Assembly (NCBI GenBank): GCA_016287975.1
Contig: JAEEXV010000075.1
Coordinates: forward strand, 7,680-71,679
Source: Lentisphaeria bacterium
GTDB lineage: Bacteria > Verrucomicrobiota > Lentisphaeria > Oligosphaerales > Oligosphaeraceae
Direction: 5' to 3'
Length of the DNA stretch: 64,000 bases
Under the pieces are notes generated by a model. It searched no databases, was not told the DNA's origin, and worked only from the letters and a program-made list of their open reading frames with translations. A program made the position numbers and the translations under genes. Positions within the stretch are counted from its first letter, which is position 1. Each line of letters opens with the position of its first letter. This document shows positions 1 through 64,000 of this stretch, in pieces.

Positions 1-630
1 ATAGAGGCTGCAATGGCATTTTTTGCGGAAGATGCGGTTCAGGCTCTGCGACGTGCGCCCTGTGGGCTCCGCGATTTTGGCCAGTGTGAGGGAAGGTTCG
101 GCAAAGTTCCTTTCCATGAACCAGCGGGCTACGTCTTCCGGCGAGGTCCTGTTCCAGGTCTGGTTGCCGAGTTTGAGCAGGACATCGGTGAGAGCTGACA
201 GCATCAGTTGTGTCAAATCCTTGCAAAGGACGGTTGGCAGATTGTCGTCCGCCTCGATGTAGTCCCGTATGAGATTCACGATTTGATAGATGCAGGGGAT
301 GTTTCCAAGGCTGGACACATTCGGATTCCCGCCCAGGCCGTGACCGAAAAAAAAGAACTCGACACTGGCGGGAAGCAAATTGATCACCAGAGCGAGCCGA
401 TGCCGATGGCGTTCAACCACCGCATGTCTGACGCCAGGGGGCGTCAGGATGATTTCAGAGGGGCGCCCCTCCTTTGCCTTGTTTTCACGGGCCAGAAAAC
501 GAATTTCCCAGAAGTCATGGCAATGCAGTGATTTCCCTTCGCCATTCCCGTTGTCCATGCGGAAAAGATAGTCGCCGTGCTGATGCGCCTCCTGCAGATA
601 ACGGATGATGGAAGAGATGGCTGAGTTCAT
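1..630 (-). CDS. AraC-family transcriptional regulator, C-terminus cut by window edge
   Basis: Reading the minus strand from the ATG at 630 gives 210 codons with no stop before the window edge. The N-terminal ~110 residues look like an AraC cupin sensor domain: LHCHDFWEIRFLAREN, then ILTPPGVRHAVVERH, the usual HxHxxxEI and PxxxH pattern. The last ~45 residues (WFMERNFAEPSLTLAKIAE, then SQSLNRIFRKKCHCSLY) match the first helix-turn-helix and the recognition helix of the AraC DNA-binding domain; roughly the last 20-40 residues lie outside the window. It sits on the same strand downstream of a sodium:solute symporter and an FG-GAP protein, so it probably senses a sugar or related ligand and controls that transport locus. 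Its base composition is clearly less GC-rich than the genes around it, which may point to transfer. Family call is firm; ligand unknown. Confidence 0.85.
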   Translation of the reverse strand, partial: MNSAISSIIRYLQEAHQHGDYLFRMDNGNGEGKSLHCHDFWEIRFLARENKAKEGRPSEIILTPPGVRHAVVERHRHRLALVINLLPASVEFFFFGHGLGGNPNVSSLGNIPCIYQIVNLIRDYIEADDNLPTVLCKDLTQLMLSALTDVLLKLGNQTWNRTSPEDVARWFMERNFAEPSLTLAKIAEPTGRTSQSLNRIFRKKCHCSLY

Positions 631-880
631 GACGGTTGCTCAAATGACGCCTGACCCCGGCTGTGCCAGTGGTTCTACTCTCCCGTACTCAAATGAAGAC
701 ATGGCAGAAAACAGTTTGGAGGATGTTTTGTTATTGTGTACTATAATTCGCAATGCCGCAGTCTACCAGGAAAGGGCATTCGCCACTGCCATGCTGAACC
801 TTCAGACTCGCATTGGCTGTCCCTATGATGCCAATGTCCAAAGAATGCACTGCAGTTCTGAAAATGCCTGAGGGACTGCA
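631..880. other. Intergenic region between symporter and araC-type gene
   Basis: No gene seen. A minus-strand TATAGT at 745-740 is a good -10 box for the araC-type gene (about 110 nt leader), but no convincing -35 lies 16-18 bp upstream, as would fit an activator-dependent promoter. The same stretch reads TATAAT on the plus strand (742-747), with nothing downstream to express. The region is notably AT-rich for this genome. Confidence 0.35.
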
Positions 881-2665
881 TCACATCCGCCGTGCGAGAA
901 TCGGCTCGTCGATGGTGGAGAGCGTCAGCCCCTGGTACTGCTCGCGCGGCTGGTTCCGCTGGCAACAGGCCAGGATGACGAACCCGATGAGACTGACGGG
1001 CAGATGGAAGGCGAAAGAGCGCTCCCGGGGCAGCGTCACATCCCCCGTGTGGCTGTAGATGAACCAGATCGCCATCACCAGCGCGACGCCCAGAATCGAC
1101 AGCCCGGCCGCCTCCGCCACCCGCCACGGCCAGCGCCGCGACTTCGCCAGCCTCGGCGCGGCGAAAAGCGCCGCGCCCATGGCGAGCGGCACCAGCACGC
1201 ACGCAGCCGGCAGCGGGCCGCCCCAGCCCAGGTCGACGCTTCGCCCTTGGATGAAGTCCATCACTGCCCGCCGGGAGAGAATGTACCAGAGATTCCATGC
1301 CAGTTGCTCGCCAAAGACGAAAAAGGTATACCCCCATACCATCCGGCTACTGCAGCTTCGGGTCAGAACCCCGCACAAAAACGCCGGGAAGGTCGCCTGG
1401 TTCAAAATCCAGAAAAGCGTCCCCACCTCCGCCACCGACTGCGCCAGCCATTTGCCCGACACGTTCAGCAACAGCCCCAGCCCGATCGCGAAGACGCCCA
1501 CGATGCCCGTCGCCCACTTCGACACCCGCACCTGCTGCTCCTCCGTCAAATTGCGCTGCAAGAAACGCACATGGAATTCCTTGAGCCAGACCGTCGCCAT
1601 GGAGTTCATCCCCGAATCCAGCGTCGACATGATCGCCGCCAGCAGCGCCGCCATGAAAAGCCCTGGCAGCGGCGGCGGCAGCCGCGTCGCGATGAAGTGG
1701 AAGAAAGCCACGTCCCCGCCCTCCCGCGCGACCACCTCGCTGGGATTCTGATGGTAATAGGCGAAGCAGCAGCAGCCGATCAGCAGCAGCGCCAGGCAAA
1801 CGCCTATGCTCAGCGCCGCGCTGCAGCACTGCGATTTGAAGCCCGCCTTCCAGTCCGTCGTCGCCAGCAGCCGCTGGATGGTGATCTGGTCGCTGCAGGC
1901 GCTGGAGAAGGGCCCTGTGCAGGCGTTCCACAACTGCAGCCAGAAAAGCAGCCGCACGTAGGGCGTGAGTCGGTAGAAGTCGGGGTCGGCGAAGCCGTTG
2001 AAGCCATGCCCTTCGCGGAAAGTGCAGGCGACCGCCTCGGGAAGCCCTCCCCGGATGCAGACGTAGAAGGCGACGAAGATGGCGGCGATGCCGACCGCCA
2101 GCACAAAGAACTGGAGCACGTCGGTCCAGATGACCGCCTTGAGGCCGCCCAGCACCGTATAGACGACGCCGCACACCCCCACCAGCAGAATCGAGAACCA
2201 CGCGGGCCAGCCGTAGGCGCCCTGGAAGATCTTGGCGGTCGTGTACAAGACCATTCCCACATACATCACCCGCGCATAGAAACTGCACACCGCGACCAGC
2301 AGCCGCACCGACTTGTCATAGCGGTATTCCAGATATTCGTAGGGGGTGCAACTGCCCAGTTTGAAATAAAAGCGCGTGAAGACCAGATAGGCTGGCACCG
2401 ACAGCATCTGCGTCAGCGGCATCGCCCAGAAAAGCATCATCCCGTGATTGATGATCTCACCCGTCACGTTCACGATGGAAATGGAACTGAGCAGGCTCAT
2501 CATGCACGAGATGCCCACCGCCAGAAACGGCACATTCCGGCCGCCCATCAGATACTGCTCCGTACTCCTGTCCTCCTTGCAGAACCGGAAGCCAATCGCG
2601 ACGACAGCCCCCAGATAGACGGCAATGATCGCGTAGTTGCACAAATTGGCAGGGCTGAACATCAT
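881..2665 (-). CDS. Sodium:solute symporter (SSS family)
   Basis: Predicted 594-residue inner-membrane Na+-coupled transporter of the SSS/SLC5 family. It has about 13-14 hydrophobic segments, starting with CNYAIIAVYLGAVVAIGF, and the family-typical EQYLMGGRNVPFLAVGISC segment after TM1. LLAAIMSTLDSGMNSMAT corresponds to the TM8 sodium-site region. I chose the ATG at 2665; the frame is open far upstream, but that part is antisense-like, arginine-rich and overlaps the neighbour. The start overlaps the stop of the FG-GAP gene as ATGA (2665-2662), which indicates translational coupling. The substrate cannot be read from the sequence; nearby genes suggest a sugar, sugar acid or sialic-acid-like compound. 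Confidence 0.9.
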   Translation of the reverse strand: MMFSPANLCNYAIIAVYLGAVVAIGFRFCKEDRSTEQYLMGGRNVPFLAVGISCMMSLLSSISIVNVTGEIINHGMMLFWAMPLTQMLSVPAYLVFTRFYFKLGSCTPYEYLEYRYDKSVRLLVAVCSFYARVMYVGMVLYTTAKIFQGAYGWPAWFSILLVGVCGVVYTVLGGLKAVIWTDVLQFFVLAVGIAAIFVAFYVCIRGGLPEAVACTFREGHGFNGFADPDFYRLTPYVRLLFWLQLWNACTGPFSSACSDQITIQRLLATTDWKAGFKSQCCSAALSIGVCLALLLIGCCCFAYYHQNPSEVVAREGGDVAFFHFIATRLPPPLPGLFMAALLAAIMSTLDSGMNSMATVWLKEFHVRFLQRNLTEEQQVRVSKWATGIVGVFAIGLGLLLNVSGKWLAQSVAEVGTLFWILNQATFPAFLCGVLTRSCSSRMVWGYTFFVFGEQLAWNLWYILSRRAVMDFIQGRSVDLGWGGPLPAACVLVPLAMGAALFAAPRLAKSRRWPWRVAEAAGLSILGVALVMAIWFIYSHTGDVTLPRERSFAFHLPVSLIGFVILACCQRNQPREQYQGLTLSTIDEPILARRM

Positions 2666-5376
2666 CCGCAATGCTCCTCTTCTGTTTGTGAGTCTTCTGT
2701 CTTTGATGCCGCCGCGCATGTCATCCGCACACGCACTTTGCGCACTCTCGGCGTGCGCAACGACGCGCGCGCGCCAAGCGCCAGACGGTATTGCAGCAGC
2801 GCGCCCGCCGATGCCTCCAGCCCTTCTGGAGCGCGCCAAGGCGCATGCTCCAGCTCCGCCTCGGACATGGCGCAGCGCATCGTGCAGTTCACCCATGTTC
2901 CCGGTGGAATCTCGGCATCGATCTCCACCGCCTTGACAGTGCAGGCCCGCCCGCACCGCCGCCACTCGGAGAGGTAGTACTCCTCGTCGCTGCGGTCGAG
3001 GATGTTGCCGGGATTGACGGAGCACATGCCATGCGGGCCGCAGGTGGGCAGCCGCGTGGTGCGCTCCTCGCTGAAACCGCGCTCCCCGTTCCACCAGACG
3101 CACGACCAGCCCAGATGGTCGACGTCCACCTTGTGGTTCGCGACCGCCAGATCCACCCGTCCGTCCCCGTCGAAGTCGGCGGCGATGCAGCCCGAGGCGG
3201 AGTGCGTGAAGAGCAGTTGCCGGTCCAATTCATGGAAATGTCCGCCGCGGTTCCAGTAAAGGAACGAATGGATGTCGCGGTCCACGCCGCCGTGATAACT
3301 TCCCGCGAAGATGTCGAGGAAGCCATCCCCGTTGAAGTCCGCCACCGCGATGGAGCACGCCGCGTCCGCGCGCAGCATCGTATGGCGACACTCGGAGAGG
3401 CCCAGCGGACCGTTCCAGTAGATGTGCAGCCAACTGACATGCGGCTGATGCGGCGCGAGTTCTCCCTGGCGCGGCGTCTCGGTGTGCCCGCCGACGATGA
3501 GATCCGGCCACCCGTTGCCGTTGAGGTCGGCCGCCGTCGCGAAGACGCCGTGGTTGACCGCCAGTTCAAAGCTGCGCTCCACCGAGAAGCCCTTCGGCCC
3601 GCCGCGCAGCACAAGCGTACGGTCGGAACTGATCAGCGGAACCACCAGATCCAGCCAGCCGTCGCGGTTCAGGTCGACGGCGCAGATCCAGCGGGCGCTG
3701 CCTTTGCCGCCAAGTGAGACGTCGGTCCACGTCCGAAAGCCGTCCTTTCCGTGGAAGATTCGCAGATCCCTCCATTGGTGGCAGGGGGTCGCCAACTCCA
3801 GATACCCGTCGTGGTCGAAGTCCGCCGCCACCACGCCCCACCCCACGTCAGTCTGGATAGTCCGGCTCCGTTCTGGCTCGAAGCCGGACGGCCCGAAGTG
3901 ATGGATATGATGCCCGGGATCCAGATGAACCGAGTTCTCCGAATTGTTTGCTATCACCAGTTCCGCCCAGCCGTCGTCGTCCAAGTCCGCCGCCAGGGAA
4001 TCGACCCCGCACCAGCAGGGCACTTCCGTCCGCCGGGAGGCGTCGTATCCATCCGATCCGCCCCAATAGATGTATGCGCGGTCATAGCCCAGCGCCGAGC
4101 GCGAGAAGTGGTTCTGAAGAAAAGCGAGCGTCTCACCCTGCGGCGTGGCGAAGAGCACCACCCGCCGGGTGTCCTCCCCCGCAAGGCGCATCGGCTCTGG
4201 CGTCAATCTTCCGTCGGCGAAGGTGTACAGCAATGCGTCGTTCGTGTAACTGCTCAGACGACTGCTGCACCCGAAGAGCACGTGATTCCCCAGCATCGCC
4301 ACGTCGCACGCCTCCTCCGTCGGCACCGCGATGCGCGCCGACGCCGGAAATGCGCCGCCCCGGTTCAAGAAGAGCCAACTGCGCTGGCCGCCGTCCGACG
4401 CGTCACGGCACGCGAATGCGAGATCCTCTTGCCCGTCCCCGTCCACATCCCCGACCGCGACCGCAAGTGCCATCGGCACCTCGACCGTGAAGTGCAGACG
4501 CAATTCCCGTCCCGGCGTCGCGGTGTAGAAACGCATCTGCCTGCCCGTGGAGAGCGTGAAGCACTCCTTTCCAGCCCACGTCACCTTCTGCAGCAGCCTC
4601 GGCGTGTCGATGCGCTCCTCCAACTCGCTTTGCCGCCCCTCCAGGGCGATGGGCTTCACAACCTCCGCCTCCGGCAACGCGGCCAGAACCGCCTTGCGCG
4701 CGGGATCCAGTCCAGCGGCGCCCCCCCAGAAGACCGTCGTCTCCGTCGCCCTCGCAGCGCGGAAGATTAGTTCGTCGCAGCCATCCCCGTCCAGATCCGC
4801 GGCGATGACAAGCGACGCCTCCGCAGGCAGATCCACAAAGCGCCGCCACTCGAAGCCCAAATCCGACTGCGTGAAGACGCGAATGCAATGATAGTACGGC
4901 AGCGCGAAGGCCAAAGCGGGACAACCATCCGGCGTGAAGCGCCCGCAGCAGACATCTGTTGCAAACGGCGTCGGAATCCGGATGTGCCGGTTTTCCGAGT
5001 AGCCCTCCGGTCCGCCAAAATAGATGTCGGTCGTCGCGAACGGCGCCGCCATATCGTAGTAGCCAGCCACTACCAGATCCATCCATCCGTCGGCAGTCAG
5101 ATCCGCCGCCAGCCCCGACAGCGCCCCCTGCCCCGGCAACTCCGCCCGTCGCCGCCCCGTCATGTCATAGACATAACTCCGTGCCGCCTCGTGATGGTTC
5201 TGACAATTCGCGAACACCAGGTCAAAATGGCCATTGTGATTCAGGTCAAACTGGTAGATGCGCTGCAGCACCCCCTGCCGCGACACATACAGGTTCTGCC
5301 CGCTGTTCCCGAAGGCACCGCGACGGAATGCGTCAAAGCCTTCCGTTGTCCATGATTCCATGTCCGTTGATTTCAT
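2662..5376 (-). CDS. FG-GAP/VCBS repeat beta-propeller protein
   Basis: A 904-residue protein built largely from integrin-alpha-like FG-GAP repeats. At least ten copies of the calcium-loop motif D-x-(D/N)-x-(D/N)-G-x-x-(D/E)-L are visible, for example DLNHNGHFDL, DLTADGWMDL, DLDGDGCDEL, DVDGDGQEDL, DLDDDGWAEL, DFDHDGYLEL, DLNRDGWLDL, DLNGNGWPDL, DFNGDGFLDI and DFDGDGRVDL. The repeats imply at least one seven-bladed propeller, probably two. The last ~130 residues form a separate beta-rich domain (TWVNCTMRCAMSEAELEHAP onward). No signal peptide or membrane segment is visible at the start (MKSTDMESWTTEGF), odd for a fold normally found outside the cell. It is the first gene of a minus-strand unit with the symporter, its stop overlapping the symporter start by 4 bp. 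Function unknown; glycan binding or lyase-like activity is possible. Confidence 0.8.
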   Translation of the reverse strand: MKSTDMESWTTEGFDAFRRGAFGNSGQNLYVSRQGVLQRIYQFDLNHNGHFDLVFANCQNHHEAARSYVYDMTGRRRAELPGQGALSGLAADLTADGWMDLVVAGYYDMAAPFATTDIYFGGPEGYSENRHIRIPTPFATDVCCGRFTPDGCPALAFALPYYHCIRVFTQSDLGFEWRRFVDLPAEASLVIAADLDGDGCDELIFRAARATETTVFWGGAAGLDPARKAVLAALPEAEVVKPIALEGRQSELEERIDTPRLLQKVTWAGKECFTLSTGRQMRFYTATPGRELRLHFTVEVPMALAVAVGDVDGDGQEDLAFACRDASDGGQRSWLFLNRGGAFPASARIAVPTEEACDVAMLGNHVLFGCSSRLSSYTNDALLYTFADGRLTPEPMRLAGEDTRRVVLFATPQGETLAFLQNHFSRSALGYDRAYIYWGGSDGYDASRRTEVPCWCGVDSLAADLDDDGWAELVIANNSENSVHLDPGHHIHHFGPSGFEPERSRTIQTDVGWGVVAADFDHDGYLELATPCHQWRDLRIFHGKDGFRTWTDVSLGGKGSARWICAVDLNRDGWLDLVVPLISSDRTLVLRGGPKGFSVERSFELAVNHGVFATAADLNGNGWPDLIVGGHTETPRQGELAPHQPHVSWLHIYWNGPLGLSECRHTMLRADAACSIAVADFNGDGFLDIFAGSYHGGVDRDIHSFLYWNRGGHFHELDRQLLFTHSASGCIAADFDGDGRVDLAVANHKVDVDHLGWSCVWWNGERGFSEERTTRLPTCGPHGMCSVNPGNILDRSDEEYYLSEWRRCGRACTVKAVEIDAEIPPGTWVNCTMRCAMSEAELEHAPWRAPEGLEASAGALLQYRLALGARASLRTPRVRKVRVRMTCAAASKTEDSQTEEEHCG

Positions 5377-5683
5377 GTTGCAAATCCACGCAATCCACGC
5401 TTACCTTTTTTGTTAGTATATCCCCATCCAACGTTTCCGACGAATGTAAATGGTGCCGAATCAGCGCAAATGGACAGGTAAATCCGAACACGCGGTCCTT
5501 TTTCCCTCCCGCGACGGAATCCTACATGTTATAGTAAGCCTATCGTCCAACCAAGCCTATTGGGCCGTCAACTTCGGCCCGCTTTTAGGCTCCTCCATGA
5601 TTTTGCCGTTTCTTCCTGTAAAGTCCGGCGTCACGTCTCCTTGAACGCCAGTTTCCGCCGTTTCCGCCCATCCCCCTGCAAAT
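5377..5683. promoter_or_regulatory. Divergent promoter region (FG-GAP gene / dehydratase gene)
   Basis: A 307-bp gap, AT-rich relative to its surroundings, between divergent genes. On the minus strand TATACT at 5420-5415 lies about 40 nt from the FG-GAP ATG. On the plus strand TATAGT at 5530-5535 lies about 150 nt upstream of the dehydratase. Neither has a good TTGACA partner. No gene or clear operator palindrome seen. Confidence 0.35.
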
Positions 5684-6862
5684 ATGCGAATCACCGCCGT
5701 CAAGACCTTCGTCTGCAACGCCTATCGCACCAATTTCGTCTTTGTCAAGGTGGAGACCGACGCAGGCCTCCACGGCTGGGGCGAGGCCACCCTCGAATAC
5801 AAGGAGCAAACGGTCGTCGCGGCCATCCACGACCTCGACCGCTACCTCGTCGGGCACGACCCGTTCCGCATCGAGGCCTTCCGCCACGACTGCTACCGCG
5901 ACGCGTACTGGCGCGGCGGCCCCGTCCTGATGTCGGCCCTGGCGGGGGTCGAGATGGCGCTGTGGGACATCAAGGGAAAGGCGTTCGGCGTGCCCGTCTA
6001 CGAGTTCTTCGGCGGCAAGGTGCGCGACAGCGTGCCAGTCTATGTCAACGGGTGGTTCGCGCCCGCGAAGGCCCCGGAGGAGTTCGCCGAGAAGGCGCTC
6101 GCCGTGCGCGACCGCAAGTTCTGGGGCTGCAAGTGGGATCCCTTCGGCACCGCGTGGCAGCAGCTCTCCAAGGCGGAATTCGCCCGCGCCATCGAGTGCA
6201 TCCGCCAGGTCGCCGAGGCCGCGGGTGCCGAGGTGAACCTGCTCATCGAGGGGCACGGGCGCTTCGACATCCCCACCGCCGTCAAGGTCGGGCGCGCCCT
6301 CGAGGTGTTCGACCTCTTCTGGTTCGAGGAACCCATCCCGCCCGACGACTTGAACGGCCTGCGCGAGGTCAAGGAGCGCGTGCGCGTCAGCCTCGCCGCC
6401 GGCGAGCGCCTCTACAACCGCTATGAATACCGCCGCCTCTTCGACCTCAACTGCACCGACTACATCCAGCCCGATGTCTCCCACGCCGGCGGCCTCGCGG
6501 AAATGCGCCTGCTCGCGGGCGAGGCCGAGGCACGCCACATCGGCTTCTGCCCACACAATCCCTCAGGGCCCGTCGCCAACGCCGCCACCCTCCAGCTCGC
6601 CGCCTGCGTCCCCAACTTCATCGTCCTGGAGATGATGATGACCGACGTCCCCTACCGCGCCGACCTCTGCGACGAGGCGCTCGTCCTCCGGGACGGCCGC
6701 ATGGTCATCCCGGAGCGCCCCGGCCTCGGCATCGAACTGGACGAGGAGGAACTCGCCAGGCATCCCTACGTCGAGACCTCGCTTCGCCACTACCGCGGCG
6801 ACCTCACCAGCATCCGCCCCGCCGACGCCAGGCCCTACTACCGCATGGAGAGCACCCAATGA
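5684..6862 (+). CDS. Mandelate racemase/muconate lactonizing family dehydratase, D-galactonate dehydratase type
   Basis: A 392-residue enolase-superfamily enzyme. The capping domain is residues 1-125 and the barrel 130-370. Predicted Mg2+ ligands are E189 (LLIEGHGRF), E215 (WFEEPIPP) and E241 (AAGERLY). H191 sits two residues after the first ligand, H291 in CPHNPSGPV and E316 in VLEMMM. This Asp/Glu-x-His plus late His pattern is that of galactonate/mannonate-type sugar-acid dehydratases, which convert an aldonate to a 2-keto-3-deoxy acid. E189 replaces the Asp of E. coli DgoD. It overlaps the downstream SDR gene by ATGA (6859-6862), so the two products probably act in one sugar-acid pathway. 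Exact substrate unknown. Confidence 0.85.
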   Translation: MRITAVKTFVCNAYRTNFVFVKVETDAGLHGWGEATLEYKEQTVVAAIHDLDRYLVGHDPFRIEAFRHDCYRDAYWRGGPVLMSALAGVEMALWDIKGKAFGVPVYEFFGGKVRDSVPVYVNGWFAPAKAPEEFAEKALAVRDRKFWGCKWDPFGTAWQQLSKAEFARAIECIRQVAEAAGAEVNLLIEGHGRFDIPTAVKVGRALEVFDLFWFEEPIPPDDLNGLREVKERVRVSLAAGERLYNRYEYRRLFDLNCTDYIQPDVSHAGGLAEMRLLAGEAEARHIGFCPHNPSGPVANAATLQLAACVPNFIVLEMMMTDVPYRADLCDEALVLRDGRMVIPERPGLGIELDEEELARHPYVETSLRHYRGDLTSIRPADARPYYRMESTQ

Positions 6863-7638
6863 AGCGCTTCGAGAACAAGGTCGCGCTGGTCACAGGCACC
6901 AGCCGCAACACCGGCGTCGCCATCGCCGCCCTCTTCCTGCGCGAAGGCGCGCGCGTCTTCGTCTGCAGCTCCACTCCAGAATCCACCGCCCGGGGCGCCG
7001 CCCGCCTCCGCGAAATGGGCCTCGACGGCTTCACCGAGGTCCCCGCCGACATCGGCGATCCCGCCCAGGTCGAGCGCCTCTTCCAGACCATCCGCGACAC
7101 CGCAGGGCGCCTCGACATTCTCGTCAACAACGCCTGCGACCAGGGCATCGGCGCGCCCTTCGAGGAGATGACCATGGATTACTTTCTCGGAGTCGTTCGC
7201 ACCAACCTTGGCGGGACATTCCTCGTCTCACGGCACGCCGTACAGATGATGCTCCGCCAGGAGAGCCGCGGCGTCATCGTCAACCTCGGTTCCAACGTCT
7301 CCACGCGCGCCATCCGCAACCGCACCGCCTACGTCGCCAGCAAGGGCGGCATCGACGCACTCACCCGTTCCATGGCCGTCGACCTCGGCCCCAAAGGCAT
7401 CCGCGTCAACGAAGTCGCCCCCGGTTATATCTACACCGACCGCTGGGACCGTCTCGACGCAATCGTCCGCGACCGCCGCCGCCGCAACTGCCCCCTGCAC
7501 CAGGAGGCCACCGGCGACGACATCGCGCAGGCCGTCGCCTTCCTCGCCTCCGACGCCGCCAAGAACATCTGCGGCGAACGCCTCGTCATCGACGCGGGCT
7601 GCTCCGCCCAGCACATGCCAGAGGACGTCGACCGCTGA
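6859..7638 (+). CDS. Short-chain dehydrogenase/reductase
   Basis: A 259-residue classical SDR with a Rossmann fold. The nucleotide-binding motif is TGTSRNTG (residues 12-19, Asn instead of the usual Gly/Ala at the sixth position), NNAC at 90-93 replaces NNAG, and the catalytic residues are S145, Y158 and K162 (YVASK). The C-terminal DDIAQAVAFLASDAAKNICG and LVIDAG are typical. Its ATG overlaps the dehydratase stop by 4 bp, so it is translationally coupled and probably oxidises or reduces a sugar or sugar-acid intermediate. The last 11 codons and stop lie inside a 43-bp sequence repeated perfectly 509 bp downstream, suggesting the 3' end took part in a recombination event. Confidence 0.88.
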   Translation: MKRFENKVALVTGTSRNTGVAIAALFLREGARVFVCSSTPESTARGAARLREMGLDGFTEVPADIGDPAQVERLFQTIRDTAGRLDILVNNACDQGIGAPFEEMTMDYFLGVVRTNLGGTFLVSRHAVQMMLRQESRGVIVNLGSNVSTRAIRNRTAYVASKGGIDALTRSMAVDLGPKGIRVNEVAPGYIYTDRWDRLDAIVRDRRRRNCPLHQEATGDDIAQAVAFLASDAAKNICGERLVIDAGCSAQHMPEDVDR

Positions 7639-7648
7639 ACGCGCGCCG
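7606..7648 (+). repeat. 43-bp perfect direct repeat, copy 1 (overlaps SDR 3' end)
   Basis: Begins GCCCAGCACATGCCAGAGGA and ends TGAACGCGCGCCG; identical to 8115-8157. It includes the last codons and stop of the SDR gene. The two copies bracket a single low-GC gene on the opposite strand. Confidence 0.95.
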
Positions 7649-7684
7649 CCCCCTGCGGTGGCACACATTGCTCTGCCGGGGACA

Positions 7685-8053
7685 TCAGTTCGCCGGAACC
7701 AGGCAGGCAGTGCCGTCCTCAAAAATGGCGGCAACTTTCAAGCGGCAGATCGTGCAGGATTCGTAAACGTCATCCATAGACTCCAAATATTCCAGGGCGA
7801 TATCAAACTCTTCGTCGTCCCCGATGTCGTCCAGACTGGCGGCAAGCTCGTCCACGCTGACTTTCACCAAACGAATCTCATCTCCGCATTTCTCCAGGCG
7901 GAGAGGATTCAAGTCGTCTATCACAACGACCCCCCAGGTTTCATCTGGTTGCACGAGATAGACTATCGCGTAACAGGGATGCCATTCACACGCGCTCTCC
8001 AGAGTGCAATCCCGCTTCCTCAACGCGTCAAAGTCAATGTCTGCCTTTTTCAT
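7685..8053 (-). CDS. Acidic cytoplasmic protein of unknown function, inside repeat-flanked cassette
   Basis: A 122-residue protein starting MKKADIDFDALRKR. I prefer the ATG at 8053 to upstream in-frame codons because the extra residues would run towards the flanking repeat. It is acidic (DDIGDDEEFD, YLESMDDVYES), has five cysteines and no signal peptide or membrane segment. The middle, HPCYAIVYLVQPDETWGVVV, looks like an alternating beta pattern. I do not recognise the family. The coding GC is clearly lower than the roughly 70% of the SDR and FloA genes. It lies alone between two perfect 43-bp direct repeats and opposite to the SDR gene, a layout that suggests an acquired cassette. Confidence 0.6.
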   Translation of the reverse strand: MKKADIDFDALRKRDCTLESACEWHPCYAIVYLVQPDETWGVVVIDDLNPLRLEKCGDEIRLVKVSVDELAASLDDIGDDEEFDIALEYLESMDDVYESCTICRLKVAAIFEDGTACLVPAN

Positions 8054-8114
8054 GGAGCCTTGCCTTCCAAAATCGCGCTTCTCACGCAGAAGATGAACGC
8101 AGGGAAGTACTCCG

Positions 8115-8157
8115 GCCCAGCACATGCCAGAGGACGTCGACCGCTGAACGCGCGCCG
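8115..8157 (+). repeat. 43-bp perfect direct repeat, copy 2
   Basis: Identical over 43 bp to 7606-7648. Here it is not coding: it repeats the last SDR codons and stop just upstream of the stop of the small membrane-protein gene (8159). Confidence 0.95.
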
Positions 8158-8158
8158 T

Positions 8159-8413
8159 CTACTGCGGCCGCGCCGCGTCATTCTGCGGCGTCACGGGGGG
8201 AGGTGGCGGGGGCGGCACCGCAGGCCGCGCCGCCAGATTCATGGAGATCTCCTGCAGGCGCATCAGCAGCGCATCCATCTTCTCATTGAGTTTCTCCAAC
8301 TGCGCCAGCCGCGCGTTGATTTTCCAGTACCAGCACAAGATCTCCCGAATAATCAGGAAAATCACGATGGCGACGACAATGCTGATCAGCAAATTCCGCT
8401 CAACGTTTGGCAT
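8159..8413 (-). CDS. Small single-pass membrane protein with coiled coil and proline-rich tail
   Basis: An 84-residue protein starting MPNVERNLL. Residues 8-27 (LISIVVAIVIFLIIREILCW) form one transmembrane helix. Residues 33-58 (ARLAQLEKLNEKMDALLMR) have heptad-like leucine spacing and should form a coiled coil. The tail is a proline run (VPPPPPPPVTP). No enzyme motif. It lies downstream of floA on the same strand, with 226 nt of repeat-rich DNA between. It may be a membrane scaffold subunit, but no family is recognised. Confidence 0.55.
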   Translation of the reverse strand: MPNVERNLLISIVVAIVIFLIIREILCWYWKINARLAQLEKLNEKMDALLMRLQEISMNLAARPAVPPPPPPPVTPQNDAARPQ

Positions 8414-8509
8414 TTCGGTCTCCCTATTGGCTATCGGTGGTTTCTTGAGTTCACCCCATTGGCAGGCATTTAGCGATGACCAGCAGGGGCCTGGATCCTG
8501 AGTCACTTA

Positions 8510-8605
8510 CCGGCCCAAGAATGGGCCGGCACAGAACGCTGGGGCTTGGGTCCTGGGTCCTGGGGCGGGGGTCGCGTGTCCTGGGTCCTGGGTCCTGGGT
8601 CCTGG
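8510..8605. repeat. Hairpin plus GGGTCCT tandem repeat
   Basis: 8510-8529 is a perfect 8-bp inverted repeat (CCGGCCCA, loop AGAA, TGGGCCGG), which could end floA transcription on the minus strand. It is followed by a run of 7-bp units GGTCCTG/GGGTCCT between 8548 and 8605, interrupted once. No gene is seen between 8414 and 8639. Confidence 0.7.
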
Positions 8606-8639
8606 AAAGCCAACCGCAACGCCGTCCCTTCGGCCTCTG

Positions 8640-9626
8640 TTATTTCCACTTGTCGCGGGTATCGGCGAGGGGGCGCAGCGGGCGCGAACGGCCGACGTCG
8701 GGGCGCCTGAAGGCGCTCGCAACCGCGTTGGGCAGGGATGCCTTCGCCCCCACGACCTGGGCCTGCATGCCCGTGGTTCGGGCCGTCATCTCCTGCGCGT
8801 TCGCGACGGCGCCAGCGCGGCGCTCCTCGGCGCGCGCCTGGGCGATGCGCTTGTCGGTCTCGGCCTGCAGGCTCTTGAGCCGCGCCGCCACATTGTCGAC
8901 GATGCTGACATCCTCGATGTCCAGCGACAAGATCTCGAAGCAGGTGCCGCGGTCGAGGCCGCGCTCCAGGATCGCGCGTGTGATCACGCCTGGATCCTCC
9001 ACGATCTCGCGGTGGGAGTTCGCGCGGCCGATCGTCGCCACGATGCCCTCGCCGACACGCGCCACGATCGTGTCCTCCATCGCCCCGCCGATCAGCCGGT
9101 CCAGGCGCGTGCGCACCGTGATGCGCGCGCGCACCGCCAGCGCGATGCCGTCCTTCGCGACCGACACCAGCCCGTGCGCGTTGCTTTCGCGCCCGCGCTG
9201 CGGCACCTGCAGAACGATGGGGCGGACATGCTGCTCGACCGCCTTGGCGACGTCGCGTCCCGCCAGCGCCAGCCGCGAGATCTCGCTGAAGCCGATGTTC
9301 AGCCCCGCCTTGTCGACCGCGATCGCCGCGCGCTGGACGCTCTGGAGCGTGCCGCCCGCCAGCACGTGGTCGGCCAGTTCGCTGCAGTCCACCTCCACCC
9401 CCGCCTTCCGCAGCACCTTCAGCGTCTGGAAGATCTCCCCTCGGTCGAGCCGCTGGAACTCCAGCACGAACATCCGATAGTAGCCCATCGGCACCCCCGC
9501 CGCGCGGCTCTCAATCCACATCGGCGTGAAGCGCCAGACATTGCCCACCACCCACACCAGCAGCAGCACCAGGCACACCCCCAGCAGCACCGCGCAAGAA
9601 ATCCCGAAAATCACCAGCGCATTCAT
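8640..9626 (-). CDS. floA: Flotillin-like protein FloA
   Basis: A 328-residue homologue of Bacillus FloA/YqfA (former UPF0365 family, usually ~330 residues). It has an N-terminal membrane segment (residues 3-28, VLLGVCLVLLLVWVVGNVW), then the conserved family core: VDKAGLNIGFSEISRLALAG, ARITVRTRLDRLIGGAMEDT, IVARVGEGIVATIG, and the alanine/glutamate-rich C-terminal helix ARAEERRAGAVANAQEMTAR. FloA organises functional membrane microdomains and influences membrane fluidity and secretion. No NfeD-type partner is beside it here. The C-terminus ends in a basic tail (SAFRRPDVGRSRPLRPL). Confidence 0.93.
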   Translation of the reverse strand: MNALVIFGISCAVLLGVCLVLLLVWVVGNVWRFTPMWIESRAAGVPMGYYRMFVLEFQRLDRGEIFQTLKVLRKAGVEVDCSELADHVLAGGTLQSVQRAAIAVDKAGLNIGFSEISRLALAGRDVAKAVEQHVRPIVLQVPQRGRESNAHGLVSVAKDGIALAVRARITVRTRLDRLIGGAMEDTIVARVGEGIVATIGRANSHREIVEDPGVITRAILERGLDRGTCFEILSLDIEDVSIVDNVAARLKSLQAETDKRIAQARAEERRAGAVANAQEMTARTTGMQAQVVGAKASLPNAVASAFRRPDVGRSRPLRPLADTRDKWK

Positions 9627-9630
9627 CGTC

Positions 9631-10047
9631 TCACTCCACAGTTCTCCGATTCGCCTTCAACTCCGAACGACGGCCCTTCTCCTCCCGCCGCTTCGCCTTC
9701 TGCGACTTCGGCACACTCGTCCGCCGACGCTTCACAGGCGGCGTCAGCGCCCGCGACAGCAACTCCCCCAGACGAGCCAGCGCCGCCTCGCGGTTCCGAC
9801 GCTGGCTCCGAAACTCCGTCGCCTCGATCACGATCTCCCCGTCCTGCGTACACCGCCGCCCCGCCAGCCTCCGCAGCCGCGCCCGCACCTCCTCCGAGAC
9901 CAAAGCCGATTCCGCGAACGCCCAGCGCAACTGCACGCCGCTGTCGCTCGTGTTCACCCCCTGCCCCCCTGGCCCCCTGCTGTGCATGCACGCAAAATGC
10001 AACTCCTCCCCAGGAGGCAGCAACTGCCCTCTCTCGTTCCCTTCCAT
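9631..10047 (-). CDS. arfB: Alternative ribosome-rescue factor / aminoacyl-tRNA hydrolase ArfB-like
   Basis: A 138-residue class I release-factor-like protein. It has the hydrolytic GGQ loop in SRGPGGQGVNTSDSGVQLRW (RGPGGQxVN signature) and a lysine/arginine-rich C-terminal tail (KRRRTSVPKSQKAKRREEKG) of the kind that enters the empty mRNA channel. It lacks the codon-recognition domain of RF1/RF2, so it should hydrolyse peptidyl-tRNA on stalled ribosomes. Start chosen at ATG 10047 (MEGNERGQLLP); an in-frame ATG at 10065 abuts the T-tract of the upstream terminator and is less likely to be on the mRNA. It ends 4 nt before floA starts, so the two are probably co-transcribed. Confidence 0.9.
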   Translation of the reverse strand: MEGNERGQLLPPGEELHFACMHSRGPGGQGVNTSDSGVQLRWAFAESALVSEEVRARLRRLAGRRCTQDGEIVIEATEFRSQRRNREAALARLGELLSRALTPPVKRRRTSVPKSQKAKRREEKGRRSELKANRRTVE

Positions 10048-10065
10048 CTCACGCGCCGCAGTCAT

Positions 10066-10122
10066 AAAAAAAGCCTCCCGGCCGATGCGGTGCCTGCGCA
10101 CCAACCACCCGCCCGGAGGCCT
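10066..10122 (-). terminator. Intrinsic terminator of the small basic protein gene
   Basis: On the minus strand GCCTCC (10120-10115) pairs with GGAGGC (10078-10073), followed directly by seven T (10072-10066). The long loop contains further pairing. It lies 26 nt after the stop of the 62-residue gene and ends just before arfB. Confidence 0.75.
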
Positions 10123-10147
10123 TCAGCGTCAAAACAGCCGCAAGCGA

Positions 10148-10336
10148 CTATTTCTTGCCTTTCTTCGCGCCCTTCAGATAGGCCTCGGCCTCAGCGGCCT
10201 TGACGAAAACGGTCAGCGAACGCCCGTCTTTGGTCGCGCCCTTGAAAGCGTAGCGGCCATTGTCGAACTTCACGCAATCGATCACTTCGGCGTCAACTTT
10301 CTTGCGGGCTTTGACATCCCAGAAGGTCTTCTTCAT
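10148..10336 (-). CDS. Small basic protein, unknown function
   Basis: A 62-residue protein starting MKKTFWDVKARKKVDAEV, preceded by the SD-like GAGGA about 10 nt upstream. It is rich in lysine and ends AYLKGAKKGKK. The alternating pattern in KFDNGRYAFKGATKDGRSLT and LTVFVK suggests a small beta-barrel or OB/SH3-like fold with possible nucleic-acid or ribosome binding. No family recognised with certainty. It has its own promoter (10474-10447) and a strong terminator, so it is a monocistronic, probably highly expressed gene. Confidence 0.7.
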   Translation of the reverse strand: MKKTFWDVKARKKVDAEVIDCVKFDNGRYAFKGATKDGRSLTVFVKAAEAEAYLKGAKKGKK

Positions 10337-10446
10337 TCTGGCGGATCCTCTTGTTGGTGGATTGGTTGGGGAACGCCCCCTATGCCGCAGGCAAAAACCA
10401 GACACCTGGACAATCCCAAATGCCCTTTTTTGCGGCTCTGTTGAAA

Positions 10447-10474
10447 AATGTATCCCATGTTTTCATTTTCGCAA
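10447..10474 (-). promoter_or_regulatory. Sigma-70-type promoter of small basic protein gene
   Basis: On the minus strand -35 TTGCGA (10474-10469), 16-bp spacer, -10 TACATT (10452-10447). Transcription would give a leader of about 105 nt before the ATG at 10336. Confidence 0.5.
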
Positions 10475-10617
10475 GCCGTTTTCAAGCATTTATGACACTT
10501 TTTTTCGTTTTTTTTCCAAAAATCCCCGAAAATCCCCGTTTTCCAGCGTAAAACAACCCGCGCCGCCCCACCGCCCCCCCGATGTTTCAAATGCCAGTTT
10601 CAAACAAGTTTTCCAAG

Positions 10618-10637
10618 ATGCGGTATATTAACCGCAT
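10618..10637 (+). promoter_or_regulatory. Palindromic operator over the tetR -10 box
   Basis: Perfect inverted repeat ATGCGGT-ATATTA-ACCGCAT with 7-bp arms. It encloses the -10 hexamer TATATT (10624-10629) and lies 37 nt upstream of the tetR start. Position and symmetry are those of an autoregulatory TetR-family operator. Binding is inferred. Confidence 0.7.
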
Positions 10638-10673
10638 TTCCCCACCACTTCCCCCCTCACCAGACGGAGCCAG

Positions 10674-11363
10674 ATGGCCAGAGCAACCGTAAAAGAAGAT
10701 AGGAACGACGTGCGCAAGCGGCTGCTGCGCACGGGGCTGCGCCTTTTCTCGCAGAAGGGGTTTGACGGCGCGACCGTGCGCGAGATCTGCGACGAGGCGG
10801 AGAGCAACCTGGCGGCGATCAACTACTACTTCGGGGACAAGACGGGCTATTTCCAGTCCGTGCGCGCCTACGCTCGCGACCTGCTGCACGAGATCACGCG
10901 CGACATCCTGGAGGACCAGGTGGACGCGGATCCGTGGGGAACGCTGCGGCGGCACATCTCCGTCCTGCTCAGCAGTTCCTACGACAACACGCTGTTCCAG
11001 GCGGCTCGCCTCCGCATGCGCGAACTGCTGGACATCGAGCGCATGGCGCTGTTCCCGAAGGACGACGCCGAGGAGCAGCAGAGGGTGCAGTTCGACGGGC
11101 AGATCACGCGCCTGATGTCCGCCCTCCTCGGCCCCGAGGCCGCCACCCCGCGCAACCTCACCCTGCTGCGCTACACCTATTTCAGCATGAGCCTCTTCCT
11201 CATCATCCAGAACCACCTCGACGAGCATTTCCAGGGCGACGAAGGCATCCGCCTCAGCGCCCTGGTCACCCGCGACGAGCTGGCCGACTTCATCCTCGCC
11301 ACCATCCGCCGCTCCGTCCACGAAATGCAGCACCCCTCTCCCGCGCAGCCACCCCTTTCCTGA
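10674..11363 (+). CDS. TetR/AcrR-family repressor of the efflux operon
   Basis: A 229-residue regulator. The N-terminal helix-turn-helix (residues ~12-60) shows the family pattern: LLRTGLRLFSQKGFDGATVR, EICDEAESNLAAINYYFGDK, TGYFQSV. The C-terminal ligand domain contains RLRMRELLDIERMAL, like CerR/DUF1956-type TetR proteins. The gene is followed 53 nt later by a TolC/adaptor/RND operon on the same strand, the classic arrangement of a local efflux repressor. A perfect palindrome across its -10 box suggests autoregulation, and read-through would place the pump genes under the same control. Confidence 0.88.
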   Translation: MARATVKEDRNDVRKRLLRTGLRLFSQKGFDGATVREICDEAESNLAAINYYFGDKTGYFQSVRAYARDLLHEITRDILEDQVDADPWGTLRRHISVLLSSSYDNTLFQAARLRMRELLDIERMALFPKDDAEEQQRVQFDGQITRLMSALLGPEAATPRNLTLLRYTYFSMSLFLIIQNHLDEHFQGDEGIRLSALVTRDELADFILATIRRSVHEMQHPSPAQPPLS

Positions 11364-11416
11364 CACAAGTCCCCGACACAATTTTCCAGTCCAACCGCCG
11401 TTTACTTTACAACATC

Positions 11417-12727
11417 ATGAAACACCTCGCCCATATCCTGCTTCCGCTTCTGCTCCTCCTCGCCGCCCCGCTGCCCGCAGGCGACAAACTCAAACTCACC
11501 CTGGATGAGGCGAAGGCGATCGCCCTCAAGAACAACCCGACGCTGGCCCGCGCGAAGGCCAGCATCGAGGCCGCGCGCGCCGCGATCGAGCAGGCCACCG
11601 CAGCCTACTATCCCTCCGTCGACCTCTCCGCAGGGGCAACCCGCCTGCGCGACTATCCCACCCGCCCCAACCGCGACTACGACAACACCACCCAGTACTC
11701 CCTCGGCCTCTCCGCCAGCTGGCTCATCTACAACGGCGGCGCGCGCGAGTTCAGCTACCTCATCGCGAAGGCAGGCGGCGAAACCGCCCTCCAGGAGCAC
11801 GCCGACGCCCGACGCACCCTCCTTGAAAACGTCTCCTACGCCTTCTATATCGTCGTCCAGTCCCAGAACGCCATGGACATCGCCAAGCAGGACGCCGAGT
11901 TCAACCGCCAGCTCCTCGAAGATTCCAAGAAGAAGCTCGACCTGGGCGTCGCCAAGCAGAGCGAGGTGCTGAACTTCAAGTACCAGGTCGAGAAGGCCGA
12001 GATCAACTACATCTCCTCCGAGGAGACCTGGCGCAACGCCTGCATCGCCCTGGGGCAGCTGCTCGTCATCGAGCAGGAGTCCATCTGGGACGCCATCGAA
12101 CTGGCCCCCGCCACCGCCGACCCCGCCAAGGTGCCGCCCGCCGACGTCAAGGCCATGCTGCACTACGCCGCCGAGCACCGCCCCGACCTCAAGCAGGCCG
12201 AGCAGGAGGTGCTCCGCGCCGAATACGGCGTCTCCCTCGCCAGGTCCACCTGGCAGCCGACCGTCTCCGCCTTCTACAACTACGACTTCCAGCGCACCCA
12301 CTCCGCGCGCTTCAACACCCACTACGACCGCGGCGTCACCTTCGGCGTCTCCGCCTCCTGGAACATCTTCGGCGGCGGCGCCACCACCGCCGCCGTCTCC
12401 GCCGCGCAGGCGCAGCTCGACGCCGCCCGCGAGGCCCTGAACACCATCCGCCTGGCCGTCAACGCCAATGTCCGCGAATGCTGCATCCGCCTGGAGACCA
12501 ACCGACGCACCCTCGAAAAGCAGATCCAGCTCCACGAGATCGCCAAGCAGATCCGCGACCTCGTCCACGAGGAGTACCTCGGCGGCACCGCCACCATCAC
12601 CCGCCTCAACGAGGTCCAGACCGACCTCACCAACGCCGCCAACGCCAAATCCATCGCCGAGGTCAGCCTCCTCAACAGCATCGAGCGCCTCGCCGCCGCC
12701 ACCGGCCAGAACCTCCAAGCCAAATAA
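11417..12727 (+). CDS. TolC-family outer-membrane efflux protein
   Basis: A 436-residue outer-membrane channel subunit. It has a signal peptide MKHLAHILLPLLLLLAAPLPAG, then two outer-membrane efflux repeats: LTLDEAKAIALKNNPTLARA near residue 27 and the second around residues 250-430 (HRPDLKQAEQEVLRAEYGVS). ATYYPSVDLS-like segments (ATAAYYPSVDLSAG and TWQPTVSAFYNYDF) are the beta-barrel strands. Start chosen at ATG 11417 because it begins a clear signal peptide; the same frame is open upstream through tetR. It is first in the unit with the adaptor, pump and P-II-like gene, and forms the outer-membrane exit of the complex. Confidence 0.92.
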   Translation: MKHLAHILLPLLLLLAAPLPAGDKLKLTLDEAKAIALKNNPTLARAKASIEAARAAIEQATAAYYPSVDLSAGATRLRDYPTRPNRDYDNTTQYSLGLSASWLIYNGGAREFSYLIAKAGGETALQEHADARRTLLENVSYAFYIVVQSQNAMDIAKQDAEFNRQLLEDSKKKLDLGVAKQSEVLNFKYQVEKAEINYISSEETWRNACIALGQLLVIEQESIWDAIELAPATADPAKVPPADVKAMLHYAAEHRPDLKQAEQEVLRAEYGVSLARSTWQPTVSAFYNYDFQRTHSARFNTHYDRGVTFGVSASWNIFGGGATTAAVSAAQAQLDAAREALNTIRLAVNANVRECCIRLETNRRTLEKQIQLHEIAKQIRDLVHEEYLGGTATITRLNEVQTDLTNAANAKSIAEVSLLNSIERLAAATGQNLQAK

Positions 12728-12733
12728 ACTAAT

Positions 12734-14212
12734 ATGAAAGCAATCCGCGCCCTCCTCGCCATCCTCTGCGTCGCCGCCATCCTCGCAGGCGCCGTCTACG
12801 GAATGCGCCGCATCGCCGCCTACCGCGACGCCGCCCAGAAGAGCGCCGCGGGCAGACGCTCCACCGCCGTCACCGTGCGCACGGGGAAAGTCGGCCAGGC
12901 CGACCTCCGCAACGTCCTCACCTTCAACGGAGACATCGAGGCCATCCGCACCGTCGACATCATGCCGCGCGTCAGCGGACGCCTCCTCAAACTCGAACTC
13001 GAGGACGGGCGCCCCGTCGAGGAAGGCGTCTATTTCAGGGAGGGGACCCTCATCGCCCGTCTCGACGACCGCGAATACCACGCCAAGCTCTCCAGCGCCA
13101 AGGCCGCCGTCAGCCAGGCAGACGCCGCCGTCAGCCAGGCGCAGGCAGGCCTCGCCTCCGCCAAGGCCGCCAAGTCCTCCGCCGAGGCCGCCCTCATCGC
13201 CGCCAAGGCAGAACTCGAACAGCAGCGCTCCAGCCTCCTGAGCGCCAAGGCCGCCGTCGCCTCCGCCCAGGCCAGCTTCGCCGACAAGGAGCGCGAGCGC
13301 AAGCGCCAGCAGAACCTCGTCGACAAGAAGGCCGCGACCCAGCAGAGCCTCGACCAGGCCATCACCGCCTTCGACCAGGCCGTCGCCGCCCTCCGCCGCG
13401 CCGAGGCCGACCAGCAGACCGCCGAGGCCAGGATCGCCTCCGCCGACGCCGCCATCGCCAAGTCCGACGCCGCCGTCCAGCAGTCCGACGCCGCCGTCCA
13501 GCAGGCCGCCGCGGGCCTGAAGCAGGCCGAGGCCGCGCGCGAGAAGGCCAAGGCGCAGGAGGAGGAGGCCCAGCTGAACTACGACGAGACCCGCATCTAC
13601 GCCCCGATGAACGGCATCATCAGCAAGAAGCACATCGACCCGGGCGCGATGGTGTCGAGCACCACGCCCATCGTCTCGCAGGTCTCCATCGCCACCGTCA
13701 AGGTCGTCATCTCCATCCCCGTCAACCACCTCTCCCACATCATCCCGAAGGACGTCCGCCTCCGCGACGGCAAGCCCGCCGCCACGCCCACCACCGCCAC
13801 CCTGCGCACCGCCGCGCTGCCTGGCCGCGCCATCGACTGCACCGTCGAGAAGATCTATCCGACCGTCAACGCCGTCACCCGCACCGCCCAGGTCGAGTTC
13901 CGCGTCCAGAACATCCGCGGCGACCAGGGCATGTTCATGCTCCGCCCTGGGATGTACGCCACCGTCGAACTCCTGCTGGAGGAGCGCAAGCAGGTCACCG
14001 CCGTCGACATCGCCCTCCCCGTCCGCAACCGCGACCGCCAGCTCGTCTATGTCTGCGAGGGCGACCATGTCAAGGCCGTGCCCGTCAAGCTCGGCGTGCG
14101 CTTCGGCGACCTCGTCGAGATCACCGAGGGGCTCAAGCCCGGCCAGGAGATCGTCACCCAGGGGCAGCACCGCCTCACCGACGGCGCCGCCATCCAGCGC
14201 GTCAACGACTGA
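12734..14212 (+). CDS. RND efflux periplasmic adaptor (membrane-fusion protein)
   Basis: A 492-residue HlyD/AcrA-type adaptor. An N-terminal membrane or signal segment (AILCVAAILAGAVYGM) is followed by the biotinyl-lipoyl half-motif VSGRLLKLELEDGRPVEEG and a very long alanine-rich helical hairpin (about 115-290) with repeated units such as AVSQADAAVSQAQAGL. The second lipoyl half is APMNGIISKKHIDPGAMV, followed by beta-barrel and membrane-proximal domains (RPGMYATVELLLEERKQV, EITEGLKPGQEIVTQG). The hairpin is longer than in AcrA (397 residues), suggesting a taller contact to its TolC partner. It lies 6 nt after tolC and 33 nt before the pump gene. Confidence 0.93.
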   Translation: MKAIRALLAILCVAAILAGAVYGMRRIAAYRDAAQKSAAGRRSTAVTVRTGKVGQADLRNVLTFNGDIEAIRTVDIMPRVSGRLLKLELEDGRPVEEGVYFREGTLIARLDDREYHAKLSSAKAAVSQADAAVSQAQAGLASAKAAKSSAEAALIAAKAELEQQRSSLLSAKAAVASAQASFADKERERKRQQNLVDKKAATQQSLDQAITAFDQAVAALRRAEADQQTAEARIASADAAIAKSDAAVQQSDAAVQQAAAGLKQAEAAREKAKAQEEEAQLNYDETRIYAPMNGIISKKHIDPGAMVSSTTPIVSQVSIATVKVVISIPVNHLSHIIPKDVRLRDGKPAATPTTATLRTAALPGRAIDCTVEKIYPTVNAVTRTAQVEFRVQNIRGDQGMFMLRPGMYATVELLLEERKQVTAVDIALPVRNRDRQLVYVCEGDHVKAVPVKLGVRFGDLVEITEGLKPGQEIVTQGQHRLTDGAAIQRVND

Positions 14213-14245
14213 CCCCCATCATGGCCTCCACCCTATAGCCGCACT

Positions 14246-17200
14246 ATGAAACTCCCAGAATTCGGTGTAACCAGGCCAGTCGCCACCTCGATGCTCTTCC
14301 TCGCCGTGCTGCTGCTCGGCGTCATCTGCTTCTACAAGCTCGGCATCGACCTCATGCCCGACATCGAGCCCACCCGCATCACCGTCATGACCACCTGGGA
14401 GGGCGCCTCCGCCGAGGACGTCGAGACCAAGGTCACGCGCGTCCTCGAAAAACGCCTCGGCTCCGTCTCCAACCTCGACGAAATCCGCTCCAACAGCTCC
14501 GAGGGCTCCTCCACCATCAACTGCACCTTCACCTGGGGCACCAACATCGACGAGGCCTCCAACGACGTGCGCAGCAAGGTCGACATGGCCGAACGCAGCC
14601 TCCCCGACGACGTCGACAAGCCCACCATCTTCAAGTTCGACTCCGCCGACATGCCCATCATGACCATCGGCGTCACCGCGAAGGAATCCATCGAGAAACT
14701 CTATGACATCGTCGACGACGAGGTCGCACAGCCGCTGCAGCGCCTCGACGGCGTCGGCTCCGTCCAGGTCTTCGGCGGCCTCAACCGCCAGATCAACGTC
14801 ATCCTCTCCCGCGAGAAGCTCGCGGGATACGGCCTCACCCTCGCCGACATCGAGAAGGCCATCGCCGACGAGAACAAGACCCTCCCCGCAGGCACCCTCA
14901 AGCTCAGCTCCGTCGAATACACCATCCGCATCCTCGGCGAATACGTCGACCCCGCCCAGCTGCGCGAAATCCCCCTCCTGCGCCAGAACGGCTCCATCCT
15001 CCGCCTCAAGGACGTCGCGGTGGTCGAGGACGCCTTCAAGGAGGTCACCCAGTATGTCGAGACCATGAGCCGCGACGGCCTCATCATGATCGTCCAGAAG
15101 CGCACGGGCGCCAACTCCGTCGCCGTCTGCCAGGCAGTCCGCGAGGAACTCAAACGCCTGGAGGAGGTCATCCCGCGCGACATCAAGTTCTACGTCGTCA
15201 ACGACTCCTCCACCTTCATCACCCAGTCCGTCAACAACGTCAAGGGCACCGTCCTCTGGGGCGGGCTCTTCGTCATCATCGTCTCGTTCCTCTTCCTGCG
15301 CTCGCTGCGCTCCTCGCTGGTGATCGCGCTCACGATCCCGTTCTCGCTCATCATCGCCTTCTGCTTCATGTATTTCATGGGCTGGACCATCAACATGATC
15401 AGCCTCTCCGCGCTCGCCATCGCCATCGGCATGGTCGTCGACAACGCCATCGTCGTCCTCGAGAACATCTCCAGCCAGATCGCGCGGGGCGTCCGCGTGC
15501 GCGAGGCCTCCATGTTCGCCGCCTCCGAGGTCGGCCTCTCCCTCATCGCCTCCACCGCCACCACCATCTGCGTCTTCCTCCCACTCGTCTTCGTGCAGGG
15601 GCCCACAGGCATCATCTTCCGCCAGCTCGGCGGCCTCGTCACCGCCACCCTCCTCGCCTCCTTCTGCTGCGCCCTCATGCTCACCCCCATGCTCTCCAGC
15701 AAGCTCCTCCGCCCCGCGGCGCCAGACACGCCAGGCGAGAAGCCATCCCCGATGCGCCGCCTCTTCCGCTGGTCCGAGAACCTCTTCCTGCGCGTCGAGG
15801 GGGCATACGGCTGGCTCCTCTCCTGGTGCCTGCGCCACCGCTTCCTGGTCATCCTCGCGGGCACCTGCATCGTCGCCGCAGGCCTCCTCGCCATCCCCTT
15901 CGTCGGCACCGAGTTCACCCCCGACCAGGACACCGGCGAGATGGAGATCCAGTTCCAGCTGCCCGTCTCCACCCGCGCCGAACTCACCGCCGAGACCGCG
16001 CGCCGCATCACCCGCCTCGTCTATGAAAAGGAGAAGCTCCTCCTTGAAAAATACAAGGGCAGGGGCGGCATCGCGCCCGACGAGTACGGCGCGCCGCGCA
16101 CGACGGGCATCCGCTACGACAACTGGCGCGCAGGCAACTCCTCGCGGGGCTGGGGCAACCGCGGCTCCCACAGCGGCCGCGTGAACATCCGCCTCATCCC
16201 GCGCGAGGAGCGCCCCTACGGCACCGCCGAGCTCGCCAACGAGGTCCTCAAGGAACTGCGCACCTGGCCCTCCCTCGACCGCATCTTCCTCTCCACCTCC
16301 AACCGCCTGATGAACATGATGATGGGCGGCTCCAACGAAAAGCCCATCATCGTCCGCGTCCTCGGCTACGACCTCGACACCACCCTCAACATCGCGGGGC
16401 AGATCAAGGACCTCTGCCACGACATCCGCGGCGCCGTCGACCCCACCATCACCTTCGACAACGGAAACCGCGAAATCGTCATCAACATCGACCGCGACGC
16501 GGCCGCCGCCCTCGGCGTCAACGTCAACGAAATCGTCTCCTCCATCCGCACCCTCTTCTACGGCCGCACCGCCTCCGAGTTCCGCCAGGGCGAGGACGAA
16601 TACGACATCTTCATCCAGCTCGGGGAAGGCGAGCGCCGCACCGTCAACGACCTGCTCAACTCCGAAATCACCGTCGGCGGCAACCGCATCCGCATCGACG
16701 CCTTCGCCACCATCACCGAGGAGCTCGGCCCCGTCACCATCAACCGCATCGACCAGGAGCGCTGCGTCACCCTCCAGGTCGACATCTACGGACGCTCCCT
16801 CGGCGAGGTCGCCAACGACCTCAAGCACGCCATCAACACCCAGATCCTCCTCCCGCAGGGCGTCTCCATCGACTACGCGGGGCAGATCAAGGAGCAGGAC
16901 AAGTCCTTCGGCGACCTCACCCTGATGCTCGTCCTCGGCGTCTTCCTCGTCTACATGGTCATGGCCGCCCAGTTCGAATCCCACACCGCCCCCTTCATCG
17001 TCATGTTCTCCATCCCGTTCGCCTTCGCGGGCGCCATCTTCGCCCTCGGCCTCTTCGGCCTCACCCTCAACATCATGAGCTTCATCGGGCTCATCATGCT
17101 CGTCGGCACCGTCGTCAACAACGCCATCGTCCTCATCGACTTCATCGACATCCTCCGAGCCCGAGGCGAAAAGGTCCTCGACGCCATCTCGCACGCAGGC

Positions 17201-17398
17201 CGCGCCCGCCTCCGCCCCGTCCTCATGACCACCCTCACCACCATCTTCGGCATGCTCCCCATGGCCCTCTCCCAGGCCACCGGCGCCGAAATGTGGCAGC
17301 CCCTCGCCGTCTGCATCATCGGCGGCCTCGCCCTATCCACCCTCGTCACCCTCGCCTTCATCCCGACCCTCTACTCCTTCTGCATCAAGGACAGGTAG
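14246..17398 (+). CDS. RND-family efflux transporter (HAE1/AcrB-like)
   Basis: A 1050-residue inner-membrane pump with the twelve-helix, two-porter-domain layout. The N-terminus PVATSMLFLAVLLLGVI and the paired motifs VDNAIVVLENISSQ (TM4) and VNNAIVLIDFID (TM10) are diagnostic. The AcrB proton-relay pair Asp407-Asp408 reads Asp-Asn here, and the Lys940 position reads Asn, a variant found in many RND pumps outside the Proteobacteria, so proton coupling may use a reduced set of residues. The second porter half carries an insert with GRGGIAPDEYGAPRT and a Gly/Ser/Arg-rich loop. Drug or lipid-like substrates are likely. It is followed 7 nt later by a P-II-like gene. Confidence 0.92.
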   Translation: MKLPEFGVTRPVATSMLFLAVLLLGVICFYKLGIDLMPDIEPTRITVMTTWEGASAEDVETKVTRVLEKRLGSVSNLDEIRSNSSEGSSTINCTFTWGTNIDEASNDVRSKVDMAERSLPDDVDKPTIFKFDSADMPIMTIGVTAKESIEKLYDIVDDEVAQPLQRLDGVGSVQVFGGLNRQINVILSREKLAGYGLTLADIEKAIADENKTLPAGTLKLSSVEYTIRILGEYVDPAQLREIPLLRQNGSILRLKDVAVVEDAFKEVTQYVETMSRDGLIMIVQKRTGANSVAVCQAVREELKRLEEVIPRDIKFYVVNDSSTFITQSVNNVKGTVLWGGLFVIIVSFLFLRSLRSSLVIALTIPFSLIIAFCFMYFMGWTINMISLSALAIAIGMVVDNAIVVLENISSQIARGVRVREASMFAASEVGLSLIASTATTICVFLPLVFVQGPTGIIFRQLGGLVTATLLASFCCALMLTPMLSSKLLRPAAPDTPGEKPSPMRRLFRWSENLFLRVEGAYGWLLSWCLRHRFLVILAGTCIVAAGLLAIPFVGTEFTPDQDTGEMEIQFQLPVSTRAELTAETARRITRLVYEKEKLLLEKYKGRGGIAPDEYGAPRTTGIRYDNWRAGNSSRGWGNRGSHSGRVNIRLIPREERPYGTAELANEVLKELRTWPSLDRIFLSTSNRLMNMMMGGSNEKPIIVRVLGYDLDTTLNIAGQIKDLCHDIRGAVDPTITFDNGNREIVINIDRDAAAALGVNVNEIVSSIRTLFYGRTASEFRQGEDEYDIFIQLGEGERRTVNDLLNSEITVGGNRIRIDAFATITEELGPVTINRIDQERCVTLQVDIYGRSLGEVANDLKHAINTQILLPQGVSIDYAGQIKEQDKSFGDLTLMLVLGVFLVYMVMAAQFESHTAPFIVMFSIPFAFAGAIFALGLFGLTLNIMSFIGLIMLVGTVVNNAIVLIDFIDILRARGEKVLDAISHAGRARLRPVLMTTLTTIFGMLPMALSQATGAEMWQPLAVCIIGGLALSTLVTLAFIPTLYSFCIKDR

Positions 17399-17405
17399 GC
17401 CCGCC

Positions 17406-17708
17406 ATGAAACTCGTCTTCATCGTCTTCAACATCTCCATCCAGGAGGACGTCGAGCAGCGCCTCCGCCAGCTCGGCATCGACTGCTACACCCTCTGGCC
17501 CCGCCTCCAGGGCAAGGGCGTCTCCACAGGCCCCCGCATGGACACCAGCATCTGGCCGGGCGCCAACGCCGCCATGATGGTCGTCACCGCCGAGGACAAG
17601 GCCAGGGAACTCCTCGCCGCCGTCGACGAAATGCGCCGCACCATCGGAAAAAACGAGGGGATCAAGGCCTTCCTCCTCAATGTCGAGGCCATGACGGGCG
17701 ACATCTAG
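17406..17708 (+). CDS. P-II-like transporter-associated protein (PG0541 type)
   Basis: A 100-residue protein with a small alpha/beta pattern: MKLVFIVFNISIQEDVEQRL, LGIDCYTLWPRLQGKG, NAAMMVVTAEDKARELLAAV, EGIKAFLLNVEAM. This resembles PG0541-family proteins, P-II/ferredoxin-fold partners encoded beside RND pumps in Bacteroidetes. It starts 7 nt after the RND gene, so it is the last gene of the efflux operon. It probably sits at the cytoplasmic face of the pump and senses a ligand or modulates activity; that is inferred from position and fold. Confidence 0.75.
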   Translation: MKLVFIVFNISIQEDVEQRLRQLGIDCYTLWPRLQGKGVSTGPRMDTSIWPGANAAMMVVTAEDKARELLAAVDEMRRTIGKNEGIKAFLLNVEAMTGDI

Positions 17709-17820
17709 CCCCGCGCCGCGCCCCATCTGATTCCCGACTGCGCCGCCCGACGGATTGCCATTGACGGCTTATAGTATTGCATTCGCCACATCCGTCCGTT
17801 CTCCCAAAGGGCTATTCCGC

Positions 17821-19866
17821 ATGCGCTATCTCCTGCCACTTTTCGCCGTCTTCGCGCTCGTCTCCTGCTCCACGCCGACCGTCGTCCAGATCGCCGAGGA
17901 AAAGGCGCCGTTCACCCTGCACGGGAACTTCTGCGACCACATGGTCCTCCAGCGCGACGTCCCCATCCGCCTCTCGGGCACCGCCAAGCCAGGGCAGACC
18001 ATCATCGTCTCCCTGAGCATCTTCAAGAAATACTGCTACGCCCGAAGCAACGGCGAGTGGGAGGTCACCATGAGCACCCCCGCCCCTGGCGGCCCCTACA
18101 CCCTCACCATCGACGGCGCCGCCGACACGCCGCCCCAGGTCATCCGCGACATCATGGTCGGGGATGTCTGGCTCTGCGCGGGCACCGGGCAGCTGATGAT
18201 GCCCGTCTGGTCCGACAAGCCCGACTGGCGCCTCCCCGACGGCGAGGCCATCGTCCTCGACAACCGCAACACCAGCCAGATCCGCTTCTTCGACTGCACT
18301 CCCGCGCGCTTCGGGTCCCCCCTCGGCCCGCAGGCCGACCCGCGCGGACAGTGGATGGTCCCCGACCCCCGCATCATCTCCGGCTCCTCCGCCCTCGCCT
18401 ACCTCTTCGCCCAGAACCTCCAGCAGAGCCTCCACGTCCCCATCGGCATCATCCTTTGCGCCTGGGACGGCACCCGCATCCAGCCGTGGATCAGCGAACA
18501 GGGCTTCATGGCGGGCCGCCACAAGGAGGAGCAGCGCACGATCCAGGCGCTCCGCTTCAAGACGCCGGAATCCCTCGCCCGCGAGGAAGCCCTCCGCAAC
18601 CAGCTCATCGCCTGGCGCGTCACCCTCAACGGCCTCGAAAGCGAGGACGACCGCCTCGCCGCCCAAGAGTGGGCCTCCCCTGAACTCGACGACAGCGCGG
18701 CGCCGTGGCAATCCCTCCCCGCCGAGCAGACCGTCATCCCCGACGGGCGCGTCGGCTTCCACTGGCTCCGCTACCGGATGGACAACCTCCCCACCTCCTG
18801 GCGCCACCAGCAGCTCACCCTCCAGCTCGGCATCATAGACGGCCTGGAGGAGGTCTATGTCAACGGCACCCTGATCGACGCCGCCGACACCTCCATCCTC
18901 CCCGAGTGGAAATACCCGCGCACCTACCTCATCCCCGGCACCCTCGCCACCACCAACCAGCTCGTCATCGCCCTGCGCATCGCCAACCTCACCCCTGGCG
19001 GCGGCCTCGTCAGCCACCCCTCGGAGCGCCGCCTCAGCCGCACCAGCCACCCCACCACGCGGATCCCGCTCAACGGCAACTGGCGCTACCGCCAGGAGTG
19101 CACCTTCAAGCCAGACCAGATCCCCATCCGCCCCGACAAGGACCTCCCCCTGAGTTCCAAGAACTTCCCCGCCACCATCTTCAACGCCATGATCGCCCCC
19201 TGGACCAGATACCCCATCCGAGGCGTCCTCTGGGCGCATGGCGACGCCGACCTCAAGCAGGCCGACGAATACGTCTACTATCTGCGCACCCTCGTCAACG
19301 ACTGGAGAAGCGCCTGGGGCAACAAGTCCATGCCCTTCCTCATCTGCCAGCTCGGCTCCAATCCCGAGGCGGGGGAGGAATGGGAGAAAATCCGCACGGC
19401 CCAGGAGAAGATGCTTGACTTCCCCCAGGTCTACATGCTCGCCAACGACTTCCCCCACTCGAAACTCGCCGACACCTGCTCGCAAATCGCCCAGAACCTC
19501 TCGGGGAAGGCGTTGTCCCTCAGCGGCGCGCAGGTCGAGACCATCGACCAAGGCCCCACCCCCATCATCGCCACCCGCGAAAACACCGGCCTCCGCATCC
19601 GATTCTCCAACGTCGGACAGGGGCTCGTCATCAGCAGGGGCGACGCGCTCTTCGGCTTCGAAATCGCGGGCGAGGACGGGCAGTTCCACGCCGCCAAGGC
19701 CGTCATTGACGGCAACAGCGTCCTGCTCACCTCCCCCGAAGTCCCGCAGCCCCTCCAGGCCCGCTACGGCTGGCAGGGCCAGAGCGAGAAACTCAACCTC
19801 GCCAACCAGTCGGGCTTCCTCGCCGAGCCATTCCGAATCGACACCCGCAAGAAGTCCACCCGATGA
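17821..19866 (+). CDS. Sialate O-acetylesterase-like lipoprotein with degenerate SGNH active site
   Basis: A 681-residue secreted lipoprotein (lipobox ALVSC, Cys16; start chosen at ATG 17821 because it begins the signal peptide). It follows the sialate O-acetylesterase (9-O-acetyl-sialic-acid esterase) layout: N-terminal NFCDHMVLQRDVPIRLSG, then GDVWLCAGTGQLMMPVW, an inserted jelly-roll (YRMDNLPTSWRHQQLTLQLG), and a late block GVLWAHGDADLKQADEYVYY. In active enzymes the first block is LCSGQSNM and the late block WYQGESN. Here the nucleophile-Ser position is Gly123 and the late block reads WAHGDAD. It is therefore probably a non-catalytic binder or an enzyme of changed mechanism. A TATAGT -10-like box lies at 17770-17775. 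Confidence 0.8.
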   Translation: MRYLLPLFAVFALVSCSTPTVVQIAEEKAPFTLHGNFCDHMVLQRDVPIRLSGTAKPGQTIIVSLSIFKKYCYARSNGEWEVTMSTPAPGGPYTLTIDGAADTPPQVIRDIMVGDVWLCAGTGQLMMPVWSDKPDWRLPDGEAIVLDNRNTSQIRFFDCTPARFGSPLGPQADPRGQWMVPDPRIISGSSALAYLFAQNLQQSLHVPIGIILCAWDGTRIQPWISEQGFMAGRHKEEQRTIQALRFKTPESLAREEALRNQLIAWRVTLNGLESEDDRLAAQEWASPELDDSAAPWQSLPAEQTVIPDGRVGFHWLRYRMDNLPTSWRHQQLTLQLGIIDGLEEVYVNGTLIDAADTSILPEWKYPRTYLIPGTLATTNQLVIALRIANLTPGGGLVSHPSERRLSRTSHPTTRIPLNGNWRYRQECTFKPDQIPIRPDKDLPLSSKNFPATIFNAMIAPWTRYPIRGVLWAHGDADLKQADEYVYYLRTLVNDWRSAWGNKSMPFLICQLGSNPEAGEEWEKIRTAQEKMLDFPQVYMLANDFPHSKLADTCSQIAQNLSGKALSLSGAQVETIDQGPTPIIATRENTGLRIRFSNVGQGLVISRGDALFGFEIAGEDGQFHAAKAVIDGNSVLLTSPEVPQPLQARYGWQGQSEKLNLANQSGFLAEPFRIDTRKKSTR

Positions 19867-19908
19867 CGTTTCCCCCCGCTTTCACCGCCCCTTGATGCGT
19901 GCATCCCT

Positions 19909-21837
19909 ATGCGTCTGCTTGTTGCCATCTATGCCTTCCACGCCGGCACCGCCCAAAGCCAGGACGCCTGCGGACTTCTCACCGAGGCCCCGCAGCACGG
20001 CCAGGAAGTCACCCTGCTGACTTCCCCAGGGCAGCAACTGCCTGAATGCACCAGGGGCCTCCGCATCCTCCAGCCATCCCTCGGCGGAGCCCTCGTCCCC
20101 CAGTGGATCCGGTTCCGACGCTTCGCCGACGCATTCGCCCAGGCCGCCGCCTCGGGCGAATACGACCGCACCATCGCGCTGGACGAACTGCCTGGCGCCG
20201 ATTGCCACATCTCGCTGGTATACAACGAGACCGATCAATTATTCCCCGAGGGCTTCGCCGCCTGGTTCTCGCCCGCCGCACGCCTCCGCTACACCCTGCG
20301 CCAGCAGCTCTATCTGCCGCCGAGCGCCACCCGCATCTGCTATCTCTCCCGACAGCAATACCACCTCCTCCAGAACCGCTTCGGGCTGCCGCAGCAGCGC
20401 CTCTTCCCGCTGCCGCCAGGGCTCCCCTCCCACTGGAATCCGCCTGAATCCGAAGAGGAGACCAGCCAGTGCCGCGCGAGCCTCCTCAAACGGCTCTCCC
20501 TTCCCGCCAGCGCCCGCCTCATCCTGCAATGCACGGACCACTGGAAGGAACACGGCGTCGACCTCGCCCTCCAGTCCCTCGCCCACATGCCCGCCAAACT
20601 GCGCGCGCAGTGCCACTTCCTGCTCTGCTCCTCCATCGGCGACGACAACAGCCTCGCCGCCCTCGCCAACGAATGCGGCTTCCCCTTCAGGCAGGTCCAT
20701 GTCATCCCGCGCGACGGCAACCTGCGGCCGATCTTCCTCGGCGCGGATCTCCTCATCCATCCCGCGCGGCAGGCCACCGCCACCCCCGTCCTCCTGCAGG
20801 CGCTGGCCTCCCACCTCCCCGTCATCTGCACCTCCCTCTGCACCTACAGCGCCTACGTGCAGAATGCGGGATGCCCCGTCATCCCCGCCAACCCCATCCA
20901 CCGCGAGACCATCGACGACGCCCTCGCCTTCACCCTGCCGCAGCTCGCCGTGCTGCGCCACGCCGTCTCCGAATACGCCGCCCGCCACCGTTTCGGCGCC
21001 CGCACCGAGGCCTTCCTCGACATCCTCGCCAACCACTGCCCGCGCCAGCACTCGGGGGCAATCCACCTGAAGCCCGACCACCTGGAACTCATCCTTGAAG
21101 AGCACCGGCGCCAAATCGACGCCTCCAGCGCCCTCAAGAACCAGGCCAAGCGCGCCGTCACCCGCGTCAAGACGCCAAAGGGCTCCTTCATCGTCAAGGA
21201 ATTCCGCCCGCGCTGGTTCGGCCACCACAAGGCTCTCTGCCAAGAGGCCTGCGACGCCACCCGCCTCATGCGCGGCTATACCCCGCCCTGCACCGACCCG
21301 ATCTCCGTCCCGAACTCCAGAAGCGCATTCCTCGTCCTCCAGGACTGCGGCGCGGGCAACTTCTACGAAACCGCCTACAGCCAACGCCCCAACTCCACGC
21401 TGCTCTACCACGCCTGCGGCGCGCTGCTTGCCGACCTGCACACCTCAGGGCTCTACCACGCCGACACCAAGCCCACGAACTTCGTCGCCAACGACCTCTG
21501 CCAGAACTCCTGCAACCGCCCCGTCTGCCTCGTCGACTGCGACCACGTGACCCGCTACCAGCCACCCGTCCCCATGAGCCTGCGCATCCGCAACGCCGCG
21601 CAGTTCCTCGCGGGCACGGGCAAACTCGCGCGCATGGACGAGAAACTCTGGCACACGCTCCTCAAGGCCTTCTGCAAAGGCTACGAGACCCACGCCAACC
21701 TCAACGCCGCCGAAATCGAGCAGTTCTGGCACCAGGTGCGCCTCCTGATCGTGTCCCCTGGCAAGATCGAGGTCAACCTGCCCCCAGGGCTCATCGCCCC
21801 GCCCGTCGCCCCGACCGAAATCGTCGCAGTACGGTAG
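19909..21837 (+). CDS. Fusion of WaaG-like glycosyltransferase and WaaP-like LPS core kinase
   Basis: A 642-residue two-domain protein. Residues 1-385 resemble the GT4 enzyme WaaG (LPS heptose glucosyltransferase), with RPIFLGADLLIHPARQATAT and VLLQALASHLPVICTSLCTY. Residues ~395-640 are a WaaP/Kdo-type sugar kinase: K430 (FIVKEFRP), catalytic loop H517-A-D519-T-K521-P-T-N524, and the metal motif D543-C-D545. The kinase half is complete. In the GT half the two Glu of the retaining EX7E motif are replaced by Ala289 and Gln297, so transfer activity is uncertain. The fusion would couple sugar addition and phosphorylation of the inner LPS core on the cytoplasmic membrane face. The next gene starts 9 nt later. 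Confidence 0.85.
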   Translation: MRLLVAIYAFHAGTAQSQDACGLLTEAPQHGQEVTLLTSPGQQLPECTRGLRILQPSLGGALVPQWIRFRRFADAFAQAAASGEYDRTIALDELPGADCHISLVYNETDQLFPEGFAAWFSPAARLRYTLRQQLYLPPSATRICYLSRQQYHLLQNRFGLPQQRLFPLPPGLPSHWNPPESEEETSQCRASLLKRLSLPASARLILQCTDHWKEHGVDLALQSLAHMPAKLRAQCHFLLCSSIGDDNSLAALANECGFPFRQVHVIPRDGNLRPIFLGADLLIHPARQATATPVLLQALASHLPVICTSLCTYSAYVQNAGCPVIPANPIHRETIDDALAFTLPQLAVLRHAVSEYAARHRFGARTEAFLDILANHCPRQHSGAIHLKPDHLELILEEHRRQIDASSALKNQAKRAVTRVKTPKGSFIVKEFRPRWFGHHKALCQEACDATRLMRGYTPPCTDPISVPNSRSAFLVLQDCGAGNFYETAYSQRPNSTLLYHACGALLADLHTSGLYHADTKPTNFVANDLCQNSCNRPVCLVDCDHVTRYQPPVPMSLRIRNAAQFLAGTGKLARMDEKLWHTLLKAFCKGYETHANLNAAEIEQFWHQVRLLIVSPGKIEVNLPPGLIAPPVAPTEIVAVR

Positions 21838-21846
21838 CCCCTGCTT

Positions 21847-22731
21847 ATGTTCGAGAACGCCCTGCTCTCCCTGGATTCCCGACGCCGCGTCACGGCCGGC
21901 TCCCCAAAAGCCCTCCGCGACGCCATCCGCCGCGGCGGCGATCTGCGCATCTATACGGGCTTCAAGCACAACGAGCATATCGACGTCCATTCCGACAACC
22001 CCGAACTGATCCACGAGATCTCCGATTTCCGCGTGACCTGGCTCCTCGACGACCGCTGGGTCGCGGGCGCCATGAACCTGCGCATGCCCGTCGTACCTCC
22101 TGGCATCTTCGGGCCGCGCCCGTCCTGGTCCTTCTTCCTCTACAACGAGGACGGCTCCCAGGCCATCGCGCGCCCGTTCCTCGACGGGCAGACGCGCGTG
22201 CCCCCCACTGGCGAGTTCCCCGCCGTCTCCCCCGCCGACATGCCCAAATACCACACTTTGAGCGACTTCGACCAGGGGACCAACGCCCCTTCCCAGAACT
22301 TCGTCTACGACTTCGAGGCCTACCACTTCTTCGTCAACGACTGCTGGGAGGAGATCTACGCCCATGACGCCCAGGGCACCCCCCTCCTCGGCTCCTACGA
22401 CGACCTCACCTCCGCCTTCCTCGCCAACCGCGAACTCAAGGCCGCCATCCGCGACTTCGGCCGCGCCCCTGGAGAACCGACCTGCGAACTCTTCACCCAT
22501 CTCGGCTCGGGATACCAGAACACCGAAACCCGAAACTTCTGCATCAACTCACAGCCCGTCGTCGTCGTCCAGCCCGCCATCCCCCTGCGATATGCCAGCG
22601 GCAACTGGTCTTTCGGAAACATGATCCTCCGCTCCAACGGCGAAGTGACCTACTGGAAGTGCGACCCCTATCTCATGCAATACTCCAAGGTCACCTGCCG
22701 CTGCCCCATCCGATATTTCGCCCGCCGCTGA
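21847..22731 (+). CDS. Unknown protein, co-transcribed with the WaaG-WaaP fusion
   Basis: A 294-residue soluble protein (MFENALLSLDSRRRVTAG) with no signal peptide, membrane segment or known catalytic motif. Tryptophan-, tyrosine- and proline-rich blocks (GPRPSWSFFLYNEDGSQA, QNFVYDFEAYHFFVNDCWEE, GNWSFGNMILRSNGEVTYW) suggest a beta-rich globular fold. Repeated cysteines near the C-terminus (KCDPYLMQYSKVTCRCP) could bind a metal. It begins 9 nt after the LPS glycosyltransferase/kinase gene on the same strand, so a role in envelope glycan or LPS synthesis is plausible. I do not recognise the family. Confidence 0.65.
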   Translation: MFENALLSLDSRRRVTAGSPKALRDAIRRGGDLRIYTGFKHNEHIDVHSDNPELIHEISDFRVTWLLDDRWVAGAMNLRMPVVPPGIFGPRPSWSFFLYNEDGSQAIARPFLDGQTRVPPTGEFPAVSPADMPKYHTLSDFDQGTNAPSQNFVYDFEAYHFFVNDCWEEIYAHDAQGTPLLGSYDDLTSAFLANRELKAAIRDFGRAPGEPTCELFTHLGSGYQNTETRNFCINSQPVVVVQPAIPLRYASGNWSFGNMILRSNGEVTYWKCDPYLMQYSKVTCRCPIRYFARR

Positions 22732-22755
22732 CCCGCATAGCCACGCCCGCCATCC

Positions 22756-22862
22756 TGGCGCGGGAAAGGCACGCCCCGCAGTGCAGCCGGTCTGTGCCGC
22801 GCCATTCCTGGCTCGAGCGTCCTGTGCCGCGCCATTTTTGGCGCGGGAAAGGCGCGCCCCGC
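22756..22862. repeat. Short interleaved direct repeats between convergent genes
   Basis: A 24-bp unit TGGCGCGGGAAAGGC(A/G)CGCCCCGC occurs at 22756-22779 and 22839-22862 with one mismatch. A second unit CTGTGCCGCGCCATT occurs at 22792-22806 and 22822-22836. The whole convergent intergenic region (22732-22873) is made of these pieces; no T-tract terminator is seen. Confidence 0.8.
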
Positions 22863-22873
22863 GAGGCGGCGGT

Positions 22874-24229
22874 CTATGAAGTGAACTGCGCGCGCCGTTT
22901 CCAGCCGCCCGAGCGGTATCGCCAGACAAAGCAGGTGACGCGCACGACCCAGTCGGCGATCATGGCGGACCACACGGCCAGGGCGCCAGTATGGAAGATC
23001 GCGGCGAGGAGATAGCTGCAACCGATGCGCACCGCGAACATGGAGACGATGGAGACGATCATCGTGAACTTGACGTCGTTCGCGGCGCGCAGCGCATTGG
23101 GGAAGACGAACGAGGCGGGCCACAGCAGCACCCCGAATCCCAGGTGGATGCACGCGAGCGTGCCGCCCAGGTTGAGCACCTCGGGCGTCAGTTTCCCGTA
23201 GCATTTCAGCAGCAGCGGCATCACCGCCAGCACTATCAGCGCGTTGACGGCGCACACGGCATACGCCCACCGCATCATCTTGCGGATGTAGTAGCGGCAC
23301 TGCCCCTCGTCGCCCGCCCCCACCGACTGCCCGACCACCGTGATCATCGCCAGCCCGAAGCCGATGCCGCACAGGATCGTCAGCCCGCCGATATTGTTGC
23401 CGACCGCGTTCGCCGCGATCTGCACCGTCCCATACCCCGCGATCAGCCCCACCACCAGCACCCGCCCCAGCTGGAACAGCCCGCTCTCGATCCCGTTGGG
23501 CACCCCGATGAACAGGATGCGCCGCACCAGCCCCCAGTGGATGTGGAAGGGCTCATGCCAGTCCACATAGACGGGGCGTGTCCGCTGGCTCAGGATGCAC
23601 AGCACCATCGCCATCGCGGCGATGCGCGAGAGCAGCGTCGCCGTCGCCGCACCCGCGACGCCCTGCTTCAGCACGAAGATGAAGATGTAGTTCCCGATGA
23701 CATTGAGCACATTCGTCACGGTCGAACTGTACATCGACCACTGCGAGCATTTCATCGCGCGCAGCAGCGACGTGCAGGAGCAGTAGACGGCGATGACGGG
23801 GTAGGTGCACGCCGTCACCCGAAAATACGCGACTGCCTCGTGGAGCACGTCTGGCGGCAGGTTTCCGAAGACGAGGCGCAGGAGATGCCTGTTCCCCAGT
23901 TCGCAGCCCAAAGTCAGCAGCAGCCCGAAGACCAGGTTCAGCACCAGCAGCTGCCGCGCGCTCGAACGCGCGTCCGCCTCCTTCTTCGCCCCCAGGAACT
24001 GCGCCGCCACCACCGCCCCGCCCGTCGCCAGCGCGAAGTAGATGTTGCCGATGAAGTTGTTCACCATGTCCACCAGCGACACCCCCGACACGCTCGCGTC
24101 CCCCTGCGACGAGATCATCATCGTGTCGATCATCCCGACGCTCACGAACAGCATCTGCTCTATGATCATCGGGATGACCAGCTTCACCAGGTCGCGGTTG
24201 CTGAACAGGGTGTATTTCGGCGTCTCCAT
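22874..24229 (-). CDS. MATE-family efflux transporter
   Basis: A 451-residue multidrug and toxin extrusion type transporter with twelve predicted membrane helices in two related halves. The N-terminal half begins FSNRDLVKLVIPMIIEQML followed by SVGMIDTMMISSQGDASVSG, the conserved MATE TM1-TM2 segment. The second half repeats the pattern in LVRRILFIGVPNGIESGLFQ and NAVGNNIGGLTILCGIGFG. It probably exports cationic compounds or metabolites by Na+ or H+ antiport. It starts 25 nt after the CBM9/TIM-barrel gene and is the last gene of a LamG-glycosidase-MATE unit; the link to glycan use may be only transcriptional. Confidence 0.92.
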   Translation of the reverse strand: METPKYTLFSNRDLVKLVIPMIIEQMLFVSVGMIDTMMISSQGDASVSGVSLVDMVNNFIGNIYFALATGGAVVAAQFLGAKKEADARSSARQLLVLNLVFGLLLTLGCELGNRHLLRLVFGNLPPDVLHEAVAYFRVTACTYPVIAVYCSCTSLLRAMKCSQWSMYSSTVTNVLNVIGNYIFIFVLKQGVAGAATATLLSRIAAMAMVLCILSQRTRPVYVDWHEPFHIHWGLVRRILFIGVPNGIESGLFQLGRVLVVGLIAGYGTVQIAANAVGNNIGGLTILCGIGFGLAMITVVGQSVGAGDEGQCRYYIRKMMRWAYAVCAVNALIVLAVMPLLLKCYGKLTPEVLNLGGTLACIHLGFGVLLWPASFVFPNALRAANDVKFTMIVSIVSMFAVRIGCSYLLAAIFHTGALAVWSAMIADWVVRVTCFVWRYRSGGWKRRAQFTS

Positions 24230-24254
24230 TCGGGCGGGCGTTCGCGACCTCGTC

Positions 24255-26774
24255 TCACCGCTTCAACGCGGCGTCGATCTCCGCCTGCAGGGCGGGGAAG
24301 TCGACGGTGGAGGGGGCATTGGGATCGTCGGTGAGCACGAAGGAATCCAGCGACCCGAAGTCCAGCAGCACCTTCGCGCCCTGGATGCGCGGCCTGCCGT
24401 TGCCGCCAAGCAGGCGGACCTTGGCGGCGTCCCCGCCAGGCCACGCGATGGCGACCTCGCCCAGTTTCTTCTGCGTGACGTTCACGAGGAAGACGTAGTT
24501 CGCGCCGCCGCAGTCGAGGGTGATCTGGCGGACATCCTGGTTCGAGACGGCCGCCTGGACGCGGGCGCGCGGCGAAAGCAGCGCCGCCTCCAGCGCGCGC
24601 AGTTCCGGCATGATGCCCTTGAGGTAGCCGAGGCGCATGTTCGGATCGCTGAAGATGCCCGAGTTGGGGACGGTCTCGCCGTACTTGACGGCAGGGTCGC
24701 CGAGTTTGTACGGCATCATGCCGCGCACGCCCGCGGTGACGCCCGCGAAGACCGAGGCGCGCAGTTCATGGCAGGTCATCGCGCGATGGTTGCCGCGGTA
24801 CTTGGCGAAGCTGTTCCGCTCGAAGGCCATCGGCACATAGCAGACGGCCTCGCGCCCGACCTGCTCCACCACCGCCCGCAGCTGGTTCGCCAGCGCCACG
24901 ATCGGGATGCTGAAGTAGTCGCGCGGGTTGGCCAGCGGGCTGGGGTAGATGTCAGGCCAGTGCACGTCGCAATGGCCCTTCTTGCTGATGCAGCCCGCGC
25001 CCGAGTTGTCGCAGCCCATCACCAGATGCCAGGGGTCGTGCTCGCGCAGGAACTCGTAGACGGCCTTGAGATTGCGCACCGACTCGGGGCCGCGCGGCTC
25101 GTCGTAGAGGTACCACCCCAGCAGCGCGGGATGCTTCCCCACCGCCTTGATCAGCGCCAGCGTCCGCGCCTGCAGTTCTCGGTCGAAGCTGGCGTGGCGC
25201 CTGCCCTGCAGCAGGAAGCCCTTGTCCTCCTGGCGGATGCGGTGGAAGGGCCGCATCACCACCTTGAGCCCGTTCGCGTGCGCCTGGTCCAGATAGGCGA
25301 CAATGCCAGGGATCTCCCGCATGTTGACCGTGTACGAATGCACCGTGTTGCAGCCAGATGCCGCCAGCAGCGCGAAGGCGTCCTCGTGCACCCCGTAGAA
25401 GCCCCGCATGTAATACGGCTTCCCGTTGAGCACCAGCCGCCGCTCCGCGTCGATCCACACCTCGTTGCCGCCCTGCGGCGCCACGACGCGCACCTCCTTC
25501 TCCAGCCGCCCCAGCACCTTGCCGCCGCGGGACATCGTGACCACGACCTTCACCCTGCCAGGCTTCACCCCCGCCAGCGGCACCTTCCATTCGGCGCAGT
25601 CGGCAGGCGAGAGCACCCGCCGAGGCGCCAGCACCGCCCCGCCCTCATGCCGCGCCTCGGCCTCGATGCGGCACGCCTTCAGCATCTCCGCGCCGACGCG
25701 CGGCGTGATGCGGAAGCGCGCCGTCTTGTCCGCCATCGCCGATAGGACGGCGTCCCGATGGAACGGCCACAGCGTCTCGACCGTGCATGGCGCGACCTCC
25801 ACGGGACGCTCGGCGCGCCCCGTCCAGACCAGCCCCCGCCCGTCCCGCAGGAACAACTGGCAGCGATAGAGGCCGCTGCCCGCGATCTTCAACGGCAGCC
25901 GAAAGGCCACCGCGCCGTCCTTGACCTCGAACAGATCCCCGACGAAGTCCACCTGCCGACGCCCCGCGTCCAAGACGCGGCAATGCAGCGACACCTTGCC
26001 TGTGAGTGCGGTGCGGACGGCGCCGACCAGCTGGCAGCGCACCGCCTCGCCGTCCATCTCCGTCGCGATGTCGAGGGCCGCGAGGGAATTGAGGAAGCGG
26101 TTTCCCTCCAGTCCGAGGCCAGTCAGGCGGGCATAGCTGTCCAGTTCCTGGAACTTCAGCGACGCGGGGAAGGCGGAGCGCTCCGCCTGGCTGCCGTTGT
26201 AGTTCTCGCGGCCGCAGAGGAACCGCCATTCGTCGGGATGGCAGTCGGGAAAGGCGGCGAAGGGGATGTAGAGCTCCAGCTGCCAGCCGCCGTTCACGCG
26301 CCGCCCCGCCGCCTTCGCCAGGGAATCCCACTTGCCGTCCGAGGATCCGCCGCGCGAAAAGGTGTCATAGACCGCGCCGTCGGGATTGACGATGATCTGG
26401 TAGTATTCGCGGATGTTGTGGTCGGGGCTGACATCCGGCGCGGTCGAGAAGAAGACCTCGACGCAGTCGTCGTGCCACACCGCGTCGTCGTGCTGGCGCG
26501 GCTCGCTCTTGACGGCCGCGTCGCGGCAATCCCAGAACATCCAGATGCCTCCGTCGTCCCGCAGCATCTTGAACCGCGTCGGCTCGGCGGCAGGCTCCGC
26601 GCCAGGGCCGAGGCGGGTGAAGCCCTCCGCCCAGGGGGCCTGCCGCCAGGCGGCCTCGTCGGCCTTCCCGTCCAGCACCATCGCCTCCTTCGCGCGGACG
26701 AGTTTCCATTCCGGCAGCGCGGCGGCGGCCAGCGCGGCGCACAGCATCATCCAAACCAGCAGCGTCTGCTTCAT
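24255..26774 (-). CDS. Secreted CBM9-like plus TIM-barrel glycoside hydrolase-like protein
   Basis: An 839-residue secreted protein. Signal peptide MKQTLLVWMMLCAALAAAAL. Residues ~25-220 are a family-9-like carbohydrate-binding/DOMON domain (VLDGKADEAAWRQAPW, IWMFWDCRDAAVKS, DDCVEVFFSTAPD). A middle beta domain follows, then a GH2/GH5-like TIM barrel from ~420 (RRLVLNGKPYYMRGFYGVHE), with HPALLGWYLYDEPRGPES carrying the likely acid/base Glu at the end of strand 4. Start chosen at ATG 26774: GGGAGGA lies 6 nt upstream, while ATGs at 26792 and 26780 are badly spaced. It follows the LamG gene by 14 nt. Probable exo-glycosidase or glycan-binding protein; substrate unknown. Confidence 0.78.
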   Translation of the reverse strand: MKQTLLVWMMLCAALAAAALPEWKLVRAKEAMVLDGKADEAAWRQAPWAEGFTRLGPGAEPAAEPTRFKMLRDDGGIWMFWDCRDAAVKSEPRQHDDAVWHDDCVEVFFSTAPDVSPDHNIREYYQIIVNPDGAVYDTFSRGGSSDGKWDSLAKAAGRRVNGGWQLELYIPFAAFPDCHPDEWRFLCGRENYNGSQAERSAFPASLKFQELDSYARLTGLGLEGNRFLNSLAALDIATEMDGEAVRCQLVGAVRTALTGKVSLHCRVLDAGRRQVDFVGDLFEVKDGAVAFRLPLKIAGSGLYRCQLFLRDGRGLVWTGRAERPVEVAPCTVETLWPFHRDAVLSAMADKTARFRITPRVGAEMLKACRIEAEARHEGGAVLAPRRVLSPADCAEWKVPLAGVKPGRVKVVVTMSRGGKVLGRLEKEVRVVAPQGGNEVWIDAERRLVLNGKPYYMRGFYGVHEDAFALLAASGCNTVHSYTVNMREIPGIVAYLDQAHANGLKVVMRPFHRIRQEDKGFLLQGRRHASFDRELQARTLALIKAVGKHPALLGWYLYDEPRGPESVRNLKAVYEFLREHDPWHLVMGCDNSGAGCISKKGHCDVHWPDIYPSPLANPRDYFSIPIVALANQLRAVVEQVGREAVCYVPMAFERNSFAKYRGNHRAMTCHELRASVFAGVTAGVRGMMPYKLGDPAVKYGETVPNSGIFSDPNMRLGYLKGIMPELRALEAALLSPRARVQAAVSNQDVRQITLDCGGANYVFLVNVTQKKLGEVAIAWPGGDAAKVRLLGGNGRPRIQGAKVLLDFGSLDSFVLTDDPNAPSTVDFPALQAEIDAALKR

Positions 26775-26788
26775 CGTCATTCCTCCCG

Positions 26789-27484
26789 TCATCGCATTTC
26801 CGCCAGGAACGCCTCGGCGACCTCGGCCGCGTCGAGCGCCTTCCCGTAGATCTTGAGTTCATCCAGGGCGCCCTGGAGCGGATAGGTATAGCCGTTGTTG
26901 TAGCTGCCCACCGAAAGCAGCCCCTTGCCCTGCGTGAAGCGGATCGCCCCCTCGGCCTTCAGCACCGCGTCGAGGTAGATGCGGCACCGCTCGCCGTCGT
27001 AGACCACCGCGACCTGGCACCAGCGCCCGGACGGAACCACCACCGTCGAGGAGTTGGTCCCGACCGATACCACCTTCTTGCCGTCGCCAGTGCGCGCCCC
27101 CAGGGAGTTGTAGAAATAGGTCAGGCGGAAGCCAGGGCCGCGCCCGCCCCCCAGGAACAGCAGTTCCCGGAACTGACGGTAGTCGCGGGTGTCGTCCAGT
27201 TTCATCCACAGCGTCACGGTGAAGGGGGCCACGAAGGTCTGCGGCGGCACTGGAATCGTGACGCCGCAGACCGCATGGTGCGCCTTCTTGTCCGTCTGCG
27301 GGAAATAGAGCGCCTTGCCCGAAAGCCCCTCCGCCTGCGCCAGGCGCACCGCCTTGCCATTGCAGCTCCCGACGGCGTCGACGATCGCCGTCCCGTCAAA
27401 GCGGTAGTGGTGCAGCGGCTGCACCGCCATCACGCCCCCTGCCGCCGCCAGCCAAAGCACCATCCACCCCATCCGCCAACGCAT
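26789..27484 (-). CDS. Secreted LamG-like (concanavalin-A fold) protein
   Basis: A 231-residue exported protein with signal peptide MRWRMGWMVLWLAAAGGVMA and one LamG-type jelly-roll: HHYRFDGTAIVDAVG, APFTVTLWMKLDD, GRWCQVAVVYDGERCRIYLD and the closing YPLQGALDELKIYGKALDAA. The start at 27484 is preceded by GGAG at 7 nt, better than the upstream in-frame ATG. It is first in a minus-strand operon with the CBM9/TIM-barrel protein and the MATE transporter. Such small LamG proteins usually bind glycans; no catalytic residues are evident. Confidence 0.85.
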   Translation of the reverse strand: MRWRMGWMVLWLAAAGGVMAVQPLHHYRFDGTAIVDAVGSCNGKAVRLAQAEGLSGKALYFPQTDKKAHHAVCGVTIPVPPQTFVAPFTVTLWMKLDDTRDYRQFRELLFLGGGRGPGFRLTYFYNSLGARTGDGKKVVSVGTNSSTVVVPSGRWCQVAVVYDGERCRIYLDAVLKAEGAIRFTQGKGLLSVGSYNNGYTYPLQGALDELKIYGKALDAAEVAEAFLAEMR

Positions 27485-27609
27485 AGCAAACTCCTTCCCC
27501 CGCTCCTGTGCCACGACTCTTTTGCAAACTGCCCTTATTGTAGCACCGCCCCGCAGGATTGCCCGCCGCCCGCGCCATTTTCCGCCTTCCCGCCTTCCCG
27601 TCCGCCGAC

Positions 27610-27615
27610 TATATT
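27610..27615 (+). promoter_or_regulatory. Putative -10 box of the DAACS gene
   Basis: TATATT, the recurrent -10 sequence of this window, 59 nt before the ATG. No good -35 hexamer is seen. Confidence 0.35.
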
Positions 27616-27674
27616 ATGCCCGTCGCCGCAAACGGCAATCGTCCCTCCCCGTCCCCCGTCCCAGTTCCACCGCC

Positions 27675-28970
27675 ATGAGCAAGCCCTCCAAATTCCCGCT
27701 GATCTACCGCATCCTCGCCAGCTTCATCCTCGGCATCCTCCTCGGCCTCGCCGCCGAACGCTGGAGCAGCCCGACCGCGCTGGACACCATCCTCACCATC
27801 GTCATGCCCTTCGGCAATGTCCTCGTCGCGATGCTCAAGATGGTGGTCTACCCGATCATCTTCTTCTCGCTCGTGCTCGGCGCGGCCTCCCTCCCCATGA
27901 AGAAGTCCGGCAAGGTCGGCGCCGTCGTCATCCTCTGGTATTTCGCGACCTCCCTCTTCGCCACCCTCTTCGGCGTCGGCCTCGCCTACCTCATGAACCC
28001 CTCCATCCAGGCCGCCGACAGCCTCGCTGGCAACTACATGAAAGGCGCCCAGGCACTCTCAGGAAACGCAGGCGCCTCCACCGTCTCCGACTTCTTCGTC
28101 GGGCTCTTCCAGAACCCCTTCCAGGCCCTCGCCAGCGGACAGTTCCTCCCCATCATCATATTCGCCATCGCCTTCGGCCTCGCCGCCCGGTGCATCCTCG
28201 ACCGCCCCCAGAGCCAGGACACCGCCCTCGTCCAGAAGATGATCGAGGTCTTCGACGGCATCCAGAAGACCGCCTTCCAGCTCGTCGAATGGGTCATGCT
28301 CTACTTCCCCTTCGGCATCTTCGCCCTCACCTTCTCCAACTTCGCCTCCCACGGCACCCTCCTCTTCGGCCCCTATCTCCGCATCGTCCTCTGCGTCATG
28401 CTCGGCGTCGCCGCCATGATCCTCCTCATCTACCCGCTCGCGCTCCTCCTCTTCTGCCGCGAAAACCCCTACCGCATCCTCCTGCGCATCCGACAGGCAC
28501 TCATCACCGCATTCGTCACCCGCTCCAGCGCCGCCACCCTCCCAGTCTCCTTCAACGCCATGCGGCAACTCGGCGTCGACAGGTCCCTCTCCAGTTTCTC
28601 CCTGCCCCTGGGCGCCACCGTCAACATGGACGGCGTCTGCGTGCACCTCCCCGTCTTCGTCATCCTCGCCGCCAACCTCTTCCACATGCACCTCACCGCG
28701 CTGCAGCTCGCCATCCTCGTCACCTCCATCCTCTTCGCCTCCGTCGGCGCGGGCGGCGTCCCAGGCGGCTCCGTCTTCCTCCTCTTCATGGTCCTTGAAA
28801 ACCTCGGCCTGAGCCCCGAGCAGGTCGCCACCATCGTCGCCCTCGCCCTCGGCATCAACCCCATCCTCGACATGTTCGAGACCTGCTGCAACGTCGCGGG
28901 CGACAACATCTGCACCTACATCGTCGCCAGACGCAACGGCCTCTGCCACGACACCCCAACCGCGCCATAG
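27675..28970 (+). CDS. Dicarboxylate/amino-acid:cation symporter (DAACS family)
   Basis: A 431-residue GltP/DctA-type secondary transporter with eight membrane helices and two re-entrant loops. It shows the serine-rich loop TRSSAATLPVSFNAM and the ion/substrate motif LGATVNMDGVCVHLP (usually NMDGT), then FASVGAGGVPGGSVF and GINPILDMFETCCNVAGDN. These mark Na+ or H+ coupled uptake of aspartate, glutamate or C4-dicarboxylates. Start chosen at ATG 27675 (MSKPSKFPLIYRIL). It is divergent from the LamG gene and followed 10 nt later by a sialidase-fold gene. Confidence 0.92.
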   Translation: MSKPSKFPLIYRILASFILGILLGLAAERWSSPTALDTILTIVMPFGNVLVAMLKMVVYPIIFFSLVLGAASLPMKKSGKVGAVVILWYFATSLFATLFGVGLAYLMNPSIQAADSLAGNYMKGAQALSGNAGASTVSDFFVGLFQNPFQALASGQFLPIIIFAIAFGLAARCILDRPQSQDTALVQKMIEVFDGIQKTAFQLVEWVMLYFPFGIFALTFSNFASHGTLLFGPYLRIVLCVMLGVAAMILLIYPLALLLFCRENPYRILLRIRQALITAFVTRSSAATLPVSFNAMRQLGVDRSLSSFSLPLGATVNMDGVCVHLPVFVILAANLFHMHLTALQLAILVTSILFASVGAGGVPGGSVFLLFMVLENLGLSPEQVATIVALALGINPILDMFETCCNVAGDNICTYIVARRNGLCHDTPTAP

Positions 28971-28980
28971 CCCCACGCCC

Positions 28981-30084
28981 ATGAGCCACTCCCCCGCCCT
29001 CCTCCACGAGACCATCCTCGCCCCCGCCGCCCATTGGTGCGCACCCGCCGTCGAATGCGGCATCTTCCCAGGACTCTGCGCCAGGCCCGACGGCACCCTC
29101 GCCCTCCTCGCCGTCTGCGGCTCCGACTTCGAATCCGCCGACCAGCGCGTCGTCGCATACCAGGGCTCCCCCGACGGCACCCAGTGGACGCCCTGTGGCG
29201 ACTGGGGCGAAATCCGCTCCCGCGGACACCTCTTCAACGCCGCCGCCAAGCCGACCCTGCTCCCAGACGGCACCATCCTCGCCCTCGGATACGGCTACGA
29301 ACGCGACCAGCCCGACCTCTCCATCTCCGAATACACTGAAAAACACGGGCGATTCCCCACCGTGCGCAACTTCGTCGCCTACAGCCACGACGGCGGACAA
29401 ACCTACACCCCGCCCGAATTCCTCGACCTCCCCCACGGCGGCATCGAATTCTCGGGACCCGCCGTCGCCGCACCCGACGGACGCCTCCTCGCCTTCGGCC
29501 CGCCCTTCAGCGTCGCCGCCGACGGCCAGCAGGGCATCTGCTATGAAAGCGCCGACCAGGGCCGCACCTGGCGCGAAAAGAGCGTCTTCCACCACGGCGG
29601 CAGCATCACCGCCTGGGAGACCCGCGCCGCGTTCCTCCCCGACGGGCGCCTCGCCGTCGTCTTCTGGGCCTTCGACCTCCACGCCCAGAAGCACCTCACC
29701 AACCGTCTCGCGCTCTCCGACGACGGCGGCGAATCCTGGACCATCCTCGACACCGCCCTCCCTGGCCAGGCCGCCAACCTCCTCCCCAACCCCGACGGCT
29801 CCCTCGGAATCCTCTACGCCAAGCGCGAAGGCGACGCCCCGGGCGTCTACCTGGCCACCTGCGACCTCCGCGGAAACACCCTCGCCCTCCGCGACACCGT
29901 CCAACTCTACGATGTCCAGGACGGCGCCAACGCACTGGGGCGCATCACCACCCAGTTCTACAACCTCAAGTTCGGACAGCCCTCCCTCACCCGCCTCGCC
30001 GACGGCGCCTCAATCCTCCTCTTCTGGCGCAAGTCCCCCGACGGACGATACGAAATCGTCCTGCGGAAATTCGCCCGGCCATAG
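28981..30084 (+). CDS. Sialidase-fold (BNR-repeat) protein without signal peptide
   Basis: A 367-residue six-bladed propeller protein. Three Asp-box motifs (S-x-D-x-G-x-T/S-W/Y) are visible: SHDGGQTY, SADQGRTW and SDDGGESW. KPTLLPDGTILALGYGYERD is typical of exo-sialidase-like proteins and other BNR hydrolases. There is no signal peptide (MSHSPALLHETILAPAAHW), so it is probably cytoplasmic or exported by another route. It is 10 nt after the DAACS symporter and probably co-transcribed with it. It may act on short imported glycosides, but the arginine triad cannot be confirmed by eye. Confidence 0.78.
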   Translation: MSHSPALLHETILAPAAHWCAPAVECGIFPGLCARPDGTLALLAVCGSDFESADQRVVAYQGSPDGTQWTPCGDWGEIRSRGHLFNAAAKPTLLPDGTILALGYGYERDQPDLSISEYTEKHGRFPTVRNFVAYSHDGGQTYTPPEFLDLPHGGIEFSGPAVAAPDGRLLAFGPPFSVAADGQQGICYESADQGRTWREKSVFHHGGSITAWETRAAFLPDGRLAVVFWAFDLHAQKHLTNRLALSDDGGESWTILDTALPGQAANLLPNPDGSLGILYAKREGDAPGVYLATCDLRGNTLALRDTVQLYDVQDGANALGRITTQFYNLKFGQPSLTRLADGASILLFWRKSPDGRYEIVLRKFARP

Positions 30085-30149
30085 CCGCGCGGACAACGGC
30101 CGCACCGCAAAAAAACACCCTCGTTCCGCATGGAACTCGCCGCCACGCC

Positions 30150-30177
30150 TTGCGGTCCGCGAAAACAAGGCTATATT
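30150..30177 (+). promoter_or_regulatory. Promoter of the rpsP operon
   Basis: -35 TTGCGG (30150-30155), 16-bp spacer, -10 TATATT (30172-30177), giving a leader of about 65 nt before rpsP, whose SD is TTAGGA. Confidence 0.5.
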
Positions 30178-30248
30178 AACGAACTCGCACCTTTACCCAC
30201 TTTTTGTCTGTTGCCGTATCATCCGATAGCACCATTAGGAACCCCGTA

Positions 30249-30614
30249 ATGTCAGTCAAAATCAGACTTCGTAGAACTGGCGCCCTGAGCGCCGCCTGCT
30301 GGCGTGTCGTCGTGGCCGATGCCCGCTCCCCGCGTGACGGCCGTTTCATCGAAAACCTCGGACTCTACGACCCCCGCCACGACACCGAGAAGATCAACCT
30401 CGAACGCGCCAAATACTGGCTCTCCGTCGGCGCCCAGGCCAGCCCCACCGTCCAGGCCATCATCAAGCGCCAGGAGGAAGGCAAGCCCTTCCCGAAGCGC
30501 CGCGAACCCGTCAAGAAGGCCGCCCCCGCCCCCAGAGCCGTCAAACCCGCTCCCGCCGAGGCCGCCGAGGCCGCCGAGGCAACTGAAGCCCCCAAGGCAG
30601 AAGACGCCCAGTAA
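30249..30614 (+). CDS. rpsP: 30S ribosomal protein S16 with acidic/alanine-rich tail
   Basis: A 121-residue S16. The first ~82 residues match the family: VKIRLRRTGALSAACWRVVV, VADARSPRDGRFIENLGLYD, KINLERAKYWLSVGAQASPT. The last ~40 residues are a low-complexity Ala/Pro/Glu tail (APAEAAEAAEATEAPKAEDA), making it longer than the usual 80-90. Start is the ATG at 30249 after the SD-like TTAGGA. It heads the conserved rpsP-khpA-trmD-rplS-rnhB block. Confidence 0.97.
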   Translation: MSVKIRLRRTGALSAACWRVVVADARSPRDGRFIENLGLYDPRHDTEKINLERAKYWLSVGAQASPTVQAIIKRQEEGKPFPKRREPVKKAAPAPRAVKPAPAEAAEAAEATEAPKAEDAQ

Positions 30615-30644
30615 TCGTCCCGCATCACGTTCCCTTGTCTCAAT

Positions 30645-31025
30645 ATGGGTATCTCCTTCCTTAAACGCCTCTTCGGCGGCGGCGCCGAAAGCACCAGCCA
30701 ACTCCCTGAAATGACCGACGCCCCCGCCGCCGAGGCGCAGGACGCCGCTCCCGCCGAGGAGCCCGCCCCCACCGAAGAGGATCTCGCGGCCTTCGAGAAC
30801 TTCATCCGCTACGTCGTCTGCGCTCTCGTCGACCAGCCCGAGCAGGTCTCCCTCACCAAAGTCCAGAAAGCCGACCTCACCGTCCTGCAAATCCATTGCT
30901 TCAAGAAGGACGTCGGCAAGATCATCGGCAAAAGCGGCAAGACCATCAGCGCGCTGCGCACCCTCGTCAAAGGCGCCGCGGCCCGCAGCGGCCTGCGCGT
31001 GACCGTCGATGTGATGGACGACTGA
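30645..31025 (+). CDS. khpA: KH-domain RNA-binding protein KhpA with N-terminal extension
   Basis: A 126-residue protein. The C-terminal ~76 residues are a KhpA-type KH domain with the GxxG loop in VGKIIGKSGKTISALRTLV. KhpA proteins bind structured RNA, often with KhpB/Jag, and influence cell elongation and small-RNA stability. Unlike typical 75-85-residue KhpA, it has a ~48-residue extension: a basic MGISFLKRLFGGG start and an acidic Ala/Pro/Glu segment (AAEAQDAAPAEEPAPTEEDL). Position between rpsP and trmD is conserved in many bacteria. No clear SD precedes it, so it may rely on coupling from rpsP. Confidence 0.92.
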   Translation: MGISFLKRLFGGGAESTSQLPEMTDAPAAEAQDAAPAEEPAPTEEDLAAFENFIRYVVCALVDQPEQVSLTKVQKADLTVLQIHCFKKDVGKIIGKSGKTISALRTLVKGAAARSGLRVTVDVMDD

Positions 31026-31051
31026 ACCACCCGCCCCCACCGCCCCCCACC

Positions 31052-31720
31052 ATGCAGATTGACATCGTCAGCCTGTTCCCCTCCATCTGCCAGGGCGCCC
31101 TCGGCGAATCCGTCATCGGGCGCGCCTGGAAGGAAGGCATCGTCGACATCCGGCTCGTCGACCTGCGCGACTACACCCATGACGCGCGCAAGACCGTCGA
31201 CGACACCCCGTATGGCGGCGGCGTCGGCATGGTGCTCCGCCCCGAGCCGCTCTTCGAGTGCCTCACCGACCTGCGCACCCCGGATTCCCACGTCATCCTC
31301 ATGACCCCGCAGGGACAGCGCTTCTGCCAGGGCACCGCGCGGCGCCTCGTACAGTGCCCGCACCTCATCCTGGTCTGCGGACACTACGAGGGCATCGACG
31401 AACGCGCGCGGCAGTGCCTGATGGACGAGGAACTCTCCATCGGCGACTACGTCCTCACCAACGGCGCCCTCGCCGCCTGCGTCGTCACCGACGCCATCGT
31501 GCGGCTGCTTCCAGGCGCCCTCGGCAACGACACCTCTTCGGACGAGGAGTCCTTCGGCAACGAGCCCCTGCTCGAATACCCGCAGTTCACCCGCCCCGCC
31601 GCCTACAAGGGCATGAAAGTCCCGGAAGTCCTGCTCTCGGGAAACCATCAGGAAATCGCCGCCTGGCGCCTTGAACAGCGCGTCCTGCGCACTGTCGGCC
31701 GCCGCCCCGACCTGCTCTGA
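31052..31720 (+). CDS. trmD: tRNA (guanine-N1-)-methyltransferase TrmD
   Basis: A 222-residue SPOUT methyltransferase that makes m1G37 in tRNAs. MQIDIVSLFPSICQGALGES, DDTPYGGGVGMVLRPEPLFE, and the trefoil-knot S-adenosylmethionine site in CGHYEGIDERARQ and SIGDYVLTNGALAACVVTDA are diagnostic. The late EYPQFTRPAAYKGMKVPEVL and LLSGNHQEIAAWR are also present. Start ATG 31052 begins the family N-terminus; the same frame is open upstream over khpA. The usual rimM gene between khpA and trmD is absent here; only 26 nt separate the two. Confidence 0.97.
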   Translation: MQIDIVSLFPSICQGALGESVIGRAWKEGIVDIRLVDLRDYTHDARKTVDDTPYGGGVGMVLRPEPLFECLTDLRTPDSHVILMTPQGQRFCQGTARRLVQCPHLILVCGHYEGIDERARQCLMDEELSIGDYVLTNGALAACVVTDAIVRLLPGALGNDTSSDEESFGNEPLLEYPQFTRPAAYKGMKVPEVLLSGNHQEIAAWRLEQRVLRTVGRRPDLL

Positions 31721-31779
31721 GCCAAAGATTTTTTGTCATAACCAATCCGAATCCAATTGTTAGGAGGTTCAACCGCCTT

Positions 31780-32130
31780 ATGAACACCATCGAGAAAATT
31801 CGCCAGGAGAATCTCAAGACCGACCTGCCGACCATGAAGATCGGCGACACTGTCCAGATCGGCTTCAGGATTGTCGAAGGCGGCAAGGAGCGCATCCAGA
31901 ACTTCACGGGCACCATCATCGCCATGCACGGCACTGGCATCTCCAAGACCATCACCCTGCGCCGCGTCGTCAGCGGCTCTGGCGTCGAGCGCATTGTCCC
32001 CGTGAACTCCCCGCGCGTCGCCTCCTTCAAGGTCCTCAAGTCCGCCATCGTCCGCCGCGCGAAGTTGTACTATCTGCGCCATCAGGTCGGCAAGGCCGCC
32101 AAGCTGCAGACCGTCAACGTCAACGGCTGA
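31780..32130 (+). CDS. rplS: 50S ribosomal protein L19
   Basis: A 116-residue L19, normal length, with MKIGDTVQIGFRIVEGGKER, QNFTGTIIAMHGTGISKTIT, TLRRVVSGSGVERIVPVNSP and RRAKLYYLR. It has the strongest ribosome-binding site of the block, AGGAGG at 31762-31767, 12 nt before the ATG. A perfect terminator follows 49 nt after the stop. Confidence 0.98.
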   Translation: MNTIEKIRQENLKTDLPTMKIGDTVQIGFRIVEGGKERIQNFTGTIIAMHGTGISKTITLRRVVSGSGVERIVPVNSPRVASFKVLKSAIVRRAKLYYLRHQVGKAAKLQTVNVNG

Positions 32131-32179
32131 CATCCCCGCATCCCGTCTTCTCCTACCCGCGCGTCTGCGGGCGCACTGC

Positions 32180-32215
32180 AAAGGCACGAACCCCGTCAGG
32201 CTTTCGTGCCTTTTT
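32180..32215 (+). terminator. Intrinsic terminator after rplS
   Basis: Perfect 11-bp stem AAAGGCACGAA (32180-32190) / TTCGTGCCTTT (32203-32213), 12-nt loop, ending in a five-T run (32211-32215). It separates the ribosomal-protein part of the block from rnhB, 13 nt downstream. Confidence 0.9.
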
Positions 32216-32228
32216 GGCTTTTTCCGCC

Positions 32229-32870
32229 ATGCCACCCAAGGGCATCCAGCATCCGTTTGCATTCGAGAACGCCCTCCGCGAGGAGGCGGGGCGCAATCTC
32301 GCCATCGCAGGCATCGACGAGGCGGGGCGCGGCCCCCTGGCGGGCCCCGTCGTCATCGCGGCGGTGATCCTGCCCGCCCCGCCCGAGGTCTTCGACCTGC
32401 CCGTCAACGACTCCAAGAAACTGACGGCGCGCCAGCGCGAGGAACTCGCCGCCGCCCTCAAGGCGGATCCGCGCGTCTCCTACGCCGTCATCCGCAAAAG
32501 CCCCGCCGAGATCGATCGGCTGAACATCCTCCGCGCCACCCAGGAAGGCATGCGCGAGGCCGCCCTGGCGCTCCCGACCCCGCCAGACTACGCCCTCGTC
32601 GACGGCCTCGCCTTCGCGCCATTCCCCGTCCCCGTGCGGTTCCTCACCCACGGCGACGCCCTCTCCGCCTCCATCGCCGCCGCCAGCATCCTCGCCAAGA
32701 CCGAGCGCGACGCCATCATGGTCGAACTGGACCGCCTCTACCCGGAATACGGCTTCGCGGACCACAAGGGCTACGGCACCCCGGCGCATCTCGCCGCCCT
32801 CCAGAAACACGGCCCGTGCCCCGAACACCGCCGTTCCTTCGGCCCCGTCGCCCAGCCGCTGCTCTTTTGA
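32229..32870 (+). CDS. rnhB: Ribonuclease HII
   Basis: A 213-residue RNase HII that removes ribonucleotides from DNA and RNA primers. AIAGIDEAGRGPLAGPVVIA carries the first catalytic DE pair, VNDSKKLTARQREEL is conserved, YALVDGLAF gives the third Asp, and ASILAKTERDAIM the fourth region. Ends KHGPCPEHRRSFGPV as expected. Start ATG 32229; it begins just past the rplS terminator, so it is expressed by read-through or by a promoter within the terminator area. Confidence 0.95.
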   Translation: MPPKGIQHPFAFENALREEAGRNLAIAGIDEAGRGPLAGPVVIAAVILPAPPEVFDLPVNDSKKLTARQREELAAALKADPRVSYAVIRKSPAEIDRLNILRATQEGMREAALALPTPPDYALVDGLAFAPFPVPVRFLTHGDALSASIAAASILAKTERDAIMVELDRLYPEYGFADHKGYGTPAHLAALQKHGPCPEHRRSFGPVAQPLLF

Positions 32871-32988
32871 CACCTCGCCGCCCCGCGGATACTGCCAGCA
32901 CAGGACTCGCCGCCCGATTCCGCGCCAGGCCCGCCAGCGCGCGATCCGTCCCGCGCTTGGGCGCGATTTTCGGAATCCCCATCGAGAC

Positions 32989-34533
32989 ATGAGTTCCCAT
33001 TCTACGCCAACTGATTTGGAATCCCTGCGGAAACTGCTGGATCCAGTCCCGTGCCGCCTGGTCCGGCAACTCCACCAGGCAGGGCATGAGGCATATATTG
33101 TCGGCGGAGCCATCCGCGACCTCCTCCTCGGCCACGCCCCCAAGGACTACGACATCTCCACCAGCGCACGCCCCGAGGAGGTGCGCCGCGTCTTCGGACG
33201 GCACCGCTGCCACGTCATCGGGCGGCGCTTCCGCCTCGCCCACGTCTACGCAGGCGGGGACATCTACGAGGTCTCCACCTTCCGCCGACGCCCCGACGCC
33301 CAGGAACGCAAAGGCCGCAAGCCCGAAGACGGCCCCATCATCTGGAACGACAACTGCTTCGGAACCCTTGAGGAAGACGCCCAGCGGCGCGACTTCACCG
33401 TCAACGCCCTCTACTTCGATGTCGTCGGCAACCAGGGCATCCTCGACTTCTCCAACGGCCTCAAGGACATCCGCGACGGCGTCGTCCGCTGCATCGGCGC
33501 CCCCGACGAGCGAATCGAGGAGGATCCCGTGCGCATGCTGCGCGCCCTCAAACTGGTCGCGCAGTGCGGCTTCACCCTCGAACCGCATCTGGAACAGGCC
33601 ATCCGCCGCCAGGCGCACACCATTCGGCTGGCCTCGCCCGCGCGCCTCTTCGAGGAACTCCTCAAACTCCTCAACCACCCCGCCGCCAGCGAAACCCTCG
33701 AAACCATGCACGCGTTCGGCTTCCTCCGCCACTTCTGGCCCACCCTCGACGAGGCCTGGGAGGAAGTGCCAGGGCAGATGGCGAAGAAACTCCTGCGCCT
33801 GCGGGGCGCCGCCATCCGCCAGGGCGGATACTCCGATTCCCGCCGCCTCGCCCTCTCCACGACCGCCCTCCCCTTCCTGATGTTCGCCCTCAACCCCGCC
33901 CATCCCGCCGAGTTCTGGACCCGAAGCCCCCACACCGCCGACATCATGCACCGCGCCCTCCTGCTCCTCTTCGACGGCTTCAAGGTGCCGCGGCTCTTCC
34001 TCGAACGCATCCCGCAAGTCGTCGGACTCGTCCCGCCGCTCCTCGCCACCCCGCCCGACAAGCGCGCCCTCAATCACCCTGAGTACAGCTATGGACGCGC
34101 CCTCGCCGCGCTGCTCGTCCAGCTCTTCGGATGGGACTCCGCCAAACTCGACGCCCTGCCGAAGTTCGCCATCCCCGACGACGACAACGACCTGCCCCCA
34201 CCCGCGGAATGGGACGCCGTCGTCGTGCCGCCACGCCAGGGCCGCCAGCGCCCATCCGTGCGTCAAGAAGAGATCCCAGGCCTCGTCCCGCTTCGCCCCG
34301 CCTCCGACACACCGCCGCCGCCGACATCCGCCAGCCCCTGTGCCTTCTTTGAAGAGCACCCCGCCGCCGCTGCACCCTCCGTCATCACCGATTCCATCAC
34401 TTTCACCCCGGATTCCGCCGACGACGACAAGACGCAGTCCCCCGCCGACGCGCACGCCGCCGAGAAACGCCATCGCCGCCGCCGCCGCACCTCCACTCGC
34501 AGGGCCGAGGCCTCCAACGGAGCAGAATCGTGA
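32989..34533 (+). CDS. pcnB: Poly(A) polymerase I (PcnB-type) with disordered basic tail
   Basis: A 514-residue class II nucleotidyltransferase. AYIVGGAIRDLLLGHAPKDY and DYDISTSARPEEVRRVF give the catalytic GG and DxD motifs. VIGRRFRLAHVYAGGDIYEV and GTLEEDAQRRDFTVNALYFD are typical of PcnB rather than CCA-adding enzymes, and PVRMLRALKLVAQCGFTL is the neck helix. The catalytic and RNA-binding parts end near residue 405. The last ~110 residues are low-complexity, proline/acidic then strongly basic (EKRHRRRRRTSTRRAEASNG). It would add 3' poly(A) tails to promote RNA decay. Overlaps the next gene by 4 bp (GTGA). Confidence 0.93.
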   Translation: MSSHSTPTDLESLRKLLDPVPCRLVRQLHQAGHEAYIVGGAIRDLLLGHAPKDYDISTSARPEEVRRVFGRHRCHVIGRRFRLAHVYAGGDIYEVSTFRRRPDAQERKGRKPEDGPIIWNDNCFGTLEEDAQRRDFTVNALYFDVVGNQGILDFSNGLKDIRDGVVRCIGAPDERIEEDPVRMLRALKLVAQCGFTLEPHLEQAIRRQAHTIRLASPARLFEELLKLLNHPAASETLETMHAFGFLRHFWPTLDEAWEEVPGQMAKKLLRLRGAAIRQGGYSDSRRLALSTTALPFLMFALNPAHPAEFWTRSPHTADIMHRALLLLFDGFKVPRLFLERIPQVVGLVPPLLATPPDKRALNHPEYSYGRALAALLVQLFGWDSAKLDALPKFAIPDDDNDLPPPAEWDAVVVPPRQGRQRPSVRQEEIPGLVPLRPASDTPPPPTSASPCAFFEEHPAAAAPSVITDSITFTPDSADDDKTQSPADAHAAEKRHRRRRRTSTRRAEASNGAES

Positions 34534-35639
34534 GCAACCCCGTGTTATCCATCATCCAGCGCTTCTTCCAGCGGAAGTGGACCTCCTTCCTCATCGCCAT
34601 CGTTCTATTCCTCCATCTCCTCATCGCCTTCCTGCTGTTCCGCTGCCCCGAAGACCATCCCTACCCGCCAGAGGGGACGAAAACGCAGGCCAGCTCCGAA
34701 GACGGCCAGGAGAATGACACCCCCGAAAAGAAGCCCGATCCAAAAACCGACGCCGCCCCCCCCGCCCGCCAGACCAGGCGCTATACCGCCACGCACTACC
34801 ATCGCGCCGACCCCAAGAAATTCACGGGCCGCCTCCCCAAGGGGCTGGACATCATCCGCAGCGGCGTCGTCATCGACATGGACAGCCATGCCATCCTGTG
34901 GGCGAAGGACGAGAACAAGCCATATCCCATGGCCTCCATCACCAAGTTGATGACCGCCATCCTCCTCCTCGACCGCATCGAGCAGGATCCGCAGCTCACC
35001 CTCGAAACCACCGTCAAGGTCACCAACGAGGACTTCAAGAAGATCAAGGGCAAAGGCGGCGTCTATCTCAGCGCCAACGAAACCTTCACCCTCCAGGAAT
35101 ACCTCAAGTGCATGCTCATCAAAAGCGCCAATGACTGCGCCTATGTCGTCGGCAGGTTCCTGGGGCAAGGAGATCCCGCCAACTTCGTCCAGGCCATGAA
35201 CCGTCACGCCGCCGAACTCGGCCTCGACACCCTACGGTTCCTCAATCCGCACGGACTCCCCGTCGACCGCGCCGACGGAAAACGCGAGGAGAACCAGGGC
35301 TCCGCCCTCCAGATCGCATACCTCGCCGAATGCGCCATGCAGAATCCCGAAATCATGAAGTGGGCGGGCACCCCGAAGGACTGCATCCGCGAAACGGGGA
35401 AGCGCTTCGACCTGCACTCCACCAACCACCTCCTCCGCGACCGCGTCCCAGGCATCACTGGCCTCAAGACCGGCTTCACCAACACCGCGGGTCACTGCAT
35501 CGTCGTCACCTGCACCCGAAACCAGCGCACCATCCTCGTCCTCGTCATGGGCGTCCAGCGCAGCGACCGCGGCAAGGCCCGCGACAAAGCCGCCCGCGAC
35601 CTCCTCGAATGGGCCTTCAAGCAGCCCGCAGGCCTCTAA
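34530..35639 (+). CDS. D-alanyl-D-alanine carboxypeptidase (low-molecular-mass PBP, S11 family)
   Basis: A 369-residue membrane-anchored penicillin-binding protein. It starts at GTG 34530, overlapping the pcnB stop. Residues ~18-37 (TSFLIAIVLFLHLLIAFLLF) form an N-terminal anchor, followed by a charged, proline-rich linker to ~100. The S11 catalytic motifs are S136-I-T-K139 (MASITKLM), S199-A-N201 (SANDCA) and K313-T-G315 (LKTGFT). It should trim D-Ala from peptidoglycan stem peptides in the periplasm. Unlike DacA it lacks a long C-terminal beta domain and amphipathic anchor, relying on the N-terminal helix. Confidence 0.92.
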   Translation: MSNPVLSIIQRFFQRKWTSFLIAIVLFLHLLIAFLLFRCPEDHPYPPEGTKTQASSEDGQENDTPEKKPDPKTDAAPPARQTRRYTATHYHRADPKKFTGRLPKGLDIIRSGVVIDMDSHAILWAKDENKPYPMASITKLMTAILLLDRIEQDPQLTLETTVKVTNEDFKKIKGKGGVYLSANETFTLQEYLKCMLIKSANDCAYVVGRFLGQGDPANFVQAMNRHAAELGLDTLRFLNPHGLPVDRADGKREENQGSALQIAYLAECAMQNPEIMKWAGTPKDCIRETGKRFDLHSTNHLLRDRVPGITGLKTGFTNTAGHCIVVTCTRNQRTILVLVMGVQRSDRGKARDKAARDLLEWAFKQPAGL

Positions 35640-35653
35640 CCCCGTCCCAGCGC

Positions 35654-36349
35654 ATGAAACTCTCCGTCATCATCCCCGCCTACAACGAGAAGGACACCAT
35701 CCTCAACATCCTGGAGCAGGTCCGCAACTGCGGCGTCCCCGACCTCGAAATCGTCGTCGTCGACGACTGCTCCACCGACGGCACCACAGACATCCTGAAG
35801 GGGCTCCCCGCCGCCCCGGACCTCAACATCGTCCACCACGAGCGCAACCAGGGCAAGGGCGCCGCCATCCGCACCGCCCAGCAGCTCGTCACGGGGGACG
35901 CCGTGATCATCCAGGACGCCGACCTCGAATACTCCCCCGCCGAGTTCCCCGCCATGCTCAAGCTCATCGAGGAGGGCAAAGCCGACGCCGTCTTCGGCTC
36001 CCGATACTCGGGCCGCGTCATCCTCGTCGACACCTTCGTCCACTATGTCGGCAACAAATTCCTGACCACCGTCTCGAACTTCTGCTCCAATCTCCATCTC
36101 ACCGACATGGAGACCTGCTACAAGATGGTGCGCCGCGAACTCTTCCAGAGTTTCCACCTCGAATGCAACCGCTTCGGCTTCGAGCCCGAAATCACCGCCA
36201 AACTCTCCCGCTCCCGCGCCCGCATCTACGAAGTCCCCATCGCCTACACCGCCCGCGCCTTCGACGCAGGCAAGAAAATCGGCTGGAAGGACGGCGTCGC
36301 CGCCATCTGGTATATCCTCAAATACAACTGGTTCAAGCGCAAACTGTAA
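35654..36349 (+). CDS. Family 2 glycosyltransferase (dolichol/polyprenol-phosphate hexose synthase type)
   Basis: A 231-residue GT-A enzyme. LSVIIPAYNEKDTILNILEQ is the nucleotide-sugar binding start, EIVVVDDCSTDGT the first Asp block and VIIQDADLEYSP the DxD motif. FGSRYSGR and DMETCYKMVRREL are typical of polyprenol-phosphate mannosyl/glucosyl transferases. There are no membrane helices, so it is the short DPM1-like form, acting at the cytoplasmic face to make a lipid-linked sugar. It lies 14 nt after the carboxypeptidase gene, suggesting an envelope-assembly role. Confidence 0.9.
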   Translation: MKLSVIIPAYNEKDTILNILEQVRNCGVPDLEIVVVDDCSTDGTTDILKGLPAAPDLNIVHHERNQGKGAAIRTAQQLVTGDAVIIQDADLEYSPAEFPAMLKLIEEGKADAVFGSRYSGRVILVDTFVHYVGNKFLTTVSNFCSNLHLTDMETCYKMVRRELFQSFHLECNRFGFEPEITAKLSRSRARIYEVPIAYTARAFDAGKKIGWKDGVAAIWYILKYNWFKRKL

Positions 36350-36372
36350 CTCCTTCCAGAAGGGCCTCCGCC

Positions 36373-38634
36373 ATGACGCTTCACCGCCTGCTCCTCGCGT
36401 TTGCCTGCCTGCTCCTCTCAGTCCATCCCCTCGCCGCGCAGTTCCAGAAGGGAAGACTGCCCGCCTGGAAGGAGGCCCCCGCCGACTACAAGGGGAAATA
36501 CCAGTGGGGCGTCCGCGGCGTGATGAAGCCCGCCGACCAGTTCCCTGAACTCGCGCCGTTCCTGAAGGAACTGCCAGGGAATCCGAAAGTCGTGAAGGTA
36601 ACTGGCATCATCCTCGGCGGCACGGGCGCCGAAGACGGCCTCCAGCCTGGCGACATCATCCTCGCCGTCAACGGCCGCCCCGCCAGCGCACCCATGAAGG
36701 AGGAAGAAGACCTCCTCCTGAAACTCTGGCGCCCCGACGGCGGAAAGGGAAAGATCCTCGAACTCCGCACCCACCTCGGGCACTACTACCACACCATGCG
36801 CGACCAGTACCGCGACGCCCCAGGCGCCCGCGAGTTCCAGGACTTCGTGCCCGTCTGGTGGGACGAGGTCTGCGCCATCCTCTCCCAAGACGACCTGGCG
36901 CCGCACCTGGCGGACACCCTCCAGCGCCTCGTCAAGGTCGACACCCTCGTCGACCGCTACCGCCTCCCCATCTACCGCTACACCGCCCGCAATCCCTTCA
37001 AGATCGAGGCCGTCGCCGCCAGCGTCGTCCGCCGCCTGAAGGCCCCCGACGGCGCCGACGACCACGGCCTCCTCCGAGGCACGCTCGACACCGCACGATA
37101 TCTGCTCGACTTCCAGGAGGCGCCCGCCTGGCCGCAAGACGCCCGGGCGCCCGACCTCCAGACCATGGACGCGCTCCTCGCGCACATCGAATCCGTCCTC
37201 GCCAAGGCCGCCGCGCACCACGCTCGCGCCTTCGCCGCACTCTCCAACGAGGAACGGGACTTCATCCTCAAACATCGGGACGGCCTGATGCAGTCCTTCC
37301 TGAACCACCACATGCTGAGCTACGAACCAGACCTCAAGGCCATCGAGAACTATGTGCGGCTGCTCGAACTCATGGCGAAAATCGACCTCGCCGAACTCTT
37401 CGCCCAGGCCCGAATCGCCTCCACCCTGACCACCCCCGCATTCCTCGACGCCGTCCGACGCCTCGCCGCCAAGGACGCCGCAAAGCCAGTCGTCGCCGCC
37501 AGGCAGACGCCCTACGGGAAAATCGTCGTCGCGGGCACCGCCGACAACCGCCACACGGACGACGCCGCCGTCCTGATCGACCTGGGCGGCGACGACCTCT
37601 ACCTGAACCGCCAGGGCGCCAGCATCCCCGGCCAAGTCCCCACCGCCATCCTCGTCGACCTCGGCGGCAACGACCGCTATGAAAACACCGACAACTTCTC
37701 CCAGGGCTGCGGCGACCTCGGCGTCGGAATCCTCCATGACCTGGCAGGAGACGACATCTACATCGGCATGAGGGCCGTCCAGGGCGCCTGCTTCGGCGGC
37801 ATCGGCATCCTCCTCGACACCGCAGGCAACGACACCTACCGCTCCCTCTCCTTCTCCCAGGGATGCGCCCTCTTCGGCGCGGGCCTCCTCCTCGACCGCG
37901 CGGGCAACGACCGCTACGAGGGCCTCTCCGCCGTCCAGGCCGTCGGCTCCGTCAAGGGCGTCGGCATCCTCTCCGACCTCGCGGGCGACGACACCTACTA
38001 CTGCAAGGGCGGCAGCCAGACCTCCTACCAGACCCGTGGACACTTCGAGGGCTGGGGACAGGGCATCGGCTTCGGACTGCGTCCCTACGCATCGGGCGGC
38101 TTCGGCCTCCTCGCCGACTGGAACGGCCGCGACGCCATGGAGGGCGGCGCCTTCACCCAAGGAGGCGGATACTTCTACGGCTTCGGAATGCTCTTCAACG
38201 GCGGACACGACGACGACTTCTACATCGGAACCCGTTACGCGCAGGGCTTCTGCGCCCACCAGGCCGTCGGGGTCTTCATCGAGGAAGGCGGCAACGACAA
38301 ATACCGCACCACCCACTGCGTCGCACAGGGACTCTCCTGGGACGAAACCGTCGTCCTCTTCCTCGACCAGGGCGGAAACGACGACTACGACGCAGGCACG
38401 GGCGGCTTCAGCCTCGGCGCCTCCGCCCACAACGGCATCCTCATCTTCCGCGACCTGGAGGGGCGCGACCAGTACGGCCCCTCCAGGGCCGCCTCCGCAG
38501 GCGGCAACCACTATCACGGCGGACACTCCCTCTCCATCTTCATCGACGAGGGACACGCCGACGACACCTACCACGGCCGCAAAAACAACTCCACCGAAAC
38601 CGGCCCCGACGACTTTATCTTCATCGACAAATAG
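36373..38634 (+). CDS. Secreted PDZ protein with a C-terminal GGND repeat solenoid
   Basis: A 753-residue exported protein. Signal peptide MTLHRLLLAFACLLLSVHPLAA. A PDZ-like domain at ~70-140 contains GTGAEDGLQPGDIILAVNGR. A helical middle region runs from ~150 to 380. From ~390 to the end about twelve copies of D-x-(G/A)-G-(N/D)-D-x-Y occur, e.g. DLGGDDLY, DLGGNDRY, DLAGDDIY, DTAGNDTY, DRAGNDRY, EEGGNDKY and DQGGNDDY. The first copies are 26-27 residues apart, separated by FSQGC-type and G-x-GILxD segments. This suggests a beta-solenoid with acidic, perhaps calcium-binding turns; it differs from RTX nonapeptides. No protease triad is seen. Role unknown; possibly a periplasmic or surface scaffold. 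Confidence 0.8.
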   Translation: MTLHRLLLAFACLLLSVHPLAAQFQKGRLPAWKEAPADYKGKYQWGVRGVMKPADQFPELAPFLKELPGNPKVVKVTGIILGGTGAEDGLQPGDIILAVNGRPASAPMKEEEDLLLKLWRPDGGKGKILELRTHLGHYYHTMRDQYRDAPGAREFQDFVPVWWDEVCAILSQDDLAPHLADTLQRLVKVDTLVDRYRLPIYRYTARNPFKIEAVAASVVRRLKAPDGADDHGLLRGTLDTARYLLDFQEAPAWPQDARAPDLQTMDALLAHIESVLAKAAAHHARAFAALSNEERDFILKHRDGLMQSFLNHHMLSYEPDLKAIENYVRLLELMAKIDLAELFAQARIASTLTTPAFLDAVRRLAAKDAAKPVVAARQTPYGKIVVAGTADNRHTDDAAVLIDLGGDDLYLNRQGASIPGQVPTAILVDLGGNDRYENTDNFSQGCGDLGVGILHDLAGDDIYIGMRAVQGACFGGIGILLDTAGNDTYRSLSFSQGCALFGAGLLLDRAGNDRYEGLSAVQAVGSVKGVGILSDLAGDDTYYCKGGSQTSYQTRGHFEGWGQGIGFGLRPYASGGFGLLADWNGRDAMEGGAFTQGGGYFYGFGMLFNGGHDDDFYIGTRYAQGFCAHQAVGVFIEEGGNDKYRTTHCVAQGLSWDETVVLFLDQGGNDDYDAGTGGFSLGASAHNGILIFRDLEGRDQYGPSRAASAGGNHYHGGHSLSIFIDEGHADDTYHGRKNNSTETGPDDFIFIDK

Positions 38635-39110
38635 CCCCACGCGGAACGGGGGGCCGATTCCGCCCCGCCCCCGCATCTACCCGGCGTGTGCCAGCGGGCT
38701 TGCCGATTCCGCCGCAAGAATGCGGCGGCACGGCACCGCGGAGGATGGCGCATGGGGCGGGCGGCGCGAAAACACCGGGGGCGGCGCACAGGCGGGAGCA
38801 ATGGGGCTTGGCGGCGGGCACCGATCACCCGCCCATATCCGCGCGGGCCGCGATCGGCGCCCGGCGTGTGCCAGCGGGCTTGCCCGCTGGCAAAGCCCCG
38901 CCGCCCCGCATCCGCCCCGCCCGATACCACATCGCCGATTTGGCGTATGGTGGAGATTGGCCGGCCGCGCAGAAGCGCGGCCCTCCCACCGCCCACAACT
39001 CGCCCCGCACCCGCTGAGCGCGGCGGGGGGGGTGCGCCCCCGATTCCGCCCCGCCCCGCATCCGCCCCGCTGATTCCCGCCCATTGGTCCGGCTTTCGCG
39101 GGAGAAGCCG
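38635..39110. repeat. GC-rich non-coding repeat region with several hairpins
   Basis: A 476-bp gap between convergent genes. A 25-bp direct repeat CCCGGCGTGTGCCAGCGGGC plus TTGCC occurs at 38680-38704 and 38860-38884. The second copy extends into the hairpin GCCAGCGGG-CTTG-CCCGCTGGC (38870-38891). Another hairpin, CCGCCGC-AAGAAT-GCGGCGG, lies at 38709-38728. GATTCCGCCCCGCCC recurs near 38656 and 39049. No gene is seen. Confidence 0.85.
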
Positions 39111-42100
39111 CTATGGGAGCACGAGCGCGTCGCCTGGGGGGATGGTGACTTCGGCGGGGAGGCCGGGGAGGCCGAGCCTGGCGGCGTCGAGTTTGACCTT
39201 CCGCGGCTTGGTTCCTGGATTGAGAAGGATGAGCAGCCAGTGGCCGTCGCCGTCGTGCAGGAGGGCGTTGTCGGCCTCGGGAAGGCCTGCGGCGGCGAGT
39301 TTCTCGGGATGGTTCTCGGAGCGCAGGAAGAATGCCTCGTGCCTGGCTAGGATGCTGGAGGCGCGGGCGATGGCGGTGAAGGAGCGCGCGTCCATGCAGG
39401 GGAAGGTGTAGACGAAGAACCCGTTGTTGGCGTCGATGGCGCGCCGCATCACCTGAGCGAGGGTGCATGGGGGGACGGGGCGCTTGTTCCCATATTCGTA
39501 GGGACGTAGGATGGCGCCGAGTTGGAACGGCGTGCGCTTGAGCGCGGCGCGGGTGGCCTGGAGGGTGGCCAGGTCGCGGCCATAGCCGAGGACGGCCAGG
39601 TCGATGCGCCCGTCGAGCTTACGCCAGTCGACGCCGTATTGGCTGTGGGTGTCCTCGCATTCGTATCCCGAGTAGACGGACAGGATGACGCCAGGGAGGG
39701 TCTGGTGGATGGAGTCGCGGAAGAGCTGGGCGAGATCGGCGAAGCGCGTGGTCATGAAGTCGGTCCAGGCGGGCAGATGCCGTTCGGCGATTTCCCGCGC
39801 GGAGGGGACGCCAGGGAGCTTGGCGCCCTTGGCGAACTCGGCGCGGCAGTCGTCGCAGAAGCAGGCGATCTGCGAATGGAGTACATTCTCCTCGAAGTCC
39901 CAGTTGATGTTGGTGACGTAGCCGAGTCGTTTGTGCCATTTGGGGAGGGTCGCGAGGATGAAGGCGCGGCACTCGGGGGCGCCAAGGATTTCGCGCGGGC
40001 AGACGAGGAAGTCGGAACGCCTGCCGCGGAGGTCGACGAGAGCCTTGCGGGGATGCGCCTTGACGTAGGGCGCGAAACTGAAGTTCCACTCCTTGAAGTG
40101 GAAGAAGGTGGACTGCGGAAGCAGGTTGCAGTGGTTGCGGAGGGCGGCGTTGACGCAGGTGAGCCCCATGCCGCGGAAGAACTCGACCAACGGGGTGTAG
40201 AGCGATTTGTCCCGCAGGCTCGGCAGCCACCCGGTGCTCATGCGGACGCCGAGGCGCCTGGGCTGGCTCCCCTGGATGCGCGGCAGCAGCACGAGCGGGA
40301 CGCGCTGCGGCGCCTCGGCAAGCGCGTCGGCGGGGCTTTCGGCGTGGAAATAGAATGCGTCGCCGCCTGCGGCGTCTTCGTCGACGGCGAGGAATGCGGC
40401 GAGGTAGTGGTGGCCTGGAAGCGCGGGCTTCCACGGGCGCGGCCCCGCGATTTCGATGCGCCATCGCGTCCAGCCCTTGCCGAGGGGCGAGGCGGGCATC
40501 TGGCGGTGCTTCACCTCGTAGACCTCGTAGTATCCGCTGGCGCCGAGGAGGCGGATGCCTGACGGCAGGTCAAGGACGACGGCGTAGTCGCGGGCGGTCC
40601 TGCCAGGGAAGCCGCGCGGCGCGAAGAGCAGTTGCTGCAGGCCGCCTCTGGCGACATGGAGCGCGTCGGCCTTCCAGTTGGGCCAGAGTTCGGTGGCGCC
40701 GTCGGCGAGGGTCAACTGCCAGCGGCCAGGGGCGGCCTTCTTCCAGCCCTCGGGAAAGGGAATGGGCGCGCCCGCCACGGAGAGGCGCGCGTCGGCGCCT
40801 TCGGGCGCCTGGAGCTCCAGTTCATTGAGGCCGCTGGCAAGGGCGGCGCCCTGCGGGGCGGGACGCCCGTTGACGGCAAGGCGCACCCCCCTGGGAAGGC
40901 GCGCCTCCAGACGCTGGGCGCTGAGGGCGAGGCGGTATTGCGGGGAGCGCAGCAGCGGCCGCAGGGCCGCGTCGGCGGCGTCCCACTGGAAGCGGAACGT
41001 GCCGTTGCCGTCGAGGTTGAAATTCAGCGCGCTGGCGCCGCCGATGACGGCGGCGGGCTGGCGGTCGAAGGCGATTCGGGCGCCCAGCAGCAGCGGCGCG
41101 TCCGAGCGGAGGGCGAGGCGGTTGGCGCCTGGAATGAATTCAGGCCAGGCGGCGAAATCCGCGGTGGGGACGGCGCCGACCAGGCGCGCCTCGAAGAAGT
41201 CGGCGTTCTCGTGGAGGCCAGCGCCCTGGATGGGCTGGTAGCTGCTCTGCTCCTTGGCGGGCTTCTCGAAACGGCCCAGTTTGATCTGAAGCGGCGCGTC
41301 TGGAAGCCCGCCGAGCGTCTTCCACGGAACCGCGACCTCGGCGGCCCAATGCCCGTCTTTCTCCACGTTGTACACGGCGACAGCGGCCCTGGCGCCAGAT
41401 TCCCAGCCTGGGTCGCGCCTGCCCCAGAGATCCTGGAGGGGGCTCTTGCAGTCGAGAATCGCGCCAGTGGCGCTCACGAGGAGCTCGAAGGCATGGCCAG
41501 GGGCACTGGGATGGCGCAGGAGCGCGACGACGCAGTCGTCCTGGGAGGCCTTGAGGTCGTCGTGCCTTGCATGGCCGCGCTTGAACTCATGGAGGCGGTT
41601 GGCGGAGGGGGCGAGGGCGGATTCCTGGCAGCGGAAGGAGAGGTACAGGCATTCGTCGTCCCAGAGCAGCCGCGCGGTGGTCTGTTCGACGGCGAAGGCG
41701 CTGCGGCCCTGGAGGATGAAGGGCGCAAGAGGGATGCTGTGGCGCCAGGCGTCGTCGTCGAGGCGTCCGTCGATGGCGGGGGTGCCGCGACCGACGGCGA
41801 CGGAAGCGGAGGAGGGGACGGGGATGGGCGGCGGGAGGGCGTCCAGTTGCGCGGGGGCAAGAGAGGCTTCGGTGGTGATGACGATGCGGTCGAGGAAGAA
41901 CTCCGCCTTCGGGCTGCCTGAGAACTGGAGGACGGCCTCGGGGAAGGCGGCGAAGGCGGGGACGGGGCCGAAGTGGAGCCACTGCCAGTCGTCCCCGTCG
42001 GCGAACTTCACGTAGGGGGTGACGCGCTGGCGGCTGCCGAGGTGGTACAGCACGGCGGAGGCCTCCTCCGCCCCCTGGCGCCGCATCCGCGCATAGTAGT

Positions 42101-42683
42101 GGACGGGGCGCGTGGTGGCGGGGACGGGCAGGCGCGCCCCGTAGTACCAGCGCTTGCCCCAGACGACCTCCTGCCCGTCCACCTTGCGGACGCGGGCAAA
42201 GGTCCCTGGGCGCTCGGCGCCGCGCAGGCAGACGGGCGGGACGGCGAGGTCGGCGAGCGCGGGGGCCTCCTCGACGGCGGCGGTGAGGTTTCGCACCTCG
42301 AAAGTGGCTTCATTGGCGCCGCTCGGGAGGAAGAGGCTGAAGGTGGAGGCGGGGGCGGCGTCGGCGTAGGAGACCGCCATCGTCTGCCATTCGGCGGAGA
42401 GTTCAATGGGGGCCTTGCCGTAGGACCAGCCGAAGCGCCCGTTGATGCCGCATTGCACCTTGCCCGCTCCGCGCACTTCGCAGCGGTAGACCGTCCGGCG
42501 CCCTGGCGTCGCGGGCACGCTGACGCTGACGCCTGCATGCCTTCCTGCGGCCTCCACTTTCAGAATGCCATCCTGGAGCCTGCATTTCGAAGCGTTGACG
42601 GGGCGGAACTCCCGCAGCGGCAGGTCGGCGGCGAAAAGGAAGGCGGCGGCGAGCAAGGCAAGGCAGGCGGCGTAGCGGTTCAT
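39111..42683 (-). CDS. Giant secreted CBM9-like plus cysteine-motif TIM-barrel protein (paralogue A)
   Basis: A 1190-residue exported protein. Signal peptide MNRYAACLALLAAAFLFAAD. Residues ~20-290 hold two beta-sandwich, CBM-like segments. Residues ~295-520 are a CBM9-like domain (VAVGRGTPAIDGRLDDDAWR, LLWDDECLYLSFRCQESA). The last ~380 residues form a TIM-barrel-like module containing INWDFEENVL, CFCDDCRAEF, LSVYSGYECEDTHSQYGVDW and a C-terminal beta domain (LLILLNPGTKPRKVKLD). The C-x-C-x2-C motif resembles the Cys cluster of GH42-type barrels. The gene at 46542-49343 is a paralogue without the N-terminal ~280 residues. Probably a cell-surface or secreted glycosidase; family and substrate not established. 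Confidence 0.75.
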   Translation of the reverse strand: MNRYAACLALLAAAFLFAADLPLREFRPVNASKCRLQDGILKVEAAGRHAGVSVSVPATPGRRTVYRCEVRGAGKVQCGINGRFGWSYGKAPIELSAEWQTMAVSYADAAPASTFSLFLPSGANEATFEVRNLTAAVEEAPALADLAVPPVCLRGAERPGTFARVRKVDGQEVVWGKRWYYGARLPVPATTRPVHYYARMRRQGAEEASAVLYHLGSRQRVTPYVKFADGDDWQWLHFGPVPAFAAFPEAVLQFSGSPKAEFFLDRIVITTEASLAPAQLDALPPPIPVPSSASVAVGRGTPAIDGRLDDDAWRHSIPLAPFILQGRSAFAVEQTTARLLWDDECLYLSFRCQESALAPSANRLHEFKRGHARHDDLKASQDDCVVALLRHPSAPGHAFELLVSATGAILDCKSPLQDLWGRRDPGWESGARAAVAVYNVEKDGHWAAEVAVPWKTLGGLPDAPLQIKLGRFEKPAKEQSSYQPIQGAGLHENADFFEARLVGAVPTADFAAWPEFIPGANRLALRSDAPLLLGARIAFDRQPAAVIGGASALNFNLDGNGTFRFQWDAADAALRPLLRSPQYRLALSAQRLEARLPRGVRLAVNGRPAPQGAALASGLNELELQAPEGADARLSVAGAPIPFPEGWKKAAPGRWQLTLADGATELWPNWKADALHVARGGLQQLLFAPRGFPGRTARDYAVVLDLPSGIRLLGASGYYEVYEVKHRQMPASPLGKGWTRWRIEIAGPRPWKPALPGHHYLAAFLAVDEDAAGGDAFYFHAESPADALAEAPQRVPLVLLPRIQGSQPRRLGVRMSTGWLPSLRDKSLYTPLVEFFRGMGLTCVNAALRNHCNLLPQSTFFHFKEWNFSFAPYVKAHPRKALVDLRGRRSDFLVCPREILGAPECRAFILATLPKWHKRLGYVTNINWDFEENVLHSQIACFCDDCRAEFAKGAKLPGVPSAREIAERHLPAWTDFMTTRFADLAQLFRDSIHQTLPGVILSVYSGYECEDTHSQYGVDWRKLDGRIDLAVLGYGRDLATLQATRAALKRTPFQLGAILRPYEYGNKRPVPPCTLAQVMRRAIDANNGFFVYTFPCMDARSFTAIARASSILARHEAFFLRSENHPEKLAAAGLPEADNALLHDGDGHWLLILLNPGTKPRKVKLDAARLGLPGLPAEVTIPPGDALVLP

Positions 42684-42798
42684 GGCGTTCTTTTCCCTTT
42701 TGTTCCTGCGGAGGCAGCGGGTTCAGGCCGGATTGTTCAACGCGGACGGCGGGTCATTGTGTCAATGTAACGCACTTTTCCCAGATAGGACAGTTCCA

Positions 42799-42853
42799 TC
42801 GCCATTTCGTCATGCCAAGCTGGCGTGTCTGCATCCTCGAAGGCAGGCACGCC
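42799..42853. repeat. Dispersed hairpin repeat, copy A
   Basis: CGCCATTTCGTCATGCCAAG followed by CTGGCG (42800-42825), then a hairpin GGCGTGTCTGC / GCAGGCACGCC (42822-42853, one mismatch). The first part resembles 49434-49457. It may also end pseudopilin transcription, 22 nt after its stop on the minus strand. Confidence 0.5.
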
Positions 42854-42874
42854 GACTGGAGATGGAACGTCCAA

Positions 42875-43594
42875 TTACTTGTTCTTGCGGATGCAGAAGT
42901 TCAGGTTGGAGAGTTCAGTGCGGGCGACGGCGGCGGCGTGGCCGTCGCCGAATACGGCATTGGCCTTCTTGTTGTGCAGGAACCAGATGCCCTTGCCAGT
43001 GACATTGAAGCCATCGGGGACGCAACTCTTCCAGGGGCTGCCCCAACTGCAGCCGTCGTAGGTGAAGTCGGTGTAGGTGTCCTTGCCGTAGTTGTCGGCG
43101 AAGCAAAGCAGGTCGCTGAGGCGTTCAGCCTGGGTGCGTCGCAGCGCCAGGGTTTCCGAACTGGAGAGCACGGCCCTCGCGGCCGGCATCTGGTTGTAGC
43201 CGTAGTCGGCGTATTTCCAGGCCATCTTGCGCCCGTAGGGATTGGTCGGGCAGTTGAGGATGGAGCTGGGCAGGTTGGAGATGGAAAAGACTTTGGTGGG
43301 GAGGTACTGGGTCTTCAGGTAGTCGCCCGCGAAGGGGTGCTGCTTTTCGTTGCACCAGTAGTAGGAGCCAGAGGTCGGCTTGGGGACGGTGGCGGGGAAG
43401 AAGAACTCGTCGTTGTCGGTGAGGTAGAAGTTCAGGGTGAAGCCCAACTGCTTCAACTGGTTCAGGCAGGAGATGGCCTTGGCCTTCTCGCGCGCCTGGT
43501 TGAGCGCGGGCAGCAGCATGCTCGCCAGGATGGCGATGATCGCGATGACGACAAGCAGTTCAATGAGCGTGAACAGGTTGGTCTGGCGGTTCAT
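42875..43594 (-). CDS. Pseudopilin-like secreted protein (type IV pilin N-terminus, H-x9-DG C-terminus)
   Basis: A 239-residue protein with the prepilin start [20 protein letters not shown] (cleavage expected before Phe, Glu5 conserved), followed by [20 protein letters not shown]. The C-terminal part has the H-x9-DG signature in [16 protein letters not shown]. This architecture is hugely expanded in Planctomycetes and Lentisphaerota. The proteins are thought to be type II secretion/pilus-like envelope components, often encoded beside secreted glycosidases. Start ATG 43594 has GGAG 8 nt upstream. It lies 17 nt after the LacI gene and should share its promoter, upstream of paralogue A. Confidence 0.88.
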
Positions 43595-43611
43595 GGTGGT
43601 TTCTCCGTGGG

Positions 43612-44625
43612 TTATGCGGTTTCGCGAATGACGAGTTTGGGTTGCAGACGGGAGCGATCGACGGGACGGTCCTCGCCTAGAATCTGGTTGAAGAGCAACT
43701 GGGCGGCGACGGCGCCCAGTTCGCGCATGGGATTGGTGATGCTGGTAAGGCGAGGGTGGAGGTGGTCGCAGTACGGCAGGTTGTTGAAGCCTATGAGGCG
43801 AATCTCCTGGCCGAGCATGCCGCCCATGCCGCGGCGGCAAAGTTCGCCGTGGACAAGCATCGCGCGGCTGTCGTTGGTGGAAAGGCCGACGGGATAGGGG
43901 CCGTGGCTGAGTTCATCCATAAGCGGCGGCAGGGCTTCAATCGGGGAGGCGGGGACGCCGGAAGTCAGGCAGAAGGAGCGGCAGGGAAGGCCCGCCGCAT
44001 CAGCGGCGGCCCGGAATCCGCGCAGGCGTGCGCCGAATTGGTGGCTCACGGCGCTGCCCTCGGTCAGCAGTCGCACGCACCCGGTCGAGATGAGGCGCTC
44101 CGCCGCAAGATGGCCGCCCAGTTCGTTGTTGATATCCAGGTGCGGCAGGGAGACGCCCGCTGGCAGCGGCGAGTTGATCACGACCACCGAAGTGCCCTGG
44201 CGCGTCAGCCGCTTCAGCAGCGGCGGGATCGGGCTGCGCGAGACATCAGCGGGCAGATAGGTCACGATCCCTACGTTCTTCGTGCGCTCGGTCTGCGTCA
44301 GCAGTTCGAAAAGGCGCTCGCCGCTGATGTCGAAGGAGACGCTGTAGGAAAAGCCCTCCCGGTTCGCCTCCTCCGTCAACCCCTGCAGCAACGGCTGCAC
44401 CAGTTCCGGGTTGTAGGTCGGCAGGAAAAAGCCCAGCGACGGCCCCAGGCCGCGCTTCAGGCAACTCGCCATCCGATTCGGAGAATACGACAGGCGCGCC
44501 GCCACCTCCCGAATCCGGTTGCGGGTCTCCTCCGCCACAAGGTGGCTTGTCCGCTCACCCAGCGCCCGACTCACCACTGTCACCGAAAAGCCCGTCGCCT
44601 CCGCTATGTCCCGTAATGTCGCCAT
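43612..44625 (-). CDS. LacI-family transcriptional regulator
   Basis: A 337-residue LacI/GalR protein. N-terminal helix-turn-helix [20 protein letters not shown] and hinge helix [14 protein letters not shown] are followed by a periplasmic-binding-protein-like sugar domain ([60 protein letters not shown]). Start chosen at ATG 44625, with GGGAG 10 nt upstream. Two matching operator-like palindromes lie in the divergent intergenic region: one just downstream of its own promoter and one downstream of the plus-strand promoter. It probably represses both the pseudopilin side and the sialidase-fold/CBM9 side until a sugar binds. Confidence 0.92.
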
Positions 44626-44651
44626 GGTCACAACTCCCTTTCCACCTCTTT

Positions 44652-44663
44652 GCAAACGTTTGC
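44652..44663. promoter_or_regulatory. LacI-type operator O1
   Basis: Perfect 12-bp palindrome GCAAACGTTTGC with central CG, the standard LacI/GalR shape. It begins 3 nt after the -10 box of the lacI-type promoter (minus strand), thus over the start of transcription, and would give autorepression. Confidence 0.8.
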
Positions 44664-44666
44664 TGT

Positions 44667-44695
44667 ACTATAATGCGGCATGGATGGTTTGTCAA
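44667..44695 (-). promoter_or_regulatory. Promoter of the lacI-type gene
   Basis: On the minus strand -35 TTGACA (44695-44690), exactly 17-bp spacer, -10 TATAGT (44672-44667). The best sigma-70-like promoter in the window. Confidence 0.8.
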
Positions 44696-44760
44696 ACGAA
44701 ACTGGCGTGGCAGACCAGATGCCAAGGTGGGACGCCCTGGGGAATTTTGCGGGCGGCGGC

Positions 44761-44788
44761 TTGACAATGGGCAATGAGCCGCTATTTT
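44761..44788 (+). promoter_or_regulatory. Promoter of the sialidase-fold/CBM9 unit
   Basis: -35 TTGACA (44761-44766), 16-bp spacer, -10 TATTTT (44783-44788). The second LacI-type operator lies 13 nt further downstream, where a bound repressor would block transcription. Confidence 0.65.
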
Positions 44789-44801
44789 AATGTAGTTTTC
44801 A

Positions 44802-44813
44802 GCAATCGTTTGC
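44802..44813. promoter_or_regulatory. LacI-type operator O2
   Basis: GCAATCGTTTGC differs from O1 by a single base. It is positioned just downstream of the plus-strand -10 box, consistent with repression of the sialidase-fold/CBM9 genes by the adjacent LacI protein. Confidence 0.7.
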
Positions 44814-44867
44814 AACGTGTGACACACAAAGAGTTGCGGCAACTGTTTTTGGGGCGAGGAGGTCTGG

Positions 44868-46526
44868 ATGACGAGACGAGTGATGTGGGTTCTGCTGGCT
44901 GGGGTGGCGTTGGCGTTGGCGGGCGACCAGGTGTTGTTCCAGGACGGCTTTGCGAACTACGTGCTTTCCAGCGGTGCGCCGAACTGGCTCATCCACAGTG
45001 GGAAATGGGAGTTCAAGGACGGGGTGGTGCGGCAGATTGACCCGAAGGCGAATGGGGCGCTGCTGTTCCTGGACGGCAAGTCCTTCAGCGATGTCCGCCT
45101 GAAAGTGCGTTTTCATCCGGACGGCGGCGCGTCGCAGGTTCGTGCGGCGGGGCTGGTGTTCCGCGCGAAGGACAGCCTGACCTACTACTGGGTGCATTTC
45201 GATGTGCGGAACTCCCAGGTCGTGCTGGCGCGGCGCACCCCCGAGAAGGGGTGGATCATCGTGCGGCGGGCCGGGGGCGTCCAGATTGCACCCGGGGTGT
45301 GGCACGTGGGCGAGGTCACGGCCGTCGGGCAGAAGATGAGCGTCAAACTGGACGGCAAGGCGATTCTCACGGCGGAGGACGGCGCGCTGTCGGCGGGGCG
45401 GGTCGGATTGCGAACCGGGATGGGGATCATCGGCTTCGACGACTTTGAGGTCAGCGGTCAGCCGGCCGACGATTCCAAGTTCGTGAGGCACACGGCGCCC
45501 CCCGAGGACGGGAAGACGCGCCGCCTCGCGGTACCGCGTGTGGTCTCCTCCCGGGACTGCGGCTATTTTCCGGTGCTGCTCCACCTGGGCGGGCAGAAGT
45601 TGGGCGCCGTCATCCGGGCGGGCGCGCCGCATGTCGGCATCGGCGGGCGCCTGGACTGGATATGCAGCGAGGACGGCGGGAAGAGCTGGAGCCAGCCGAG
45701 TGTGATCGTCGACAGCCGCCATGACGACCGCAACCCTGCGGCGATGCTGACGCGCGACGGGCGGATCATCGTCATCTATTCCGAGGCCAGCACCTACAAT
45801 GAGAAAGGCGAATACAACCCGAAGTACGGCACCTTCTCCCTCTTCCTCACTGAATCCGCCGACGGCGGCAAGACCTGGAGTCCCAAGCGCCCGCTCGTCT
45901 TCGAAGGATACCAGACGCAATGCGTCTACGGGCAGGGGATCACTCTTGCCAACGGCGACCTTCTCGTGCCCTGGTACACTGGAAAGACGGTCGGTGGTTT
46001 CATCCGCTCGAAGGACGGGGGGCGGACATGGCGGCAGCCGAAGGTGATCGGGCCCTGCTGTGAAATCGCCTTCGCGGAGGTCGCCCCGAAGGAGATCGTC
46101 GCCGCCGGTAGAACCAAGAGCGGCTGCCTGATCCTGCGCTCGACCGACAACGGCGAGACCTGGAGCAAGCCCGAACGACTCACTCCCAAGGGGATGCATC
46201 CCGCCACCCTGATTCGGCTGGCGGACGGACGGCTCTTCCTGGCCTACAGTTGCCGCATCCGCCCCTTCGGAATCAAGGTTGCGCTCAGCCTGGACAACGG
46301 GAAAAACTGGAAGGAGGAAAACTCGGCCTACATTTCGTGGGACAGCAGCAATGGCGACAGCGGCTACCCGTCGGCCGTCCAACTGGCGGACGGCAGCGTC
46401 GTGGTCGTCAGTTATGCCGTCGGCAGCGGGATGCTGCCCGAGGCGATCCAGTCGCAGTGCGCCATCCTCTCTCCTGAGAGCCTGAACCAACTCGGCGCCG
46501 CCGACCCCATTGTTACCAAACCTTGA
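44868..46526 (+). CDS. Secreted DUF1080-like plus sialidase-fold (BNR) protein
   Basis: A 552-residue exported protein. Signal peptide MTRRVMWVLLAGVALALAG. Residues ~22-195 form a concanavalin-like domain of the 3-keto-disaccharide hydrolase/DUF1080 type (VLFQDGFANYVLSSGAPNW, VRAAGLVFRAKDSLTYYWVH, GRVGLRTGMGIIGFDDFEV). Residues ~215-545 are a sialidase-type propeller with five Asp boxes: SEDGGKSW, SADGGKTW, SKDGGRTW, STDNGETW and SLDNGKNW. RHDDRNPAAMLTRDGRIIVI and MHPATLIRLADGRLFLAYSC are typical. A strong SD (GAGGAGG) precedes the ATG by 5 nt. First gene of the plus-strand unit under LacI-type control. Sialic acid or another acidic sugar is a possible target. Confidence 0.85.
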   Translation: MTRRVMWVLLAGVALALAGDQVLFQDGFANYVLSSGAPNWLIHSGKWEFKDGVVRQIDPKANGALLFLDGKSFSDVRLKVRFHPDGGASQVRAAGLVFRAKDSLTYYWVHFDVRNSQVVLARRTPEKGWIIVRRAGGVQIAPGVWHVGEVTAVGQKMSVKLDGKAILTAEDGALSAGRVGLRTGMGIIGFDDFEVSGQPADDSKFVRHTAPPEDGKTRRLAVPRVVSSRDCGYFPVLLHLGGQKLGAVIRAGAPHVGIGGRLDWICSEDGGKSWSQPSVIVDSRHDDRNPAAMLTRDGRIIVIYSEASTYNEKGEYNPKYGTFSLFLTESADGGKTWSPKRPLVFEGYQTQCVYGQGITLANGDLLVPWYTGKTVGGFIRSKDGGRTWRQPKVIGPCCEIAFAEVAPKEIVAAGRTKSGCLILRSTDNGETWSKPERLTPKGMHPATLIRLADGRLFLAYSCRIRPFGIKVALSLDNGKNWKEENSAYISWDSSNGDSGYPSAVQLADGSVVVVSYAVGSGMLPEAIQSQCAILSPESLNQLGAADPIVTKP

Positions 46527-46541
46527 ATGGAGATTTCCGCA

Positions 46542-49343
46542 ATGCGCATTTCCCTGGCATGCCTGGTGGCGTTTCTTGTTAGCGTGGTGTTCGCGGCGCC
46601 GCATCCCGGCCTGGTCACGGCGGGGCGCGGCACGCCAGTCATCGACGGGCGGCTGGACGAGGCGGCCTGGTCGGGGGCGATTGCGCTCAAGCCGTTCCTG
46701 TTGCAGAAGGCGGGGCGGCCGGCGACGGAGGAGACGGAACTGCGCATCCTCTGGGATGACGAGGCGCTCTATTTCGGCTTCCAGTGCCACGAGCGTGCCC
46801 TGAACCCTGTCGACAACCGCCTCCATGCTTTCAAGCGGTCGTGCACCACGCACGATTCCGATGCGCTCTACAAGGACGACTGCGTGGAGGTACTGCTGGT
46901 GAATCCCACAACGCCGAAGCGCGTCTACGACCTCATCGTGGGCGCCAGCGGCGCGTTCAAGGACAGTGTGGCGGCGCGGACGGAGGCGATGTGGGTGAAG
47001 CGCGACGCGGCGTGGGAGTCGGGCGCGAAGGTGGCGGTCGTCGTCGTCGAAGGGGCGGCGGGCGCGTGGACGGCGGAGTTCGCGATTCCGTGGAAGTCGC
47101 TGGGAGGCCGGTGCGGCGGGGCGTGGCTGTTCAAGGCGGCGCGCTTTGAGAAGCCGTCGCAGGAGAACAGCGCGTGGCAGCCGATTGAGATAGGCATCCA
47201 TCTGCCGGGGGAGTTCTCCGAACTGCGTCTGGCGGATTCGGTGCCAGGGGTGGCGTTGGAGGCGTGGCCAGAATTCGTTCCAGGTGAAAACACGATGGCG
47301 TTCCAGTGTGACGGAGGGATGGCGACCAGCGTTGAGGCGACGGTCGCCTTTTCCGGGGCGACGCCGAGACATTTCCGCGCCGCCATGCCGGGGACTGGGA
47401 CGGGACGTCTACCCTTCCAACTGGAGGGGCGTGGAAACTTCATCTTCCACTGGAGCGTGGAAGGCGCCGCCAACTTCGCGGACGTCTTCCGTTCTCCAGA
47501 CTATTCGCTGGCCGCCAGCGCACAACTGCTGGAGGTGGAACTGAAGGGGGCGCGGCTGATGGTAAACGGCCACCCCGCCGCGAAGGCGGCGGCACTCCGC
47601 AGCGGCCTCAACGAACTGCGGCTGTCTGGGGCTACGCCGGGTGTGCGGATGCAGGCGGGCGGCTACCCCCTGGAATTCCCCGACGGATGGCGGACGGAAA
47701 AGGACGGCACCCACACGCTGAAATTGGCATGCGGCATCTCCTCGGTCTGGCCGAACTGGCAGGAGCAGGGGCTCTGGGTCAACCGGGGCGGCATCCAGCA
47801 GTTGCTGCTGGCGCCGCACGGCATTCCGGGACACGCCGTCTCCGACTACGGCTGGACGGTGGAACTGCCGGCGGGAATGAAACTTCTGGGGGCAAGCGGA
47901 TACTACGATCGTTATCCGCTTGAGACCACCGCTCTAACGGGAAACCGCTGGCGGGTTACAGTGAAGCGCTCCCTCAAATGGCGGGAGGCGCTCCAGGGAC
48001 ATGAATACATCGCGCTGGTGCTGGGAATCGACGAGAAGGCGCCTGGACATGGCGGGCAGTTGCACTTCTGGGCCACCAGCGCGTCGGCGTGCGTGCGGGA
48101 GGTCCCGCAGACCATCGAGGTGCACTACCTGCCGCCGGCGCACGGCGGGCATCCGCGGAAATTCTTGGTGCAACTCTGGTGTGGCTGGCTGGCGAAACTC
48201 GACCGACGCGACCTTTTCCCGCTGTATCTCGACTACATGTGCGGCGCGGGGACAACGCAGGTGCCCTTCCTGCCAGGCGCGCCGCATGAGGTGCCGAGTT
48301 TCTTCTGCATCAACTTCAAGACCTGGAACCTGAACCTGTCGGAGTATGCGGCGGCGCATCCAGCGCGCCAGCGCGTCACTTTTGCAGGCAAGGCGGATCC
48401 GACGATGGTCTGCCCCCATGAAATGCTGGCGCAGGGGGATTTCCGCGCCGAACTGAAGCGGCTGCTGCCAGTCTGGCACGCCGCGCACGGCCGCTGCCAG
48501 GAGATCCAGTGGGACTTCGAGCACGGGGTTTTCGGGGATTCCCCCATCTCCTGCTACTGCCCGCGCTGCCTCGCCGACTTCGCGAAGACCGCGAAACTGT
48601 CGGCGCCGCCGAAACCCGCCGACTTGCAGAAACACCACGGCAAGGCCTGGATCGAGTTCATGACCCAGCGGCAGGCCGACATCGCGGCGCTGCTGCGCGA
48701 TGCCATCCACGAGGCGCTTCCGGCTGGCACGGTCTTTTCGGTCTATTCGGGCTACGAGTGCGAAGCCACGCACCGCGTCTACGGCGTCGACTGGCGCAAA
48801 CTGGACGGCAGAATCGACCGCGCGTCAACGGGCTACGGGCGCAATCCGGCCAATCTGGAGGCGACGCACGCGGCGCTGGAGAAGACGCCGCTGGTGCTGG
48901 GCGCCATCATCCACCCATATCGCTTCACCGAGCGCTTCCCCCCGCGGGTCTTCACCGCCGCGCAGTTGATGCGACGCGCCTGCGACGCCACCGCCGGCAT
49001 CCTGCTGTACTACTACCCCACCGCCGACGGCCGCAGTTTCTCCGCGCTGGCGAAGGCCACCACTCTCATCGCCGCGCACGAGGAGTGTTTCCTCAATCGC
49101 CGAAACGAGGTCGCGAAACTGCAACTCCAGGGCGGCGGCGAGGCGGAAGCCGCGCTGCTCTCCGATGGCCGCGGCAGGCAGTTGGTCGTGCTGATGAACG
49201 GCGGCACCGCCCCGCGGACCATCACCTGCGGGCTTCCTGGCGTGCGCGGATTCATCGACTCCTTCACTGGGAAACCCGCCCCGAACCCCGTGGCCCTGAA
49301 ACTCGCTCCTGGCGACATCGCCGCATTCACCGTCGCGCCGTAG
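46542..49343 (+). CDS. Giant secreted CBM9-like plus cysteine-motif TIM-barrel protein (paralogue B)
   Basis: A 933-residue exported protein. Start chosen at ATG 46542 (signal peptide MRISLACLVAFLVSVVFAAP, GGAG 9 nt upstream) over the ATG at 46527. Residues ~25-220 are CBM9-like (GRGTPVIDGRLDEAAWSGAI, ILWDDEALYFGFQCHERALN). The C-terminal module carries EIQWDFEHGVF, CYCPRCLADF, VFSVYSGYECEATHRVYGVD and AQLMRRACDATAGILLYYYP, residue-for-residue recognisable against paralogue A. In this fold WDFE may hold a catalytic acid and the C-x-C-x2-C a zinc site; both are inferences. It follows the sialidase-fold gene by 15 nt, so the two are co-expressed. Confidence 0.78.
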   Translation: MRISLACLVAFLVSVVFAAPHPGLVTAGRGTPVIDGRLDEAAWSGAIALKPFLLQKAGRPATEETELRILWDDEALYFGFQCHERALNPVDNRLHAFKRSCTTHDSDALYKDDCVEVLLVNPTTPKRVYDLIVGASGAFKDSVAARTEAMWVKRDAAWESGAKVAVVVVEGAAGAWTAEFAIPWKSLGGRCGGAWLFKAARFEKPSQENSAWQPIEIGIHLPGEFSELRLADSVPGVALEAWPEFVPGENTMAFQCDGGMATSVEATVAFSGATPRHFRAAMPGTGTGRLPFQLEGRGNFIFHWSVEGAANFADVFRSPDYSLAASAQLLEVELKGARLMVNGHPAAKAAALRSGLNELRLSGATPGVRMQAGGYPLEFPDGWRTEKDGTHTLKLACGISSVWPNWQEQGLWVNRGGIQQLLLAPHGIPGHAVSDYGWTVELPAGMKLLGASGYYDRYPLETTALTGNRWRVTVKRSLKWREALQGHEYIALVLGIDEKAPGHGGQLHFWATSASACVREVPQTIEVHYLPPAHGGHPRKFLVQLWCGWLAKLDRRDLFPLYLDYMCGAGTTQVPFLPGAPHEVPSFFCINFKTWNLNLSEYAAAHPARQRVTFAGKADPTMVCPHEMLAQGDFRAELKRLLPVWHAAHGRCQEIQWDFEHGVFGDSPISCYCPRCLADFAKTAKLSAPPKPADLQKHHGKAWIEFMTQRQADIAALLRDAIHEALPAGTVFSVYSGYECEATHRVYGVDWRKLDGRIDRASTGYGRNPANLEATHAALEKTPLVLGAIIHPYRFTERFPPRVFTAAQLMRRACDATAGILLYYYPTADGRSFSALAKATTLIAAHEECFLNRRNEVAKLQLQGGGEAEAALLSDGRGRQLVVLMNGGTAPRTITCGLPGVRGFIDSFTGKPAPNPVALKLAPGDIAAFTVAP

Positions 49344-49433
49344 TCCGTGCAGAAGCGAGCACGCTACTGGCAGACGGGGCGAGGCGGGCTACATTATTGG
49401 GGATGCGCGGTTCTCCATGAGGGGCGCTTTCAC

Positions 49434-49534
49434 GCCATCTCGTCATGACGGCATGGCGAGATGCAGTTGTCGCCCCTCAAGGGAAATTGCGCAAACGGCA
49501 AAGGTCGCCCGCAGTGGGGCGACGCCAGTTTCCC
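49434..49534 (+). ncRNA. Possible structured leader of the TM2 gene
   Basis: In the gap upstream of the TM2 gene several pairings are possible. CATCTCG pairs with CGAGATG (49437-49463). GGGAAA (49481-49486) pairs with TTTCCC (49529-49534), enclosing GTCGCCC-GCAGTG-GGGCGAC (49504-49523). A second GTCGCCC (49469-49475) could compete for the same GGGCGAC. The first hairpin resembles the repeat at 42800. This may be a regulatory leader or simply a dispersed repeat; no known riboswitch consensus is recognised. Confidence 0.3.
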
Positions 49535-49605
49535 ATGGGCGGGCTGCCGCGCCCGGGAAGCCGTCTGCATTTTTGCGGCAGCGGGAACAGGGAGTGCACA
49601 TCGCC

Positions 49606-49893
49606 ATGGCTGCAAACGACACCTTCCAGAAGAAACTCATCGCGGGACTGCTCGGGATTTTCCTGGGCGGATGGGGCATCCACAAATTCTTCCTCGGCTA
49701 CAAGCAGGCAGGCATCACGATGCTGGTGGTATGGCTGGCGGCGGCGTTGCTGGCAAAGTTGATCTTCGGGTTCCTAGGCATCATCTGCAGTCTGGTGTCC
49801 CTCGTCGGCCTCATTGAAGGCATCCTGTATCTGGTGAAGCCGGACAGCGAGTTCGAGGCGACCTATCTCCAGGGAAAGAAGGAGTGGTTCTGA
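49606..49893 (+). CDS. TM2-domain membrane protein
   Basis: A 95-residue protein with the TM2 domain: KKLIAGLLGIFLGGWGIHKF (first helix ending in the conserved G-x-H-K/R-F), FLGYKQAGITMLVVWLAAAL and GIICSLVSLVGLIEGILYLV. The DRF-like turn is replaced by HKF. TM2 proteins are small inner-membrane proteins of unknown role. The ATG at 49606 has GGGAG about 11 nt upstream. It is preceded by a long, potentially structured leader. Confidence 0.85.
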   Translation: MAANDTFQKKLIAGLLGIFLGGWGIHKFFLGYKQAGITMLVVWLAAALLAKLIFGFLGIICSLVSLVGLIEGILYLVKPDSEFEATYLQGKKEWF

Positions 49894-49915
49894 ACCGACA
49901 ACCAAAAGAGGCTGC

Positions 49916-51142
49916 ATGAACATGAAGTCCACATTTCGCCTGGCCGCGCTGCTGGCGGCCTGCCTGTTGTTTTCCTCGTGCGCGCTGATTTCGCAGGGCG
50001 GCAAGGCCCCGGAGACGAAGATTGCGCAGGTGCTGCGCAAGTACATCGATTCGGGGGAGTTGCCGCACGCCATCGACATCCTCTTCAACAACGGCAAGGA
50101 GGAGATCACGTGCGTGGGCTGGGCGGATGTGGACGCGCGGCGTCCAGTGACCATCGACGATCCGTATATGCAGTGCTCGCAGACCAAGGGCTTCTGCGGC
50201 GTCACGATCGCGATGCTGGTCGAGGAAGGAAAGTTGTCGCTGGACGACCCCGTGTCGAAGTATCTTCCTGAGTTCAAGACGCTGTGGGTGCTTGAGTCGG
50301 ACAAGGACGGCGTGCGCACGCTGCGGAAGGCGAAGAACACGCTGACGGTGCGGATGGTGATGAACCACACGGGCGGCTTCCCGTTCGAGATCCCCGCCAA
50401 GCAGGCGGCGATTCCAGGCGGCGGCTGGTCGGGCGGCATGCCGCTGCGGTCGGTGGCGGCGACGGCGGCCTCGCAGCCGCTGCTCTTCGAGCCAGGCACC
50501 AAGGTGAAATACTCCAACACGGGCATCGACATCGGGGCGGCGGTCGTCGAGGCGATCACAGGCAAGAAGTGGGAAGTCTTTCTCCAGGAGCGCGTGCTGG
50601 ATCCGCTCGGCATGAAGGAGACCTGCTTCAAGCCCTCCGACGCGCAGCTCGCGCGCCAGATCGAACTGTATGTAGTCAAGCCTGGCACCAAGGCGAAGCG
50701 GATTCCCTTCAACGGCTGGCAGCAGCGCCCGTACAACGACGACCATGTCTTCGCCTCCGCGGGGGCGGGCCTGTGGACCACCGCGCGCGACCAGATCAAG
50801 TTCTACAAGATGCTGATGAACCTCGGGGTGGGCGACAACGGCGTCCGCCTCCTCAAGGAGGAGACCGTGAAGACGCTGCTGGCGACTTCAAGCCGTCCTG
50901 AGGCCCTGGGAAAATACTCGCTGGGGCTGAACATCTCGAAGGACGGGTGGTTCGGGCACGGCGGCGCGTGGGGGACGGGCTGCTGGGTGAATCCCGCCAA
51001 GCGCCAGTTGAAGTTGTGGGCGGTGCAGTTGAACGGCACCCCGCGTCCGTGGGACAAGGAGCGCGTCCAGGCCGAAAACGAGTTCTTCGCGGAACAGTTG
51101 GACAATGCGTCGCAGGACGCCTATACGGGCCGCACGAACTAG
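49916..51142 (+). CDS. Beta-lactamase-fold serine hydrolase (class C/CubicO type), probable lipoprotein
   Basis: A 408-residue exported protein with a near-lipobox signal (LAALLAACLLFSSC, Cys22). Catalytic motifs of the S12/class C family are intact: S88-Q-T-K91 (QCSQTKGFCG), Y-S-N (VKYSNTGIDIG) and the late H-G-G (FGHGGAWG). VRMVMNHTGGFPFEI is the usual conserved loop. Such enzymes act as esterases, D-amino-acid peptidases or carboxypeptidases rather than drug-resistance beta-lactamases. It is followed 17 nt later by an amidohydrolase gene, and the two may act in one degradation pathway. Confidence 0.88.
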   Translation: MNMKSTFRLAALLAACLLFSSCALISQGGKAPETKIAQVLRKYIDSGELPHAIDILFNNGKEEITCVGWADVDARRPVTIDDPYMQCSQTKGFCGVTIAMLVEEGKLSLDDPVSKYLPEFKTLWVLESDKDGVRTLRKAKNTLTVRMVMNHTGGFPFEIPAKQAAIPGGGWSGGMPLRSVAATAASQPLLFEPGTKVKYSNTGIDIGAAVVEAITGKKWEVFLQERVLDPLGMKETCFKPSDAQLARQIELYVVKPGTKAKRIPFNGWQQRPYNDDHVFASAGAGLWTTARDQIKFYKMLMNLGVGDNGVRLLKEETVKTLLATSSRPEALGKYSLGLNISKDGWFGHGGAWGTGCWVNPAKRQLKLWAVQLNGTPRPWDKERVQAENEFFAEQLDNASQDAYTGRTN

Positions 51143-51159
51143 AGACGAGGAGGCTTGCG

Positions 51160-52323
51160 ATGATTGCGTTGGTTGGCGGCACGGTGAAGACGATGGCGGG
51201 GCCCGACATTGTGGACGGGCAGGTGCTGGTGGACGGCGGCAAGGTGGTCGCGGTGGGGAAGCGCGTGCGGATCCCGAAGGATGCGGAGCGGCTGGACTGC
51301 CGCGGCTGCCTGGTGACGCCGGGGCTGATCGACGCTCACACGCATGTCGGGATGCAGGAGAACAGCCTCCGCTGGGAGGGCCTCGACCTCAACGAGAACA
51401 CCACCAAGGGGGTGACGCCTGACATGCGCGCGATCGACGCCGCCGACCCGCGCGACGAGGAACTGGGTGCCGCGCTCGCGGCGGGGGTGACGGCCGTGTG
51501 CATCACGCCAGGCTCCCGCAATGTGGTCGGTGGCGCCGCCTGCGCCATCAAGCTCCACGGGAAGTGCATCGACGACATGGTGATCAAGGAGCCGGTGGCG
51601 ATCAAGGCGGCCTTTGGCGAGAACCCCAAGGGCCACGGCCAGGAGGGCCATTCGCCCAAGACCCGCATGTGCGTCGCCGCGATGCTGCGCAATCTCCTCG
51701 CCAAGGCGCGCGAATACGCGCGCCAGTTGGACGAGGCGGCGAAGGACTCTTCCAAGACCCCGCCCGCCTTCGACGCCGAATTGCAGGCGATGCTTCCGGT
51801 CGTCCGCGGCGAAATCCCGCTGAAGGTGCACGCGCACCGCGACTACGACATCCTGACCGCCCTGCGGATCGCCCGCGAATACGGAATCCGCCTGACCCTG
51901 GAACACTGCACCGAGGGGCATCTGATCGCGGACAAACTGAAGGAGGCGGGTTTCCCCGTGCAGGTGGGCCCCTCCTTCGGCCACAAGAGCAAGCCCGAAC
52001 TCCGCGAGAAGAGTTTCGCGACGCCGGGCATCCTCCAGCGGGCGGGGCTCCAGGTCAGCATCATCACCGATTCCCCCGTCGTGCCGCTGCGCTACCTGCC
52101 GCTATGCGCGGGCCTCGCCGTCCGCGCAGGAATGGACGAAGCGGAAGCCTGGAAGGCCGTCACCATCAACCCCGCCAGGGTGCTCGGCATCGACAAGCGC
52201 GTCGGCTCCATCGAGCGCGGCAAGGACGCCGACATCGCAGTTTTCGACGCCGACCCACTCTGCTCCATCCAGGCCCGCGCCAAATATGTGCTGGTCGACG
52301 GCGAGGTCGTCGTGCGGCAGTAG
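51160..52323 (+). CDS. Metal-dependent amidohydrolase (imidazolonepropionase/dihydroorotase-like)
   Basis: A 387-residue cytoplasmic amidohydrolase. An N-terminal beta segment ([20 protein letters not shown]) leads to the metal motif H60-T-H62 in [29 protein letters not shown] and [17 protein letters not shown] supply further metal-ligand His, and [11 protein letters not shown] the late catalytic Asp. The C-terminal [19 protein letters not shown] is diagnostic. Start ATG 51160 has a good SD (GAGGAGG, 7 nt). It may hydrolyse a cyclic amide or dipeptide; substrate unknown. It ends just upstream of a minisatellite. Confidence 0.9.
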
Positions 52324-52376
52324 GCGGGAAAGGCAGGGATACAAGGGATTCAAGGGATTGCGCTGGTGAAGCCCCA

Positions 52377-52555
52377 TCCCTCTGGTCCCCTTGGGTCCCT
52401 TGGGTCCCTTGGGTCCCTTTGGGCCCTTTGGCCCCTTTGGCCCCTTTGGCCCCTTTGGTCCCTTGGGTCCCTCTGGTCCCTCTGGTCCCTCTGGTCCCTC
52501 TGGTCCCTCTGGTCCCTCTGGTCCCTTTGGTCCCTCTGGTCCCTTTGGTCCCTTG
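52377..52555. repeat. 9-bp minisatellite, about 20 copies
   Basis: Tandem units of consensus TCCCTCTGG with variants TCCCTTGGG, TCCCTTTGG and CCCCTTTGG, arranged in blocks of like variants. The 9-bp period keeps all frames open, so it would encode Gly-Pro-Leu/Phe/Ser repeats on plus and Gly-Thr-Lys/Arg repeats on minus if translated, but it lies between two complete genes. The stretch 52324-52376 has no other feature. Confidence 0.95.
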
Positions 52556-52560
52556 AATCG

Positions 52561-54324
52561 CTATAATTCCGCGATGAGAGCGGGCTTGGCGCCGTGGAAG
52601 GCCACGGCGATGCGGTGGAGTGCGACGGTGCCCTCGGGGGCGAGGCACCACTCCGTCTGGACTGCGTGGGCGGCGGCGTAGCGCTCCAGTTGCCCGCGCG
52701 CATCGGCGAGGATCTGGCGTTTGAGCGCGGCGGTCACCTTCGTCTTTTGGGGAATGTACTTGACCTCGATGATGGCGGCGTGGCGGATATCGGGGAAGAT
52801 GGCGAGGCGCGGCGCAAGCGCGAGGTCGGCGAAGCCGTCACCCGCCTGGTGTTCGGTGCGGGCCATGAAGGCGGTGCCACCAGCGAGGAAGGCGGCGAGG
52901 GCGGCCTGGACGGCTTTCTCGCCGTCGAGCAGGTCGCGCGCGGTGACCGCCTCCTGCACCGCCTGGGCGGCGAGTTCGACGGCGGGGCGCCAGTCGCCAG
53001 TGCGCGCGAACCGCCCCAGCAGGGTGGCGATCTCCTCGGTCTGCGGACTGACGCGGCAGATGTCCCGATAGCCGTCGCGGATCATCCCGGCAATGGTATC
53101 GCGGATGATCTGGTTGGGAACGGCGAGGCGCAGCCCCTCGAAACTGAGGCCGCCGTAGGTGACAAGGCCGTAGTAGTAGAGGAGGGAGAGGAAGTTTCCA
53201 GGCTCATGGAGGTCGCGGGCCTGGAAGGTCTCCTTGAGGGAAGGGGTCAGGACGGCGCCGTCGACGGCGAGGCGCTCGAGCGCGCGGAACTCGCCGTTGA
53301 GTTTGTTCTCAGTGGTGACGAGGTAGCGCAGTTTCGTATAGTCTGTGCGGGCGTTCTGGTCGAGCATTTCATCTGGCAGTTCCCCGTTGGCGACACAGTG
53401 CTTCAGGAAGCCGAGGAAGAGGATGGGGTTGCAGATGGTTTCGGCCTTCTTGGCAAAGCGGTAGTTGTCGTACCACTGGAGAAGGACGCGGAAGGTTTCT
53501 TCGCGGTCGGGGAGGAAGCGCCCGTCGGCGGCGAAGTGGTCGAGGCAGGCGCGGATGTCGTCGTGGGTGAAGCCGCAGATGGTGGCGAGGCGGGGGTCGA
53601 GGGAGATGTTGTCGGCGATATTGAAGCCGCTGGTGACGTCGTCGAGAGTGACCGGGGAGACGCCTGTGAGGAAGATGCGGTCGACTGCGGGCGAGGTGCC
53701 GCCAGTGGCGGACTTGAGCTGCGCGAAGAAGCCCTTGAAGAATCCCTTCCCGTGGCAGAGGGCGTTGTAGAACTGTTCCCCGTTCTCGGCAAGGACGCTG
53801 TTGGTGAAGTTGTCGTATTCGTCGATGAAGATGTAGATCTTATGGGTGGCAGTGCGTAGGCCATCCGTCAGGACGGTGAATCGTGCGGCGAAAGTGGAAT
53901 GGGCCGTCAAGTCCTGGAAATAGTCGGGGAGCCATTTGGCATATTGCCGACAGAAGTCGTCGAGGCGGAGCAGGCAGTACTCCTCGAAGTTGCACTGGAG
54001 TTCCTCGACGGTGGCCCCGCCCACTCGGGAGAAATCGAAATGGAGAACCAGGTATTGCCCGCGCTCCTTGGTCGGGCAATCATGGATGGCGGTGCCGCCG
54101 AAGAGTTCGTCGAAGCGTTCGGCGAAGTTCACGTCGTAATAGCATTCAAGTATGGAAAGGAGCAGGCTTTTGCCGAAGCGGCGCGGCCGCAGGAATAACT
54201 GGTAGCGCAACTCTTCCAGCACTGGAATGAGACGGGTGCGGTCGACGAAATAGCCGTTGCTTTCGCGCAGTTTTGGGAAACTGCTGATGCCGTATGGGAT
54301 GGTGTGCGATGTATTCATGGTCAT
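52561..54324 (-). CDS. AAA-ATPase-like protein with C-terminal PD-(D/E)XK nuclease-like domain
   Basis: A 587-residue protein of the AAA-ATPase_like (PF09820-type) / PD-(D/E)XK (PF08011-type) family. IPYGISSFPKLRESNGYFVD is the typical start, FLRPRRFGKSLLLSILECYY a modified Walker A, and IYIFIDEYDNFTNSVL a Walker B with IDEYD. The last ~110 residues carry a nuclease-like core: GDGFADLALAP and HAAIIEVKYIPQK (D and E-x-K). Start chosen at ATG 54324; one further upstream lacks any SD. These genes are often multicopy in anaerobes, with unproven roles in defence or mobile-element biology. It lies alone on its strand beside the minisatellite. Confidence 0.88.
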   Translation of the reverse strand: MTMNTSHTIPYGISSFPKLRESNGYFVDRTRLIPVLEELRYQLFLRPRRFGKSLLLSILECYYDVNFAERFDELFGGTAIHDCPTKERGQYLVLHFDFSRVGGATVEELQCNFEEYCLLRLDDFCRQYAKWLPDYFQDLTAHSTFAARFTVLTDGLRTATHKIYIFIDEYDNFTNSVLAENGEQFYNALCHGKGFFKGFFAQLKSATGGTSPAVDRIFLTGVSPVTLDDVTSGFNIADNISLDPRLATICGFTHDDIRACLDHFAADGRFLPDREETFRVLLQWYDNYRFAKKAETICNPILFLGFLKHCVANGELPDEMLDQNARTDYTKLRYLVTTENKLNGEFRALERLAVDGAVLTPSLKETFQARDLHEPGNFLSLLYYYGLVTYGGLSFEGLRLAVPNQIIRDTIAGMIRDGYRDICRVSPQTEEIATLLGRFARTGDWRPAVELAAQAVQEAVTARDLLDGEKAVQAALAAFLAGGTAFMARTEHQAGDGFADLALAPRLAIFPDIRHAAIIEVKYIPQKTKVTAALKRQILADARGQLERYAAAHAVQTEWCLAPEGTVALHRIAVAFHGAKPALIAEL

Positions 54325-54610
54325 GGGTTCTTCGGTGGTTGCGGCGATGTCCATACTGTAGCATCTGATTGTCGGATTGCGGAGGCAAGCAGGAGCTCCT
54401 CAAGATATATGTGGCGGCCCTTGGCGAAGTGGCTCAGGTCATGGGAACCTCCTTTCGCGGACGCGCTGTTCCCCATGCGGGGCGACCATCGTGGGGAACC
54501 GAACATTCGCGGGAAATATGCCACCCTCGGCGGTGGCGGCTTTGGCATTCCTGCATTATTTTACCAACAGCGTCCATTTCTGGCGCAGGTTGTTCTGCAA
54601 AGAGGTAGGC

Positions 54611-55639
54611 ATGAAGCACAAGGTGATTTTGATTGGCTGCGGGTCGATGGCCAAGCAGCATGCGTCGCGGCTGGAGGCCGTGCGGGACAGGGTCGAGATT
54701 TCGGCGGTGGTGGACATTGAGCGGGAGCGGGCGCAGGCGGTCTCGGATCTGCTGCCGGAGCATCCGCCGGTCTTCACCGACTACCACGATGCGCTTTCGC
54801 TGGGCGAGGCGGCGCTGCAGGTCGTGCCGCATCATCTGCACGCCGCCGTCACGATCGACTGCCTGGACGCGGGGCTGCACGTGCTGGCGGAGAAGCCGCT
54901 GGCGAACTCGGAGGCGGAGTGCCTGGCGATGATAGAGGCGGCGCGGCGGAACCGCCGCACGCTGATGGTCGCCTACTGCATGCGCTTCCACCCGCTGGTC
55001 CGCGAGATGCGTCGGCTGATCCATGAGGAGGCTTTCGGCAAATGCTTCCAGCTCTCGATCTGGACGGAGCAGTTGACGCTGGCGCGCTCGCCGTGGTTCT
55101 CGAAGCGCGAGACGCTCGGCGGGGGGCAGTTGTTCAGCCATGGCTGCCACTACATCGACCTGATGCTCTGGATGATGGGGCGGCCCGTCTGCGGAGCCCA
55201 CTTCGGAACCAACTTGTGCACGCCGTGGATGGACCGCGAGGGCACCAGCAATGTCTGCCTCCAGTTCGAGAGCGGGGCGCTTGGCTACCACTTCGGGACT
55301 TGGGGCGCGCGCGGCACGCGCATGGGCTACGACTTCCAGGCCCACTGCGAGCAGGGGCTGCTGGAAATCGCGCTCCGTGAAGGGAAACTCACCTTCCGCT
55401 GCAATGACCCCGAGCACGTCCCCGGCCGGACCCTCACCTCCGTGGAGACCGTGCTCATGGAGGCCGAGGCCGCCAAGCCCACCGCCCTCGAAATGGCCCA
55501 TTTCATCGACTGCATCGAGACTGGCGCGACGCCAGAGACCACCCCCGAAGAGAGCCTCGCGGGACTCAAGGTCATTTGGAAACTCTACGAGGCGGAGGAA
55601 CGGAATGCCCTCGCGGATCTGCGCGGCATGGGATTCTGA
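54611..55639 (+). CDS. Gfo/Idh/MocA-family oxidoreductase
   Basis: A 342-residue NAD(P)-dependent dehydrogenase. The Rossmann start KVILIGCGSMAKQHASRL is followed by the family's VLAEKPLANSEAECLAMIEA with the catalytic EKP lysine, then the C-terminal alpha/beta domain (RFHPLVREMRRLI, GGGQLFSHGCHYIDLMLWMM). H-x-x-x-D in GCHYIDL matches the usual active-site His/Asp. Start ATG 54611 has AGAGGTAG upstream. Such enzymes oxidise sugars, inositols or amino-sugar derivatives; substrate unknown. The next gene starts 18 nt after it. Confidence 0.92.
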   Translation: MKHKVILIGCGSMAKQHASRLEAVRDRVEISAVVDIERERAQAVSDLLPEHPPVFTDYHDALSLGEAALQVVPHHLHAAVTIDCLDAGLHVLAEKPLANSEAECLAMIEAARRNRRTLMVAYCMRFHPLVREMRRLIHEEAFGKCFQLSIWTEQLTLARSPWFSKRETLGGGQLFSHGCHYIDLMLWMMGRPVCGAHFGTNLCTPWMDREGTSNVCLQFESGALGYHFGTWGARGTRMGYDFQAHCEQGLLEIALREGKLTFRCNDPEHVPGRTLTSVETVLMEAEAAKPTALEMAHFIDCIETGATPETTPEESLAGLKVIWKLYEAEERNALADLRGMGF

Positions 55640-55657
55640 ACGAGAGGAGCAAGGGAT

Positions 55658-56986
55658 ATGCGTGGATTCTTCAGCGTGTGGGCGCTGCTGGCGGCACTGG
55701 CGGCGGCGGCGGAGTTCGACTTCGGGGCGTATGTCTCGCGGAACTGGGCGGTGTGGAAGACGCATCCCCCCGTCATGAAGGTGAATGAAAAGGAAAAGCC
55801 TGCGACGCGCGCCAAGAAACTGGCGATCCATCGCGGCTACGTCAAGAAATACGCGCCGCACTGGCTGAAGGAGTATGCGGCGATCGACGCGGCCTTCGGC
55901 CTGGCGCCGGGGACGGCGGAGCAGTTGCTCTTCTACGGATACACGCTGCCTGAGAAGGGCCATGAGTGCACCAGCTGGGTCGTAATGCCAAATTTGACTG
56001 GCGGCAAGTGGATGATGGTCCACAAGAACCGCGATTCCTCCGCCACGGGCATCGCGCTGAACCGCCTCGCGGTTCCAGGCAAGCACGCGTGGACGGGACT
56101 GGGGACCTTCGGCTACATCAACCCGACGATGGGCGTCAATGAATGCGGGCTGGCCGTCCTCATGAACAGCGGCGACAACAACGGCGAGCGCAATCTGGCG
56201 GGCCTCGGCACCCCCGAGATCGCGCGCGTCCTGCTGGAGGAATGCGCGGACGCCGCGGCGGCGGCGAAACTCCTGCAGAAGATGATCGCGGACGGCGCGT
56301 ATTCGCACTGGGACAGCGGGTCGATCTGGTTCATCGGCGACGGGAAACAGGCGTTTGTGGCGGAGAACTCCGCGAAGCATTTCGCGATCCACGAGGTCCC
56401 AGGCGGCTTCGCGATCCGCGCGAATGCCTGGCATTATCCAGAGATGGTGCCCTACAGCCAGAACACGCACAAGGGGCTGATGAGCAACCATCACCGCGAG
56501 TTCGCGGTGCGCAAGTTGCTGCTGAAGAAAGGGCAGGTGGTCACGCAGCCGCTGGTGGCGCAGGCGTCGCGTCTGCGCGAGATCTGGGAGAAGATCTATC
56601 CGCTGTGCGGAAAGCGCACCTGCGCCGCCGCGACCTTCGCCATCCATTGCCGCCACCCCCGCGAACTGACGACGGCGTGGATGGCATTCGGACCGCCAGC
56701 GCACACCGTCTTTCTGCCAGTGCCTCTCACCGTCACCGAATTCCCTCTCCCCCTCATGGACGGCACCTTCGCGACGGGGGCATTCCGGCGCAAGGCCGCC
56801 GACATGATGGCCGATGACGCGCCATTTGTCGCGCTTGACGCGAAACTCCGCGCGAACCACGAGGCCGCCCTCCTGGAGGCCGAGGCGCTGCTGGACGCGG
56901 GCAAGCGCGCGGAAGCGCTCGCCGTCCTCGACGCCGCATTCCGCAAAAACTGGCGGCTGGTCGAGGCGAGTTCCGCGCTGAAGTAA
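55658..56986 (+). CDS. Secreted C45-type Ntn hydrolase (acyl-transferase/peptidase-like)
   Basis: A 442-residue exported protein. Signal peptide MRGFFSVWALLAALAAAAEF. The C45/AAT-like Ntn core begins at the likely nucleophile Cys104 in GHECTSWVVMPNLTGGKWMM, followed by the conserved KNRD (MMVHKNRDSS) and VNECGLAVLMNSGDNN, NGERNLAG. In the family the chain is cleaved before Cys and the free N-terminus is the base; here ~85 residues precede it after the signal. Possible roles are amide or acyl-homoserine hydrolysis, or bile-salt-hydrolase-like activity. It is co-transcribed with the Gfo/Idh gene and followed by a long perfect hairpin. Confidence 0.8.
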   Translation: MRGFFSVWALLAALAAAAEFDFGAYVSRNWAVWKTHPPVMKVNEKEKPATRAKKLAIHRGYVKKYAPHWLKEYAAIDAAFGLAPGTAEQLLFYGYTLPEKGHECTSWVVMPNLTGGKWMMVHKNRDSSATGIALNRLAVPGKHAWTGLGTFGYINPTMGVNECGLAVLMNSGDNNGERNLAGLGTPEIARVLLEECADAAAAAKLLQKMIADGAYSHWDSGSIWFIGDGKQAFVAENSAKHFAIHEVPGGFAIRANAWHYPEMVPYSQNTHKGLMSNHHREFAVRKLLLKKGQVVTQPLVAQASRLREIWEKIYPLCGKRTCAAATFAIHCRHPRELTTAWMAFGPPAHTVFLPVPLTVTEFPLPLMDGTFATGAFRRKAADMMADDAPFVALDAKLRANHEAALLEAEALLDAGKRAEALAVLDAAFRKNWRLVEASSALK

Positions 56987-57005
56987 GGCGGATGGCTCCC
57001 GAAAC

Positions 57006-57043
57006 GGGCGCGGATTCCACAGGATTTTCGAGAATCCGCGCCC
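57006..57043 (+). terminator. 12-bp perfect hairpin after the Ntn hydrolase gene
   Basis: GGGCGCGGATTC (57006-57017) and GAATCCGCGCCC (57032-57043) pair perfectly around a 14-nt loop, 20 nt after the stop. No T-tract follows directly, so it may be a Rho-type or RNA-stabilising hairpin. Confidence 0.55.
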
Positions 57044-57055
57044 AGATATGGCAAG

Positions 57056-57084
57056 TTCGCTGATTCGCCACGCTTTTTTATAAC
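57056..57084 (+). promoter_or_regulatory. Putative promoter of the 170-residue hypothetical gene
   Basis: -35 TTCGCT (57056-57061), 17-bp spacer, -10 TATAAC (57079-57084), leaving a leader of about 135 nt. A weaker alternative -10 TAGAAT lies near 57123. Confidence 0.35.
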
Positions 57085-57221
57085 AGTGGGTGGCGTGGGT
57101 GGAAGGTTATGCCGAGGCGGGGTAGAATAGGCGCGCCGCCCGGATGGCGAGAGGCGTCTTTCGGCGCGGCGTGTGTCCAGAACCGCAGAGCGATCTGCAA
57201 AGCAGAGGAAGGTTTTGCCTT

Positions 57222-57734
57222 ATGCCGAGAAAGAAGAAGGAGTGCCCCGCGACGGATGCCGCGTCCGAGGGGCGTGCGGTGTTCACGATTTGCGCGAAGT
57301 CGAATGGAATGATAGTGAATACAGGGGATGACTTGCCGCCTGGGGAGCGCCCGACGGGCATGAGCGTCCCCGAGAAGACGCTGCTGTGCCACCTGATGAA
57401 GCCCGCGCCTGCGCTGCCGTATCCGCTGGTGCCGTTGAAGATGTTCGAGGGGCCGGATGCGCTGGAGTATCAGATCCCCGAGGCGGAACGCGCGAAGGTG
57501 CTGGAGGAGGTCTATCCGTTCATCGGCTGTCCGAAGATGGACGACACCCTCTTCGACCTGCACGAGCAGAAGCGGTTCACGGTGCGGGACTACCGCCTCA
57601 TTCGGGAGTGCGGGCGTAACTTTATCGTGAGCCCTTACTACCCGCATTCTGGCGGGATGGTGGTCGACTGGATGGACGAGGGGGCGGAGACCGCCGCCAT
57701 GCGATACGAAAAACTCCAGCCGAAGGAGAAATGA
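57222..57734 (+). CDS. Hypothetical cytoplasmic protein
   Basis: A 170-residue protein (MPRKKKECPATDAASEG) with a good SD-like AGAGGAAGG upstream. No signal peptide or membrane segment. Blocks such as PTGMSVPEKTLLCHLMKPAP, YPLVPLKMFEGPDALEYQIP and KRFTVRDYRLIRECGRNFIV look globular, and YYPHSGGMVVDWMDEG is distinctive. I do not recognise the family. It has its own promoter-like sequence and ends in a double-hairpin region shared with a convergent gene. Confidence 0.65.
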   Translation: MPRKKKECPATDAASEGRAVFTICAKSNGMIVNTGDDLPPGERPTGMSVPEKTLLCHLMKPAPALPYPLVPLKMFEGPDALEYQIPEAERAKVLEEVYPFIGCPKMDDTLFDLHEQKRFTVRDYRLIRECGRNFIVSPYYPHSGGMVVDWMDEGAETAAMRYEKLQPKEK

Positions 57735-57785
57735 TTCCGAACGCGGGATGGGAGCAAGCCCCCGAACGGGCGCCATAAACGCAAA

Positions 57786-57854
57786 CGCCGCCTTCCCCGA
57801 TGACGGGGAGGCGGCGCAGGGAGGAAAGCGCCCTCGGCGGTCACGCCGAGGGCG
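57786..57854. terminator. Double-hairpin terminator between convergent genes
   Basis: Hairpin 1, CGCCGCCTTCCCCG / CGGGGAGGCGGCG (57786-57816, one bulge), and hairpin 2, GCCCTCGGCG-GTCA-CGCCGAGGGC (57830-57853, extended by a C-G pair). Read on the minus strand, hairpin 1 is followed by a T-rich stretch; both should stop transcription from either side. Confidence 0.65.
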
Positions 57855-57875
57855 TCTGGATGCGTCAGGGGCGCT

Positions 57876-58847
57876 TCAGAAAGCGGTGAAGTGGATGGTC
57901 AGCCTCTTGGTGCCGCACGTGAAGACCACGCTGGTCTTGCCAGGGCGCAGGGCCTTCATTTCGATCTCCGCCTTGAAACGGCGGCGCATGCGTTTGCCGT
58001 CGCGGTCATGTTCGAGTTCGACGCGGCAGATGCGGGCGTCATAACTGGCCACGCGCCAGAGCAGGTTGCGGTTCGGATCCTCGCCCAGGTCGAGGTCGAT
58101 GTCCTTGCCGACGGGCACGGAGACCGCGAAATGCTCGTTGTTGCCCAGGGATTCCAGGGCGAAGAACTGGTCATCCGCAAGCGGCTTGTACTGGTGGTGG
58201 CCAGCATGGCCATGCGTCGGCGGGGCGACCACGGCACCAGGCGGCGGCGGGGCGACCACGGTGCCAGGCGCGGCAGGCGGCGCGGCGATGGTGCCAGGGG
58301 CGGCGGACGGGACGCCTGCGACGAGGTTGGAGACCTCGGCGTCGACATCGCGGAACATCGCCCGCGAACCCGCCTCGGCGGTCAGGCGGATGCGGATGTA
58401 GGCGGCGGAGGCATTGATCGGGAAGTGCCGTTTGACCTCCTGCTCGTAGTTCGACAACTGGACGAGCTGGCGGTCGGCGGCGACGAGTGTCTTGCCCGTC
58501 TGGTCGAAGGCCTCGTACCCGATGGCGGCCGTGCCGACGCCGCGCAGATGCACTTCAAGTTTGAGGGTGCGCCCTGGAAGCGGATGCAGATTGGTGACGA
58601 CGGACTGCGAGCGGTTGGGGGCCGCGATGAGTTCAAGGCAGAAGTCCTTGCGGTCGGAGGTCGGATGGATGCGGGAGTTGCCGCCGTCGGGCGTCAAGGT
58701 CCAGCCTGGAGCGGGGGAGTAGCCGACGGGAGAGCCTCGGAAGTCGCCGTTGATGCGCAGGTCGATGTCATTGTCCGCGATGGCGCGGATGGCGAGGCAC
58801 ATTGTCAAAGTGAGGGACAATGCCAGCAGGAAATTCCGTGTCTTCAT
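57876..58847 (-). CDS. Secreted two-domain protein with possible chagasin-like C-terminus
   Basis: A 323-residue exported protein. Signal peptide MKTRNFLLALSLTLTMCLAI. Residues ~25-180 are a CBM-like jelly-roll (INGDFRGSPVGYSPAPGWTL, GRTLKLEVHLRGVGTAAIGY). A Pro/Ala linker (PGTIAAPPAAPGTVVAPPPP) and a His-rich hinge (HGHAGHHQYK) follow. The last ~90 residues (VGKDIDLDLGEDPNRNLLWR, FKAEIEMKALRPGKTSVVFT) resemble the layout of chagasin/I42 peptidase inhibitors, but the NPTTG signature is not intact, so this is tentative. A TATATT -10-like box lies upstream on the minus strand (58924-58919). Confidence 0.7.
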   Translation of the reverse strand: MKTRNFLLALSLTLTMCLAIRAIADNDIDLRINGDFRGSPVGYSPAPGWTLTPDGGNSRIHPTSDRKDFCLELIAAPNRSQSVVTNLHPLPGRTLKLEVHLRGVGTAAIGYEAFDQTGKTLVAADRQLVQLSNYEQEVKRHFPINASAAYIRIRLTAEAGSRAMFRDVDAEVSNLVAGVPSAAPGTIAAPPAAPGTVVAPPPPGAVVAPPTHGHAGHHQYKPLADDQFFALESLGNNEHFAVSVPVGKDIDLDLGEDPNRNLLWRVASYDARICRVELEHDRDGKRMRRRFKAEIEMKALRPGKTSVVFTCGTKRLTIHFTAF

Positions 58848-58973
58848 GGTCAGGTGGAGTTTTGGAGGTTGATGAACAAGGACGCCAGCGTCTTCGCCGA
58901 CTTTTCAGAACGTTGATTAATATAGAGGCGAAATCCAGATGCGTGGACTGCCTCCCATTTCTGATGCACTCCG

Positions 58974-59825
58974 CTATTTCCGTTCGCGCGCCTTGCAATG
59001 GAAGTCAAGGAGCGCCGAGACATCGTCGAAGCCGTGCGGGTGGTGCCCCCAGGCGCCCCTGCGGACGACCTTCCAGAGGACGCCGCCTGCGGCGCGGAGG
59101 TTCTTCTCCACGACGTCGAAGTTCGTCGCGTGGTTGACGACCAGGTCGTCCTGCCCGATGGCGGCGAAGACGGGAATCTTCGCGTCCGCGATGGGCTTGA
59201 GGTTGTTGACGGGGTTGAGAGGAGAGCTCTTGAGTTGCTCGACGGACAGCCCGAAACAGCGGGCGATCTGCTGGTTGCGGCGGCTGGCCTGCGGCCCCGA
59301 GACGGGGGACGGATCGGGGTCGGCGGCGTCGCAGACGGGCGCGTCGAGGTAGATGGCGCAGACCTGGGCGGGGTTTTCCTCTGCGTAGCGCAGCGCGAGG
59401 AAGCCGCCCCAGCTCATGCCGATGAGGTTCGCCTTGGGGGAAAGACCCATGCCGACCAGTTTGTCCTGGAAGCGGCGCATGATGGCGACGCCCTCGGGGC
59501 TGGCGCGGTACTTGAAGACATCGATGTGCACGTGGTAGAAGCCGTGCTCCAGGAGCGCCACGGTGCCGACGCGCGGCACGAAGGCCGTCGCCCACTGGGT
59601 GCACCAGCTCCAGCGGTGGTCGGCGGCGGGCTGCGGCGGCTCCACAATCCAGGCCTTGCAGCCCTCGAAGGTGAAGTGGTGGCGGGTGAAGCCGTACCAG
59701 GTGTCGGTGCGCCAGTCGGCGGGGAAGACGACGCGCGCCGCGGGGGACGGCGGAGCGGCGAGGACGGCGGTGGCGAGGAACAATGTCGCCGCGGCGGTAA
59801 AAAACAGGGGAAGGCGTTTTTTCAT
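58974..59825 (-). CDS. Exported alpha/beta hydrolase (paralogue 1)
   Basis: A 283-residue alpha/beta-hydrolase with signal peptide MKKRLPLFFTAAATLFLATA. The nucleophile is S138 in LIGMSWGGFLALRY, with a likely acid in AAIGQDDLVV and His in GAWGHHPHGF. The conserved stretch EGCKAWIVEPPQPAADHRWS and LLEHGFYHVHIDVF is almost identical to the paralogue at 61097-61864. It is an acetyl-xylan-esterase or peptidase-like enzyme acting outside the cytoplasm; substrate unknown. It lies 44 nt after the HD-domain gene on the same strand. Confidence 0.87.
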   Translation of the reverse strand: MKKRLPLFFTAAATLFLATAVLAAPPSPAARVVFPADWRTDTWYGFTRHHFTFEGCKAWIVEPPQPAADHRWSWCTQWATAFVPRVGTVALLEHGFYHVHIDVFKYRASPEGVAIMRRFQDKLVGMGLSPKANLIGMSWGGFLALRYAEENPAQVCAIYLDAPVCDAADPDPSPVSGPQASRRNQQIARCFGLSVEQLKSSPLNPVNNLKPIADAKIPVFAAIGQDDLVVNHATNFDVVEKNLRAAGGVLWKVVRRGAWGHHPHGFDDVSALLDFHCKARERK

Positions 59826-59869
59826 AATCGCAGGGAATGGGAAGGACGCTGGCGGGGGATATTGCTGGC

Positions 59870-60511
59870 TTATTCTGGCGGAAGCCAGCCTTGGGAGACG
59901 GCCTGGTCGATGCAGCGCTCGGCCCAGGCGTGAAGGGCGGGCATGAATTCGCGGACGATGGCGATGCGCTGGCGCACCTGCGCCAGGGTCACGGGACCGA
60001 AGCGCCGCCAGGTGAAGCCCTCGGTGAGGGTATTGTGATAGAAAGGCTGGATGCGGTCGAGGCAGTTCGCGTATTTGGACGCGACGGTGGACATTTCCTC
60101 GAACTCGCGCCAGAGGGTGCGCAGCCAGGCTCCCTGGTCGGGCGGGAGGATGGCATAGAGGCGGTCGGCGGAGGCGTTTTCGCGGGCGGCCTTGTCGCGG
60201 TTGCCCGCGGTGTCGAAGGCGAATGTGTCGCCCGCATAGACTTCGACCAGGTCGTGCACCAGCAGCAGCTCGATCGCGTGGGCGACGTCGGGCTTCTCGA
60301 CGGCGTATTCCGCGAAGAGCATCGCCATGACGGCGATGTGCCAGGAGTGCTCGGCGTCGTTTTCGGCGCGGCTCATGTCAAGCACGCGGGTGCGGCGCTT
60401 GACTGCGGTCATGCGGTCGATGACCGCAGTGAAGCGCAGCTGTGCGTCCAGCCTGGAATTGCCGCTGGGGACGAAGTCGCGCAGGGGATCGCGGGCGGGT
60501 TCGGGGGGCAT
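59870..60511 (-). CDS. HD-domain phosphohydrolase (YfbR/5'-deoxynucleotidase-like)
   Basis: A 213-residue HD-family hydrolase. H55 in ENDAEHSWHIAVMA, H86-D87 in LLLVHDLVEVYAGDT and the late D (ASKYANCLDRIQP) form the metal site. The ENDAEHS and VHDLVEVYAGDT motifs are typical of YfbR/YGK1-type nucleotidases that remove phosphate from deoxynucleoside monophosphates. Start ATG 60511 is 3 nt after the preceding LURP-one gene stop, so the two are co-translated. A role in nucleotide salvage is likely. Confidence 0.87.
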   Translation of the reverse strand: MPPEPARDPLRDFVPSGNSRLDAQLRFTAVIDRMTAVKRRTRVLDMSRAENDAEHSWHIAVMAMLFAEYAVEKPDVAHAIELLLVHDLVEVYAGDTFAFDTAGNRDKAARENASADRLYAILPPDQGAWLRTLWREFEEMSTVASKYANCLDRIQPFYHNTLTEGFTWRRFGPVTLAQVRQRIAIVREFMPALHAWAERCIDQAVSQGWLPPE

Positions 60512-60514
60512 GGG

Positions 60515-61078
60515 CTACTGCTGGCGGCCTTCGATGGCGGCCAGGAGGATGCCGCCGGCGAGGATCAGCATCGGGGAGAGCGTGTTGTTCGGCGCCAGGG
60601 CGACATCCAATTTGAAGACGAATGGATTGAAGTGCTGCTTGTAGGTGGCGACTGTCCCCTGATCCAGGTAGGTGAGTTCGTAGTCCTGCGGAATCCAGGT
60701 GCAGAGGAAGCGGCGGAAGAGCGCCATGCCCATGCTGTCCTCCTTGATCTCCCCGATCTGGTTGCCGTCGGGCGAGAAGAGGAGCCAATGGTCGCGGAAG
60801 ATGGAGGAGAAGCCCTTGCGCTGCCAGGTGCCGAGGAGGGTTCCCGAGGCGGAGTCGAAGACATCGTATGCGGCGCTGAAGTCGATGATGTGCCTGGCCT
60901 GGATGTTGAGGAATTCCTGGCTCTTGCTCTCGTCGGTGTAGATGCGGATGTCCTCCTTGAGCTTGAAGGCCTTCTGGTGGCAGAAGCCGATCAGCTGGTC
61001 ATTCGGGTCGTAGATGTGGAAGGAGGCCCCGAAAAGCGTCAGGATCTTTTTGCGGATGAGGTAGGAGTAGTCGGCCAT
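60515..61078 (-). CDS. LURP-one-related / tubby-like fold protein
   Basis: A 187-residue protein with the LURP-one (DUF567) beta-barrel pattern: LIRKKILTLFGASFHIYDPN, LIGFCHQKAFKLKEDIRIYT, ARHIIDFSAAYDVFDSASGT, FSSIFRDHWLLFSPDG. The C-terminal hydrophobic helix (SPMLILAGGILLAAI) resembles the central helix of the tubby/scramblase fold rather than a true membrane span. Function of bacterial members is unknown; a membrane-lipid or phosphoinositide-like role is speculative. It lies between paralogue 2 of the alpha/beta hydrolase and the HD gene. Confidence 0.72.
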   Translation of the reverse strand: MADYSYLIRKKILTLFGASFHIYDPNDQLIGFCHQKAFKLKEDIRIYTDESKSQEFLNIQARHIIDFSAAYDVFDSASGTLLGTWQRKGFSSIFRDHWLLFSPDGNQIGEIKEDSMGMALFRRFLCTWIPQDYELTYLDQGTVATYKQHFNPFVFKLDVALAPNNTLSPMLILAGGILLAAIEGRQQ

Positions 61079-61096
61079 GGCAGTGTGTGGGCTTGC

Positions 61097-61864
61097 TCAG
61101 TTGGTTTCGCGGGCGCGCCAGTGGAAGTCGAGGAGTTCGGAGACGTCGTCGAAGCCGTGCGGGTGATGCCCCCAGGCGCTGCGGCGCACCACCTTCCAGA
61201 AGACGCCCCCCGCAGCCAGGAAGTTCCGCTCGACGACGTCGAAGTTCGTCGCGTGGTTGACGACCTGGTCGTCCTCGCCGACGGCGGCGTAGACGGGGAT
61301 CTTCGCGTCCACGATGGGCTGGAGGTTGTTGACGGGATTGAGGGGGGAGGTCTTGAGTTCGTCGAAGGAGAGGCCGTAGCGCTCGGAGATCTCCTGGTTG
61401 TGGCGGGCTGCGTGGATGATGGAGGCGGGCGTGGTGTCGTCGTCGGCGGCGTTGCAGAGCGGCGCGTCGAGGTAGATGGCGGCGACGCCCTCTGGGTGTT
61501 CCGCTGCGTAGCGCAGGGAAAGGTATCCGCCCCAGCTCATGCCGATGAGGTTGGCCTTCGGGGAAAGCCCCATCCCGATGAGCTTCTCCTGGAAACGGCG
61601 CATGACCGCGATGCCCTCGGGGCTGCCGCGGAACTCGAAGGCGTCGATATGCGCATGGTAGAAGCCGTGCTCCAGCAGCGCCACGGTGCCGACGCGCGGC
61701 ACGAAGGCCTCCGCCCACTGGGTGCACCAGCTCCAGCGGTTGTCAGGCGCGGGCAGCGGCGGCTCCACAATCCAGGCCTTGCAGCCATCGACGGTGAAAT
61801 GATGGCGGGGAAAGCCGTACCAGGTGTCGGTCGGCCAGTCGGCGGGAAATTGGATTCGAGGCAT
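61097..61864 (-). CDS. Alpha/beta hydrolase without signal peptide (paralogue 2)
   Basis: A 255-residue near-twin of the exported hydrolase at 58974-59825, with the same nucleophile block LIGMSWGGYLSLRYAAEHPE, the acid region AAVGEDDQVV and His block AWGHHPHGFDDVSELLDF. It starts directly at the catalytic domain (MPRIQFPADWPTDTWYGFPR) with no signal peptide. The frame is open upstream through the palindromic repeat array, but this is an array artefact. It heads a three- to four-gene minus-strand unit. A cytoplasmic/extracytoplasmic pair from one duplication is likely. Confidence 0.85.
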   Translation of the reverse strand: MPRIQFPADWPTDTWYGFPRHHFTVDGCKAWIVEPPLPAPDNRWSWCTQWAEAFVPRVGTVALLEHGFYHAHIDAFEFRGSPEGIAVMRRFQEKLIGMGLSPKANLIGMSWGGYLSLRYAAEHPEGVAAIYLDAPLCNAADDDTTPASIIHAARHNQEISERYGLSFDELKTSPLNPVNNLQPIVDAKIPVYAAVGEDDQVVNHATNFDVVERNFLAAGGVFWKVVRRSAWGHHPHGFDDVSELLDFHWRARETN

Positions 61865-61900
61865 GGGTGGCGGAAAAGATGGGAATTGGTGAACGGAAAA

Positions 61901-61921
61901 CCGGGCCGAAAAACGGCCCGG
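61901..61921. repeat. Perfect hairpin upstream of the cytoplasmic hydrolase
   Basis: CCGGGCCG-AAAAA-CGGCCCGG, an 8-bp perfect stem with A5 loop, 37 nt upstream of the ATG at 61864. It may be a leftover half-unit of the neighbouring array or a regulatory hairpin. Confidence 0.5.
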
Positions 61922-61979
61922 CACGGAACAGATTGCGCTAAGCCCCCTGGTTATCCAGAAGCCCGGAAGACCCGGCGCC

Positions 61980-62400
61980 TTCGCGGACGTAGCCACGGCG
62001 TCCCGCCGTGGCGCCCCCGCCGAGCAAACCAGCACCCGCTTCCGAAAAATCCGGAAACTCCGGAAAATCCGGAAAATCCGGAAAATCCGGCGCCTTCGCG
62101 GACGTAGCCACGGCGTCTCGCCGTGGCGGACCGCCGAGCAAACCAGCACCCGCTTCCGGAAAAACCGGCGCCTTCGCGGACGTAGCCACGGCGTCCCGCC
62201 GTGGCGCCCCCGCCCAGCAAACCAGCACCCGCTTCCGGAAGACCCGGCGCCTTCGCGGACGTAGCCACGGCGTCCCGCCGTGGCGCCCCCGCCGAGCAAA
62301 CCAGCACCCGCTTCCGGAAGACCCGGCGCCTTCGCGGACGTAGCCACGGCGTCCCGCCGTGGCGCCCCCGCCCAGCAAACCAGCACCCGCTTCCGGAACC
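61980..62400. repeat. Array of five ~79-bp palindromic repeat units
   Basis: Units start TTCGCGGACGTAGCCACGGC at 61980, 62095, 62173, 62252 and 62331. Each holds a hairpin near GCCACGGCG-TCC-CGCCGTGGC (TCT in the second copy), followed by AGCAAACCAGCACCCGCTTC. Spacings are 115, 78, 79 and 79 bp; the long one contains extra CCGGAAAAT units. The whole 61865-62427 gap (563 bp) holds no gene apart from this. It is a REP/BIME-like or mobile-repeat cluster, not CRISPR, since there are no unique spacers. Confidence 0.92.
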
Positions 62401-62427
62401 TCCGGAAACTCCGGGGGCTTCCCTATT

Positions 62428-63246
62428 CTACGGCATGAAGAGTTTCTGGAACTCTTCGACGGGGAGCTGGCGGGAGTAGGCGGATTGCTCGAAGACCTCG
62501 GCGTACTGAATGGCGGCGCCCTTCTTGGCGCCGTAGACCTTCTTCAGGAGGGCGCGGTTGGCGTTGGTGACCGCGCGGAAGCGCTCGCACCAGTGGAGCA
62601 GGTGCTTGCGCTTGGCCTTGGGGTCGCTCATCTTGGCGGGGTCGAAGTCCTTCATGCCGCCGATCCAGGGCAGCCATTCGTAGAACTGGGACTTGTGGCT
62701 GTCAAGGACGTGGAGCTTCTCGTCCAGCACGGAATCGAACTCGACGATGGCGTCGACGCGCAGCGGGCGCGGATCCTGGAAGGCGTCGTAGCTGAAGGCG
62801 TAGACGGGAGCCTGGTCGGGGATGGGGGTGTCCTCGCAGAAGTGCGGGACCATCAGGACGTAGGCGGTGTCGGCCACCAGCTGCGCGGTCGCGCGGTGGT
62901 CGGGATGGTAGTCGCACGTGCGGTGCGAGATGACGACATCGGGGCGGAAGCGGCGGATGAGCCGGATGAGTTCGCGGCGGTTCTCGACGGAGGCCTCGAC
63001 GCCGCAGTTGTGGTCGAGCACCTGGTATTCGACGAGGCCGCCCCGCTTGGCGGATTCGAAGGCCTCGAGTCTGCGGATGCGTGCGGTCTCCTCGCGGGAG
63101 AGGGTCTGGTGCCCCGTGTCGCCGTTGGTGACGGAGATGAACTTGACGAGGTGCCCTGCGTGGGTGAGCTGGTAGGCGGTGCCTCCGAAGAGGATGTCGG
63201 CATCATCGGGATGGGCGCCGATGTAGAGGACGCGGCGTTGCTGCAT
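62428..63246 (-). CDS. PIG-L/LmbE-family deacetylase
   Basis: A 272-residue zinc-dependent N-acetyl-sugar deacetylase of the PIG-L family. AHPDDADILFGGTAYQLTHA carries the metal ligands H12-D15, and CDYHPDHRATAQLVADTAYV holds the second His motif H114-P-D-H117. It would deacetylate an N-acetyl-hexosamine conjugate (as in GPI, mycothiol or bacillithiol pathways) or a related small glycan; the exact substrate is unknown. It begins 13 nt after the CBM9 gene upstream, so the two belong to one unit. Confidence 0.92.
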   Translation of the reverse strand: MQQRRVLYIGAHPDDADILFGGTAYQLTHAGHLVKFISVTNGDTGHQTLSREETARIRRLEAFESAKRGGLVEYQVLDHNCGVEASVENRRELIRLIRRFRPDVVISHRTCDYHPDHRATAQLVADTAYVLMVPHFCEDTPIPDQAPVYAFSYDAFQDPRPLRVDAIVEFDSVLDEKLHVLDSHKSQFYEWLPWIGGMKDFDPAKMSDPKAKRKHLLHWCERFRAVTNANRALLKKVYGAKKGAAIQYAEVFEQSAYSRQLPVEEFQKLFMP

Positions 63247-63258
63247 GGGATTGGCTTC

Positions 63259-64000
63259 CTATTTTTTTGGGGGGATTTTTCCGTCGGTGCCGGTGAGGAC
63301 CATCTGGAGGATGTTCTCCTGCTGCCGGCCTTTCCACGGGGTGGTGAAGTTGATGGAACTCATCGTCTCCTGCATCTTCCCCGAATCGGAATCCGAGAGG
63401 TGCACGTCGACGCCGAAGACCATTCCGATGGCGACGGGCTTGGTGACGCCAAGGACCTTCCAGGGGATGCGGGCCTCCAGAATGTAGCCGTCCTCGGTGA
63501 TGGAACTGCCCACGTCGATGCCGGACCAGTTGATCCCGGGCGGCGAGACGAGGCAGGGCTCGGGCTCGACGTCGGTCACGGGGTCGCCCGTGGGATCGAC
63601 GCTGCCTGGATTGAAGCCGATGATGCGCAGTTTGCCGCCCTTGTGGGGGCCTGTGGCGGCGGGGCGGTAGTCGGCGGTGAAGTCGAGTTCGATGTGGTCG
63701 GCGTTGAACATGCCGCGCCCGGAACTGGTGACGAGCTTGTCGTCCACGACCTCGACCAGGAGGTAGAGGTAGTTGGCGTCGTAGCAGAGGCGCACGGTCC
63801 CCGAGATGTCGTCCTCGCCAGTGTAGTTGTGGCGGCCCCAGGTGACATGCTTGTCGCCGATGGCGATGGCCCCGGGCAGGTTCGCCCATTCGCGGGGGTC
63901 GCCGTCGATGACGGGCGGCGGATCGGGCTTGAGCGGGCAGACCACGATCGGCTTGGCGGGCTTGGGGGCGGGCGCGGCGGGCTTGGCCGCGGGCGCGGCG
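63259..64000 (-). CDS. CBM9-like protein, N-terminus beyond window edge
   Basis: The frame is open from the stop at 63259 to the window edge. The last ~228 residues form a family-9-like carbohydrate-binding domain: PPVIDGDPREWANLPGAIAI, DISGTVRLCYDANYLYLLVE, NADHIELDFTADYRPAATG, SITEDGYILEARIPWKVLG. A GTG at 63945 is not the start: the sequence before it continues in frame as an Ala/Pro/Lys linker (APAPKPAKPIV) to the edge, so a larger exported protein lies upstream. It is co-transcribed with the PIG-L gene. Confidence 0.85.
   Translation of the reverse strand, partial: AAPAAKPAAPAPKPAKPIVVCPLKPDPPPVIDGDPREWANLPGAIAIGDKHVTWGRHNYTGEDDISGTVRLCYDANYLYLLVEVVDDKLVTSSGRGMFNADHIELDFTADYRPAATGPHKGGKLRIIGFNPGSVDPTGDPVTDVEPEPCLVSPPGINWSGIDVGSSITEDGYILEARIPWKVLGVTKPVAIGMVFGVDVHLSDSDSGKMQETMSSINFTTPWKGRQQENILQMVLTGTDGKIPPKK

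Follow-up and report, generated by a model that had tools for sequence, protein, structure and literature searches.

A divergent LacI, pseudopilin and GH42-like barrel locus in a Lentisphaeria bacterium: a candidate glycan-degradation regulon

In the window, that is, the whole 64-kb stretch of DNA analysed here, positions 39111-49343 hold a divergent locus in which a LacI regulator and a pseudopilin stand between two giant paralogues, named here TIM_A and TIM_B. We consider it somewhat probable, taken as a whole, that this is a LacI-controlled glycan-degradation regulon with a locus-specific pseudopilin. This view draws on computation: the order of the genes, the operator-like sites, the predicted fold, residue conservation and recurrence in related genomes.

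Gene arrangement and control region

The ORF check of the window found all five genes open at the places listed below. The sequence-only reading had described a five-gene locus with LacI, a pilin-like protein, a DUF1080/sialidase protein and two large paralogues in opposite orientations, and the locus is present in that form. The 933 residues that it gave for the shorter paralogue fit an internal ATG five codons into the 938-aa ORF.

39111..42683, minus strand: TIM_A, 1190 aa, with an N-terminal signal-like segment
TIM_A, residues ~4-281: matched by a separate gene in three relatives
TIM_A, from residue ~290: CBM9-like domain, then beta domains
TIM_A, ~residue 808 to end: GH42-like barrel, placed by alignment to TIM_B
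42875..43594, minus strand: H-x9-DG-type pseudopilin, 239 aa
43612..44625, minus strand: LacI-family regulator; the ORF opens with TTG at 44655 and the internal ATG at 44625 was taken as start
44652..44663: operator-like perfect palindrome GCAAACGTTTGC, just past the -10 of the leftward promoter
44667..44695, minus strand: leftward promoter-like site TTGACA-17-TATAGT (LacI-pilin-TIM_A)
44761..44788, plus strand: rightward promoter-like site TTGACA-16-TATTTT (BNR-TIM_B)
44802..44813: the other operator-like site, GCAATCGTTTGC, with one mismatch, just past the -10 of the rightward promoter
44868..46526, plus strand: BNR protein, LamG-like (PF06439) and sialidase-fold (PF13088, BNR_2), 552 aa, with an N-terminal signal-like segment
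46527..49343, plus strand: TIM_B, 938 aa, with a signal-like segment, CBM9 (25-238), then beta domains
TIM_B, residues 543-938: GH42-like barrel and C-terminal beta domain

The leftward set is operon-like, with LacI followed 17 bp on by the pseudopilin and, after 191 bp, by TIM_A; in the rightward set TIM_B begins directly past the stop codon of the sialidase-fold BNR protein. Both the HTH and the sugar-binding domain of the LacI regulator passed (PF00356, 39 bits, cut-off 27; PF13377, 62.3 bits, cut-off 26.5). The signal-like segments of TIM_A, TIM_B and the sialidase-fold protein were judged by eye. In this last protein the sialidase part stood as first described (PF13088), and its front part is now 3keto-disac_hyd (PF06439) in Pfam, which we take to be the former DUF1080. 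Its best PDB match was 5hx0 (uncharacterised), with neuraminidase C next, these being matches at the family or sequence level only.

The pilin-like character of the 239-aa protein was confirmed at its N-terminus, which has an FTLIELL prepilin motif and passed TIGR02532 (21.6 vs cut-off 16.3) and PF07963 remained just below its cut-off (20.1 vs 21.2); the predicted model had an N-terminal helix at 10-60. The H-x9-DG-like C-terminus scored 17.5 bits with TIGR04294 (cut-off 19), and PF07596 was also below cut-off (16.4 vs 23.3 bits).

The two promoter-like sites were the only ones in the 11.4 kb scanned, a result that is weak by itself because shuffles expect 0.8 sites. Both operator-like sites are LacI-type, 12 bp long, with a central CG. 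At 0 or 1 mismatch the operator 12-mer was found only at these two intergenic sites in 64 kb, and at up to 2 mismatches there were 4 matches, with 1.9 expected and 9 of 100 shuffles reaching 4. The presence of one operator in two copies suggests one regulator for both arms, and predicted binding by a single LacI repressor is the natural reading. LacI would bind the two near-identical operators at the divergent promoters, repressing its own operon (LacI-pseudopilin-TIM_A) and BNR-TIM_B until an inducer sugar arrives.

Adjoining the 3' end of TIM_A on the left there is an 823-aa ORF (36163-38634), the real start of which is probably internal, with a PDZ domain and then many GGNDxY-type Gly/Asp repeats. 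To the right of TIM_B, a 408-aa beta-lactamase-like/esterase protein was located at 49916-51142 (PF00144, E 4e-57), and a relative of it, 57% identical, lies near the TIM gene in L011. Behind the long ORF 50947-52323, a short repeat at 52391-52681 has the overlapping frames GPSGPSGP and VPLVPLVP.

Recurrence of the LacI-pseudopilin tandem

Recurrence of the LacI, pseudopilin and CBM9-barrel set, proposed by the sequence-only reading, was observed: the order LacI-pilin-(N-domain gene)-TIM was the same in the window, L008 and L017. On the flanking DNA covered for 20 related TIM loci, a pilin-like gene was seen in 8 and none in 12, some of the latter with short flanks; no sialidase-fold (BNR) match was obtained in any of the 20. 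The order in L007 was LacI, a further reading frame (DUF4434-like by eye), pilin, N-domain gene and TIM, and in L006 a phosphoesterase, a pilin and the N-domain gene preceded TIM, LacI being divergent, while L001 had a GntR-type regulator and a pilin divergent from the TIM gene. The adjacency of pilin and TIM genes in G001-G006 was established by matching coordinates by hand. Searched with the window pilin, G001, G002, G003 and G004 all had the neighbour of the TIM gene as best match; the divergent L001 pilin next to the TIM gene of G005 matched without being the best, giving 4 of the 5 genomes with any pilin beside a TIM gene. No pilin was found at the TIM locus of L016 (G006).

The arrangement was then counted over whole genomes, principally two of Lentisphaeria, G001 (the genome of L017) and G002 (that of L008). 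"LacI-type" is a loose term in these counts because PF13377 also occurs in other regulator types, such as the GntR protein of L001. G001 gave 142 pilin matches and 106 LacI-type domain (PF13377) matches, and 58 of these 106 domains had a same-strand pilin start no more than 300 bp past the domain end (median 70 bp). At random placement, with contig ends approximated by the largest coordinate seen, the mean was 0.97 pairs and the maximum 6 in 2000 trials. The genes were tightly packed, 31 of the 44 LacI-pilin gaps measuring -4 to 30 bp. There were 49 tandem pairs for 119 domains in G002 (random 1.4), with 150 of its 207 pilin candidates scored. The tandem was rarer in G007, at 6 for 58 domains (pilins listed: 119 of at least 150), and in G003-G006 one of the 18 LacI-type matches listed (of 79) had a listed pilin close downstream, too few to judge. 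Pilin matches numbered 8 in G008, 6 in G009 and 47 in G010, the last without any PF13377 match. On contigs C78, C48 and C82 of G006 (the genome of L016), three LacI-type matches were divergent from a pilin match among the matches listed, unlike the tandem of G001 and G002.

A palindrome with at least 5 of 6 flanking pairs preceded the LacI gene in 13 of 44 G001 cassettes, against 8.7% of shuffles, which lends modest support to a possible LacI autoregulation in them.

The genes behind the LacI-pilin pairs of G001, and only these, were sampled for their domains. From the 58 pairs, 40 downstream genes were obtained, the others having been set aside for want of a clean LacI or pilin call or because no gene of 150 aa or more followed. 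Carbohydrate-enzyme or carbohydrate-binding domains were present in 26 of the 40. Enzyme-type domains above the Pfam cut-off accounted for 21: DUF4838 in 9, GH123 in 4, GH42 or its trimerisation domain in 3, DUF6259 in 2, pectate-lyase/beta-helix in 2 and heparinase-like in 1. Carbohydrate-binding or LamG domains only were found in 5 genes (three of them under cut-off) and an Ig-like domain in 1; the other 13 had no Pfam domain, and one of them is a TIM_A relative (L057).

It could be argued that the tandem is a historical accident, one ancestral LacI-pilin pair having been copied often without a functional link. The LacI and pilin families are both greatly enlarged and keep a fixed order: in G001 no LacI has a same-strand pilin in the 1.8 kb upstream of it, and in G002 there are four such pilins, where 5.4 were expected by chance. 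When 52 complete cassettes of G001 and 44 of G002 were compared, six enzyme pairs were reciprocal-best (at least 100 bits), with reciprocal-best LacI in 3 of them and reciprocal-best pilins in only 2; the TIM cassette is outside these six, since the N-domain gene takes first place in G002. Matched inheritance of enzyme and pilin was thus discarded as a general rule for G001 and G002, as the accident would have it. Against this, the aligned cassette pilins are 14-40% identical to the window pilin, and the LacI-pilin pairing has therefore lasted through a long divergence; furthermore, in each of the 4 genomes searched, a TIM-linked pilin on the same strand has remained with its enzyme. Taking both sides into account, we regard the accident as quite improbable.

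By these rules 79 of the 142 G001 pilins had neither a LacI nor an AraC partner. AraC was considered as a partner of the remaining pilins and rejected: 5 divergent neighbours were seen among 57 AraC matches, with 2.5 at random (of 58 rows, one was dropped as a second piece of the same gene).

The pseudopilin and comparison with known systems

Considering that the gene after the pilin in G001 is typically very large (median 918 aa) and starts 0-60 bp past the pilin in 29 of 45 cases, the main rival explanation sees in the pseudopilin a locus-specific export adaptor, by which the T2SS recognises or pushes out the very large enzyme of that locus and which takes no part in glycan binding. The number of secretion machines agrees with this: G001-G007 had 6-20 T2SSE-type matches per genome, some being pieces or under cut-off, whereas the pilin matches ran from 62 to at least 150, and therefore many pilins seem to share few machines. 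However, the N-terminal signal segments of the three window enzymes look ordinary by eye, and known T2SS serve many substrates with one pseudopilus set. We find such an adaptor rather unlikely.

In the regulon that we favour, the pseudopilin would be a subunit particular to its locus, built into the cell's shared type IV pilus/type II secretion machine, and would help to capture the substrate or to present or export the enzyme. What we infer here is the repression with its inducer, export, the activity of the enzymes, their substrate and what the pilin does. A bolder and fairly doubtful extension is a pilin-coded glycan uptake in Lentisphaeria, where each LacI would release one dedicated pseudopilin and one giant hydrolase, re-tipping a shared pilus machine for each glycan, so that dozens of interchangeable cassettes per genome would do the job of SusC/SusD.

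By comparison with the SusC/SusD loci of Bacteroidota, a regulator, glycan-binding proteins and probable glycan-cleaving proteins, whose activity is deduced, are likewise grouped here. In contrast to those loci, SusD (PF07980) was found in none of 7 related genomes (draft assemblies, a set to which the window's own genome is external), with a positive Bacteroides control, and a pseudopilin gene is present at the locus instead. The proposal of a pseudopilin-based polysaccharide-utilisation locus is supported in part. It gained from the systematic cassette in two genomes, the shared operator and the SusD result; it lost the sialidase-fold protein as a recurrent member, and no pilin was seen at the 12 loci mentioned above. 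The pseudopilin would be a putative stand-in for SusC/D, and mucin, fucoidan and sulfated glycans are conjectural substrates to which none of the results points.

Expanded pilins of DUF1559 type are already known in PVC bacteria. The excerpted text of PMC2754498 gives 74 DUF1559 genes for Rhodopirellula baltica, and that of PMC4807772 places DUF1559 among the largest planctomycete families, apparently exclusive to PVC. These DUF1559/H-x9-DG expansions share with the present pilins the prepilin N-terminus and the very many copies per genome, whereas the coupling to LacI and a hydrolase is absent from the accounts excerpted from both papers. A precedent in the superphylum for glycan capture of pilus type comes from Planctomycetes, in which gold-labelled dextran was located chiefly on the pili-like fibres of their crateriform structures (PMC5394234, in excerpt); this is another phylum, and the excerpt states no link to locus-specific pseudopilins. 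A word search of PMC8857213 and PMC6388578 gave no mention of pilins or LacI, and searches of open-licence PMC papers showed no report of the LacI-pseudopilin-hydrolase arrangement.

PVC bacteria have many pseudopilin genes without known use, and the Lentisphaeria examined have many glycan-enzyme genes and showed no SusD. The order regulator-pseudopilin-large enzyme, repeated 58 and 49 times in two genomes, ties both puzzles together. The cassettes also offer proteins without a Pfam domain, many of them large (the 13 in the sample), for which the inducing sugar might be deduced from their own repressor.

The large paralogues and the placement of their barrel

TIM_A and TIM_B were 44% identical over 899 columns and fell in one clade with 100/100 support, which agrees with the paralogy first proposed. 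TIM_A grouped with P0005 and TIM_B with P0001/P0002, and the duplication therefore predates the species. The WDFE, C-x-C-x2-C and SVYSGYEC-type motifs pointed out at the outset are real and fall where the family is most conserved; D663, E665, Y740, Y743, Y770 and D820 (938-aa numbering) were invariant in 30 of 30 sequences, and each cysteine of C-x-C-x2-C was kept in 29. The CBM9 attributed to both proteins held for the 938-aa one (27.8 vs 23.4 bits, Pfam cut-off) and fell short in the 1190-aa one (15.6 bits).

The sequence-only reading found no named glycoside hydrolase family for these proteins, and Pfam and NCBIfam indeed give none: Pfam returned CBM9 only, plus a spurious short BAGE match, and NCBIfam returned no match. 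PF02449 (GH42) or its trimerisation domain was not matched by either paralogue in Pfam up to E 0.1. The proteins are nevertheless not wholly unplaceable: a distant relationship to GH42 can be assigned to the barrel. Both window paralogues have a GH42-type barrel with a C-terminal beta domain. A PDB search with phmmer gave CBM9-type matches only for the 938-aa protein and no match for the 1190-aa protein, and the 30-sequence profile gave five weak PDB matches, among them two CBM9 modules and one GH42 LacZ (9ta3, E 0.54). With the whole predicted model, Foldseek ranked a GH13 first (8dge, E 2.4e-8), dextranases and GH123 preceded GH42, and the first GH42 was 6ptm at rank 38 (E 3.9e-5), so that this ranking by itself does not favour GH42; full-length TM-scores of the barrel matches were at most 0.36. 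Profile comparison of the barrel with DUF4838 gave 88.9% (9 proteins, 139 columns, one run), and the two may be linked. GH20 (2.7%), DUF4434 (0.2%), GH123 (0.1%), DUF6259 (0.1%) and GH115 (0.1%) were weak negatives, with 1-5 sequences each in one run.

The barrel and the C-terminal beta domain are common to TIM_A, TIM_B and the GH42 beta-galactosidases (PF02449). Unlike these, TIM_A and TIM_B carry CBM9 and beta domains in front of the barrel, Tyr/Phe in place of the Asn before the acid/base, and Ala at the nucleophile position. The hhalign path put E665, invariant as stated, one residue off the GH42 acid/base, and a one-residue shift was assumed; the preceding residue was Tyr in 23 sequences, Phe in 6 and Ile in 1. 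Column 793, equivalent to the nucleophile by sequence/profile alignment and not by superposed coordinates, was Ala in TIM_A and TIM_B and Glu in 12 of 30 sequences, while Glu occupied that position in all 6 GH42 proteins compared. With Ala there, activity may therefore differ or be absent. These departures at column 793 and before the acid/base would be expected if the large paralogues were not enzymes but glycan-binding scaffolds (pseudo-glycosidases) retaining a GH42-type cleft; on the other hand, the six invariant residues suggest an active site, and the D-x-E pair could serve a mechanism that dispenses with a beta-7 nucleophile, so we judge such scaffolds unlikely. In the regulon preferred here, TIM_A and TIM_B would be exported and would hold the glycan via CBM9, and the GH42-derived barrel would act on it with the WD[FY]E glutamate as general acid/base.

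The enzyme occupies two neighbouring frames, broken near a domain border, in L016:10007-12852 and in L018:1130-5059, and P0007 spans the C-terminal part only; the barrel may therefore stand alone. One Kiritimatiellaeota contig (L010:2379-9606) has the enzyme twice, both copies pointing the same way. On a rumen Victivallales contig (L002:3063-8207), the enzyme has beside it a GH123-CBM9 protein and a ceramidase-like match that is weak and under cut-off; these neighbours are a possible hint at GalNAc-type glycans. L009 is labelled Clostridia, yet the tree joins its enzyme to a Lentisphaeria sequence (94/96 support), and it is perhaps a mis-binned contig.
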